A DNA stretch of 64,000 bases from Artocarpus heterophyllus (Eukaryota > Streptophyta > Magnoliopsida > Rosales > Moraceae), in assembly GCA_025403435.1 (NCBI GenBank), contig CM046347.1:26300597-26364596 (forward strand), in the 5' to 3' direction. The translations under genes were made by a program, and so were the position numbers. Below the pieces are notes generated by a model. The model worked only from the letters and a program-made list of their open reading frames with translations, was not told where the DNA came from and ran no database searches. This document shows, piece by piece, positions 1 to 64,000 of this stretch (the stretch's first letter is position 1; every line of letters starts with the position of its first letter).

Positions 1-816
1 TAATTGGTAAAGCTGAAGTCAACAAGAGCAAGACCGTGAAATAATTAAGACATTGAGCTTGAGGATGAGGTTTTCCAATAAAAAGACCCACTTGTCATAT
101 AACTATTGTATTGAAAGATTTAGACGTAAAGAAAAAATAAATACTAGATTCATTTGAAGATAAATGGATTCGCCAAAAATAAGACTATATTATATTATCA
201 AATGGATTTCAAGATTTTGCCTTACACAAGAAATATGTCACTTGCACCCTCACAATCGAAAAACACAAAATCAAAGAACAATAAAAAAAAAAAAAAAAAA
301 AATTAACGTGGGTCGAATCTAGAACAATCCTACTTCCACGGACAGGAAAAAATAAAAAAATAAAAAAAATAAAAAAAAGAACTCCACTAGTCAGGAAACA
401 GTCTTATGTACAAAGTTTCTCCAATTTCCTCCAAGCCTTGAAATCGGAACTTTTCTCTTGTTTTCCTAGCAACTCTCTCTCTGTAAGGCACCCACCAAAA
501 ACTTTCACAAGTGCTCTCTCAGAGAATTCAGGAAAATGAAAAGGGAATAGAATAGAATACTCTCAGGTCCATTTTCCCTATTTACATAGGCTTATAAACA
601 ACCTTTACAAATATTCCCAAACTATTAAAAGTAACACCAACTTCCAGTCGTCCACGTGTCCTAAGATGAGTGGTTACTGCTTCAACTGGCCAATTGACAG
701 AGTTAAATACCTTAACAACAAAGTTTATTTTCAAATTATTAGTTCAGACCGACTTATCAAATGTTTTTTAAGTTTATTGGAGAAAAACTTTCATCAAGGT
801 GTAATTTTCTAACCAT
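1..816. other. AT-rich intergenic flank, no gene seen
   Basis: No coding region, RNA gene or element boundary is recognisable. It holds poly(A) runs near 280-300 and 345-380. The last five bases before the next feature (ATATA, 817-821) are the left target-site duplication of the copia element. Confidence 0.6.
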
Positions 817-2251
817 ATATATGTTAGACATGTATGCTCTAAAGAGTAAAAATGTAATACGTTTTTGGAGACATTTTTATCAATAAAGAATTTATTCATT
901 TATATATACCAAATATTGTCCTCTTTACGTTCATATTTGTTAAATGTATGATAAGCAAACAGTAGTCTGAGACTGTCAGTCTAAACCTTAAGAGTTGGGC
1001 ATATGATGGGATGATTATGCGGTAGACACGACTCTTAAGGTGATGGTCTAAAATATATGATCCGCAATCGAGGGAATAAAGTTGGGCGCTTTATTCATGT
1101 AAAGATTGTTATGTTGTCTATATCCCTTTTGGGAGATGGTTTGTCTTGGCCATCGGAGTTGGACTCCGTGAATAGAAACATTGGCGCGTTGTCATAGGTG
1201 ACGATGTGTTGGATCGGGACATAAAGTGAATTGATTTGGATTAATAATTCTGTCTTGGCAAATCGATTCACTTTAGACAATCATTTGTATTGTATCTTAA
1301 TCCTAAGATGAATAATGGGCCCGTTGTCTCGACTTGTGTCTTTTGATGTACCAATGGGTGACTCCCACATCTCTATAGTGGCATGCATGCCGGTACGTTG
1401 GAGGCATGACTCTTGGTAGCGTAGACTTGTTATTCATAGATATGGAATCCATAGCTCCTCTTTAGGAGTAATGATATCCTCTTATATGCGTTGTCTTGTA
1501 ATTGGAAAACTGGAGCGCTCAACCATTTGGATACATAGGTGTAACCGAATGGTATACTATCTTTGTATGGTAAGTTTTCTAATGGTGAGACAATGGAACG
1601 TAAGATAAAAATAATCGGGAAGGTAAGACAAAACTTGTCCTTAAGCCGGTTATGGATGATCATATGGGGATGCGATACACTATGATATGTCATGGAGACT
1701 TAGCTACACGAGCTTCGTAATTCTATAAAGTTCGAGAGTACAGCTCCAAGCTTTTAGTGGAGTAGCGTTGGAGTTGATAATTGTGAAATGTATATCTGGG
1801 ATATTGGGTTTCATAATTATCATGAGCTTGAACTTTATAGGTCCATTTTGGTCCCCTTTGCTAGCTCACAAAATCCTGTAACGACACGGCGTGCTTTTCC
1901 AATAATTGGTGACTTATGTCGGATTTATCAGATTGGTTTAAAATTTATAAGAATCAAATAATTCATGTCTGTTTATCGGTTGAATTAATTATGTAAGAAA
2001 TTAGTTCAAGATGAACTTGTTGAATTATGGCGTTCGGATAATTCTTGTCTGTTTATCGGTTGTTTTAATTTTGGACAATTAGAACAAGATAAACTTGTAG
2101 AATTATTGTGAATTGATTTATTTTCTTAGAGATTATCTTGATAAAGTTTGTTTTGATCATATATCTTTTCTATTGGGCTATTTGAATCAAAACTGAGACT
2201 TTATCCTTTAGAATCTCGGGTGGAAAATAAAAGATTCGCGGAGATTTTTTC

Positions 2252-2338
2252 TCGGCAGTTCGGCCTGCCTATCAGAAAGTTCGGCCTGCCGAACTGGCCA
2301 GTTCGGCCTGCCTATCACACAATTCGGCATGCCGACCG
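2252..2338. repeat. Cluster of GC-rich TCGGC(C/A)TGCC(GA) palindromes in the LTR
   Basis: Four units of the type TTCGGCCTGCC or its palindromic form TTCGGCCTGCCGAA lie within about 85 bp of otherwise AT-rich DNA. The same cluster occurs in the right LTR (about 9925-10012) and in the solo LTR (about 25205-25290, opposite strand). Related units recur in the internal leader (3361-3556). The function is unknown; a structured RNA or protein-binding array is possible. Confidence 0.8.
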
Positions 2339-2454
2339 CGACAGTTAAGATTACGCGTTTTTCACGCGTATCTTATCAGATATTGATCCGAACTTGATTC
2401 TGTTTCGATTTTTGAGACCTAATCTGATATGGACTGACCCCAAGGACCAATAGG

Positions 2455-2464
2455 TATAAAAAGG
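2455..2464 (+). promoter_or_regulatory. TATA box of copia 5' LTR
   Basis: TATAAAAAGG lies about 1.63 kb into the LTR, and the copy in the right LTR is at about 10127-10136. A TATA box here makes a U3 of about 1.66 kb and places the start of R near 2485. The initiation site is inferred, not seen. Confidence 0.65.
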
Positions 2465-2856
2465 GAGTGAGTCTAATGATTTACTCAGATCGATTTGAGA
2501 GATTAAGAGTGATACTCTTCTAGTGAGCATCTGAAAACTCCCTGAGAGCTTTTGTTCACAAATCACGAACACTAGCTTTGGGTTCTCTCTATTGGTTGGA
2601 AGGAGAGTCACCGGTGGAAGAGCTGTACGTGTGAGCCCACACTCACTCCGGTTGTGGATAGAGAATAGCAAAGAAGACCAGTTGGTTGAGGCTCTTCTGG
2701 AACGTTACTTCTCTACACAGGTCGCGGAGGTTCTTCGGCACACTGAGGTTAGTAAGATCTGTTTAATTTATACATATAACATGTCAAACTTGTGTTTTGA
2801 AAAATACTCTGATGAAAAAATTTTAAAATTCCGCTGCGCACTTTGTTTCCAACAAT

Positions 2857-2868
2857 TGGTATCAGAGC
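2857..2868 (+). other. tRNA-iMet primer binding site
   Basis: TGGTATCAGAGC starts two bases after the 5' LTR end. This is the usual 12-nt complement of plant initiator tRNA-Met 3' end used by copia and many Gypsy elements to prime minus-strand synthesis. Confidence 0.92.
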
Positions 2869-3360
2869 CCGAGGTTTTTACATAAATTTGCAAGTTTGTG
2901 ATCATGTTATATGCATAAATTTTGTGATCTTAATCTCTCCAATGCTTGAATTAAAATTTTATAGAGAGATGGCACTCTAGGTTTCTATATAATATATATG
3001 TTGTCATGGATTATATGGTGAATGTTTATTAATTAATTATGGTTGATTAAATTGTTGTTTAATTATTTATTAATTAATTAATACCGGTTATGGTTCCTTA
3101 GAGGTTAGAATGTGTATCTAGGTTTTTCATGTAATTAGATGGCGGACTATCATCTCCGTCTAGGAATTATTATTTAATTTTTAATTTGTAAGAATTTTGT
3201 AATTAAATAATTATTCGGAGAAGACGGAACGAAAAGTCGAAACTTAAAGATTGATGATGGCGCCTCCAGGTATTTCCTGAGTCTCTAATTTTATGTTTTT
3301 GAATTGTTGAAAATAAAATTGATGAATTGCATTAAAATTGTATTTTCTGGATTGAGGGTT

Positions 3361-3556
3361 TTCTGCTCGGTCGGCATGCCGGACCTCACAGTTCGGCAGG
3401 CCGAAGGTCACAGATCGACAGGCCGGACGTACGGTCCGGCAGGCCGACAGTGGGGCAGAAATTTTGGTGCTCTGCCGGCAGGCCGAACCTTCATGTTCGG
3501 CAGGCCGAACCACCATGATCGGTCGGCCTATCATCCAGATCGGCCTGCCGACCGAG
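3361..3556. repeat. Internal array of TCGGCAGGCCGA-type palindromes
   Basis: The 5' leader of the copia element contains about eight units related to TTCGGCAGGCCGAA or TCGGCATGCCGG within 200 bp, very unlike the AT-rich sequence around it. They match the units in the LTR U3 region. ORFs crossing this stretch on both strands are by-products of the repeats. Confidence 0.75.
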
Positions 3557-4046
3557 AGCAGCCAGGTGTCCAGAAAAGGTGCAATTTTTTGGTGCAGTTT
3601 TAATTTTATTTTTGGGACGATTCTGAGAAACATTAAATTTGGATATGACCGGAAATATGAAGTGTTCGATTCATACGGGATTGAGGACTTGAAGATGGAT
3701 ATTACATGAAGAAGGATACAGATTGAGGATTCAAGGATGAAGAATCGATAAATGTCTCGATTATTCTCTTGTAATCTTAGTTTTTCTATTCTCTAGGGTG
3801 GAACCATAATATTACGGTTATTATTATTATTATTATGCTTGTAGCTTTGCTTGATTGCTTTGCTTGTCTGCATTATAATATGATTTACCATGTATATTGA
3901 TAACATGTCATATAGAATAGGGAGTGCCGCTCATATTAAATTTGTTCATGCATAATTTCAAAATAAAACCTTGACTTCAAAAGATTGAGTGGGAGAAGGT
4001 TTTCGAAGAGAGAACCTAAGGCCTCCATCGTTGGTCCATAGGAAGA

Positions 4047-4360
4047 ACATGATGGTCCCAACCCCTAGGAAGGGATTTCTATCATGTACCAGATTGGATC
4101 TCTGAAAGGATAAGGTATTTTAGTATGATTTATGGTTGCACACCCCTAGGTGGTGATTATAAATCATAGATAAAATATTAAAACGGTGGTTATACACTCA
4201 CGTTAATTTTATTATTAACCTCCCCTAGGAGCTCTGTTAATAAAATTAATGGCCAAAGAAACGATTATTAGTATATGCTGGATCATACGGGTCCTGGATG
4301 GCATATATTAATCAGGAGGGGATCCGTGTTCCTGATTGAATTTGGCATGACTCCCCTAGC
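4047..4360 (+). other. Chain of stem-loops with CCCCTAGG loops in the copia leader
   Basis: Successive inverted repeats flank a shared loop motif. Stem 4047-4053/4081-4087 encloses CCCCTAGG at 4062. Stem 4124-4133/4159-4168 (TATGATTTAT and its perfect complement) encloses CCCCTAGG at 4143. Stem about 4202-4219/4236-4250 encloses CCCCTAGG at 4222. Two further stems follow (4267-4278/4301-4312 and 4311-4317/4330-4336), then CCCCTAGC at 4353 within a short GAATT/AATTC stem. CCTAGG is self-complementary. The array lies just upstream of gag, where retroelement RNAs carry packaging, dimerisation or translation signals; that role is inference. Confidence 0.75.
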
Positions 4361-4525
4361 AGCTTGTTGAATTCTGAGTTGGGAATTATCGTTGTAAGGT
4401 TGTGATATTTTCAAGGTTTTGACACATAAACACATTTGTATGATTTTACATGATTGTGTTATCTTACTAAATTATTATATATGTTTGCTTATGTTTGGTA
4501 TATGATTCTTTATTGTAGATTGAAA

Positions 4526-7500
4526 ATGTCTAAAAATGTTTTATCATCGATACTTGACAAAAACCAATTAACCAGTGAGAACTATAATGATTGGAAACGG
4601 AACCTGGACATCGTCATTTCCTTTGAGAAATTGAAATATGTTCTGACAACTCCTTGTCCTCCCGAGCCTACGGGAGACTCAAGTAATGAGCAATTTCAAG
4701 CGTACGACCACTGGAAAGATGCTAATGATCAGGCCCGCTGCTATGTTATGGCTAGCATGAATAACGTGCTGCAGGCTCAACATCAGGATTATGAGACTGC
4801 GAAGCAGATCTTGGATAATCTTGAGGATATGTTTGGAGGCCAGGCCATAACAAAGCGGCAAGGGGCGCTTCGGAAACTCTTAAACTGTAGACAGAGACCG
4901 GGGACATCTGTAAAGGAGCACATGATGTTGGTCATGGGTTACCTCGCTGAGGCTCAAACCAATGGAGCCGACATCGATGCTGAAACTCAGATGACTATGG
5001 TCTTTGAGACTCTGTCTAAGGAATTTATTCCGTTTAGAGCTACTTTTAATCTAAGCAATAGACGGGATATGACCTTGACAGAACTGATGAAACAGTTACA
5101 AGAGTTTGAACTGCTGATCAAGGAGTCTCCTGCTGGTGGAGAGGCCAATATGGTAGCTGCTTCTGGTTCCAATCCTAACTCTGGGAATGGAAAGAAGCAA
5201 CGGGCCAAAAGTGGGAAGTCTTCTATTCCTATTGCTACCAAGAGCAAGAAGAAGAAGAAGAAGAACCCAAAGAAGCTTAAGTGCTTCTTTTGTGGTAAGG
5301 TCGGGCATATAAAGAAGCATTGCAAGGACTTCCTTTCCAAGGGAGGTAGGTGTGATCTTCTATATTTAGAAACTTGTTTGGTTGAGGAATCCAGTGACAT
5401 TTGGGTCATAGATTCCGGTGCAACTAATCATGTTTGTGTTTCTCTGCAGGGATTCAAAGAAACGAGAAGTCTACTTCGTGAAGACTTAACGCTTCGGATG
5501 GGCGATGGATCCTTGGTCTCAGCGGAAGCAGTGGGAGATGTCCATCTTTATTTTGATAATTATAGGAGTTTAATTTTGCGAGATTGTTTTTATGTTCCTA
5601 AATTTAAAAGGAATTTAATTTCTGTATCTTCTTTATTTAAAGACTCCTACGTGGTATCTTTTAATGAAAAAGTGGTGATTCGTAAAAATAAATCTTTTAT
5701 CTGTTCTGGATGGATGCAAAATAATCTACATTTTATCAAACCTAAGATGGACCTATTGCTTAATGCTGAGATAAATGATAATGACTCAAAAAGACTTAAA
5801 ACTTCTCACTCTAATAAGACTTATCTTTGGCATTTGCGCCTTGGCCATATTAACCTAAATAGGATTCAAAGGTTGGTAAGGGATGGACCTTTAAGTCACT
5901 TAAAGGTGGAATCTATACCTCAATGTAAGTCTTGTTTGGAGGGTAAAATGACCAAAAGACCATACGGGTCTAAGGGCAATAGGGCCGAAGGGGTTCTAGA
6001 ACTTGTGCATAGTGATGTTTGCGGACCGATGAACATCCGGGCACGAGGAGGGTATGAGTACTTCGTTACTTTTATTGACGATTACTCAAGATATGGGTAT
6101 GTGTACCTAATGCACCACAAAAGCGAAACTTATGATAAGTTCAGGGAGTTTCGGGCTAAAGTGGAAAAGCAATTGGGTAGACCCATAAAGGCACTTCGAT
6201 CTGATCGAGGTGGGGAATACCTTTCTGATGAGTTCTTGGGACACTTGTTAGAGAATGGGATTTTATCCCATTTGAATGCGCCGGGCACTCCGCAGCAAAA
6301 TGGCGTAGCAGAGAGAAGGAATAGGACTTTGTTGGACATGATTCGGTCCATGATGAGTTATTCATCATTGCCTTTATCCTTTTGGGGATATACACTACAA
6401 ACCGCATGTTATCTTTTGAACAATGTGCCTTCAAAATCGGTCCCTAAAACTCCTCACGAGTTGTGGACAAGACGGAAGACATCCTTAAACCATATTCGCA
6501 TATGGGGATGTCCAGCTCATGTCCTGTTTAAGGATCCGAATAAGTTGGAAGCACGTTCAGAAGTTTGCGTGTTTGTAGGATATCCAAAAGGGACTAAAGG
6601 GGGTTATTTTTATAACCCAAAGGAAAATAAAGTCGTGGTTTCAACTAATGCAACTTTCCTTGAGGAGAGTTACATGAACGACTTTAAACCTCAAAGCAAA
6701 GTGGTGCTTGAGGAGTTGAGGGGTAATCCGTTTACTCCGGAGGTTCCGAACGAAACCATTCCGATCGGTGTAGAAAAACCAAACAAACCTGAACAACAAC
6801 CTCAGGGGCTACGACGTAGTGGGAGGATCGGGCGTCAACCTGAGAGGTATATGTTCAATGGGGAGGTCTTTTTGGCTGAACCGGATGAACATGACAGGGA
6901 TCCTTATACTTACGCAGAAGCTATGGAGGATGTTGATTCAAGACTCTGGACAGAGGCCATGAACATTGAGATGAAGTCTATGGAGACTAATCGGGTCTGG
7001 GAGCTTGTGGATCTTCCCGAAGGGGTAAAACCCATAGGGAGTAAGTGGATCTACAAGAGGAAAAGAGGAGTGGATGGAAAGGTCGAAACCTTTAAGGCTA
7101 GACTGGTAGCTAAGGGTTATACGCAAAAGGAAGGAATCGATTATGAGGAAACCTTTTCTTCTGTAGCCATGCTTAAGTCCATCCGGATTCTCTTGTCCAT
7201 AGCTGCCGCTCTCGACTACGAGATTTGGCAGATGGATGTCAAGACTGCTTTTCTGAATGGCTATCTTGATGAGTCCATTTATATGGAACAACCAGACGGG
7301 TTCAAGGTCACGGGTCAAGAGGGTAAGGTTTGTAAGTTGCTAAAGTCTATTTATGGACTTAAGCAGGCTTCTCGTTCTTGGAACATAAGATTTGATCATG
7401 TGATCAAGACTTATGGGTTCTCACAAAATGTGGATGAGCCATGTGTTTACAAACACATTAAGAATGGGAAGGTGGTTTTTCTACTACTCTATGTAGATGA

Positions 7501-8479
7501 CATTCTGCTAATTGGCAATGACGTTGGGGCATTGTCATCGGTCAAATTATGGTTGACTAAGCAGTTTGACATGAAGGACTTAGGTGAGGCTAATTTTGTT
7601 CTCGGTATCAAGATCTTTCGGGATAGGAAGAACAAAATGATAGCTTTGTCACAGGCCGGCTACATAGATAAAATTCTTAGGAGGTTTGCAATGCAGGATT
7701 CCAAGAAAGGTGGGCAACCATCTAGGTCTGGAATTACTCTTTCTAAGAAAGACTCTCCAAAGTCTTATGAAGAAAGAGAATACATGAAGAAGGTACCTTA
7801 TGCTTCGGCAGTGGGTAGTCTCATGTATGCCATGCTTTGCACTCGACCGGATATTAGCTATGCGGTCGGGATTGTGAGTCGATTTCAGGCGGATCCAGGA
7901 CCGAACTATTGGGTTGCGGTAAAGCATATTTTCAAGTACCTAAGAAGGACTCGAGGGTATATGCTTGTGTATTCGGGTGAGGATTTAACTCCTCTAGGAT
8001 ACACTGATTCGGATTTTCAATCCTGCCTGGATTCTAGGAAATCGACATCGGGGTTTGTGTTTACTCTGGGTGGCGGTGCCATCAGTTGGAGAAGTGCGAA
8101 GCAAGATTGCACTTCAGATTCAACGATGGAGGCCGAGTATGTGGCGGCTAGTGATGCTTCGAAAGAAGCAGTGTGGCTCCGCAAGTTCCTTGGGGATCTT
8201 GAGGTAGTTCCTGGTATGGATAAAGCGGTATCACTGTACTATGATAACAGTGCGGCGGTAGCTAATGCTAAGGAACCAAGATTTCACAAGAAGAGTAAGC
8301 ATCTTGATCGGAAGTATCATGTGATAAAGGACTTCGTTGAGAGCAGGCATGTCACGGTATGCAAGATTGCGTCAGAGGACAATTTAGCTGATCCATTCAC
8401 GAAGACACTTACTGGGAGAGTCTTCGAGAGGCATATGGAAGCTATGGGGATGCGAAATTTGCAGTATTTACTCACTTAG
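4526..8479 (+). CDS. Copia gag-pol polyprotein (intact)
   Basis: An uninterrupted 1317-aa ORF from the ATG at 4526. The frame is open upstream to 4454 but without a convincing start, and gag homology begins at MSKNVLSS. Visible domains: UBN2-type gag (about 1-240); CCHC zinc knuckle with first Cys at residue 253; aspartic protease DSGA at 296; integrase HHCC zinc region (about 437-475); D497, D560 and E596 of the DD35E catalytic triad; reverse transcriptase with YVDD (D991, D992); and RNase H starting near TDSD (D1161). No frameshift or internal stop was seen, so the protein could be functional. It acts in cytoplasmic virus-like particles to copy element RNA and integrate the cDNA. A polypyrimidine tract with TTGTAG just before the ATG could be a splice acceptor for a spliced leader, which is unproven. 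Confidence 0.96.
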
Positions 8480-8482
8480 TGC

Positions 8483-8493
8483 AAGTGGGAGAT
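8483..8493 (+). other. Polypurine tract of copia element
   Basis: AAGTGGGAGAT directly abuts the right LTR, four bases after the polyprotein stop codon. This is the standard position of the plus-strand primer. Confidence 0.85.
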
Positions 8494-10526
8494 TGTTAGA
8501 CATGTATGCTCTAAGGAGTAAAAATGTAATACGTTTTTTGAGACATTTTTATCAATAAAGAATTTATTCATTTATATATACCAAATATTGTCCTCTTTAC
8601 GTTCATATTTGTTGAATGTATGATAAGCAAACAGTAGTCTGAGACTGTTAGTCTAAACCTTAAGAGTTGGGCATATGATGGGATGATTATGCGGTAGACA
8701 CGACTCTTAAGGTGATGGTCTAAAATATATGATCCGCAATCGAGGGAATAAAGTTGGGCGCTTTATTCATGTAAAGATTGTTATGTTGTCTATATCCCTT
8801 TTGGGAGATGGTTTGTCTTGGCCATCGGAGTTGGACTCTGTGAATAGAAACATTGGCGCGTTGTCATAGGTGACGATGTGTTGGATCGGGACATAAAGTG
8901 AATTGATTTGGATTAATAATTCTGTCTTGGCAAATCGATTCACTTTAGACAATCATTTGTATTGTATCTTAATCCTAAGATGAATAATGGACCCGTTGTC
9001 TCGACTTGTGTCTTTTGATGTACCAATGGGTGACTCCCACATCTCTATAGTGGCATGCATGCCGGTACGTTGGAGGCATGACTCTTGGTAGCGTAGACTT
9101 GTTATTCATAGATATGGAATCCATAGCTCCTCTTTAGGAGTAATGATATCCTCTTATATGCGTTGTCTTGTAATTGGAAAACTGGAGCGCTCAACCATTT
9201 GGATACATAGGTGTAACCGAATGGTATACTATCTTTGGATGGTAAGTTTTCTAATGGTGAGACAATGGAACGTAAGATAAAAATAATCGGGAAGGTAAGA
9301 CAAAACTTGTCCTTAAGCCGGTTATGGATGATCATATGGGGATGCGATACACTATGATATGTCATGGAGACTTAGCTACACGAGCTTCGTAATTCTATAA
9401 AGTTCGAGAGTGCAGCTCCAAGCTTTTAGTGGAGTAGCGTTGGAGTTGATAATTGTGAAATGTATATCTGGGATATTGGGTTTCATAATTATCATGAGCT
9501 TGAACTTTATAGGTCCATTTTGGTCCCCTTTGCTAGCTCACAAAATCCTGTAACGACACGGCGTGCTTTTTCAATAATTGGTGACTTATGTTGGATTTAT
9601 CAGATTGGTTTAAAATTTATAAGAATCAAATAATTCATGTCTGTTTATCGGTTGAATTAATTATGTAAGAAATTAGTTCAAGATGAACTTGTTGAATTAT
9701 GGCGTTCGGATAATTCTTGTCTGTTTATCGGTTGTTTTAATTTTGGACAATTAGAACAAGATAAACTTGTAGAATTATTGTGAATTGATTTATTTTCTTA
9801 GAGATTATCTTGATAAAGTTTGTTTTGATCATATATCTTTTCTATTGGGCTATTTGAATCAAAACTGAGACTTTATCCTTTAGAATCTCGGGTGGAAAAT
9901 AAAAGATTCGCGGAGATTTTTTCTCGGCAGTTCGGCCTGCCTATCAGAAAGTTCGGCCTGCCGAACTGGCCAGTTCGGCCTGCCTATCACACAGTTCGGC
10001 ATGCCGACCGCGACAGTTAAGATTACGCGTTTTTCACGCGTATCTTATCAGATATTGATCCGAACTTGATTCTGTTTCGATTTTTGAGACCTAATCTGAT
10101 ATGGACTGACCCCAAGGACCAATAGGTATAAAAAGGGAGTGAGTCTAATGATTTACTCAGATCTATTTGAGAGATTAAGAGTGATACTCTTCTAGTGAGC
10201 ATCTGAAAACTTCTTGAGAGCTTTTGTTCACAAATCACGAACACTAGCTTTGGGTTCTCTCTATTGGTTGGAAGGAGAGTCACCGGTGGAAGAGCTGTAC
10301 GTGTGAGCCCACACTCACTCCGGTTGTGGATAGAGAATAGCAAAGAAGACCAGTTGGTTGAGGCTCTTCTGAAACGTTACTTCTCTACACAGGTCGCGGA
10401 GATTCTTCGGCACACTGAGGTTAGTAAGATCTGTTTAATTTATACATATAACATGTTAAACTTGTGTTTTGGAAAATACTCTGATGAAAAAATTTTAAAA
10501 TTCCGCTGCGCACTTTGTTTCCAACA
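8494..10526 (+). repeat. 3' LTR of copia element
   Basis: 2033 bp, same length and termini as the 5' LTR, with about 18 substitutions by eye. It is followed by the TSD copy ATATA at 10527-10531. Confidence 0.96.
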
Positions 10527-10702
10527 ATATATTGTTCACATGCTTTGATCCTTACTTCTGCTGTTTTTGTTTTAATGAAAACGAAATATGCATTTAAAAA
10601 AGCTTATTTCGAGCTTTGGTATTAATATAAATACCTATATTTGAGATTTGCCTTCAACACTGACAACAATTAGTCCTATGATACATCCAATTAATATTTA
10701 GG

Positions 10703-10808
10703 ATGTTTAAGAGAGTGGTTTGAGCTCTAAAATTTAAAATAGTATAAAGCTCTTGCATGCTACAACGTGTACTTTAAATTTTAAAGTTGGAATTCTTCTC
10801 CTAAACAT
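10703..10808. mobile_element. Small MITE-like inverted-repeat element
   Basis: ATGTTTAAGAGAG at the left pairs with the complement of TTCTCCTAAACAT at the right, and the interior has a second inverted pair (AAAATTTAAA/TTTAAATTTT). The target duplication is unclear. Confidence 0.4.
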
Positions 10809-11107
10809 TATGATTGTTTGCAATTTTTGTTCATGGTTTTTTTAATGTATATTGAAATTGAATTTATACAAGTCTATTCAAAATGAATCTCATTAACAAT
10901 ATGAAACATTATAAAGGTTCAATAATTAATGCACTTGTCTTTTAAGGCGTCTAAATACCTGTACTCCTAATATTTTTAATTGCACAATTAAATCTTGTTT
11001 TTATTTTTAGGTGAATATTACTGCTACGTCCGATTAATGGTGCTTTTTTTCTTTTTCTTGGTATGAATTCTAGCTAGTTTCAAAAAACAGTTTCTCTACT
11101 GTGTGTG

Positions 11108-11109
<2 letters not shown>

Positions 11110-11165
<56 letters not shown>
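11110..11165. repeat. (TA)n microsatellite
   Basis: About 28 uninterrupted TA units, preceded by a short (GT)n run. Confidence 0.95.
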
Positions 11166-11167
<2 letters not shown>

Positions 11168-12248
11168 CACCTAAAAAAAATGCTTGTATTACCTGCCTTA
11201 TCTTCACGTGAAAGCTAAAAAGCAAATGTTTACTTTTCTCTGTCTTTTCCCTCATTTTAAACTATTTGTTTGAACCATGCATATTTAATAAGATAGCTGA
11301 CTTTCAAGTTTCAACATATATCTCCACCATCGAGAATAACTTGAACCAAACAAGGCATCCTAGCAAAACATTATTCCTTGAAGATTGAAAATGGAAAAGA
11401 AAAAAAAATATATTTTTTCAAATTAGTAATGAACCTAAACCCTTTAGAAGTTATGATACATTGTAAAATCAATGTTCCAAAAGTTGATCCTAGCTACTTG
11501 TCCGCAGCCCCCCAAAATTCTTTATCATATATACATATATGATATATGCTGCTCACTGAGACGTTGATTCTATACTGCCCTTTTTGCAACATTTGATATT
11601 CCTTGGTATAAGCATAAAGTTCACTGAAGGAATAAATAAAGTTTATGTAAAGCATAGCTTGCTAAAGAATTAAAATACTATATATATATGTGTGTGTGTG
11701 TATATATATTGAACTTTAACTCGTTCTAGTCCAAACACGGTGTCTCTAGGCCAGCTATTGCTTGGAATTTGGCATAATTTTAAGAACATTAATATTCGGA
11801 AGTTTACTATTTTGGTGTCTAGTCCTAAATATAGTATTATTATTACTACGGCAATGAAGTCCTAATTCATAAGACAGAATAAATAAAAATCTCTGTTGGG
11901 AATAATAACGGTTATGTTCAGAGATAAAGTTGCCAACGAGGCATTTTCAGGCTAATATGGTATAGTATAGATGAATATATTATGGACGTAACGATTCACT
12001 AGTAGACCAAGATAAGAGTATATTATGGACGTAATGATTCCTATCTATATATTCCGCAGTATACTAAAATACTATTTTCTAGCTCTTTTTTTGGAATGTT
12101 TTTCTTCTTCAAAGCAATTCAAGTTGTTGCTTGATGTACATCTTATCTTATGATAAATCTTATTATGATATGCAACATAGTACTTATCTCCACACGTTTG
12201 TTGAGAGCTTTACTTGAAATTAATGTTTTATAAGCTCATATTGATGGG

Positions 12249-12626
12249 AGTAAATTGTATCATTGCACCTTTAACTATTCACTTTTTGTATAATGTATTT
12301 CGTACTTTTAATCTTGACACAATTCGCTTTGAACTTTACAATCATTGACAATTGAGGTCTAATGGCTATTTTTAATTTTCGTTAAGTACTTTTTTTTTTC
12401 ACCTGTTGAGCCTCAATTTCTTTTCTTAAAATCATATGCTCTACTCTTAAGAAAACTCACATGTGAATTTTGTGACCGAAATTGTCCATGCTTTTTAAAA
12501 CTTGTTAGCTATTAGACTTTAATTGCTAATAATTTTAAAATTCAAGGTGCACTTTGCTAACATTAAAAGTCCGGGGTCTATTATGCAAAAAATAAATAGT
12601 TTAAAGTGCAACAATACAATTTACTT
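12249..12626. mobile_element. MITE-like element with about 55-bp terminal inverted repeats
   Basis: The left end AGTAAATTGTATCATTGCAC pairs with the right end, whose complement reads AAGTAAATTGTATTGTTGCA. The pairing continues imperfectly for about 55 bases. About 378 bp, no coding capacity. The superfamily is not assignable without a clear TSD. Confidence 0.65.
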
Positions 12627-13269
12627 TTGTGTGCATTATATAGATATATATATATATCCCTTATCATTATATATCTCTTTTCTTAATTTAGCACCATGAA
12701 TTTTTATATTTTTAAGTATTATACATTATCCAAACAACAAGATTAAAAAAAACGATATTGAGTGGGAATGAAACTACCCAGAAATTGAACCGCATTCGGT
12801 TATTCGAATCTCTTTTAATCTTTAATTAGCGTACAAAATTTCCAGGAAAAGAAAAAAAGAGAAAAGAAAAGAAAATTAGATATGTATAAATTAGGAATCT
12901 AGACAGATACAAGAACAATATTATATATATCACCTCTGATGATCTTCAGTTACTATTAACTACTATAGAACTTTTTAACTGATCAGAGATCCGCGTGCAA
13001 ATTCTTCCGCTCACATGTTACACTGTAGTACAATATCACATGTTTGGCGTGTTTAATATTATGTAACGCCGGCAAACAAAAGAAAACAAATTAAAAGAAA
13101 ATGACAAATACTAAAGTTTCAATGTCATTATAATAAGTGCTCCCTTTTTTTTTTCTTTTGCTTTTCTTTTTTTGAGGAAAATAAGCGTCCACGTTTTATG
13201 CCAACTCAAAAAGAACTTTAGTATTATTTCAAAAAGAAAAAAAGAAAAAAGAACTTTAGCAATTTCTCC

Positions 13270-13277
13270 TATAAATA
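13270..13277 (+). promoter_or_regulatory. TATA box of GGP gene
   Basis: TATAAATA lies 145 bp upstream of the ATG at 13415, in a sequence that becomes C-rich just downstream, as in plant core promoters. The transcription start is expected near 13300. Confidence 0.7.
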
Positions 13278-13414
13278 GATCCCCTCTCCGGACCCAATTC
13301 TAGTACAATTCGTAGTACTTTATTAGCTTATAAAAAAATTAATAATAACAACAACAACAACTCTACATATTCTAGGGTTTGCATTGATACAAATCGCAAT
13401 TGGCATTGAAGCTC

Positions 13415-15986
13415 ATGAAGGACGTTGAGAAAAGATTTGCCCTGCTTCTCGCGGCGAGGGATTCGGAGTACGTGAAGAAGATCTACGGCGGCTACTTCGA
13501 CGTGTTCGTGGCGGCTTTCGGGGAAGAAGGAGAGAGGTGGGACTTGTTCAGGGTCGTGGAGGGAGAGTTTCCTGAGATGAAGGAGCTGGACAACTACGAT
13601 GGCTTTGTGGTTAGTGGCAGTCCGTACGATGCTTATGGGAACGACTCATGGATTATCAAGCTATGCTTTCTCTTGCAGACTTTGGATTCCAAAGGCAAAA
13701 AAGTCCTTGGAATTTGCTTTGGCCATCAGGTACTACTTCAATATTTTCACATTCCAGGCACATAAGCAGTTTTTATGGAACGTACTATTGTTCTTAGTAA
13801 TTTTTTTCATAACTTTATTTTTACTTTTGTAAAATAATAGTAATTTTTTCCGTGCAATACATAAATTAAATTAAAACTTTGAACTAAGTTTGTGTTTACT
13901 TATCTAGAATTCCAACTCTGGAGAGGGAATTGAATTCTCTATATTAAAATCTAACGTTTACTTTGTATTAAGGAATTAAACAAGGTGGGTTCCATGTATA
14001 AGTAAGGAATTGAATTTTTTTAATACAAAGAAAAGTATCTTCCACCTCCTACCCATGATATTTAATTATTTCCCCTAAAAGATAGGAACCAACAAACTTA
14101 TTTTCAAAATCTACCCTTATTTTAAGTTAGTTATTTACTTCACATGAAGGTAATTTTGTAATCAAACTTATTTTATTCTAATTTCTTCTCATTCTTTAGC
14201 AAAATTAAAAAAATAATAAGAATTCAATTCCCCATATAAATTAATTCCTTAATATATTAGTAAACAATTAAATGTGATTTTGGAACTTAATTTCTTTTCT
14301 CTTCCAATTTATTCTTATTCTTTAAATTTCTGATTTATTCTTATTCTTTAAATTTCTGACTAGTTGAATTGTCTAGCATTCTCTTTTTTTTTTTCTTTAT
14401 TCCGCCTTTTACTTTTCTAAAAAATCTATTTATGTAGTTTTCGGTATGCTCTTTTTCCAAAAACAGCACACTCAACTTTTAAAACTCACGTTACAACAAT
14501 ATGAATTTAATTGATTTGATTTCTTGATTTCTAAAATAATTTGTTCATAGCATGTGAAAAAAATAAGAAAGAAAGAATACATTCCTCATGTTGATTGCTA
14601 GATTTTTATAAGATTCCAGTATATTGAATCTGATTTTGTCAATTGAAGCTGGCTCAATTGGTGCTTAGAGGAATCTAAGTTGTTTTAAATATATCGAGTA
14701 CCAAGCTCAAAGTCTGGAAAAAGTATTATTTGGTTTCAAAAAAAAAATTGTGTTTTTACTATAATTATAATGATGTATTTTTCTTTTTATTTTTTCAGAT
14801 TCTTTGCAGAGCATTGGGAGGAAAAGTAGGGAAAGCTTGTAGTGGGTGGGATATTGGAATAAGGCACATAAACATAGTGAAGGATTTGATTCCTTCCAGC
14901 AGATTCCTTAGAGACTTGGATGAAATCCCAGCTTCTCTTTCCATCATAGAGTGCCATCAAGATGAGGTTTGGGAGGTGCCTTTGGGAGCTAATGTGATTG
15001 CATATTCAGACAGAACTGGGGTTGAAATATTTGCCCTTGAAGACCACATTCTTGGAATTCAAGGTCATCCAGAGTACACCAAAGACATACTTGATAATCT
15101 CATTGATCGCCTACTCAACAATAATTCCATAGAGGTGAGATACGTACCTTAAACTATAAATTTATATACATGCGTGTATTTATATATATACACACACACG
15201 TTTGTATGTATGATTGTATATACACCACACCTTTAAACTATGTTCGAATCGTTCACAGTGTAAATCTCTCAATAACTACCGTATCAAGTTAAAAAAGTTT
15301 ATTTATCTTTTTATACATTGTATTTTAGGTTTATTCAAACACTATACCCTTGGTTTTGGATCTCATCGAATTTATATTTTCATATTAGATTTAATACACA
15401 AATTTATACCTTAGTTTAATTAGTAATTGATTTTGACCTTTAAAATGACTAAATTATTTTTAAGTAAAATGGAGAAAAATTACAACTTCCAAAAAATAAA
15501 AAGAAAACAAAAACAAAAATACACAAAACACCTATTTTTGAGAGTATTCTATACATTTTGAAGTCAAAAAACCTTATTATAAAGTTTTTTAAAATTTGTA
15601 AAATTCTCTTCTTCTTTTTAATTTGAGAGTATTTTGGGTAAATTATTAGTTCAAATTTGAATATTGATTGAGAAAAAGTATAAATTTATGTATTAAATCA
15701 AATCTGAGGGCATAAATTCAATGAAATCCAAAACCAAATGTATAGGATTTAAATTAACTTAAAATAGAGGATATAAAAAGATAAAGACCTCAAAAAAGTT
15801 ATATCTCTCACATGCTATAGTATTTTGAATAAACAATAATTCAAACCATTACTTTGAATTTTGCTTCCAACGTCAAGCATAACTAAGTTTAGTTTTAATT
15901 TGAAATTTAGGGTAAAAGTATGAATTTTGATTGATTTGGATTTTTAAAATTTAAAAAAAAATGTTGACAGCACGCGTTAAAAATAA

Positions 15987-16030
<44 letters not shown>

Positions 16031-16342
16031 CTTTCCGTGAATAGTCAAAACTTCATTAGATTCCATTATATTAAAGTATCAAGTGATCAGGATAAAGAAT
16101 GTGTTTTCAATAAATATAAAAATAATAATAATAATAATTAATTTTTCTTCCGCAGAGGTGTGTGTGTTGTCTATCAAGTACTAGTTCATGATATGTATGC
16201 TGGACATGCATATTATTTATTAAGTTTTGGAACTTGATCACAGAGGGATTTTGCTGAAAATGCAAAGACTGTGTTGAAAATAGCTGAGCCAGATAGGAAG
16301 TGCTTGGAAAAGATCTGCAGAAAATTTCTCAAGGGAATATAG
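13415..16342 (+). CDS. GGP: Gamma-glutamyl peptidase / class I glutamine amidotransferase
   Basis: Three exons, all in phase 0: 13415-13729, 14799-15134 and 16244-16342, giving 249 aa. Introns have GT-AG ends (1069 and 1109 bp). The ATG at 13415 gives the usual length; the frame is open slightly further upstream but has no ATG there. Class I GATase fold: catalytic Cys101 in GICFGHQ at the end of exon 1, with His195 and Glu197 in GIQGHPEY in exon 2 completing the triad. The third exon encodes the C-terminal helix (RDFAENAK to KFLKGI). The plant family hydrolyses gamma-glutamyl bonds of glutathione conjugates in the cytosol, in glucosinolate/camalexin synthesis in Brassicales and in glutathione turnover generally. 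Residues are intact, so it is probably functional. Intron 2 carries a MITE-like element and a (GA)n tract. Confidence 0.93.
15296..15790. mobile_element. Foldback/MITE-like element in GGP intron 2
   Basis: The stretch near 15325-15408 (CTTGGTTTTGGATCTCATCG and flanks) is the diverged complement of 15675-15757 (with CCAAAACCAAATG). Pairing extends outward through TTTATCTTTTTATA. It makes an inverted repeat of about 110-bp arms around a non-coding centre. No target duplication could be fixed. Confidence 0.6.
15991..16026. repeat. (GA)n microsatellite
   Basis: 18 GA units inside GGP intron 2, followed at 16120 by a short (TAA)n run. Confidence 0.95.
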
Positions 16343-18385
16343 AAAATTCGCCTCCTTTTGTACCTGCCATAACGGACTGTGTGGGAGACCAACGCGAACA
16401 TCATCATCTACTTTGATGTTAACATTTCATAGATTTTGTAATGTTTGTAAAATGGAGAAAATTGCGTTCATATCATATCTTTCATTTCGCAATTTAAAAA
16501 TTAAAATTGTTCATTTAGTTTAATCAATTGTCCTAACAAATCCAAATTTTCAACAACAGAAAAAGTCTATACGAGAGGACTTGAAGGCAAAATGGAATTA
16601 TATGTCTCTCATGATTTAGGCGCGAGCTCGGGACATGCATTTTTATACTTGTAAGCATGATTAAACTAATAAGATATGAGCAAATAAAGAGACGTAGAAT
16701 TTTAAATGATAAATGTATTTGTAGTTTGAATGGAGCCTGAAAAATTAGTCATGGAGATCAAAACATGGCTGAACTAATAAGGTAGAGGCAAATAAAAAGA
16801 TGTAGAATCTAAAAAGGATACAATTTTAGAGGGATAAAACACAAGTTTTTTAAATTTTTCATACAAAACATAAAGGAAAAAAAGTTCACAGGAGAAAAAG
16901 TGACCATCCACCTTCATCTATATATGGCTCCAGGTCTTGAGTCTTAGGCCGGCATGTCACCGTATCATAAGATAGAAATATTTAAAACCTCAAAAGTTTA
17001 GTTCTTGCCTTTACTTTAGATCCCATTTCTCTTACTTACTGCTCCATTTCAGCATAAAACTTTACAATTTAGAATATGGTTTGTTGACAGTATAGGAATT
17101 TAGAAATCATGTTTTCCTTTTTTTTTTTTTAGAGAATTAACGACATGAATGTCTAAACATACTATAACTTAGAGCCATATCATGATAATATGACTCTTTA
17201 ATCTGTCTGGATAATGATAAAAAGAAAACTGAACGATGAAGCTTAAAATATAAAAAATGATTTATCTTTATGATAAAAAAATGACTGCCCTTTTAGTAAC
17301 GATGGAGGGAATTACGTAAAACGGAGCTAGAAAAATTAGTCATGGTTGAAGGCATGACTAAATCAATAAGATGTGGTAAATAAAAAAGATGTCGAAGTTT
17401 AAGGAAGAGAGGAATACAATTTTGAAAAGGGTAACACAAGTTTAATAAAATTTATGTGCAAAACTAACAGAAACAAAAAGAGCTTGGGGTCACTCTTGTC
17501 TGCGTGGGTGGCTCCACCCTGGCATTACTACATCAAAAAATCAGTTTTACATTTTTCTCATACAAAAATTTTTTGTTTGGCCTATTTTTATAATGCAGGT
17601 AGCCTCTTTATCATACTAGTTTAAAAATACGTGCTTATGCTTGTGCGCACCTAACTTGTTGAATTTTTTATTGAAAAAATTTTAAGATTTGTTTGGGTGT
17701 ATGGTTCAAATTAAAAGTTTGAATTAAAAATAACACTTTAAATTTTATGGAAAAAAATGCTATAACAAAGCATTGTTTGGTTCAAATCTGTATTTTTCAA
17801 ATATACTATTAGTTTTCTTTATTGATTGGTTATTTGAGAAAAAATTAAGCAATTAGGTAGATAAAAAAATTATCTATGAAAATCACATTTAATATAGGTA
17901 AAAATATATTTTAGAGAATTATGAGAGAAAAATTTAGGCAGAGATATATTTGATGGTAATGATTTTATTAGATAAAAGGAAGTATTTCAATAGTATACAT
18001 TTAAAATATAAAATTTTATAAAATATATAGGGAAGAAAGCCAAAAAGCTAAATAGAAGGACAAAAATTTAAAAAAATATATATTTAGGGATGGAAAAAAA
18101 AAAAAACTTTCAGGCCGAAAGGGAGAATAACATTCTTCTTTATGTGTGTGTGTGTGTGTTGTATACATAGTTTCCCATAGCTATACCATTAATGGCAAAC
18201 AATGAAGTAAAATCAATTGAAATAAAAACTGTTAAAAAAATAAAAAAAACAACCGGATACACATCTCTGTAAATAAGAATTGGAGTGTACAAAAATGGGT
18301 CACAGGGTATCGCAATCAATTAAATTAAAAAAAAAAAAAAAAGAATGATAAAAGTCATTATAGTTTTTCAAAAAAAAAAAGCGTT
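16343..18385. other. Intergenic DNA with diverged direct repeats
   Basis: No gene seen. A segment of about 200 bp at 16728-16932 (starting near GAAAAATTAGTCATGG and ending with GGCTCC) recurs in diverged form at about 17318-17515, with a partial third copy near 16655-16712. They look like copies of an unclassified dispersed repeat. A (GT)n run lies near 18143. Confidence 0.5.
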
Positions 18386-19660
18386 TACATGTATACCACA
18401 CAAATAAATTTTGAACTGATTTATACCACTAAAAAAATAATTACAAAAAATGTCACAATACATCATCATACTATATTTAATAAAACCAAATATACCTTCA
18501 AGTATCTAGCCCCTATCCATTATAGTTAGCAACCGATATGTTACATCCGTTGTGGATATCGATCGATATTCGGTATCTGCCGCGGATACCGGCCGATATC
18601 CTAGACCCGACAGGCAACCAGTATAATGCTGGTATTTGATCAAAACACCAACCAGTATTCAACCATGATATTAGTATCCAACCGGTATCCACCATGATAC
18701 CAGCCGATATCCACCGTGAACTAGCCAAAACTGCCATTAATTGTGGCACCGCCATCGTCACAAGAAAAGAAAATTCACAAAAAATAACAAAATAGTAACC
18801 AATTCACAAATATCCATAAAAAATCAACCAAATCAAGAAATCACACCAAAATAGAACAAATCCAAGAATGAAGAAAAAAAATCGGCGGTCATCCCCTGGC
18901 AAATCTGGCAGAGATCCGGCCTTGCATCCGAGTTAAGCTTGGATTTTGAAGAAATCTGATCTCGACGGATGTGCCAGCAGCAACACGCAGAGGAGCTACA
19001 TCGGTAGAGATTTGCTGGCTTCACCTCCATGGCGATAGATTGGCTCGGCATGGTAAGGAGCTTTGCAACGTGTGGTTGCAAATCAGCGAACTACTGCACA
19101 ACGAGATTGCAACGAATGAGGTGGCAAGATTAACTTGGTGGCCATGTTGCACACCATCAGAAGATTAAAGAGGAGATATGCAAATTGCCCGTCGAGCTTT
19201 GCATGGGTGGACATCTGCTCTCCGATGGAGGCGTGAGGGTGACGTCCTTCTCCAGTGGAGGCACTGGGCGACAAGCTTCTTTGGTTAAGGCATGGGGGCA
19301 ACAAGCTTCTTCGATTTTGAGAGAGATAGCTAAAGAGAGAAGGTATGAGAGAGACACCAACAGAATGCCGAAAAGGGAGAAAGAGCTGCCGCCGAGAACT
19401 TCTAGAGGATGACTATTATTGTCATCAGGGAACTAAGGAGGAGGGAGCAAAGAGAGAGGAATAGAGAAGAAGGGACGATTGGGAAGTGAGAGAGAATGAT
19501 GAAAGGCAGTTGGGGGAAGGAAAAAACCCTTAGGTTTTGACTATGGGTATTTTGGTGAGTACGCAAGATCTAATTGATGCCACGATGGTATATTTTGTTA
19601 CAATTTTAAAGGATGTGGCAGATTTCAATCCAAAGGGAATTAGTAGCATGGAGTATAATT
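18386..19660. mobile_element. Long-TIR element, MULE-like, possible captured sequence
   Basis: About 110-bp diverged inverted repeats bound this region: the left arm 18386-18500 pairs with the complement of about 19545-19660 (shared blocks around CAATACATCATC/CATCGTGGCATC and TTGAACTGA/TTGGATTGA). The interior is markedly less AT-rich, with open frames at 18.9-19.4 kb and a leader-like GA-rich stretch, but no recognisable transposase. Non-autonomous Mutator-like elements with captured host sequence look like this. The class is inferred from TIR length only. Confidence 0.4.
18530..18720. repeat. Cluster of CCGATATCC/CCGGTATCC-type motifs
   Basis: About ten variants of a 9-mer (CCGATATCC, CCGGTATCC, TCGATATTC and similar) recur on both strands in 190 bp, many palindromic around GATATC. 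This is subterminal to the left arm of the long-TIR element. Confidence 0.5.
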
Positions 19661-19730
19661 ATCTCTAAAAAAAGACGTATGATTCTTAAAATAGATAGTT
19701 TATATAACTACTTCACATTTAAGTAATTTA

Positions 19731-22700
19731 GAGCTCATTTGATAAATGGATTCGAATTGTATTGATTCAGATTTTTTTGATTTGAGTGTTGTGATTTGAA
19801 TTATATGATTTAAATTGCAATCCAAGTTAGTGTTAGGTTAGGAAAGTGGTTAAAAATTAGAGTTAGGAACAAAATCCAAATCTGTGTTTGGTAAGTGTTT
19901 GAAATCCTGATTTGAGTTATGAATTTGTATTTGGTACATCACAAATTCGGATTCGGATTTTTGTCCTCATTTTTGAAATACAGAAAATATAGTAGAAAAA
20001 TACTAGTTTATATTTTGTTAAACTACAATTTAGAAATATTAATAAAAATCCTCATTTTATTTTTGAAAAGAATGTGTTTTTTTTATTTTTTATTTTTTAT
20101 TTTTTGAACATAAACAAATAGATTCAAATTAAAGGAAAAATTAATAATACAATTAAAAATATATGTAAAGAAATGGAAACAAAGTTCATTGCCTCAAATA
20201 CAAATAACAATTAAGTTCATGGTCCTCAATGAGAAATGAGAAAATTGGACCAATAAATAATATAGATGTAACCAACAGTCATAAAACCAAATCTGATGCA
20301 AGATGAACTAATTTGCCATGGCTTTTGAAAAAAAAATGAGAACTAAAAAATATGACATGTATATAGGAAGGTTAGCACTAAAATGGTTCATGTCCACCAT
20401 AAGGTAGACGTGGGTAATAAAGGGTATCATGTAGAAAATGTGATGGCGATGGAAAAAAAGATGGAGATGGTGCTTGAGATGGTCTCGGTGGTAGAAACGG
20501 GTAGTATGTTGTGTTCTATTGCTGAAAATGAACTTTTGTAACCACTTTCTGTACCAGGGCTAATCGATACTCCTCCTTTGCTATGAGGAATGCCGTCTAG
20601 AATTTGGGGTTATTTGATAGAAACTCTATAAATTCCCAATACCTATATGTGCCAAGGTTCATCTCATTCATGATATTTAAGTACTATTTCCATTCTACAT
20701 CGTTTGAGTTGAGTTGATTTGCAGAACTTGTTCTACCAATGCCCCTACTAGTGCCGCATCTAGAGAGGGACTCAGCAATACTATGCAATGCAGTTGCAGC
20801 AACGTGCGAGTCAGACAAACCCTTGCTTGGCACTGGCCTCTTCCCAATTGTCCTAGAGGTGTAAGCAATATTAGTGGCATGTCCACCGGATCTACGACCG
20901 TCAACCCCTGCCAAATTGGAAATATAAGCCCGTTCCTCAGGATTATTGTAACCATCTTCTCCTCAAACTACTCTGATATTCCATCTTGCTCCATTAGGCT
21001 TCTCTATGGACTAGGAGGTTCATTTAAGCGTATAGAATAGGAAGCCATGGCATGATTCCCAATGGCAAACTCTTTGTAGAAAACATGTTCAATCAAATTC
21101 CAATTGTTCACTGCCTCAAAAAACAAGTCCTTCGCATGAGGGGTTCTCTAGACAACAAAAAGAAAGGTATTAAGATCACAAATTTGCAAATTCAAGTGTA
21201 AAATGAAAATTCAAGTGTAAAATGAAGAGTTAGTAAAGGCAAAAATGGAGGACATGCCGCTAAAAAATCATCTAAATACTCCTTGCAATGAACTACCCTG
21301 GTTCCAGGATCCGAACCAAGTCTAGTAGAATTCATGAGAATGGAGTAAAGATGAAAAGTCTTTCTCACCCCATTTTTCTTCTGTTTACAATGTTTGTCAG
21401 GAACACTTGGGCTGAAAATCTCCAAGGCCCCCAGTTGTCTCAATCAGCCCTTGAAGGATGTTTACCAAGAGCGGTTGTTTGATGCTCCACCAAATGTAGC
21501 AACAATACCCTCTCATTTTGCCTGCTCCAATTAATTGTTGCCTCATCGTTATTCTTTTTCTTCCCCATCTTCTCCATTTTTACACACGAATCACCGAGCA
21601 AGCAAAGACTACTACAGATGCATATAATTGAAGAAAACAACATAAAAAATTCACAACAATATCAACATAAATCTAGCTCAGAACTATTATCTTCTTCTAT
21701 TTCATATTAGGAGCATAATTACTATAGATTGGCACCTAAACGTCGATAACACTACTACAACCGGTTAGTACACATAGGGAAGGGCTAAAACGATAGCTAA
21801 TAGAGGGTAGGAAAAAGGCAAAACAACAACTAACACACAGGAAACAATAGGTGCATAATCAACTAGGAGCACACAGGCATAATAAGCACCACAATCTACA
21901 ATAAAAACTCTTCAACCAATATGACGAAGCATAAACAGTTTCATCACAGCCAAAACCATTTCTCAAATCAGAATGTAGTATCAACAAACTTATCATGTTT
22001 AATTTCTATTAACACAAAAAAAAAAACTTATTAGCCAACAAATATGTAAATCAATTGTTGATCTCAAAAATATGTACTTGAGAAGAAGAATAAACTTAAA
22101 CCAGTTCACAGTTGGATAACGATTGTTTTTTTTCTTATTTTTCTACCATAGTATTAAACTTAAGGCTCAAAACCGGTTCACAATGCCACGTCCAAAATAG
22201 TAGTAAAATGAAAAACTAGGCAAATAATCAGTTTGTTCTAGCATTTTACAACATATTAAAAAAAAAAGAATTTCATAAAGGAAATCAAAAAAAAGGTCGG
22301 GAAGGGGCCAAAACGACATCCGAGGATAGGGGGTTAGGAAGCCGACATGCACAGAGGGTGGAGAAGCACTTCTCATGGGTAAAAAAATCAAGGAATAAAT
22401 TAAACTCAGAAAAAAAAAGGAATTGAAACCAAAATTACAGTGTTTGAGCCCACCAACGAATCTGTAGATTCCAGCCTAACCTAAGCAAGTCGCCACAAGA
22501 ACTTCGACCACGTGTAACAACGTCGACAACAAGAACAGGTCAACTACACATGGAGGCGTAGATGAGCATTACGGTAGCCAGATCTACATCGATGGAGCAT
22601 AAGAGAGAGTCAAGGGACCAATTTATCACTGGCGGGACCAATAGTTGCCGTTTTGAGAGAGAGGAAGGATAATAAGGTTTCCACCACATGCAGAGAGTGG

Positions 22701-23033
22701 GGCAATTTATGGGGTGCTTGCATTGTCTGGTGGGAGTTAGGGGATTTATTGCAGAAGCAATTACCCTTCAACAGTTAAAAAAAAAAATCTTGAGACAAGA
22801 GAGAGAATTCTGACTGTAGCAATTCTCAGGGAATCCGAATAATAGCCAGCTTTCACTGTAGCGAAGCAACTTGAGTTATTAGAAAATAAGAGGGTGAACT
22901 CCGAAAAAGAGGATTGGGATATCTCAAATCGGATCAATTGGATTTAGATTATTAAGACACCAAACGGGTATTCTTCTTACTATATGGACTCTAAGTCTAC
23001 GTAGTTAGCCCAATACCTAAAACAAACAGGCCG
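19731..23033. mobile_element. Decayed DNA transposon, possibly PIF/Harbinger
   Basis: TTA is found at both borders (19728-19730 and 23034-23036). The right end in complement reads CGGCCTGTTTG, close to the usual PIF/Harbinger end, while the left end GAGCTCATTTG is weakly similar. The interior carries Myb/SANT-like protein fragments on the minus strand, which accompany such elements. No DDE transposase was found. The TIR match is poor, so the boundaries are tentative. Confidence 0.35.
20684..21640 (-). pseudogene. Myb/SANT-like transposon-associated protein remnant
   Basis: Reading the minus strand from 21577, a W-x-ER-x-LL-HLVEH segment resembles the first helix of the Myb/SANT-like DNA-binding domain. 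A fragment at 21443-21192 (with DPGTRVVHCKEYLDDFL) and another at about 21148-21023 (RTPHAKDLFFEAVNNW) resemble the later parts. They lie in different frames separated by stops, so the gene is broken. The low-complexity C-terminal portion at 20955-20684 is also open in fragments. Assignment rests on pattern only. Confidence 0.4.
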
Positions 23034-23036
23034 TTA

Positions 23037-24051
23037 AGGACTTATATCTTTTTTTGCCTTTGACACCGTTATATACTCAAAAACCAATAATTAATTACAT
23101 GAAATTTTAACAATGTTACATTAAAAACTATACATTTTTTAAAAAAAATAATATTATTAGTTTGACTTTCTAGAGCTTTTCGTAAATACTATTTGTTTCT
23201 AAAATGACCCGGAATGTCCCTTTTACCTACCTACCCTAAATTCCTTATTGGCAACAAAAGTTTCTCCAATTCCTTTTTTTATTCTCAATTATTTCTTTAT
23301 TTTCGCCCAAATCTCCTTTTTATTCTTTTTTTGATCTTATTCACCGTCCACGACAATCAAACTACACAACGCATTCCCTCAAAAAAAAAAAAAAGAAGAA
23401 AACTGCACAACGCATGTACCCGGATAAGTGCAAAATGGCTTCTATTACCCTGTATAATATGGCATACACTTCCATATTTTGCAGAATATATTATCCCAGT
23501 ACTCCCTCGTCCTTCCTCTCGTATGAAACGTCAAACTGACAGAATTTTTTTTATAAATTAATGCGAAGGAGGGCTGTTTGTAGATCCTTCCTCAACCTGC
23601 AGTCTTAAGGACCATAGAGATCACATAGGATATATATGAGTTGTAAATGGCAAGTTGGCTAGCCATGAATTGTAAGAGGCAACTAGGCAAGTTTCCTAAA
23701 ATTCCAAGATTCTTGTGCGGACGGTATTAATTTTTTATTTTTTATTTATTTTTTTAAATCTTGAAGAATAGGATTCCAATCTGTTCTCATGGAAGAAGCC
23801 ATGAAATTCCAACATTAAATATACCTTTGTCACTAACTATATATTGGCTTTCAAGGATTCCTTGCTTATCCTACTTCATGTACTACAGATTATTACTTTA
23901 TGACATTATTATGTTATTTAGAGAACGGGAACATATTAACTTTATTTAATACAATACAGTGTTTTATGATGATTAGTATTTCATTAATGACAGGGTACTT
24001 TAAGAGTGGATAATATGCATGTTTCTTTATGTTAAATTGAGTCATTAATAA
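23037..24051. other. Intergenic, no supported gene
   Basis: AT-rich. An open frame of 115 codons at 23214-23561 is low-complexity and matches nothing I recognise. A CTCCCTCGTCC motif at 23502 is reminiscent of Stowaway MITE ends but lacks a matching partner. Confidence 0.5.
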
Positions 24052-24211
24052 TAGGGTGTTTGGGAGCATTTGTTAGAATCAATTTTGGTTAAAAACATTT
24101 GTAGCATATGAAAGCTGTACACTATAGTACACTTTTTAATACTGTAGTATATAAAAACTTTATACTATAACAACCAAAGGTTTTAGTTTTAACTTATGTT
24201 GTCAAACACCT
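24052..24211. mobile_element. MITE with GGTGTTTG terminal repeats
   Basis: TAGGGTGTTTGGGAGCA at the left pairs with the complement of TGTTGTCAAACACCTA at the right. The interior has the TGTAGCATATGAAAGCTGTACACTATAG-type sequence (about 24108-24128) that recurs near 28220, 43010 and 48065, so it is one of a dispersed family. Confidence 0.6.
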
Positions 24212-24576
24212 AGTAAAAAGTTAAATAGCTTACGAACGTCAAATTGCATCATTTAAATTAGAAAAAAGATAAGGAAACCACCTCTAATCTTAACTTGTGT
24301 ACTAACTTATGAGTTAGCTTTTTTTTTATAGGTTATAAAGGATGAGAAGAGTTAGTGTCTCAAACATTACTATTTGATTCAATGCAATGAAGACGATTTT
24401 TATTTTTTTATTTTATTTTATTCATTTATTTGTTTTTAAGAATCCTCGTAAGTCCACATAATAATATAGACTCCACAAATGATCACAAAACGATAAATGC
24501 CATGAGCTTAGCTTTGGTACGAGTAGTGCGACCATCGGATGGAAGGCGGGGGTGTGTGGTTTTGAATAAACTACTT

Positions 24577-24688
24577 GGGCGTTTGGTATGCAGTAATCAG
24601 TATGAATCATATTCTCGAGAAAATGATTGTAGGCAATATGATTCCTAGGAACCAAGATTATCACGTTTGATTGCACGTATGAATCTTC
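24577..24688. repeat. Duplicated left end of TIR element
   Basis: 112 bp almost identical (one mismatch seen) to 26766-26877, the left end of the TIR element to the right. It is cut off by the solo LTR, which inserted here. Confidence 0.85.
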
Positions 24689-26724
24689 TGTTGGAAACAA
24701 AGTGCGCAGCGGAATTTTAGAAAATTTTTCATCAGAGTATTTTCCAAAACACAAGTTTGACATGTTATATGTATAAATTAAACAGATCTTACTAACCTCA
24801 GTGTGCCGAAGAACCTCCGCGACCTGTGTAGAGAAGTAACGTTCCAGAAGAGCCTCAACCAACTGGTCTTCTTTGCTATTCTCTATCCACAACCAGAGTG
24901 AATGTGGGCTCACTCGTACAGCTCTTCCACCGGTGACTCTCCTTCCAACCAATAGAGAGAACCCAAAGCTAGTGTTCGTGATTTGTGAACAAAAGCTCTC
25001 AGGGAGTTTTCAGATGCTCACTAGAAGAGTATCACTCTTAATCTCTCAAATTGATCTGAGTAAATCATTAGACTCACTCCCTTTTTATACCTATTGGTCC
25101 TAGGGTCAGTCCATATCAGATTAGGTCTCAAAAAAATCAAAACAGAATCAAGTTCGGATCAATATCTGATAAGATACGCGTGAAAAATGCGTAATCTTAT
25201 GTGCGCTGATAGGCAGGCCGAACTGTCTGATAGGCAGGCCGAACTGGCCAGTTCGGCAGGCCGAACACATCATCCGGCAGGCCGAACTGTCGAGAAAAAA
25301 TCTCCTCGAATCTTTTATTTTCCACCCGAGATTCTAAAGGATAAAGTCTCAGTTTTGATTCAAATAGCCCAATAGAAAAGATATCTGATCAAAACAAACT
25401 TTATCAAGATAATATCTAAGAAAATAAATTAATTCACAATAATTCTACAAGTTTATCTTGATCCAATTTATCCAAAATTAAATCAACCGATAAACAGACA
25501 AGAATTATCTGATCACAATAATTCAACAAGTTTATCTTGAACTAATTTCTTACAAAATTAATTCAACCAATAAACAGACATGAATTATTTGATTCTTACA
25601 ATTTTTAAACCAATCTGATAAATCCGACATAAGTCACCAATTATTGGAAAAGCACGCCGTGTCGTTACAGGATTTTGTGAGCTAGCAAAGGGGACCAAAA
25701 TGGACCTATAAAGTTCAAGCTCATGATAATTATGAAACCCAATATCCCAGATATACATTTCACAATTATCAACTCCAACGCTACTCCACTAAAAGCTTGG
25801 AGCTGCACTCTCGAACTTTATAGAATTACGAAGCTCGTGTAGCTAAGTCTCCATGACATATCATAGTGTATCGTATCCCCATATGATCATCCATAATCGG
25901 CTTAAGGACAAGTTCTGTCTTACCTTCCCGATTATTTTTATCTTTCGTTCCATTGTCTCACCATTAGAAAACTTACCATCCAAAGATAGTATACCATTCG
26001 GTTACACCTATGTATCCAAATGATTGAGCGCTCCAGTTTTTCAATTACAGGACAACACATATAAGAGGATATCATTACTCCTAAAGAGGAGCTATGGTTT
26101 CCATATCTATGAATAACAAGTCTACGCTATCAAGAGTCATGCCTCCAACGTACCGGCATGCATGCCACACTAGAGATGTGGGAGTCACCCATTGGTACAT
26201 CAAAAGACACAAGTCGAGACAACGGGCCCATTATTCATCTCAGGGTTAAGATACAATACAAATGATTGTCTAAAGTGAATCGATTTGCCAAGACAAAGTT
26301 ATTAATCCAAATCAATTCACTTTATGTCCCGATCCAACACATCGTCACCTATGACAACGCGCCAATGTTTCTATTCACGGAATCCAACTCCGATGGCCAA
26401 GACAAACCATCTCCCAAATGGGATATAGACAACATAACAATCTTTACATGAATAAGGCGCCCAACTTTATTCCCTCGATTGCGGATCATATATTTTAGAC
26501 CATCACCTTAAGAGTCGTGTCTACTGCATAATCATCCCATCATATGCCCAACTCTTAAGGTTTAGACTGACAGTCTCAGACTACTGTTTGCTTATCATAC
26601 ATTCAACGAATATGAACGTAAAGAGGACAATATTTGGTATATATAAATGAATAAATTCTTTATTGATAAAAATGTCTCCAAAAACGTATTACATTTTTAC
26701 TCCTTAGAGCATACATGTCTAACA
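24689..26724 (-). mobile_element. Solo LTR of the copia family
   Basis: 2036 bp, in opposite orientation to the 822-10526 element and closely similar to its LTRs over the full length. It starts TGTTGG and ends CTAACA with perfect 5-bp TSD TCTTC at 24684-24688 and 26725-26729. No internal region is present. Solo LTRs of this kind arise by unequal recombination between the two LTRs of one insertion. The LTR TATA and the GC palindromes are retained. Confidence 0.95.
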
Positions 26725-26765
26725 TCTTCTATTATCACCAAGATTATCACGTGCAATCAATACTT

Positions 26766-27755
26766 GGGCGTTTGGTATGCAGTAATCAGTAGGAATCATA
26801 TTCTCGAGAAAATGATTGTAGGCAATATGATTCCTAGGAACCAAGATTATCACGTTTGATTGCACGTATGAATCTTCTATTAGATTTCTAGGAATAATAC
26901 ATTACCGTGTTTGATTGTACATAGGAATCTTGTATAATTGACAAATAATTTATAGTATTAACATTAAATGTATCAATATAATATATTAGTACTAATATTA
27001 AATAATAATAATATAAACATAAATAATAAAATAATATTATATATAATTTAACATTAATATTACTATGAATATTAATGTTATTATTATCATTATTATTAAA
27101 TTATTATTATTTTATATTAATATAATACTTTCTTTATATTACATAAAAATATTAATTTATAATAATCATAGAATTATTATTTAACAATACATTAATATTA
27201 AAATGTTGTATATAATATATAATATATTGATATGAATATAAATAATAATTAAAATATAATTCTTAATAATATATTAGTATTTATATTAATATTAACATTA
27301 AATAAAAATATTGTTATAAACAATATTAAATATATTTAGTTAAATTTTATATTTATAATTATTATAATAGTATTTATATAATTTTATATTGATATTACTA
27401 TGAATACTAATATTATACTATTCATATTGATGTTATATTATTATGTTTTTATTATTAATGTTATTATTATTCTTATTATTAAATTATAATTTTATATTGA
27501 TATAATATTTATATCTATATCATATATTAATATTAATTTATAATAATACTACAAAATTATTTTATTTTATTATTACAGTATTAATATATATTATATTCTA
27601 ATATTGATTAATAATATATATTATATTTAGATATTGTATATGTAATATATTATATATTTTTATTATTATTGTTAACGTTATTATTATCACTATTATCAAA
27701 TTATTATTTTATATTATATAATTTTTATTTTTATATTGTATAGAAATATTAATTT

Positions 27756-27799
<44 letters not shown>

Positions 27800-28043
27800 T
27801 ATTAATAATATAATTATCATCATCATCATCATAGAAAAAAAAAGTGAAATTTCTATAGTTTTGATATTCCTAGGAATATGAATATCACCTTGTTGGGTAG
27901 GATTCAGATTACTCCAAAATGAGGTAATCTGAACCCCATGGGATGAGTTTCCTAAGAATCCAAAACTCAGATTATTGCATACCAAACATAGGAATCTATA
28001 AGATTCTCATTTTCACCTCAGGATTACTGTATACCAAATGCCC
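26766..28043. mobile_element. TIR element with extremely AT-rich core
   Basis: The left end GGGCGTTTGGTATGCAGT and the right end in complement GGGCATTTGGTATACAGT match at 20 of 22 bases. The subterminal 150-200 bp on each side contain related ATATGATTCCTAGGAA-type motifs in inverted orientation. The core (about 26990-27830) is almost pure A+T with (TTA)n and (TAA)n tracts and no coding capacity. The TSD is uncertain; superfamily unassigned. Confidence 0.65.
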
Positions 28044-28195
28044 CCTTGTGAACTTCAAATTTTGAAGGGTGGTTCAAGTGGACCACTAGACCTCACTATT
28101 TTTAGGTCCATAAATCGAGAGGTTATGAGTGGAAAGCTTGGAGCCAAAGCTTGAAAGAGCAATTTGCTTATTTGCCCTCATTTTTAAAAATGAAG

Positions 28196-28385
28196 AGAGT
28201 GTTCGAGAACCAATTTTTAATTGCTACAGTATAAAACTTTCATATGCTATAATATGAAGTAAAAATATATTACAATGTAAAACAAAAGTTACTATAGTGT
28301 AAAACTTTCACATACCTTTTTTTTAGTAAAACTCTCACATGCTTAAGTTTCAATTTAAATTTTTAACTTGGTCCTCAAAGACTCT
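28196..28385. mobile_element. MITE with 18-bp TIR
   Basis: AGAGTGTTCGAGAACCAA at the left and AGAGTCTTTGAGGACCAA (complement of the right end) match at 15 of 18. The interior carries the TACAGTATAAAACTTTCATATG-like sequence (about 28224-28245), related to the elements at 24.1 and 48.1 kb. Confidence 0.65.
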
Positions 28386-28406
28386 CAAAATAACACTAGA
28401 GAGGTG

Positions 28407-28931
28407 TGATGGGTTTTTTCAATAAATGACGCTTGCAAACTTTAATAAAACAAACAAGAAAAATATATAATTCGACAAATACGGTGCCCACACTATCAAT
28501 AAATTATTTAAAAAAGCTTTCACATGGAGAGAAAGGGGTGCCGAATTTGGTGCCCATCCTCCCCTTCATTCTGTATCCAAAAATTCGAGAGAAGCGGCAA
28601 GCATAAAAGCTGCAAAGAGAGAGAAAAAATAGAGCGTGCCTGTGAGAGAGACATAATACCTCACAGAGAGTTTTTTGTGAGATTACCACACCTAGTGAGT
28701 GTAAGAGTTTTTTTTTTTTTTTTGGTGAGTATACCTCAGGTAATTCTTAGAAACTTAAGAGATTGTTATATACTTATTATATTATAGTAGAATTTTTTCT
28801 CTATGTGTGTCGTGGTTTTTCCCTTTCATATTGAAAGGTTTCCACGAGATAAAATTATTGGTGCCCATTTTTACATTTTCTACTTAAATTGGATCCTGAA
28901 GGGGAATTGGAATTTGTCCATATTACCAACA
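28407..28931 (+). repeat. 5' LTR of decayed copia element
   Basis: 525 bp. It lacks a segment of about 65 bp that in the 3' LTR contains the hairpin and probable TATA region (near 33245-33295). Otherwise it aligns along the full length with clear divergence. Confidence 0.88.
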
Positions 28932-28933
28932 AT

Positions 28934-28946
28934 TGGTACCAGATTC
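28934..28946 (+). other. Primer binding site (diverged iMet)
   Basis: TGGTACCAGATTC begins three bases after the LTR end, a mutated form of the iMet primer site TGGTATCAGAGC. Confidence 0.7.
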
Positions 28947-29051
28947 TGTAGAGAGTATGTAGTAGTGCGGGTCTTATAGCAGTGCATTTCCTCTAACAGT
29001 GCGGTCCCTGTAGCAACGCGTTACTACAGCAATACGATTACTGTAGCAGCC

Positions 29052-32000
29052 ATGACAGGCCAGAAGATCGAGATCGAGAAGTTCAACAGTAGTGGCAATT
29101 TTTCCTTCTGGCAGAGGAGAATGAAGGATCTCTTTATTCAACAAAAGGTTCATAAGACTCTATTAGGCAAAGAGAATAAGCCTAGTATGGTCAAGAATGA
29201 AGATTGGGAGGAGATGGACGAGATTGCAGCTAGTACAATTCGTCTAAATTTCTCAAATACTGTCTTGGAAAATATCAAATCCAAGGAGTACAAGACTGCT
29301 AAAGATACTTAGGAGACTTTAGAAAAATTGTACATGTCAAAGAATCTATCAAACAAGTTTTACTTGTGGAAGGAGTTGTGCCAGATGCAAATGCCAGACA
29401 ATGTAGATATACTACAGCACTTGAGCAACTTCAATGGGCATGATCTCAAATTACTAAAGTTTGATGTGAAGTTCAGCGATGAAGAAAAAGTTGTACTCAT
29501 CATGGTGATACTCCCTTCGTCATACGATCACCTTATCACCACTCTTACTTACAAAAAGTATAAGTTAGAGTATGAAGTTATTACAGAAGCCTTGGTATCT
29601 TTTGAAAAGCAAAACAAGGTGTGAGGTATAGATACTCAAGCCCTTGTTACAAAAAATAGAGGCAGAAGTCAAAATAAAGGAGGGAGGAATAAGAACGACA
29701 AATCCACAGGAAGATAAAAATCCAGAAATAGAAATGATGGCTATTTTCATTACAAGAGGAACAGCCACAAGAAGAAGAACTGTTGGATTTTGATGCGAGA
29801 ACTATAGGAAGCTAGTCAAAAGAAAAATGGTGGCGACAACAACATGACTACAACAGCAGCCGCGGAAGGAGTAGTTGTAGTGCTTGCCGATGAAAGTTTG
29901 CATGTCGGCGATAACATGGTCGAGTGGGTGGTAGATTCAGGAGCTTTCCACATCACGCCTAGTAGAGAGATGTTTACCACTTACAAAGTAGGTGACTTTG
30001 GTAACGTGAAGATGGGAAATTCTACATGCTCCAAGATTGTCGAAATTGGAGATGTAAGTATTTAGACGAATGTTGGTTTCTAACTGACATTAAAAGATGT
30101 GAGGCACGTTCCAGATCTGCGGCTCAATCTAATCTTGGTAAATGCCTTAGACAAGCAAGGGTACAAGAGTCATTCAGCAACAAGAAATGGAAACTCTATA
30201 AAGGATCAATGATAATCGCTAAAGGAAAGTTTTGTTGCACATTGTACAAGACTGATGGGAAAGCTTGCGTGAAAGAGTAAATGTAGCAATCAATGCTTCA
30301 CTAAATCTATGGCATAAACGGCTTAGCCATATGAGTGAAAAGGGACTGCAACACCTTGCAAAGAAAAAATTTATTCCTTTGGAGAAAGGTACCTTATCTG
30401 ATCCTTGTGATTAATGCTTATTTGGAAAACAATATAAAGTTTCATTTAAAAATTCCTCTGCTAAAAGGAAAAGAGTATTAGAACATGTATACTTTGATGT
30501 TTGTGGTCCATAGAAGTTGAGTCCTTATGAGGAGCCAGATATTTGGTAACTTTCATAGATGATTGTTCTAGGAAAGTTTGGGTATATCTGTTGAAAACAA
30601 AAGACCAGGTTTTTAGAGTTTTTCAACAATTCCATGCCATGGTAGAAAGAGAAACAGGAAAGCTGTTGAAATGCCTTCGATCAGACAATGGAGGCGAATA
30701 CACTTCCTATGAGTTTAGAGATTATTACTCTAAACATGGGATCTGACATGAAAAGACGGTACTTGGTACTCCTCAACATAATGGTGTAGCAGAATGGATG
30801 AATCAATCCATTATAGAGAGATTCAGATGCATGATGAGATCATCAAAGCTGTCGAAGCCTTTCTAGGGAGCAGCTGTGTAGACCGCATGCTACTTGATCA
30901 ACAAATCTCCATCAGTTCCTTTGAAGTTTGACATTCCAGAAAGAGTATGGATTGGGAAAGATGTTTCCTACTCTCATCTAAAGGTATTCGAGTGCAAAGT
31001 GTTTGTGCACATGCCAAAGGAACAAAGATCAAAGCTTAATGACAAGGCACTTCTATGTATATTCATTGGTTATAGAGATGAAGAGTTCGAGTATAGGTTT
31101 TGGGATCCAGTAAAGAAGAGAATCATGAGGAACAGAGACATGGTTTTCCATGAGGACTAGACAATTGAAGATTTAGGTAAAGAGGAGAGACAACCTAAAA
31201 AGGCTATAATTGAGCTAATTCCTCCACAACAACAATTACCAAGTGGACAAGAAATGCAAGAAACAGCTGAAAATTTGGAATTTCCTCCTGATGATGATGA
31301 TGTTGAAGAAGATATACCAGTACAAAAGGATAATGATCAGGGGGAGCAGAATCAAGAACCAGAGAATGACGAGCAACAACTCAGAAGGTCAACTAGAGAT
31401 CGAATGCCATGTAGAAGATACCTGCCATCAGATTATGTCTTTCTTACTAAAGGGGGAGTCAGAAAGCTTCTAAGAAGTAATGGCTCATAAAGACAAAGAT
31501 AGGTGGATGGAGTCCATGTAGGAAGAAATGAATTGCCTCATAAAGAACAACACCTATGAGCTGGTAAATCTTCCAAAAGGCAGGAAAGCCTTGAGGAACA
31601 AGTGGGTGTTTAGATTAAAAGATGATGGACATGGCCATCTGGTGAAGTACAAAGCTCGACTAGTCGTCAAGGGCTTTGTACAAAAAAAAGGAATCAACTT
31701 TGAAGAAATTTTCTCTCCGATGGTGAAAATGTCATCAATCAAAGAAATCTTGAGATTAGCAGCAAGCCTAGATCTCGAAATTGAACATATGGATGTAAAG
31801 ACTACATTTCATCATGGAGATTTAGAAGAAGAGATCTTCATGCAGCAGCTTAAAGGTTTTGAGGTTAAAGGAAAAGAAGATCTAGTTTATAGGTTAAAAA
31901 AGAGCCTGTATGGTTTAAAACGAGCTCCACAGCAATGATACAAGAAGTTTGATTCATTTATGATGGATCGAGAGTATAAGAGAGCCATAGTAGACTCCTG

Positions 32001-33015
32001 TGTCTACATCAAGCAATTTCTTGGTGAGAAATTCGTCATTCTGCTGTTATATGTTGATGACATGTTAATAATTGGCTAGAATACTAAAATGATCAATCTG
32101 CTGAAGAAAGAACTCTCTGGAGTCTTCGACGTGAAAGACTTAGGTCCAGCCAAACAAATTTTAGGAATAGAGATTATCCAAGATAGGAGGTCTTGAAGGT
32201 TATGGCTACCACAAGAGAACTATGTTGAACAGATACTTGAAAGGTTCAATGTGAAAGGACCAAAGACAGTTTCTTCACCCGTTGGTGGTCAGTTCAAGCT
32301 CACCAAGAAGATGTGTCCTTCTTCAAAAGAAGAAAAGAAGAAAATGTTAGCTATTCCTTACTCTTCAGCAGTTGGAAGTTTGATGTATGCAATGATTTAT
32401 ACTAGACTGGATATTGCTCACACCGTGGGAGTTGTGAGTCGTTTTCTTACAAATCCAGGCAAGGAACATTCGGAAGTTGTTAAGTGGATCTTCAGATATT
32501 TGAAGGGCACATCTAAATGTGCCTGAGCTTTAGGAAAGGGAAACCAATCTTAGAAAGATATGCGGATACAAACATGGCCGATGACCTTGATGGCAAAAAA
32601 TCTACAATTCGGTACTTGTTTACTTTTACAGGGGGAGCTATATCATAGCAGTCCAAGCTGCAAAAATGTGTTGCTCTTATCCACAACAGAAGCTAAGTAT
32701 ATAGTGCTTATAGAAACAGGAAAATAGATGTTGTGGCTAAAGACTTTTCTCCAAGATTTGGGTATAAAACAAGATAGGTACATGGTTCATTGCGATAGTT
32801 AGAGTGCAATTAATCTAAGCAAGAATACCATCTACTATTACAGGATGAAGCATATCGACGTCAGATTTCATTGGATATGTGAAGCATTTTAAAAGAAGCT
32901 GCCCCAAGTGCAAAAGATTCACACTGATGATAACATGGCAAAGATGTTAGCGAAGGTGATCCCTCGACATAAGCTTGAGTTATGTTCGAAGCTTGTCGGG
33001 ATGAGTCTAAATTGA
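29052..33015 (+). pseudogene. Broken copia gag-pol
   Basis: Fragments in order: gag from an ATG at 29052 (IEKFNSSGNFSFWQ style) with early stops at about 29310 and 29622; a degraded zinc-knuckle region near 29740-29785 in which several Cys are lost; a protease DSG at about 29934; integrase pieces at 30300-31160 including LRSDNGGEY; reverse transcriptase from about 31500 with YVDDM near 32049; and RNase H fragments to a stop at 33015. Fragments before about 31470 and after it are in different frames, showing a frameshift, and stops recur throughout RT and RNase H. No functional protein is possible from this copy. Confidence 0.92.
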
Positions 33016-33051
33016 TGACGACTTACAGTCAGTTTTTCCTCTAATGGGTTA

Positions 33052-33066
33052 AGAAAAGGGGTAAAA
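33052..33066 (+). other. Polypurine tract of decayed copia element
   Basis: AGAAAAGGGGTAAAA directly precedes the 3' LTR. Confidence 0.75.
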
Positions 33067-33664
33067 TGATGGGTTTTTTCAATAAAGTGGGTGCTGTTCG
33101 ACACCCACAAACTTTAATAAAACAAAAAAAATATATGATTCAACAAAGTGAGCGCTGAATACGGTGCCCACGCTATCAATAAATTAATAAAAAAAAGGAA
33201 GATGTGAAAACGAAAGCTTTCACATAGAGAGAAGGGGGCGCCGAATTCAATGCTCCATAATGTGAATGAGGGGGACTCTAAATAGAGTCCCCCTCCCCTT
33301 CATTTTGTATCCGAAAATCAGAGACAATCAGCAAGCATAGAAGCTGCAAAGAAAGAGAAAAAAATAGAGGGTGCCTATGAGAGGGGGAAAAGACCTCACA
33401 GAGAGTTTTTTGTGAGATAACCACAACTTGTAAGTGAGAGTTTTTTTTTTTTTTTTTTTGTGAGTGTACCTTAAGTAATTGTTGTAAACTTGAAAGATTG
33501 TTGTATACCTATTATTAAATAGGAAAGCTGTCTCTATGTGTGCCATGGTTTTCCCTTTCATATTGAAAGGTTTCTACGAGATAAAATTATTGATGTCCGT
33601 TTTTATTTTTTCTGCTTCAATTAGACCTTAAAAGGGAAATTGGAATTCGTCTATATTCCCAACA
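33067..33664 (+). repeat. 3' LTR of decayed copia element
   Basis: 598 bp. It contains a perfect 10-bp hairpin at 33270-33293 (GGGGGACTCT, loop AAAT, AGAGTCCCCC) that is missing from the 5' LTR. The TAAATAG in the hairpin loop is a plausible TATA element. Confidence 0.88.
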
Positions 33665-33669
33665 AAGTG

Positions 33670-34489
33670 AAATAGTAACTGTTCAAATTGCAAATTTTCT
33701 TTCCTACCCATCAAATTCATGGTAAAAACCAAAATGATTTTTCCATTCTCATTTCCTATTGTCCATTTCGTTTATTGTTTCCATCCACCTTTTTCTCTCC
33801 TTTCTCTCAGAGGGAGTAATGAAGTGAGACAATACATCATAATGATACCGTTACTTCTACATTGTCTCTGTCAAATCCCTACTTCTACATTACTTCTAGA
33901 ATACCCAATTTATTAATATTGAGCACAAGCGGATTTTCTCTTTTCCCAAACATCATCAAGGACTGATAAGCATATTTTCTAATCATACATGTAAAACAAA
34001 TTCTCCCCATCAGTCAATATTAAAGAAAACACTTTTAAACCAAATTTCAAAAAAGCTTTTGCAACAATATTCTATCTCTATAAGTTTTTCGAACAAAACA
34101 GCCGCGTTGTGCGGGCGCTTCTTTAGCTCTTCCAACGCCGTCAATGTGGTTCTAAGAATCCACAAATTTTCTAACCAATGCCAAAAAAAAAAAAGTAACA
34201 AAAAAAGCGTGACGACAATCAATGACGCCTCCTGGTGCACTGTTTTAATCAGATGATGGAAGCAAATTAACGTTGAAGCAAAAAATCAATGTATATAAAA
34301 TCGGAAAATCCCCCATATGCAATTACAAATACTTTGAATGGAAAAATCTCTTAGCAATGATGTAGAATGCTGCTTGAAATCTACATTTTAATGTGTTAAA
34401 ATCCCAATGGGGAAGATAACAAGACGTGATTCTCTTATTCCTGGTTAACTTTCTGTTTCTTTTTTCACACTAAGGGGAATACAAAATAG
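33670..34489. other. Region downstream of ASHR3, no separate gene supported
   Basis: Probably includes the 3' UTR of the minus-strand ASHR3 gene next to 34490. A less AT-rich patch at about 34050-34160 is open on the minus strand (with LTALEELKKRPHNAAVLFEK) and could be an old coding remnant, but there is nothing to anchor it. Confidence 0.4.
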
Positions 34490-37400
34490 TCAATTTGACG
34501 ATGCTACAGTACAGTTAGATTTATTCTTGGAAGGCTTTCTTCTCTTTCGTTTAGATCCCCAGCAAAGTTCCACTTCAATTTCCATCCTATCGATCTTCTT
34601 TTTGGTTCCTAGATAGCCTTGACAAGTGGGAGCACCACAATGGCACCTAACTTCAGGTCCAAATTGTACAAATCTACAGTGAAACATGCCCAAAACAAAT
34701 TAATGTTTGATCTTGTACCTTGAATAGCAAATTTCAAAGCTTTGGTACACCTAAAAGTAACAAAGTTTTTTGTAACTGTGACCGGGCACAAACTTCCCCA
34801 TCCTAGGTAGCGGATTCTTATATGAAAAAGCAGAATGCAAGGGATACTCGAGTAGTGATGGTTGAACACCCAGTCCAGTTTCTTTTCGAGGAAGGAATGG
34901 AATGTCCAAGGGGCGACAATTTGACATTGTAACTCCCCATTTTAAGTGGACATTTTCAAAAACAAAAACAACAATAATTCTGCACGTCTGTGAAATACAA
35001 AATCCCCTAATTGTGATTGCTACTTAAGGATATCCCACATGAGCGGAACTATAAAGCATATGGTTTCAGAAAAAAGAAGTCAAACAACTACCACTTTCTA
35101 GGGATTCTGATGTACCTGTAATCATATGTTAATGGTTCTCCAACCGCTATTGATCGGGCAGCAAATACACCGACGCGTGTCTCCCCTTCAACTTGCCTGA
35201 AAAATAGAAGTCAGAAAGATTCATTTACATACTTGCAGACAAATTAATAAACCAATTATTTCAGTGACCCAAATGATTAAAAGCTGTGAAAATTAAATTG
35301 CACTAACCACTTTTCCAGGACACAGTTGGGATCACAGCTGTGGTTTAGAAATCTAGATAAATTTCCTTTATAAGTTGCATCAATTGTGAAGTCTTTTCTA
35401 ATTTCGCACATGTAGAAATTATGCACATCTTTGCCTTTCATATCCCAAAGCCTTTTCTCACACAAAGCATCATCGATAACTGAAACACCAAGAAATTACT
35501 TACGAAAGAACTAATAGGTTGAAGAAAAATTAAAGAATTAACAATAAGCAATTCCTGGATTTCAAACTCAGAAATAAGCTTAAATGGTAATGTAGCATGG
35601 GGAAATAAAGTTAGCATGATATTGAGTAAAAGATTTGCATGTGACATGCAGAAGAAATACTGAACAGATGATTTTTCTCCAATAATTAGAAAATATACTC
35701 TAATCATTTACCAGTTACAAACATGGGATTATACACGTTTAAATCAGAACCTGTCTAAAGTTCCCAATTACATATCAAGCTTACTAGTTGCTAATTGGTC
35801 CAACAAATGAAAGTAAGTTCTACGTTGAGCTGACAAGTGACAACAGATCCCATGGGCAGATATTTAAGTTCATAAGCGCACATACACAGAATCAATTTTG
35901 GTTTGCATCAATTGTTATGTTATCACTTCTTTGAGGTTTGAACCAAAGGACCAATTCAGGATATGAACCCAGCAGCAGGGTACCAACCCTGGTCTCATAA
36001 GCTTCCAAGATTCATGACAATGAATTTCCACATGTAGATAAATAAAATAAGCTTAAATGCCAAGACGGATTCCAAATTATTTGATACAAATCCCGCGTTG
36101 CACAGCTGCACTTTGTCAAAATCCAGTGTCCAGTTGATTTACCTGGAACACACTTATATAACCCTCTACAGGTTTCAGTCAATCAGAAAAGTTTGACTGT
36201 AAATTTGTGATCTAGCACACTTAAGAAACCGAGATTGTTTCAACCTAAATTAGTTCACAATTTCTAGAAGGTGAACAGAGGTTTTGTAATATCTAAATGA
36301 TAGTATCGATCGTAAAATGATAATATTTATCAACCAAAAGCAAAAATTGGTTCTTAAAACTTGAATACATTACGGCCTCGGCCTACAGTTGCTCCAATAT
36401 ATTACGCCAAAATATAAAACCAACAATGGAACGAGCAATAATTGATGTCAATTGTCCAAAGGCGGAAATTCTAACAGGTGAGCTTTCATTCTTTAATCGG
36501 ACAAAAGATTTTATCATATCACTAGTCATGCTAACACGAGGCATGAAATTCTGGGCCACAGCTATAAAAGAAAGATTTATCTTTTGATAATTTAGCTAAA
36601 GCTCAAAACTAGAGAAAATGTTGAAAGAAGTTGAATGCTTCAATATCGGGAATAACATGGAGGGAAAATGAAACAAATTACCTTCACCGATGTACTCAAT
36701 AATAAAATCACCTTTGTTGATGGATTCAGCTGCCACTACTCCCCAACCACAAAGGTCAGTCTGTCAAGAAATCAACTTATGAAACAACAATTAACAATTA
36801 GTGTCTCTACAAATATACAAATAGGGCCAGGAAAGGAAATAAAAATCTACGAAAGCAATAAAATTTCAGTAAAAATGCTTTGCACTTTCAACATAATAAC
36901 TTCACCTTAACAATTTTGATCTTCTTCTCCTTACGAAAAGGCCTGTTCTTGCAATTTTCTGAGCAGCGACAAGCCTTTGAGCAACTTATGCATTGAACCC
37001 TATTAGATGTAAAATATGTTTGACGATTCAGTATGTAGCCAAGCACAATGAGGAATCAGCTGGAATAGATATGCTTTTATACTCAAACGAGTATTCAAAT
37101 TTAAAGTGAGCGCTGAAGGCATTAACAGTGAAATGTAGGTTAGTAATTAAACAGCGCAACAAACCAAGGACAAAGGACTCAAACACAGTAAATTGGCAAG
37201 CAGGACAAGATGCTGACATCCCTCTATTACAGAAAGCAATAGAAAAATGAGAAACTTTAACCAACCAGCATGTCAAATAAAAGAATATGACAAGTGAGAA
37301 CACATCGAAAAGGAAATCACACTAGGACAGATTGACTGTCATCTATAGTATACTTTACTGTGTCGTATTCATGGCCAAGTCACTAATTTGTGAATTTGTA

Positions 37401-40400
37401 GCTCTGACTTTTTAAGTTCCCTTCTAATATCAAACTATATGCAGAATTATATAAGTTGGGCAAATATGTGCACTAATTATGAGAACTCAAGAACCAAGAT
37501 CTCAAATAATTCAAAATTACCTGCACACACAATCCTGAGAGCATTCAGAATCAAAGCTGCAACTCATACAACCAGTTCCATCACCGACATCATCACGCTT
37601 CTTCTTAACAAGGTACATATCTAACTTTCATTAAGGCTGATGCCTATTGTAGTTATCAACATGATGACAAATGAATACTTATCAACAATTACCAGCCAAA
37701 AAAATTAAAAAATGTGCTGTTTGACATAATTTTCATTGTTGATCATCTTCATTCTTAAATAGATTTGCATGTGTATGACTGAACATTTGAGGATACTGCG
37801 CTTAATGTGCACATATGGAGGTGGCTCATTTTCTGTGTCTTTCCGTGTAAACTCAATCTTGAATTCCTCCTCAGTGTAAGGCAGAGGCAAGCGGCAGAAA
37901 ACCTCCTAAAATATTAAACATAGATTTAAGTCAGGGGTATATACCAATGACTAGACTTTTATTTTTATCTTTTATTTTTTCAAAAACAGGATTGAAATCA
38001 AGAGTGCTTTTCATAGATCTCTGAAATATTAGAGCAATAAGTAGAAAGAAGACAATAATGTGAACTATAAATTAGATAGGATTTTATGATGGATGCTAAC
38101 TCTAGCAGTTGCAAGTTGGTTTACGGACATTAGAAAAGACAACTTGAATTGTATGATAAAAAGAAAAAAAAAAATCCTCTCGTGAACTTGTTAGAATGTA
38201 AGGAAAGGAAGCAATGCAGTGACTTAGAATGTGTCAGATTTTTTGCCTACTAAATTTACCGCATGTCAAGTCTAACATGAGTGCTTAACTCAAGTGTAGA
38301 ACAACAACTTTTAACTGAATCTAACCTCTATGTTGCTTGTTGAAGCGGCATTCTGCTCATTCAACAGATACATCAATCCTGTCAGCAAGCCTAATCAATG
38401 AAAAATACAGACGAAGAATAAAACTTCAACAAAGAAACTAACACACTTCAAGCTAATCAAGTGAAGAAATTATGGCAACCTCAAAAGCCTTTGGTCCCTT
38501 ACGTCATCATGAATATTTATAAAAAAAAAAAAAGAAAGAAGAAGAAGAAGAAGCCCATAAGTTAGCAGTTAAATGTATCTATTTCCATAACAAAATATTT
38601 AAAACAAATCCCCAGACGCTCAATATCTTTAAATTAATCACATTTTTGCGCGTGTAATAGCTCTTTTCTTGACAACACAATAAGGCAAAACCTGAATTTT
38701 GTTCATGTGTGGTTCTTTTAATGCAATTTTAAGAAAGGAATACGAATTATCATATTTATATTTGTAATGTATAATAATTTCAACGGTTAGATACGTTTCT
38801 TTACAACTATTTCATTTGCAGCTTCTAGGTTCTCAAATTGAACTATAATACTGGTAAAAGGAGGCAAAATAATAAAGTTACGGGAACAGAAAAATATACA
38901 TGGAAAATAAAATCCATAGTTTCATATGCTAAGATAATTAACTGAGAATCGGCACTTATGTCAATCACAATAATTTAGCAGATAAGCAAATTTAGGAGAG
39001 AAACAAGATGTTCTAGTAAGATAAGCTCACAAAGCGTGTAGGGCACCCTATTGATAAAACATTAATGGTTCGTTTGGTGCATGGGTTCGGAATAATGTGA
39101 TTTAGAATTTTATGGTTTGAACTGTGAGTTTTTGAACTGACGTTTCGAACGTAAATGTTTAAAACAAAAATATCAAGTTTAAAGCGAGAATTGATGTTTG
39201 AAAAAATATGGTTTATGAAAAGAAAATAAAAATGTAAATGGTTTTTTACTGTAGAAAATGGTTCAAACTGTGTAAACTTTAAGGGGACAAAGTTTAGATT
39301 TTGAAAGTTTAAGCCGTTTTAAAACCGCCTTCATGGTTTAAACTTGCCTCAGTTATTACTCAACCGAACGTCAGTTTGAACCACCTAGATGGTTTGAACT
39401 GACTGAACCTACACACCAAACCCCTCGTAAAGTGTTTATTTGTAATAAGGTTCCCATTGAATATTGATATCTCAAAAGGTCTGTAATCAAGACATTACTA
39501 ATGAAGGAAAGAAAAAACCTTCCCATCCAGCCGCCAATCTGTAGGATGCCGCCAACAAACAGCTTGCCCAGGCAGGTCCTTCAAATCTATCACTTCGTCT
39601 GGCCATGGTGCACATTTATTATGCGATGCAACTGCGCATCTCACACACCGCCAATGTGTCTTCTGCTTGCAAATGAAGCACGCCTGCCCAGCAAGTAATG
39701 AAATTTAGGCAAGAAATTGTATGAGTAAAAATTCTTCGTGCATGGATATTTTGGAAAACAAGAATTCCTATAAACGCAATAGTCAAAAAGTACATGAACA
39801 GGGATATGAATAAGCAAGGTAAACAGACACTCCTTACGAATCATATGAGACTAGAATTTATTAATACCATGGAAAGAAGAACTGTAATTACAGAAGGGTA
39901 ACTTTCACAAAAAATTTTCCCGTTAATCATGCACTTATCCAGATTTTCCTTCCGCAACAATGACTACTCTAGACTAACCAAAGATCAATTATCAATATAT
40001 CAAGCACAACCAAGTACAAGTAATTATCTTCAAGAAGAAATAGAACAATACAGATTATGTAGAAAAGAAACCTACAAGATGCTAACAATAAAAAACTAAT
40101 AATAATTTTTGTCTCAAGTCCACACTTACATGTTGTGGGCACTTAAATTTTTTCAGATTACAGATTCCTAGCCTGTCCTTCACACACGTTGCGTGATAGA
40201 CTCCACGACAGCCACGAACAGAGCAGAATACCTCCTCTCCAGGGTAGATAAAAGAACGGCAAACAAGACATCCAACCTGAAAAATCAGGTTCAATCAATC
40301 ATGTACGCCAATAATATTCATAAGTTAAACCCCTAAGTGATTGAATTCGTAATTGCTAATTCCCGCTCAAATGGCGCTCAAAACAGTAGCAAACAAAAAA

Positions 40401-41041
40401 TATTGTTCAAAAATGAAGAAATTATTTACAAAGTCATTTCAAGAATCATGGTTCTTCATGGAAAAATAAACCCCAGATTGCTATAACCTCGCAACCAGTA
40501 ACTAATAGTCTCCGAACAACTAAAAATAGAGGGGAATCAAGAAACCATAAATCTTCAATCTTTCTCTGCTCACAAGACAACAACAGGATGAACAATTTCA
40601 AAATCAAGATTCCAAAGACTTTTCTTTTCTTCTATTTTCAGACATCTCAAAAGCAACCAAAGAAAATGCAAGAAAACGTACCATTTTCTTCGCGCCCACA
40701 AGGAAAGGCAGAGAGCAGCGAGCCTCGGGAACTCCCGATTCCTTCTTCCTGGTAACCCAATCTCTGACATGGTCCTCCAAGCTCTTCGCATTAGAAGGCT
40801 TCTTGGCCCGGTGGTTAATCTTGAACCCAGTCTTACTTCGCCGCACAACCCTAATTCCACCTCCATTTCCAAGCTCGCTCCGATTCGGGCTCAGAAAACA
40901 AAAACGCTGATCCCAATTACACTCTACGTCAATGGTCTTGACGGAGCCGGGATCGGGCGGGTCGGCGAGTGATTTGAGGTTGGAAGGACCGCGAGTGACC
41001 GTGAGAGAAGCCGAGAAAGATAGGTTCCCGAGGTCCGGCAT
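34490..41041 (-). CDS. ASHR3: ASHR3/SDG4-type histone-lysine methyltransferase (PHD, AWS, SET, post-SET)
   Basis: Eleven exons on the minus strand: 41041-40682, 40276-40130, 39683-39519, 38352-38326, 37905-37797, 37620-37521, 36999-36906, 36760-36682, 35479-35308, 35196-35116 and 34673-34490. All have GT-AG introns and consistent phases, giving 505 aa, close to the family length of about 500. Exon 1 is a basic N-terminal region. Exons 2-3 hold a Cys/His-rich PHD-type zinc module (CLVC to CVRC, about 123-190). Exons 6-7 hold the Cys-rich AWS domain (about 280-330). The SET domain runs 335-450 with GWG 339-341, RFLNHSCDPN 403-412 and the LTYDY tyrosines 442 and 444. Post-SET CHCGAPTC is at 455-462. 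Known relatives methylate H3K36/H3K4 in the nucleus and act in stamen and root development. All catalytic motifs are intact. Confidence 0.95.
38326..38352 (-). other. ASHR3: 27-nt microexon of ASHR3
   Basis: Exon 4 encodes nine residues (NAASTSNIE), preceded by a CAG acceptor and followed by GTTAG. It is needed to link the exon 3 end (RLDGK) to the exon 5 start (EVFCRLPLPY) in phase 0. The family protein has a similar short S-x-IE-EVF junction. Spliced cDNA would confirm it. Confidence 0.75.
39067..39426. mobile_element. MITE-like element in ASHR3 intron 3
   Basis: The left end GGTTCGTTTGGTGCATGGGT and the complement of the right end (GAGGGGTTTGGTGTGTAGGT) are related. The interior repeats a GGTTTGAACTG motif on both strands. 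It is about 360 bp, non-coding. Confidence 0.55.
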
Positions 41042-41425
41042 TGCTTGGAGAAGAAGAAGGGGAAAGAAAAACCCTAAAAAATTGAGAATTCTATAATGGT
41101 GAATGTGAATGAGAGAGCAGAGAAGAGAAGAAAACAGAAGAAAGAGGGAAAACGAAAAACGAAATAATGGAGAGACAGAAAAGGGAGGGAGTTTTGGGCG
41201 GGAAAGCTTTGGAGAAGTGTTTTTTAGTCTTTTTCCTTTTTTTTTTCTTTTTTTTTTTGGGGTACCTGACTTGTTTGAAGCAAGTTGGAGTTCGGCGATG
41301 GGTGTGCAGCTGTGAAATTACTAAGAAGGCCCTTTTTGTTGTGAAAATTTACTAGACTACCATGTGACTAAGCAGGGAGGGACCACTCCTTTTAGGTCCT
41401 TTTTGAGATATCTTATACTTTTAGT
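41042..41425. promoter_or_regulatory. 5' UTR/promoter region of ASHR3
   Basis: Purine-rich on the + strand near 41100-41170 (pyrimidine-rich on the coding strand), typical of plant 5' leaders, followed by a poly-T/C tract at 41222-41258. No clear TATA box was seen on the minus strand. The hAT-type element begins 385 bp upstream of the ATG. Confidence 0.45.
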
Positions 41426-42136
41426 TAGGGCCGACAATTTGGATCAAGATACGACGACACGACACGAACCCGACACAAAAAATCAGGGTTAGGGTTGCAA
41501 AAATAGGCCTCGGGTTGGAATTGGGTCGAATCCGTCTGACCCGTACAAAAAACGAGTTGGATTCGGCTCAATCCGAGTCAAACACGAAATCAACCCGAAA
41601 TAACCCGCCAAAAATTTGTCGAAATAAGGTTGACCTGAAAATTAACCTGAAAATTGTTAATCAACCCGTGTAATCCAAATTGAACTCGTGTGACCTTAAT
41701 GTAACCCATATAACTTGAAATTAATTTTAATGTGTCAAATTAGTCTAACATTTGTTGTATATCTAACTTGACATGATTCTAATTTCTAGCATATTTGTTT
41801 TTGTTAAACTTATTCAAAATTTTGTTAACGTTTTTTATGGTTTTGTTTTGTTGGGTTATTGTTTATTTTATAGGCTTATTGTTTGGTCTATCGTGTTGCA
41901 GGTCTATCGGGTTTAGCGGGTCAGTGTGTCATGTCAACACGAACATGCACAAAGTAGCATATTGGCAGGTTGCACAGGTCAGGTCAAGTCAACCCATCTA
42001 CATGTCAGATCGTGTCCGGGTTAGGGTTTTTTTGACCTGTCAGGTCACGGGTCGGGTTTGGGTTGGCGTGTTGGCTGTTTATATAAGGGCTCAACCCGAC
42101 CCGAACTTGACCCGTAGACCCGAATTGCTAGCCCTA
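41426..42136. mobile_element. Non-autonomous hAT-type element with perfect 8-bp TSD
   Basis: 711 bp. It begins TAGGGCCGACAATTTGGATC, and the complement of its end is TAGGGCTAGCAATTCGGGTC. The flanks CTTTTAGT at 41418-41425 and 42137-42144 are an exact 8-bp duplication, the hallmark of the hAT superfamily. The interior is dominated by variants of AACCCGAC/GTCGGGTT in inverted orientation. No transposase. Confidence 0.88.
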
Positions 42137-42149
42137 CTTTTAGTGGTTA

Positions 42150-42960
42150 AGAATTGAAAAATCGACATTTATATGAATATTTCACTAATATTTCTATATT
42201 TTTAAAGAATCAATATGAAATTAGAAGTGTTGTATTTTTTCCACGAAATATCTAAAAATTTATGTGAAAATTTTTACGAATATCGATATTTTGATAGAAA
42301 TATTTATTTCTGTGAAAACTATAATATAAAATGACTAAATATCTAAAAATTTTATGAAAATTTCCGTAGAAATATCGGCAAAAACTGAAAAAATATCCAA
42401 ACTTTATATGTAATATTTTAAATTATTTTGAAATATAAAATTCATGTTTTTTCAATTTACTTTTTTAATATATTATTTCATAAATTTACTTTTCAATACT
42501 ATAAATTTAATTTTTAATTTCTTCTGTGCATTGGGACATATGATTCCAAATATCAACTCTAAGTCTCCAATCTTAGAGTTAATAACACTCACGAACCTCT
42601 TGGAAGCATTCTTGGTATAGATATTGTCCTATCTTATATGAAACAATAGACGTCAAGTACTTGTATTATTTGACTTTTAACTAATTTACTTAATTTGAGA
42701 TTGTATGCTTATCATTTATTATATTATGATCACTTTTTACTATTTATAATCATCACATACTTAGTAATTTGCTTATAAAGTTCATCTAAACTATATATTA
42801 TTAACAATTTTAGAGTTTCTTAAAGTCTCGTTTAAAAATAAAGTGGTTTAAGATGACTTTCTATTTTTTACGTCAATTTTCACCGATATCAATATTTCTA
42901 TTGATATTTCCATAAAATTTAAGTGTCAATATTTCCATCGATATCGATATTCTCATCTTT
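42150..42960. repeat. Foldback-like AT-rich repeat with GAAATATC motifs
   Basis: Multiple GAAATATC/GATATTTC motifs occur on both strands at each end (42160-42390 and 42870-42955), suggesting an inverted-repeat element with an AT-rich core. Boundaries are not defined. Confidence 0.4.
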
Positions 42961-43148
42961 AAACTAAAACTTTTGATTAGAACTAAAACATTTGAAATGA
43001 AAACTATAGCATTGAAGATCTTTACATTGTAGCAATTAAAAATTAGGTTAGAACTGATTTTGCTAAACACCCTGTAAACTAGAGCTTTTTAATAGTGTTT
43101 TAATAACACATAAAAAAATGCTTTTTTTATTTCATATTAGCTTTTGAA

Positions 43149-43414
43149 TATGTTTGGTTATAAGATAAGTCAAAAGTTCTTATTGGTTTAAAAAAAGCAT
43201 AATTCAAGGATATAAACGTAATTCTAAATTTGTTGTTCTTAAATAGAAGGTTAAAAATGTAAATAAAAATTCTCATAAGCACAAAAGAGTTGCCTTCTTC
43301 AAAAGTATTTATAAAAGCCAGAAGCACTTTTCTTACGTCCGTCCACACATGTTAAGAAATAATTTTTGGAGTAAATAAGTTAAAAGTAGCTTTTTTTATG
43401 TCATGTCAAACATA
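43149..43414. mobile_element. MITE with TATGTTTG ends
   Basis: TATGTTTGGTTATAAGATAA at the left pairs with the complement of the right end (TATGTTTGACATGACATAAA). About 266 bp with no coding capacity. Confidence 0.5.
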
Positions 43415-46248
43415 CTCTTTTTTTTATAAATTGTTTTTAGCTTAATTCACCTAGGACATGCTAGGGTATTTAGCAAACCTTTTTTTTCTTCTGCCCAAAG
43501 CTTTTAAAAACTGTCATCCTATCAACATAATTTGAGAATCTATCAGGATTGTTTTTCTATAACAACTTATGTGTAATAATTAAATTTTAATAAAAAAAAT
43601 AATTCTTAATCTATCATTTTTTTTTTCATAAAAAGGTATTAACTTTGAAGATAGAATTAATCCCACAAATGGTTTCAAACATTTACCCTAGTCCTACTTT
43701 AATCTCTAACGTTTCAAAGTTCTATTTCAGTTCTTAAGCTTTCACTTTATTTCAATTTTGATCTTTTTGTTTGTTAGGTGTAAATATTTAAAGGAAACCT
43801 TTTAAGATATCTCACTTTAGTCCTAATCTATTATCTTGTTACACTTTTGGTCCCTCCATTACTAAAGTTTTACTAGCAACCAAAATTGATAAATAATCTA
43901 CAGTGAGAAATTAAATACAATGATTTTAATGCATGAACTAAAACCAAAACAATGTTATCATAATCTTAGTTAGATGAGTTATAATTTTTTTATAAAAAAA
44001 AGGTAAGTTAAATTCTTAATCTAGAAGGAAGTTAGAAGTTTCCAATTTGACTTTTTTTCACTCAAGGAATCCAAATGAATTCATATAATTTAAATTTCAA
44101 GAAATAGAATTAATATAGTTCAAATATAATATTCAACTTTGACTTACTCACTATAAAATTAAACCTACACTCTTAAGTTATGTTGACTATAGGAATTTTA
44201 ATCTCATTCAGTAATTTAACCAAGTCTTTTTTATACCATTGCTCTCCAAACTTATCGTACATTTGTAGTTCGCTCCTTAAATTTTTAATTTCAGCATTTT
44301 ACACCTTGAACATATAAATTTATAGCAAATCAACCCTGTTGATAGCTGTTTAATTTTTTAAAGGAAAATAACATGTGATTTTCATGTATTGTTAATTAAG
44401 AGCATGGAATGTTCATGTTTATGAACGTTGATCCAATTTTAAACAAAGTAAATACAAAAGTTTTTATTTCAAAAAATTTAATTAAAGATCCCACTTATAA
44501 TAAAGTTAGGCTAAAATACAAAAAAATATTATTTATATCGTTAATTAGCAATTCATGTGCAAAACATATGTCAATTTTCCTCACAAGATTAACACTACTA
44601 TCAATATAGGTGTTTTACTAAAGATCTATAAGTTTATGGTACAAATTGCCAAAAAAAAAAAAGTTCAAAAGTTTTGATTCATAATGAGACTCTATAGAGC
44701 ACTCATGATTAAGGTCTTATGTATACATGACTAACATGAATAGAATTTAATTTTTTATGGATTACAAAGAGAATTATATTTCCATCCTAATTGTTTAATG
44801 TATTCCAAATACATTAATATTTCTATTCTGTAATCACCTATATCAATGATTTGGATAGACAACATGACAATCATTTTAAAATAAAGTGTTTACCTTTGTT
44901 TACATACTGTGAACTGATAAATTTTACAATGTCCTTCAAAATATATTCTTTTGCATATAAACACTTATATTGATTATAACTATAGAGCCTTATGATATTT
45001 GATCAATATATAAGAAGGAACAACTTTTTATATTAATTTTTGATACTTAAAGAAATCTTTATTCTAAGATAATGCCATAAGATTGATAGGTACCTATTCT
45101 AACAATTTTCTAACATGAAATATACGAGACAAATCTCATATATCTAATCCTCTTTGTGGTGAACCTTGAAACTTTTTGTTAGCTAAGTTTTTGTAAAGTG
45201 ATCAATTAAGCATTCTCCAACGTGATCTTACACATAGTCACATCCTTTTCCTTACGAGCCCCTTGTAATTGAGTGGGAGTGAACTTTTAAAGTTTTAATT
45301 TTTTGCTCTTTTTTAATTTTAATTGTACCTTTGTTTTAGATAAAAAGTTATAATTGTGCCCCACTAAAAAAATTAAAATATATCATTGTCCTCAATTTTT
45401 CGCCCCACTAAAAAAATTAAAATATATCATTGTCCTCAATTTTTCGAGAAAAATTACGACTTGTACATTTGTTTAATAACCAAAACACTTAACTATGTTT
45501 GTATGTAATAAAAATTATAATTAATTTTTTTTACTTAGTTTTCCCACTAAAAAAAATAGTTTTCCCACTAAAACAAATTCTAACTCTGCCACGACAAGTG
45601 AATACTTTACTAATTAAACAAAATTTTTCTTCTATGTATCGGTAAGTTGAGATTAAATAAAGCTTATTTAGTGACGGTTTATTAAAAAAATATCTAATGT
45701 AGCGATTTTTGGAGGGTTTTATGTCTCAAAAATTGGCATACATGTTGAAAAGTACAACCAGATTGGAGCATCAGGATTAAAAAAAAAAATTCTATGCCAA
45801 AATACCAACTCATGATGTTATGTATAGACAATAAGTTAATACATAATTGATTCATGTCCTTCGTGGATCAAAAATTACACTTCTAACTAAACTTATGAAT
45901 CTCAAGTGCCAACAAATCTCCAACATTATTCTCTTCAACAAAACGTTGTGTGTGTGGGCACAACTTATTAGAACATCTACATCGGGTTTCTCGTTCCAAT
46001 CACTAAAGTGTACATGCAAGAGTCACAAATTATTAATGGTAAGCAATTCGGTCCCTTTCTATTAGGAGTTTGTACTTGGGAAATTTGAAAAAATATGAAT
46101 TCTTAAGGTCTCTATTTATCTAATGTGGAAAGAGGAATTTTATTCAAATCGAGAAACTTGAAAAACTTATCTTCTATGTCTTGTGATAAACACGGCCACT
46201 ACAAGGATATTTTCCTCTGGTTCATGCCACTCATAAGAAAATATTCTT
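43415..46248. other. AT-rich intergenic DNA, no gene seen
   Basis: Only short chance frames. The one distinct structure is the tandem duplication at 45358-45445. Confidence 0.5.
45358..45445. repeat. 44-bp perfect tandem duplication
   Basis: The unit starting GCCCCACTAAAAAAATTAAA occurs twice back to back (45358-45401 and 45402-45445) with no difference seen. Confidence 0.95.
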
Positions 46249-47690
46249 GTTGGAGGGTGCCATGTTTACTAAAGTGCAGTTTAAAATTTGTCCAATCATA
46301 GAATGTGAAAGTCTGATTTTCTGCATCATTCAGAATAATATCATAAAGAAAATTATATAATTTACATGATTAAAAATAATAAATTATCCACAATTCAAAT
46401 ACCATTATGATTTTTTCAAAAAATATGATTATGATTCAAATTAATTATTTAAATTCACTATTCAATTAATTAATTATCTAAAATCTCAAACTTTCTTTGA
46501 AAACTATTTTCTTCAAATTAATTAAACAATTAATTTGTCAAAAATAGTAGCAGTAATTGGCGCAACACAATCTTTCCCGAATTACCCATAGTATTTGATA
46601 ATTGCTCGTTTAATATATGAAGTTAATGAGCTAGCATTGAGACCTAATAGATGTATATTATCAAGCTTCATAATTATAAAAATAATTCCTAATTATTTAT
46701 TTATTAATTATTAACTTCGGTGACATTCAACTAAAAACCTAAAAGTTGTATTCCTAACAAGATAATATACTACTAGACTATGATTAGTCTTATCAGGATC
46801 TCTCATATTAAGTGCCCTATAGGCTATCCATAGTTCACTTAAGGACAAGTTTCAGTTTACTTTCTCAATTATTTTATCACATAGTTCCATTATTTATCTT
46901 ATTTAGAAAAACTCTATTCATAACAAATACAAATGAAAATCATATGGTCACTTTCTATATCCAGATGACCGTAGTTTTGTTCCTTTTTCCAACTTACCAA
47001 ATAATACCTTAATATAAATAATATTAACTCTTGTTAAGGAGCAATGAATTCGATATATATAAATCATGCTCTTATCATATATAGCTCATGTCTCCAACAT
47101 ACGCCAATAAATGGAACCTTCAATCATTGAAATATATGCCTATAGTACATTAAAAAAAAAAACATAAGTTATAGCATTGAGTCATGAACTCACTTTAAGA
47201 TTAAGATAACATATAAATAATTATAAAAATGTATTGATTTATTCATAATTCAATTAACACTTTAGGTCCTGCCTAATATATAACCTCCACTTAGATCTAT
47301 ATATCAATCTATCTATCATCAGGCTGTGCTTGCTCTAAACAGCCAAGATAATCTGCATTCTCACTTGCATGTAGACCACCATTTTTATTAGGAATAAAGT
47401 GTCTATCTTTTTTCCATAAACTATGGACTATTATTTTGACTATTCATCTAGCGATCATAGCTTTTCGCATATAAATTCCATATCATGCCTAATCCAAGAC
47501 TTAGTAAAATAGTCATGATGTTGTCATTTGCTTATCATACAATCAATGATATGAAAGTAAATAAGACAATTTCTCATTGAACATGAAATATGACATTATT
47601 TATTTGTTGATAGCAAATTGTCCATTAAATATAAAGCTATTGTTTACTAACGTAGGGCACTAATCTTAAATACATGTTAGAGAAATAAAA
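46249..47690 (-). repeat. Ancient solo LTR relic related to the copia LTR family
   Basis: Scattered blocks in the same order as the minus-strand copia LTR remain recognisable: CTTAAGGACAAGTTTCAG (about 46839), TCAATTATTTTATCACATAGT, TTTGCTTATCATACAATCAA (about 47526) followed by an AAGTAAATAAGACAAT stretch, and a terminal TACATGTTAGA near 47670. Much internal sequence has changed. The ends are approximate and no TSD was identified. Confidence 0.5.
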
Positions 47691-48010
47691 GAACTTGTGT
47701 GGGCTTCAAATCCTTAACAACAGTACATTAACCACAAAACATAGAAAACCCAAAATTTTTATGCCAAAGTCCAACCTTCGCTACCACTAGAGATGCCATA
47801 ATCTTCATCCGTACCGCCGCCTATTGGAGCGCATCAGAAATTGTCTACTTTTAATATATTTTTTTTTCACATTTCAAGGTGGGTTTATGTAGCACTTGTT
47901 CCTCATTGGTTTTTTCCATGATGCTTAATTGATTTTTGCTTTAGTTTAGATGATCAATGTGTAGATCTTTACACTTGAGTGTGATAAATTATAGTTGTTA
48001 GGTTAGATTT

Positions 48011-48178
48011 ATATGGTGTTTGGCATGGTGGTGGGAATCATTGGTTAGAATTATTTTTACTGTAGCATGTGAGAGCTTTACACTATAGCAACTTTTTTCT
48101 TTTTACCGTAGATGTGAGAGCTTTACACTGTTTATAATTGAGATAGTGGTTAAAACTACTCTTGCCAAACAACACATA
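48011..48178. mobile_element. MITE with GGTGTTTGGCA ends
   Basis: ATATGGTGTTTGGCA at the left pairs with the complement of TGCCAAACAACACATAT-like sequence at the right. The interior carries two copies of TGTGAGAGCTTTACACT. Same family style as the elements at 24.1 and 28.2 kb. Confidence 0.65.
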
Positions 48179-48381
48179 TTTTTGATGCGTTAAATGGTTT
48201 ATTAAATTGTGTTTTTCCATGAAATTGTTGTTAAGACTGTGTAATTGATTATGAATTAAATTGCGATGAAATGGAGCTTATAGTCTAGGTTTTTTTAGAA
48301 ATATATGTTATATATTTGGAATTCATTATATTTAAATGGGATTTATATGTGAATTTAAATAAGATTTGGAAATTAATTGTG

Positions 48382-48447
48382 AGTATCAAGCATATATGGA
48401 TATATCACAATAAAAGTATCAAGCATATATGGATATATCACAATAAA
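48382..48447. repeat. 33-bp perfect tandem duplication
   Basis: Two exact copies of a 33-bp unit beginning AGTATCAAGCATATATGG (48382-48414, 48415-48447). Confidence 0.95.
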
Positions 48448-48783
48448 AATATTCATACTTTTAAAATTTGTGACAAGAGGAAACAAGCATATTGTTAGTA
48501 GGAAGATGACAATAATAATAGGTTTGCATGATGTGTGATGTGGAAGAAGATTTGTTGCATAGTCCAAAAGACATGAGATAATAATAGATGACACACAGTC
48601 ATCCTTATATGATGGCATAAACAGTTTACAAAACCATTTGTTTTAATTAGATTATGGCACTTGAAGGTATCAACTGGATGGAAGAATTTTACTTTTACAC
48701 TCTTTTTTTAGAGAATTTCTAAAAGAGATTCTACCACAAATAAATTATAGTTAATTGCATAGAAGAAAGTTAGAAATTAAAAG

Positions 48784-49000
48784 ACAACGGTTTCTAAAAA
48801 ACCGTTGTTATCTTTAATGCAGTACGGACACTTCTGTGTTTCAAAAATTCATACCGTGCTTTAGAAGATGGTTTATCAGAAATGTTTCAGTAATTCGTAC
48901 CATGCTTTAAACAATAGTTTATAAGAAACTATCATCTAATGACAAACATGTGACGTCGGTTAAACTAAAACCAATGTCTAAATTTATGACGGGACATTTA
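48784..49000. repeat. Subterminal-type repeats of a CACTA element
   Basis: A perfect short palindrome ACAACGGTTT...AAACCGTTGT at 48784-48809 is followed by two diverged copies of a unit of about 60 bp containing AATTCGTACCATGCTTTA-like sequence, then GACGTCGGTTAAACT. GACGGTTT-type motifs recur near 52895, beyond the transposase remnant. Such arrays flank CACTA transposons. Confidence 0.45.
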
Positions 49001-49688
49001 ATTTTTGCAAAAACCTTTTTACCTCTTTTGTAGCCGCTTTTCTCTCTCTCTCTTTGCCATCCTTGTTTAGCTCATCCAAGCCCATCGCCATCACCATCGT
49101 CATCGATCTTGCCCAAGCTTGTCACCATCGCACCAAAGCCCTTTGTTGCTCTTTCTCTCTCTCTGTCGCCCAAGCTCATATCCAATCTCTCTCTCTTCGT
49201 CTCCCTAGGCCACGCCCAATACCTCCTACCTCCGTTTGGTAGGTTATTTAGTTTATTTATTTAGGTTTTATGTAAATAGTAGATTTATAAAGGCTTTATC
49301 TTGATTTGTCTGATACAATTTTATTTAGGTATGTTAGTTTCATTGTTATCTTAGTTTTTATGTTGTGTATGTGAGTTTAATTTTTAATTATTTGGTTATT
49401 TTAGAGTGATTTTATTATTAGGTTTTATTAGATGTAATAAAATAAAGTTTATTTTTTTATTATTTGGTTGTTTTGAAATGGTTTGGTTTATTGTTAGATT
49501 TTATTAGATTTGATGAAATTAGTTGAATTTATCTTTGTTTGGTTGATTTAAAATGATTTAATTTATGATATTGGATTTTGTTAGATTTAATGAAATTGTT
49601 TGAATTTGTCTTACTTTTGACTTTGTAGAGTTGTTGTTATGATTTGAGTATTAAAACTTGTGTTAAAATTTGATTTGATTTTGTAGCA

Positions 49689-52340
49689 ATAGATAAGAAA
49701 TGGATGAATGCTCCTAGGGTGAGTGATGATTAGGAGAAAGAGCTTGAGGATTTTGTGACTTTGCAGAGGCTGATGTCAAAGGAAGCATGATTCATTGTCC
49801 TTTTTTGTAGATTATGGAAATATTAGGAAACAACCATATGATTATGTCAGGTTTCATCATGGGATTGATCAGACTTATCAAAAATATAGATATGGCATCA
49901 TGAAAATGTCCTTACTTTATCATTGGCGATGAGGGGAAATGAGGAAGATAACAGTAGGAAGATGGTTGATATGATGAATATTATGGAAGAAGACTTTATG
50001 CACCTACTGGAGTTCTTTGAGATGAAAATGAAAAATACGAAGACACTGTTTTATAGCGGGTTTTTGAAGTATATCATACTATTTGGTTTGATTAGATTGT
50101 AGAATGTGAAGGCATCAAGTGGGTGGTCAACTTGAAATTTCATGTGACTTTTAGAATTGTTACATGATGCATTTCTAAATAATAATAATAAAGGTGTGGG
50201 CAACTATGCATTAGGCAAATAAAACGTCAAGTACTTTAGGCATGGAGTGTGAAAAGATACATGTTTGCCTGACTGATTGTGTGCTATACTGGAAAGAGTA
50301 TGAAGACTTGAATGAATGGTCGATTGCAACGAGTTTAGATGGAAGAAAGCCAAGAAATCGCTGGAGGGAAGAAAGGTGTATCGACAAAAGTATTATGATA
50401 CATTCTAATAAAACTATGCTTGAAGCGATTGCTTTGGAATGTGGATCATGAAAATGATTTGACTTGGTACCATGATAGGAGGATTGATGATGGCATGTTG
50501 AGACACCGGGCTAATTTGCCACAATGTAAGACATTTGATGCAGAGAATCCAAAATTTAGTGTAGACCATAAGAATCTTCATCTTGCTTTATATGTGGATA
50601 AAATGAATCCTCATAATAATTTTACTAGCAAGAACAATACTTGGCCCGTGATACTTGTTAACTACAATCTTCCACTAGACTTGTGCACGAACCAAAAGTC
50701 TTTTATGTTAATTTTGTTGATATTTGGACCTAATCAACTGGCAAATGATATTAACGTGTACCTGGCACCATTGAACAATAAGTTGAGGAGATTGTGGAAA
50801 AGTAGTATAAAAGTTTAAGATAGTTTTTGCGAGGAGACTTTCACACTTCAAGCAATATTGATATGGACTATTAATGACTTCCCTGCATACAGAAACCTAT
50901 CTGAGTACTTGGCTAAGAGTTCAATAGGGTGTCCTATTTGCATGTGGGAGACTCTTCATTTCTATTGAAGCATGATAAGAAGACGGTCTACAATGACCAC
51001 AGATGGCTTTTGCTTATAAACTATTGATACTGTAGACAAAAAAACTTGGTGTCAATGAAGGACTTGTTGACATGAAGACTTTGATGCAACAATTATTTTG
51101 ACTTGCGTTGCATGGAACTCCAGTCGGAGGTGATTAGATATGCACTTATAAAGTTTTGTTTCTTTTTCAACTCCATATGCTTCAAGGTGATATTTGCAAT
51201 GAATTGAAGCTAGATACAATACTAGTGGAGTTAATGAAGACCTTGTGCATGTTTGAGATGTACTTTCCACCATCGTTTTTTAACATTATGGTTGATTTAA
51301 TGGTACACTTAGTATGCAAAATTAGGCTTTATAGGCTAGTGTATTTGAGGTGGATATACCCTTTGAAAAGACATAAAGATTTTTGAAGGGTTATATCAAG
51401 AACTAAAATATACCGGACAGTTGTATTATAGAAAATTACACAGCTGAAGAAGCCAGTGAATTTTGCTTGGAGTACTTGTCTAATATCGAAGCAATCAGTT
51501 TGCCAAAAAAAGGTCAATATTGAGCCTAAAGCAATGTCTTCTAATACTTCATCGTCAGTTTCTTGCAAGGAATGGAAGCAAGCATGTCTTTATGTTTTAT
51601 ACAAGACCCATGTAGTTGAACCATCCATGGAGGCCCGCATGAAGGGAATAAAATATGAAAATTTCAAAAGAGGAAGAAATGAGAATTGGTTGCAAGATGA
51701 ATACAACCACACTTTTAGAAAGTGTATACAAGCACACATATATGCCATGGCTCAGTCTCACAAAACTTGTTAAAGTTAGCAAGAGGACCTTTGTTCACGG
51801 TCATGAGACATACTTCACATTCAATTAATGATTCTACATTCTACATTCGCAAAAGAGATGAGAAACACCTGGTCCAAAATAGTAGTGTATGTCTTCCTGC
51901 CGATTCCATGCATGTTTCCTCTATAAAAGACAAGAATCCTTGTGTATGGAACAATGACCTACTATGATTATATTGAGATCATATGAAAACTTGACTATTG
52001 TGGACTGCAAGTGACACATTTTAAGTGTAAGTAGGCCAATAATAACTACGTGAAAGTTGAAAATGATGGCGTTACAAAGTGAGTTACAACAATGATCTAT
52101 TCATCATCGTATCACAAGAAAAAAAAAAGTATATTACACAACCAATCCAAAAGTTTTAGAGTTGTCATTAGTCATGCAGGTAAAACCAAGAGCAATTCAT
52201 GATAAGGATAATGATGAATGCAACATAATTCCATCTTTTACCAAATGATTTTTTTTGGTGAAGGAGATTGATATTTTTAACGATGACGATTTACACCATT
52301 TAGATGTTGAATGGACACATATTGAAAACACTAACAAGGT
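49689..52340 (+). pseudogene. CACTA (En/Spm) TNP2-type transposase remnant
   Basis: Collinear fragments of a CACTA transposase occur with stops and frame changes. They are: a transposase-associated domain start at about 49689 (KKWMNAPR); the TNP2 core at 50242-50818, with EKIHVCLTDCVLYWKEY, WYHDRRIDDGMLRHRA, NTWPVILVNYNLP and GPNQLANDINVYLAPL; INDFPAYRNLSEYLAKS near 50870; a DUF4218-type stretch at about 51220-51386 (LCMFEMYFPPSFFNIM); and a DUF4216-type stretch at about 51780-52340 (INDSTFYIRKRDEK, then LDYCGLQVTHFKCK). No intact protein is possible. Exact TIRs were not found. Confidence 0.85.
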
Positions 52341-54505
52341 AAGAGGAAAAAAGTAATCATGTTGTATTGTATTTTACTGAATTATATCATTTCATATTAT
52401 ACTGCATTTTACTATGTTTTATTTCATTTCCTCAGTGTTATATTTTTATTTAGATCATTTCATTGCCAGAATAATTATGGCTAACATGAAAATTAATTGA
52501 ATTACTCTTGGAATTGTGTATGTTTGTAATTTTTAGCTTATTTATATTTGTTTTAAACCTTTTATTTGATTTAAATATTTTTTTTGTAAGTGTGGAATAC
52601 ACTAACTAAAATTAGTGAATTATGAAGCCCAATAATAGATATATCAGACGATATTAAAGGTCATCCGAGAGAAACACACGTAAAACAACATTTATTTGTA
52701 TTTTATATATTTTGCAGTTGAAAGATGTTAGACAAAAATTTCTATGAGAAGTAGTCATCTAAGCTATATTCTTTAAACACATTAAACGGTGTTTCTAATG
52801 TAGACAAACTCATGCCTTTAGTAGTCCAAGTAGACTTTAGTCGACGTATTAAACCATAGTAGAAAATAGACCACATACTACAACACTGAATTAGGCGACG
52901 GTTAGACTAATCGTGATGTAAGGGTGTTGAATAAGAATAACGAAGATGTCGATGATTCAGTGATGGCTATAGTGCTATTATGGGAAATGAGATTGACTTT
53001 AGTTGCTAACAATATCATTATTTCTATATGCAATTATGACAATCCTAATATGTAACAGACTACTAGAAAAAAGGTCAGAGGGAGGCGGGGGCGAGATGCA
53101 GTTTGATTTTTTTAAATGTATATATACACTTATTTGAACTTTATATATATGTATGTATATATGTATATATGCCCCTAACCTAAGTTAATAAATATGTATT
53201 TCAAATATCTATCCAATAATCCTAATTTCAATATTTCTTTTTTTGTTTATTATATTTTTGATTTGTGTTTTCCTATTAAATTCTAGTGCTTTGTTAAAAT
53301 ATTTTTCTCTAATTTACTCTTTTTAAAGTATTTTGTTATTCAAATTCTTATAATTCTTTTAAGATGACCTATAAAGTAATTTCTCTAATATGTGGTCATA
53401 TTTACGCATGTTTTCATGCAACCCTCTTTATTACTATTTTTTCATAAAGACTTTTCTCTAATTTGTCCTTGTTAAAGTAATTTTGTTTTCAAATGTGTCC
53501 ATTTTTTTTCTTTTAGCACCTCTTATAATATACTTTCTAAATAACTTTTCATCTAATTTTTTAGCTGAAATTTTTATTACTCAAATACGCTCCACTTGTT
53601 CATTCAACAAAAAATTCTACATGTATATACATTTATACTCTTTAACCAAAAACACTTTTCTATTGAAATTTAACATTTCAAACTATTTTACTTAAAAAAT
53701 AACTAAACCAATTTTTATAATTACATTGAAAAACAGTAAAATTAGAACTCGATATTTTAAAAGATTTCTGGTATTTTTCAATTTGTACACCCTCTAAAAC
53801 AAAATTCTAGCTCTGCCACTCACTAGAAATCATGATACAAACAAAAATACAAATACTCGTCAACGCATCGTCAATCTTAGTGTCAATTTTGAAGTCTATA
53901 CTAATATGTCATTCAATATAATCATAGTTTATCAATTTATCTTCTACAGGTGATAAATGTGACAAGAAAAACGTTGATGCGCAAATATAGATGAAAATGC
54001 CAATATATAAATCATTCCAAAAGTCCGAACCTTAAAGCCTATAATGCATTGATAGTTTGTAATCAAACAAAGCGCCCCTAATGACAATATAGAAGTTCGA
54101 CCACTTAAAACTCATAATGCATTAATGACAATCCATAATCGTACAATCGATGAGAAAGAGGTGGATATTCTAACCTTAAGTTCTTAGCAAGCATAATGGC
54201 ACTTGATAATTTAAGGGGGAAAAAGAAATACGAACAAAGATTATAAGAAGCAAAATTTCCAGTATACTTAAGGCTTAAGAGTATGACAAGGGTCCTTTTT
54301 TTCCCCCTTTGAAGGGGTGATGACAAGGATTTTAAAAAAAAGGAGATTTCTCAAAGGCTACTCCTTTGAAGTCTTTTTTTTTATTATTATTAATTTAGTT
54401 AGACTGTTTTGTTGTTGTTGTTATTAATCTTTGATGGAATGTTTATAAGGGCTTTTTTTTAAAAATAATTCACATATATAATTTATCTATGGTCTTGCTC
54501 GGAGG
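52341..54505. other. Intergenic DNA, no gene seen
   Basis: Probably includes the 3' part of the decayed CACTA element (GCGACGGTTAGACT near 52903). The rest is AT-rich with a TA/TG-rich patch near 53120-53170. The TSD copy ACCCT at 54506-54510 opens the next element. Confidence 0.45.
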
Positions 54506-54510
54506 ACCCT

Positions 54511-56913
54511 TGTAACGCCCCTATATGGGGGTTAACAGTTTTTAATGAGATAAAATAAAAATAAATAATAAAAGTAAAACCTTAAAGATTAAAATTTGCC
54601 CGGGACTTAAATGAAAACTCTCAACTCAAAAATAAAACTATAAACGACAAATAAACCACAGTTTTAATGTAGCACCTTAAATTTAATAATATAAACTGTT
54701 GTCATCATCATTTTAACCCTCAACACATTATAATTACAGTCACAGAAAGTAACAATTGATGCTTACATTATCATGAAGAACATTCTTTACAATTGAGCAG
54801 TCCCAATGTAATATAGTTACATCGCTTCCTCAACTATATTTCTCGTAGCCACCTCACACTTAGTGAGTCCTGAAAAGATATAAACATAAGGGTATGAGCA
54901 ACACTATGCTCAGTAGAGAAAGCCATTACTCACCTTTAGGTTTTTATCATTACCACATTAAAACCTGCATGGTCAGTAAGTCACATCATATTCCAGATTA
55001 TGAGGTTTATTATGATCACATCTTATGGATACCGTAGTTAATCTTTACCAAGTGTCATAATTACACATTTATACAAATATTACCAATCATCATTGTTCCT
55101 AGGTATCCATGTTAAATTGAGTATCACTCAACTCATCGAGACCCAAATGGGCGCACTTGATCACCCTATAAACATTCCAAGGGTGTTCCGGTGAGGGGAC
55201 ATCAAGCCCCGAGTCCTCACCAAATCAATTCCTGTACAGTGTGTTCTGGGACTTTCAACCCAAGGAAGCGTCATCACCTTCCCCCTATTTTACCTTTTAG
55301 GGTATTCATGCCCAAGGACGTAACCGTCGCCCTTTTCATGTCTCACAATTTCTCTATATTAAATCATTATTAATAGAGTTAATTTTCCTAACCATGCTTC
55401 TCAATTTATAACATGTGTCAATTCATTATGTTCCTCGCCGTACAATACAAGACGAGTCCATGTCATAGTTTCATACGTGATACTCATATAATATCAGTTC
55501 AACATAGATATATATATATTGCGGCAAAACAATTAATTTTAATTCTATAAAAACCTCACAAAAGATGAGTAATAGAATCCCTACCTTTCAAGCTTATCAA
55601 CAGTCTCTTAATCCTGGAATCAATTAACGTTAGCTCCATACTCCCTTGATCTTGAACTCCAAGCAAAACAGATCCAGTTGTATCTCGCTGTATCTACGAA
55701 GCATCCTCTGTAGTGCTCCTCGAGCGACTATGAATGGCTAGGAATGCTTCCTGGAGATCATACATTCTTGAAAACGTCATTCTGGACTCCGATACTACTG
55801 TTTGAATTGCCTCGATTCGCGTGCAGTCGGTACCGGATGATTTTCATCGGAGTGGAATTTGCTCAAACGGAGGTCACCATTGCATCCAGAGCATCGAAAC
55901 GAGTCAGGAGGCGGTCTCGGATCTTTGATCGGAGGTCCGGATCACAAAATCCCATTTTGGCCTTTGACCGGCCGTTGACCGGCGTTGACCACCGTTGACC
56001 GGCGTTGACCGACTTTGACCGTCGTTGACTGGCGTCAATCGGGGTCCGTTGGCAGCTGGGCTCGGGCCTACCCCCCCTAAATCGACCCTTCTGAGTCCAA
56101 TGGCGGGGTCAATTTCACCCAATTCTGCCTCTAACATAGCGGGTCGTGAAGTACAACGTCGGTAGAAATGGATGAGCTCCGATCTTGATTCTCCGACGAT
56201 GGAAACCTGAAATTGGCTGAGGGCTTTTGCTACCCATCCTCCTATGAGCATTTCCCCTCATCAAATTTGAAGAAACGTGGCTGGGAAGAGCCAAAACGGA
56301 GGCTCCCGCGGCGGTTGACGGCGGCGTTGGCCGTTCTCCGGCGAAACCGGCTCCTTCCGTGCAATTGATCGAGGGGTTTTACTCCCCTTGATCCTCTGAA
56401 CTCATTGGGAGGGGTGGTGTCAGTCACCTCCTCCGGCAAGGCGGAGTTCCACCATGGGGGCGGAGGTGCACGGCGGCAATAGGCGGGCGGAGCAATCCGG
56501 CGGTTGTTGAGCTGCCACCAAGGGTGGGTTTTGTTCCTCTCATCACGGTGGTCGTGTAGGAACAAGAATCACGTCGATCGGACGTCGGACGGCAAAGATA
56601 TCTCGTCGGAAAGAAATGGGTTTTGCCGCCACTTTGGGCGGCGCGTGTGGTCTCCTCCGGCGGCGTTTTGGGCGGCGCGGCACCTCGTTGGACTCAGCTC
56701 GTCGAGAGCTTTCCATTGGTGCGGGAGGTGTCGAAAACGGATGCCGAAATCTCAGACGATCTTTGAGGAGAGGGAGAGAGAATTTTTAGAGAGAGAAAGT
56801 AGAGAGAGAGAGAGTTTCGAATTATGAGAGAAATTTCTGATTTTTTTTTTATATATATACTAGGTAATTAATCTAATTACCTTAATACCCTTAGGAGAAT
56901 AACGGGTGTCACA
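54511..56913 (-). repeat. 3' LTR of cargo element
   Basis: 2403 bp, TGTAAC...GTCACA on the + strand. By position next to the polypurine tract it is the downstream LTR. Its GC-rich half (about 55740-56760) contrasts with the AT-rich surroundings. ORFs of 84-115 codons here recur in the other LTR and match no family I recognise. Confidence 0.96.
55964..56029. promoter_or_regulatory. Seven TTGAC (W-box core) motifs at about 10-bp spacing, 3' LTR copy
   Basis: TTGAC starts at 55964, 55975, 55985, 55995, 56005, 56015 and 56025; six are TTGACC and one is TTGACT. TTGAC[C/T] is the core bound by WRKY factors. The spacing of one helical turn puts all sites on one DNA face. The same array lies in the other LTR at 62622-62687. 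WRKY responsiveness is inference. Confidence 0.6.
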
Positions 56914-56927
56914 GCTCTACCCCCCTT
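56914..56927 (-). other. Polypurine tract of cargo element
   Basis: On the minus strand AAGGGGGGTAGAGC directly precedes the LTR start TGTGACACCCG. It is preceded by the Gypsy pol-end vestige. Confidence 0.85.
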
Positions 56928-56960
56928 AAAGAAATTTCGTCCTCGAAATTTCAATTCTAG

Positions 56961-57864
56961 TAATACTAGTAAAAATTATGATTCCAATTCCGAGTCTAAA
57001 CCGTTAATGTTGTTTGTCCTCCAAATTTAAGTTATCGTATCTCCACTTATTTACTTGCATAATAAATCTTACTATAAATTCTAAATCCCTCAATGAGAGT
57101 ATTTCTGACAAGTTTCAACTTATAACACCGTATAATAGTCTAAGAATCTGATCAGGCATACATATTGACCATACCATGATTCCAGTCCTTCATTGTCCAT
57201 GGACTGTGATTTACAATCACATTTAAGGAGATTGCCAGAGAAATTTTTATATACTTCATCTTTAGGTTCCTTTCCCTTTTTAAGTAAGGAAAAGTCAAAT
57301 ATATTTGATTTCATACCTCAACTAATAAACTAAAACATAATCATAAAACATATATCACAAACACTTTTATTCAAAACTATACATTAAACTTACTCATAGA
57401 GATATTAAACGGAATCTCAGAGTTGCAGACAAACCCGACATATTTTTCATTAAACAGCTATCATCATGACACAAACATTCAACCCAAATAATATACTCAT
57501 ATTTCATATGGAATATCCCCAAAACTGACTCTGGTACTTCCACATAATATTAACAGAATATTACACATTACAAACATAATACGGATACGTTTCAAGAGTA
57601 CAAGGCACTCCGTATACCAGCTATCCATATCATGCATGCTTATAGAATACAAAAACATCGATAAACAAAAGATCGGACCTTAAGAAGGATGCGTTTCGAG
57701 AGCATCAAGTACTCCGTATCCAGCCATCCCGGCATTAGGCTCAACGAATCTAAAAGATTGAACAACAACGTACCACAAGAAACACAGAATACAGGACAAA
57801 CGGTTATTCGCAACACACGAAATACGGACACACATGCCTATATGCCAAAGATAAAACAAAAAGA
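56961..57864. other. 3' internal region of cargo element, no ORF supported
   Basis: About 0.9 kb between the LOG-like stop codon and the pol vestige. Two similar phrases (GTTTCAAGAGTACAAGGCACTCCGTA near 57589-57614 and a related one at 57687-57719) form a diverged direct repeat. Nothing else was recognised. Confidence 0.45.
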
Positions 57865-58515
57865 TTACAGATGGAGATTCAAATCAATTGGCCGCTCCCG
57901 GCTTTCCCTTTCCCATTCAAGCTTGGATGTTGCAGTGTCGGATTCTGGATGTATGATTTGCATTTTATCTATCAATTCCTCAGCTGTTGAAGCAGTAACA
58001 AAGATTTGTCTCTCCGATTCTGTAGTGATGTTTTCTTCCACAGAGTAATCTAGAAATTTCAAAAGACCGTCATAAAAACCCTTTACGTTCAGCAATCCCA
58101 AAGGTTTGGAATAAAAGCCCAACAATTGCCCACAAGCAACTATAAATATTTCCTCAAGAGTACCTAGACCACCAGGTAATGCTATAAAAGCATCAGAATT
58201 ATAGATTATGTCTTTAAAATTTTTAGGGATACTCCTGACTCCTTCTCCCTTACCTATGGCTTCCTTACAAAGGTTTCCTTCAACTGGAATATGAGGCCAA
58301 ATTCTTACATCAGTAGCGTCGCTAGACCTAGCTGCTAGTGCCATATTTACCATCATTTTTATACTACCACCCCCATAGATTATGTTAATCTTCTTGCGTG
58401 CTAGGACTTGCCCTAAGTGATTTGCAGCTTCTAAATAAGCTTTATCTTTTCCAAGGCTGGAACCACAAAAGACACAGACATTCTTTATTTTCTTCGTGGA
58501 CTGGGAGGTAGACAT
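57865..58515 (-). CDS. LOG-like protein (cytokinin-activating enzyme family), retroelement cargo
   Basis: Intronless 216-aa ORF. The ATG at 58515 gives the family's normal length; the frame is open 13 codons further but with no ATG. Rossmann-like start NVCVFCGSSLG (12-22), YGGGS (47-51), the family signature PGGLGTLEE (114-122) and KPLGLLNVKGFYDGLL (137-152). LOG enzymes cleave cytokinin riboside 5'-monophosphates to free cytokinin plus ribose 5-phosphate in the cytosol. Oddities: GGGS is followed by IKMMV rather than the usual small-residue loop with conserved glycines, and the stretch before the signature (SIPKNFKDI, 95-103) lacks the conserved Glu-Arg-Lys whose Arg is catalytic. Activity may be lost or changed, yet the frame is intact. 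Host LOG genes have introns, so the copy probably came through an RNA intermediate. Confidence 0.85.
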   Translation of the reverse strand: MSTSQSTKKIKNVCVFCGSSLGKDKAYLEAANHLGQVLARKKINIIYGGGSIKMMVNMALAARSSDATDVRIWPHIPVEGNLCKEAIGKGEGVRSIPKNFKDIIYNSDAFIALPGGLGTLEEIFIVACGQLLGFYSKPLGLLNVKGFYDGLLKFLDYSVEENITTESERQIFVTASTAEELIDKMQIIHPESDTATSKLEWERESRERPIDLNLHL

Positions 58516-58554
58516 ATTTGGTTTATAGAAGTGGTTGCTTAATGTCTGCTCCAC

Positions 58555-59159
58555 TTAGACTTCGGGTTCTATATGAGATTTTAAAGATGAGAAATATACA
58601 AAAAAGGGCTAAAGAGATAGACGAGTAGGTAATGAAAAGGTAATCCAAAGATTTAAACAAAATCTTGTGCGGATAAGAAAGTAAGATAAGGTGATTGATA
58701 GTTTACAGAAAATCTGATTCACTTTTTGAAAAAGATTAGACTCTAATTGTATAACTTTTGACAATTGAGAACAATTCGACAGAAGACCCTCTTGACACAA
58801 CTGTAGACTTTTTGACAAATATACACCAAGTCTAGAAATTTAATATAAACGACAAATACTGTAGAACTTTTGAAATTTGAGACACAAATCTTGAAATATC
58901 TGGATAAGCTTTTCAAAATTCAAACATATTACTGTACCGTATGTGACGTGTCTGATAAGATAATATATTTTATTATATATATATTTAAGAAAATCATAAA
59001 TTAAATAAGATATTAACACTTACTGTATCAATCTAATAATCACAATTATTTCAAACACAAAAGCAAATATTCTGAGTAAAAGAAAAACACAAACTGTTGA
59101 ACATCAGCTAAAACTGCTTCAAATAAGTAAGGACTAAATAACCTTTATAGAGCGATGAC
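58555..59159. other. Spacer between the two cargo ORFs
   Basis: AT-rich, about 600 bp. A minus-strand frame of 69 codons (58609-58818) has no recognisable features. No internal promoter is evident. Confidence 0.4.
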
Positions 59160-59681
59160 TTATTTCCCATCCATTTTTCTTATGGCTTGGCAAACAGGAT
59201 CTAGAAATACCATATTCCTGAGGCGTTGTCTTTCTGTATAAAATTTAGGCCAGAGTTTAAAAATAGCTCCTTGAACATATCCACTAGGGTGACCGTGAAG
59301 AGGAGGATGGATGCTATCCAAGTTCTCCTTTGAAAGTCCATCCCTACAAAACCTTATTTTATCCTCTCTATTCGTAGACATATAACCAGGTGAAGTACAT
59401 TTACCGTTACAATTTTGTCTTCCACATTTGTTACAAGTGACCACGATGGCACGAGCTCTTCTTTTCATTGCACTACGACTGGTACCTGTTCCTGGTAAAC
59501 CGACATCTTGACTAAAGTCACTCGGACGGATTTTCCCCTCTATTAACATTCTCACATCACAAGGGATACCAAAACGCATAAGAATCCACAACCGAGTAAT
59601 TCTAGCCTTGTATTTCTTTCTGAGAATCTTTTGGGAGAGTGATGGGAAATACTTTCTCAGGTGTTGGTACTTTGGGTCCAT
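59160..59681 (-). CDS. Cys-rich basic protein resembling viral nucleic-acid-binding protein (NABP), retroelement cargo
   Basis: A 173-aa ORF with ATG at 59681. The N-terminus is very basic (KKYKAR about 22-27). A middle segment RSAMKRRARAIVVTCNKCGR (69-88) puts an arginine-rich patch directly before a four-Cys cluster, Cys83-x2-Cys86-x4-Cys91-x3-Cys95, followed by PGYM and REDKIRFCRDG. This order (hydrophobic helix, Arg patch, Cys4 cluster, short charged tail) is that of the small 3'-proximal nucleic-acid-binding/silencing-suppressor proteins of carla- and vitivirus-type plant RNA viruses. Those are shorter, and this one adds about 55 C-terminal residues (PPLHGHPSGYV to MDGK). It is not a copia or Gypsy gag: the CCHC knuckle pattern is absent. 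Homology is judged by pattern only. Confidence 0.6.
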   Translation of the reverse strand: MDPKYQHLRKYFPSLSQKILRKKYKARITRLWILMRFGIPCDVRMLIEGKIRPSDFSQDVGLPGTGTSRSAMKRRARAIVVTCNKCGRQNCNGKCTSPGYMSTNREDKIRFCRDGLSKENLDSIHPPLHGHPSGYVQGAIFKLWPKFYTERQRLRNMVFLDPVCQAIRKMDGK

Positions 59682-61161
59682 GATGAGATGAAAGAAGAGT
59701 AAATAGAAAGGAAAAATTAAGATAGTAAATTGCAGAATCCTAGAATTCCTTCTTCTTTTAGAGAAAAAGAAGAATTTTTAATGAAAAAGAAGAGGATTTG
59801 CGATTTAGAGAAAAAATAACAAATTAAGAGAGAAAAAGTGAACTCGGAGAAATAAGCTCCTATGCACAGTAAACGTATATGTAAACAATGATTAAACCAC
59901 TGTATATGACACGTATAGAAACCACGTGGGAGAGACAGTGTGAATCAAACTGATTTAAGATTTGAACTAGGCCCAAATGTTCGTAGTTGAAAATGGTCAG
60001 GTTGTTTCGGGCCTTAACACATTTAGAACGAGTTAAATAACAAACATAAAATTGAAAACTAATTCGTATGAATCTTAAACCCAATTCAAAGCCACTATAG
60101 ATAAGTTAACTATGAACAACAAATCTAATTTAACGACAACAAGGATCTTCCTGAATGATATTTAAAATCATTTCATAACAACACAATCTTCCAGCAACTC
60201 AAATGATTTTGTTTTAATCAAAACTTTATTGAACAATACATACACCCATATGTTATTCATAATACTTAACATCTATCAATGGATTCATCATCATTACTAC
60301 CAAGGGTTTAGAATGTGACTAACCTTGAAATCAATACGATTTACGTCTTTCAACGTAGACCATATCAGTGAACAAAGACACTTGATGTTACTACTTAAGA
60401 ACATCTACAATCCCCACAATTCTACTTATACAATATATAATTTCCTCATATAACAAAACCTTAGGTAACCAAAAGATTCACTGATACACTTAAATACAAT
60501 GTACGTAACAAAATATTCCAATTTTGAGATTCATGCATTCTAGACTTTACACAGTCTCAACAGACCAAAAGTCTAACATTTATCTCTCTCATGATTCAAT
60601 ACCATGATTCCCAACTTATATCATATTCCTCAAATAAATAGAACTTTCAAGAAAAGTTATTGACACTTATGTGCTCCATCGAATCCACACATAATCATTA
60701 CTTAGGTTTGAATCAATTACGAAAATTTTGGCATATCTATGTCAAACTTTAAAATCAATAAATCAAGCCTTATATTTCTTATTGTTTTTCACGAGACAAA
60801 AGGCTTTTAAATCCTCGTATCTATACGAATTTCTCATCGTTTATACGAATTAGATATGCTTATAGATCCTAATATTATACGAATCTCTCATAAGCATTCT
60901 ACTTATAAACTCATTCCATATAATTATCATTCCCTCATAACTATTAATACTTTCCTTCTATATAATTATTGTACTCATATAACCATTAGTATTTTCATTC
61001 TATGGCCTTTCCATGTTACATCCTTCTAGACTGTATAAATCAATGTGAAGGTTCATTTTGATGATGACAATGAAAATTCAGCTTCAAAACCATCTCAAAA
61101 ATATATTTTTTTAAAGTGGTGCTACACTCCCTAGGTTAACCGAACCTAGGCTCTGATACCA
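59682..61161. other. 5' leader of cargo element, no ORF supported
   Basis: About 1.5 kb, AT-rich, between the primer binding site and the first cargo ORF on the minus strand. Several variants of TATACGAAT/TCTCATA occur near 60820-60990. No gag-like coding seen. Confidence 0.5.
61149..61161 (-). other. tRNA-iMet primer binding site of cargo element
   Basis: On the minus strand TTGGTATCAGAGCC follows the LTR end after a few bases (GAATTTT). It is the initiator tRNA-Met complement and defines the right-hand LTR as the 5' LTR. Confidence 0.88.
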
Positions 61162-62621
61162 AAAATTCTGTAACGCCCCTATATGGGGGTTAACAGTTTT
61201 TAATGAGATAAAATAAAAATAAATAATAAAAGTAAAACCTTAAAGATTAAAATTTGCCCGGGACTTAAATGAAAACTCTCAACTCAAAAATAAAACTATA
61301 AACGACAAATAAACCACAGTTTTAATGTAGCACCTTAAATTTAATAATATAAACTGTTGTCATCATCATTTTAACCCTCAACACATTATAATTACAGTCA
61401 CAGAAAGTAACAATTGATGCTTACATTATCATGAAGAACATTCTTTACAATTGAGCAGTCCCAATGTAATATAGTTACATCGCTTCCTCAACTATATTTC
61501 TCGTAGCCACCTCACACTTAGTGAGTCCTGAAAAGATATAAACATAAGGGTATGAGCAACACTATGCTCAGTAGAGAAAGCCATTACTCACCTTTAGGTT
61601 TTTATCATTACCACATTAAAACCTGCATGGTCAGTAAGTCACATCATATTCCAGATTATGAGGTTTATTATGATCACATCTTATGGATACCGTAGTTAAT
61701 CTTTACCAAGTGTCATAATTACACATTTATACAAATATTACCAATCATCATTGTTCCTAGGTATCCATGTTAAATTGAGTATCACTCAACTCATCGAGAC
61801 CCAAATGGGCGCACTTGATCACCCTATAAACATTCCAAGGGTGTTCCGGTGAGGGGACATCAAGCCCCGAGTCCTCACCAAATCAATTCCTGTACAGTGT
61901 GTTCTGGGACTTTCAACCCAAGGAAGCGTCATCACCTTCCCCCTATTTTACCTTTTAGGGTATTCATGCCCAAGGACGTAACCGTCGCCCTTTTCATGTC
62001 TCACAATTTCTCTATATTAAATCATTATTAATAGAGTTAATTTTCCTAACCATGCTTCTCAATTTATAACATGTGTCAATTCATTATGTTCCTCGCCGTA
62101 CAATACAAGACGAGTCCATGTCATAGTTTCATACGTGATACTCATATAATATCAGTTCAACATAGATATATATATATTGCGGCAAAACAATTAATTTTAA
62201 TTCTATAAAAACCTCACAAAAGATGAGTAATAGAATCCCTACCTTTCAAGCTTATCAACAGTCTCTTAATCCTGGAATCAATTAACGTTAGCTCCATACT
62301 CCCTTGATCTTGAACTCCAAGCAAAACAGATCCAGTTGTATCTCGCTGTATCTACGAAGCATCCTCTGTAGTGCTCCTCGAGCGACTATGAATGGCTAGG
62401 AATGCTTCCTGGAGATCATACATTCTTGAAAACGTCATTCTGGACTCCGATACTACTGTTTGAATTGCCTCGATTCGCGTGCAGTCGGTACCGGATGATT
62501 TTCATCGGAGTGGAATTTGCTCAAACGGAGGTCACCATTGCATCCAGAGCATCGAAACGAGTCAGGAGGCGGTCTCGGATCTTTGATCGGAGGTCCGGAT
62601 CACAAAATCCCATTTTGGCCT

Positions 62622-62687
62622 TTGACCGGCCGTTGACCGGCGTTGACCACCGTTGACCGGCGTTGACCGACTTTGACCGTCGTTGAC
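62622..62687. promoter_or_regulatory. Seven TTGAC motifs at about 10-bp spacing, 5' LTR copy
   Basis: Exact counterpart of 55964-56029, offset by 6658 bp. Being in the 5' LTR, this copy is the one positioned to influence element transcription. Confidence 0.6.
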
Positions 62688-63508
62688 TGGCGTCAATCGG
62701 GGTCCGTTGGCAGCTGGGCTCGGGCCTACCCCCCCTAAATCGACCCTTCTGAGTCCAATGGCGGGGTCAATTTCACCCAATTCTGCCTCTAACATAGCGG
62801 GTCGTGAAGTACAACGTCGGTAGAAATGGATGAGCTCCGATCTTGATTCTCCGACGATGGAAACCTGAAATTGGCTGAGGGCTTTTGCTACCCATCCTCC
62901 TATGAGCATTTCCCCTCATCAAATTTGAAGAAACGTGGCTGGGAAGAGCCAAAACGGAGGCTCCCGCGGCGGTTGACGGCGGCGTTGGCCGTTCTCCGGC
63001 GAAACCGGCTCCTTCCGTGCAATTGATCGAGGGGTTTTACTCCCCTTGATCCTCTGAACTCATTGGGAGGGGTGGTGTCAGTCACCTCCTCCGGCAAGGC
63101 GGAGTTCCACCATGGGGGCGGAGGTGCACGGCGGCAATAGGCGGGCGGAGCAATCCGGCGGTTGTTGAGCTGCCACCAAGGGTGGGTTTTGTTCCTCTCA
63201 TCACGGTGGTCGTGTAGGAACAAGAATCACGTCGATCGGACGTCGGACGGCAAAGATATCTCATCGGAAAGAAATGGGTTTTGCCGCCACTTTGGGCGGC
63301 GCGTGTGGTCTCCTCCGGCGGCGTTTTGGGCGGCGCGGCACCTCGTTGGACTCAGCTCGTCGAGAGCTTTCCATTGGTGCGGGAGGTGTCGAAAACGGAT
63401 GCCGAAATCTCAGACGATCTTTGAGGAGAGAGAGAGAGAATTTTTAGAGAGAGAAAGTAGAGAGAGAGAGAGTTTCGAATTATGAGAGAAATTTCTGATT
63501 TTTTTTTT

Positions 63509-63518
63509 ATATATATAC
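63509..63518 (-). promoter_or_regulatory. Possible TATA box of cargo element
   Basis: TATATATATA on the minus strand, about 55 bp inside the 5' LTR, followed downstream by CTCTCTCT-rich sequence like a plant 5' leader. If used, U3 is very short and most of the LTR, including the W-box array, is transcribed. Confidence 0.35.
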
Positions 63519-63576
63519 TAGGTAATTAATCTAATTACCTTAATACCCTTAGGAGAATAACGGGTGTCACAACCCT

Positions 63577-64000
63577 ACTACATAAATAAAAAGTATAACA
63601 TAACATTTATTTTATATACCTATGCTAAAATATAATTCCAAGAAATTAGTTATCCCTACCATTAGTATACATGTCTAATGTCAATGTTACAGTATTAAAC
63701 AAATATCATGCTATGTTTCCCACTGCTATATGTTACATCATAGTCCTGCCCCGATAGGCAGAGGCGGAGCCTCTTAAGGCCCAAGGGGGCAACAACCTCC
63801 TATGGGCTCAAAGGGCTTCTTTAGACTTCAGCCTATAAAAAGTTTTTTCTTATACTTTCCCCTTTAATTTGCCTCCTTGAAATTTTATAATTATAGTTTC
63901 TTATATGTATTTTTTAAAAAACATCTTATATTATATCTCAAATTTTAATTTTATGTCTGTTTATATTTTATAAAACTTTTTAAATATTTAGATTATACCT
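63577..64000. other. AT-rich flank with possible truncated element end
   Basis: No gene. A stretch at 63757-63830 (GGCAGAGGCGGAGCCTCTTA and following) resembles the GGCGGAGCC-type termini seen on many plant repeats and contrasts with the AT-rich surroundings, but the window ends before a partner can be seen. Confidence 0.35.

What the first reader, a model, noticed from the sequence alone, without database searches (positions are those of the whole stretch)
54511..63571. Young non-autonomous LTR element with a LOG-like gene and a viral-NABP-like gene in place of gag-pol
Seen: matched TSD, two near-identical 2403-bp LTRs, iMet PBS, PPT, a Gypsy pol-end vestige, and two intact sense ORFs unrelated to gag-pol. 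One belongs to the cytokinin-activating LOG family and one looks like a Cys-rich viral nucleic-acid-binding/silencing-suppressor protein. Known: LOG makes active cytokinin, and viral NABPs suppress silencing and in some cases alter host cell growth. Inference: this may be a parasitic retroelement that carries its own silencing counter-measure and a hormone-related effector while borrowing gag-pol in trans. I know of no described element with this cargo pair.
Basis: partly seen in the sequence, partly recalled or inferred. Interest (0 to 1): 0.92.

Follow-up and report, generated by a model that had tools for sequence, protein, structure and literature searches.

The report
Jumping gene carrying disarmed hormone-enzyme gene

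Summary
The anatomy is confirmed. On the minus strand, 54511-63571 is a complete young LTR retrotransposon: two 2403-bp LTRs with 2 differences, a 5-bp duplication (AGGGT), an initiator-Met-type primer site and a polypurine tract. Its 4255-bp interior shows no gag-pol domain and holds two intact sense ORFs. ORF B (216 aa) is clearly LOG-family (132 bits to TIGR00730; 41% identical, gap-free, to Arabidopsis At2g37210, LOG3). But the catalytic Arg and neighbouring Lys, kept in 83 of 83 relatives examined and essential in a mutated bacterial LOG, are Asn99 and Phe100. It is predicted not to release active cytokinin. ORF A (173 aa) matches viral NABP models only below threshold, and an unrelated enzyme model scores better, so its viral link is a lead. 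LOG (YgdH) domains in Gypsy elements of Citrus and Populus are already published (PMC9289625). The pairing with ORF A, the missing gag-pol and the disarmed active site did not turn up in my paper searches. Copy number, helper, expression and selection between copies are untested: the host-genome and protein-database searches did not complete. Verdict: real, a new variant of a known kind.

The parts
61169..63571 (-). 5' LTR, 2403 bp, starts TGTGACACCC, ends GGGCGTTACA
54511..56913 (-). 3' LTR, 2403 bp, 2 differences from the 5' LTR
63572..63576 (-). target-site duplication AGGGT (upstream copy)
54506..54510 (-). target-site duplication AGGGT (downstream copy)
61149..61161 (-). primer-binding site TGGTATCAGAGCC, initiator-Met type (tRNA identity recalled)
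56914..56949 (-). ATTTCGAGGACGAAATTTC motif and polypurine tract AAGGGGGG, resembling the 3' end of Tekay/Del elements (resemblance recalled)
59160..59681 (-). ORF A, 173 aa, basic, RSAMKRRARA stretch followed by a C-x2-C-x4-C-x3-C cluster; sub-threshold viral NABP-like
57865..58515 (-). ORF B, 216 aa, LOG-family protein in one open frame; PGGLGTLEE kept (114-122), catalytic Arg/Lys replaced by N99/F100
56914..61168 (-). internal region, 4255 bp, no gag-pol domain found

Best explanation
A young LTR retrotransposon with no recognisable gag-pol holds two intact open reading frames, one of them a LOG-family gene whose catalytic Arg and Lys are replaced; it is likely copied by the machinery of a related helper element, and its LOG-like protein would act as a non-hydrolysing partner or nucleotide binder rather than as a cytokinin-releasing enzyme. 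Shown: complete LTR anatomy, recent insertion, no gag-pol domain found, two intact sense ORFs, LOG-family membership of ORF B and its replaced catalytic pair. Inferred: the LOG gene was captured as spliced plant mRNA (it is one open frame and shares a KLxWE end with Arabidopsis LOG3), then kept and changed. Inferred: because LOGs form dimers and the phosphate-binding PGGxGTxxE loop is intact, the protein would pair with host LOG or hold nucleotides. Inferred: ORF A would be a nucleic-acid-binding accessory protein acting on the element's RNA or on silencing. Transcription is presumed to start in the 5' LTR.
For: LTRs, TSD, PBS, PPT. No retroelement domain in the ORFs or in 14 of 14 sense fragments of 38 aa or more, with a positive control in the same window. 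ORF B: TIGR00730 132.1 bits against cut-off 96.35; best solved relative Arabidopsis At2g37210, gap-free over 200 aa, 41% identity. N99/F100 in place of R/K, and K in place of G in the GLMG loop, against R, K and G in 83 of 83 relatives. In C. glutamicum Cg1261, Ala at Arg155, Lys156, Thr175 or Glu178 gives complete loss of activity, and Arg155/Glu178 are said to be conserved in all LOG subgroups (PMC5379747, passages). ORF still open despite divergence: simulated neutral decay of LOG3 to 41% identity left 1 of 400 copies without a stop. LOG/YgdH domains recur in Gypsy elements of other plants (PMC9289625, section 12).
Against: Only one copy was seen; no helper, transcript or second copy could be searched for (genome search did not complete). 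The divergence of ORF B may predate capture, so the simulation does not show selection inside the element. Some plant LOGs work instead as phosphohydrolases (iPRMP to iPR), an activity assigned to a serine (PMC11593424, passages); I could not place that residue, so ORF B may keep this second activity. ORF B's end branch is 5.19 against a median of 0.38 and the tree does not join it to the two plant LOGs (AU p 0.095 when forced), so plant origin rests on best score and the C-terminus. Dimer pairing is untested. Single-sequence structure models were poor (mean pLDDT 45.9 for ORF B, 41.1 for ORF A).
Confidence: 0.5

Rival explanations
1. Passenger cargo: a one-off capture of host sequence by an LTR element, with ORFs open only because the insertion is young; neither protein does anything for the element.
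For: Insertion is very recent (2 differences in 2403 bp). Host-gene transduction present in one or few copies is described for LTR elements (PMC7264820). Replaced catalytic residues fit relaxed constraint.
Against: ORF B is 41% identical to LOG3 while two Arabidopsis LOGs are 68% identical, yet it has no stop or frameshift; neutral decay to that point left 1 of 400 open. The divergence could still predate capture.
Confidence: 0.28
2. Hormone effector: ORF B is still an enzyme on cytokinin nucleotides, as a classical LOG or by the phosphohydrolase activity known from some plant LOGs, and changes cytokinin levels where the element is active.
For: LOG-family score and intact PGGxGTxxE motif including the catalytic Glu. 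Some plant LOGs make iPR from iPRMP (PMC11593424, passages).
Against: Catalytic Arg and adjacent Lys absent; 83 of 83 relatives keep them; Ala at either abolishes phosphoribohydrolase activity in C. glutamicum Cg1261.
Confidence: 0.1
3. ORF A descends from a plant RNA-virus nucleic-acid-binding protein and serves the element as a silencing suppressor.
For: Two viral models hit the same stretch: Viral_NABP E 0.0054 and Carla_C4 E 0.026 on the 88-aa core; 0 of 10 controls (9 shuffles, 1 reversal) hit either at E up to 1. The Cys-rich protein of a carlavirus is a silencing suppressor (PMC10219291, passages).
Against: Both scores are below the curated cut-offs (17.1 vs 23; 14.9 vs 20.9). MCM_OB also scores 14.9 bits on the core (E 0.023), and an unrelated dehydrogenase model scores better in NCBIfam (E 0.00064). 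No relative found in viral contigs.
Confidence: 0.3
4. Assembly artefact joining LTRs to an unrelated interior.
For: Single copy seen; the interior shows no Gypsy coding domain.
Against: Matching TSD, primer site 7 bases from one LTR, purine tract 6 bases from the other, and identical LTR ends fit one intact element.
Confidence: 0.03

Closest known systems
Gypsy-type LTR retrotransposons with a YgdH (LOG) domain in Citrus sinensis, C. clementina and Populus trichocarpa (PMC9289625, section 12 and passages read; it cites Steinbauerova et al. 2011, which is not held)
   Same: A LOG-family domain inside a plant Ty3/gypsy element
   Different: Those consensuses were found through their reverse transcriptase, so they carry pol; no second ORF like ORF A and no active-site loss is mentioned in the parts read
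Plant Tekay elements with additional 5' ORFs (PMC11728184, abstract and passages)
   Same: Tekay-like ends (recalled) and an extra ORF with a suggested role in modulating RNA silencing
   Different: Those keep gag-pol; their extra protein is largely disordered and compared with DRBM proteins, not LOG or Cys-rich
Phalaenopsis Gypsy elements with an AlkB RNA demethylase (PMC9289625)
   Same: Captured cellular enzyme domain in a Gypsy element
   Different: Enzyme active in vitro and RT present; here the enzyme is predicted inactive and pol not found
Large non-autonomous LTR elements (LARD type, recalled) and the gene-transducing element Bs1 of maize (PMC7264820 and PMC8616336, passages)
   Same: LTR, PBS and PPT without working gag-pol (LARD); host gene capture (Bs1)
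   Different: LARDs are typically non-coding (recalled); Bs1 carries host gene fragments fused to gag

Membership tests
LTR retrotransposon | two LTRs, TSD, PBS, PPT | tested here: met
Ty3/gypsy, Tekay lineage | gypsy-order pol and chromodomain / RT phylogeny | not testable with these tools
   no pol or chromodomain found in the element; assignment rests on recalled primer-site and PPT-side motifs only
Non-autonomous LTR element | no gag-pol of its own | tested here: met
   control; fragments under 38 aa not scanned
Non-autonomous LTR element | autonomous partner with matching LTRs | not tested
   The genome search did not complete (12 calls)
LOG protein family | TIGR00730 / Lysine_decarbox above curated cut-off | tested here: met
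LOG cytokinin-activating enzyme | PGGxGTxxE motif | tested here: met
   residues 114-122
LOG cytokinin-activating enzyme | catalytic Arg with adjacent Lys | tested here: not met
   N99, F100; 83 of 83 relatives R, K; role from PMC5379747
LOG cytokinin-activating enzyme | phosphoribohydrolase activity | not testable with these tools
   needs an enzyme assay; the NCBIfam equivalog NF058542 scores 85.2 bits against its cut-off of 300
Viral_NABP (PF05515) | score at or above gathering cut-off 23 bits | tested here: not met
   16.3 bits whole, 17.1 bits core
Viral_NABP (PF05515) | RNA binding or silencing suppression | not testable with these tools
   needs experiment

The most novel reading that the evidence does not exclude
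A retrotransposon family has turned a captured hormone enzyme into a catalytically dead LOG that pairs with and poisons host LOG dimers, lowering cytokinin in cells where it moves, and travels with a virus-derived nucleic-acid-binding silencing suppressor in place of gag-pol: a two-gene parasite of both the host and its helper element.
Probability: 0.1. Interest if true: 0.88.

Novelty: new variant of a known kind. Interest (0 to 1): 0.5.

Why it matters
LOG domains are reported in Gypsy elements of other plants, but I found no paper that asks whether those are enzymes. This copy shows that the family's sequence and nucleotide loop can be kept while the catalytic pair is gone, so the benefit to the element, if any, is probably not classical cytokinin release. 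That gives a testable question: do element-borne LOGs act by pairing with host LOGs, by binding nucleotides, or not at all? An element with two ORFs and no gag-pol is also a clean case for asking how cargo is selected when replication is borrowed.

Tried and rejected
Classical cytokinin release by ORF B: judged unlikely on active-site grounds. Hidden gag-pol remnants: none in 14 of 14 sense fragments of 38 aa or more (Corona_NS3b E 0.082 and AAA_lid_3 E 0.24 taken as chance). A nested DNA transposon as source of the cargo: no long terminal inverted repeats in the interior, the longest non-overlapping arms being 22 nt at 77%. Defence-system link: no PADLOC hit for either ORF. Relatives of either ORF as a single query: none in viral contigs; the LOG alignment A1 found three LOG relatives there. 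Tree placement of ORF B: long branch, not resolved; 35 of the 80 genome-contig loci were used, drawn at random among those with matches over 165 residues. Structure prediction: low confidence for both, so no fold search was run. Confidence in the best explanation was lowered from 0.55 to 0.5, and the enzyme rival raised from 0.07 to 0.1, when I re-read that some plant LOGs are phosphohydrolases.
Full report
What is there. The window (64 kb, 34% GC) looks like a plant genome, judged from its LTR elements and genes; the species was not identified. On its minus strand, 54511-63571 is a complete LTR retrotransposon. The 5' LTR (61169-63571) and 3' LTR (54511-56913) are 2403 bp each and differ at two sites, both transitions; AGGGT flanks the element on both sides. 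With recalled plant rates of 7e-9 and 1.3e-8 per site per year this gives about 59,000 or 32,000 years; two differences are too few for precision. Seven bases from the 5' LTR lies TGGTATCAGAGCC (61149-61161), an initiator-Met type primer site (tRNA recalled), and AAGGGGGG ends six bases from the 3' LTR.

No gag-pol found. The interior is 4255 bp. Apart from the two cargo ORFs I scanned the 14 sense-frame open fragments of at least 38 aa (listed) against Pfam: none gave a retroelement domain (9, 5). Shorter pieces were not scanned. The Copia element elsewhere in the window gives RT, integrase and gag hits, so the method works here. That the element borrows gag-pol is an inference.

Two intact ORFs. 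ORF A (59160-59681, 173 aa) and ORF B (57865-58515, 216 aa) read in the element's direction. The longest ATG ORF in 2000 Markov-1 sequences modelled on the interior was 164 aa, so neither is likely by chance.

ORF B is a LOG-family protein: TIGR00730 132.1 bits against cut-off 96.35, Lysine_decarbox 78 bits against 27; the narrower equivalog NF058542 stays far under its cut-off (85.2 of 300). The best solved relative is Arabidopsis At2g37210 (150 bits), aligned without a gap over 200 residues at 41% identity; a second Arabidopsis LOG, At5g11950, is 68% and a bacterial LOG (5zbj) 49% identical to At2g37210. ORF B is thus more changed than a bacterial LOG, although its end (KLEWE) resembles the plant one (KLCWE). 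It is one open frame, which fits capture of spliced mRNA (introns of host LOG genes recalled).

The active site is changed. In C. glutamicum Cg1261, Ala at Arg155, Lys156, Thr175 or Glu178 abolishes activity, and Arg155 and Glu178 are described as conserved in all LOG subgroups (PMC5379747, passages). ORF B keeps Thr119 and Glu122 in PGGLGTLEE but has Asn99 and Phe100 where LOGs have Arg and Lys, and Lys for Gly in the GLMG loop. The search patterns did not cover the Arg/Lys positions; they did cover Thr and Glu, and the loop position (G or K allowed). Ranking by similarity to LOG3 favours ordinary LOGs. ORF B is therefore predicted to lack phosphoribohydrolase activity. A caveat: some wheat LOGs and a rice LOG act as phosphohydrolases, an activity assigned to a serine in a figure that I could not see (PMC11593424, passages), so another activity is not excluded.

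Constraint. If LOG3 decays without selection until 41% identity remains, 1 of 400 simulated copies has no stop; at 55%, 5 of 400; at 68%, 15 of 400 (substitutions only). The open frame was probably protected during most of its divergence, but that may have happened in a host gene before capture. A tree of ORF B with two Arabidopsis and 35 bacterial LOGs gives ORF B an end branch of 5.19 (median 0.38) and does not place it with the plant pair; holding the three together costs 2.27 log units, AU p 0.095. The tree neither shows nor excludes a plant origin.

ORF A. Pfam Viral_NABP E 0.0096 and Carla_C4 E 0.1 for the whole protein, 0.0054 and 0.026 for its core, all under the curated cut-offs. None of 10 controls (9 shuffles, 1 reversal) matched either model at E up to 1; one shuffle matched Transposase_28 at 0.16. 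Against this, MCM_OB matches the core at 0.023, a dehydrogenase model reaches 0.00064 in NCBIfam and the PDB dehydrogenase 4z9y 0.038; I take these for chance, and they show what this level is worth. A basic stretch plus a Cys cluster (C83, C86, C91, C95; 35 K/R against 13 D/E) fits a nucleic-acid binder. I put a viral origin with suppressor role at about 0.3. That a carlavirus Cys-rich protein suppresses silencing is from PMC10219291 (passages).

What is known. YgdH/LOG domains in Gypsy consensus sequences from two Citrus species and Populus are reported in PMC9289625 (section 12 read; passages), which cites Steinbauerova et al. 2011; that paper is not held, and I recall its abstract naming Athila-like elements with similarity to LOGL4. 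Extra ORFs of plant LTR elements are reviewed in PMC7264820 (two of three parts read). Extra ORFs in a large survey and in the Retand lineage: PMC6317226 and PMC11963269 (passages). Tekay extra ORFs with a suggested silencing role: PMC11728184 (passages). I found no report of LOG plus an NABP-like ORF, of LOG cargo without pol, or of a disarmed LOG in an element in the listings of ten paper searches (47 and 48 asked about a carlavirus protein and LOG catalysis); these cover open-licence papers only.

Mechanism. I commit to a non-autonomous element mobilised in trans, carrying a LOG-derived likely pseudoenzyme and a basic Cys-rich accessory protein. Likeliest action of the pseudoenzyme: pairing with host LOG or binding nucleotides, since the phosphate loop is kept and LOGs form dimers. 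All action steps are inferred. The chief rival is passenger cargo.

Not settled. Host species, copy number, helper, expression and selection between copies. The genome search gave no answer in 12 tries and the protein database search failed five times.

Noticed in passing
822-10528: Full-length Copia element on the + strand, LTRs about 2035 bp at 99.1% identity, a 1341-codon stop-to-stop gag-pol frame (RVT_2, rve, gag) and the same initiator-Met type primer motif at 2857.
   Followed up: partly
24565-26878: An inverted LTR of the same Copia family (24689-26727, about 96% identical) flanked by two near-identical 125-bp direct repeats (97.6%), far longer than a usual target-site duplication.
   Followed up: partly
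26971-27817: Long, very AT-rich tract of degenerate short repeats that matches itself on both strands.
   Followed up: no
57577-57719: Two copies of a 39-nt repeat (77% identical), starts 104 nt apart, just downstream of ORF B inside the element.
   Followed up: no
14679-15149: Open stretch with a class-I glutamine amidotransferase match (PF00117, 25.8 bits against cut-off 22.8), probably part of a plant gene.
   Followed up: no
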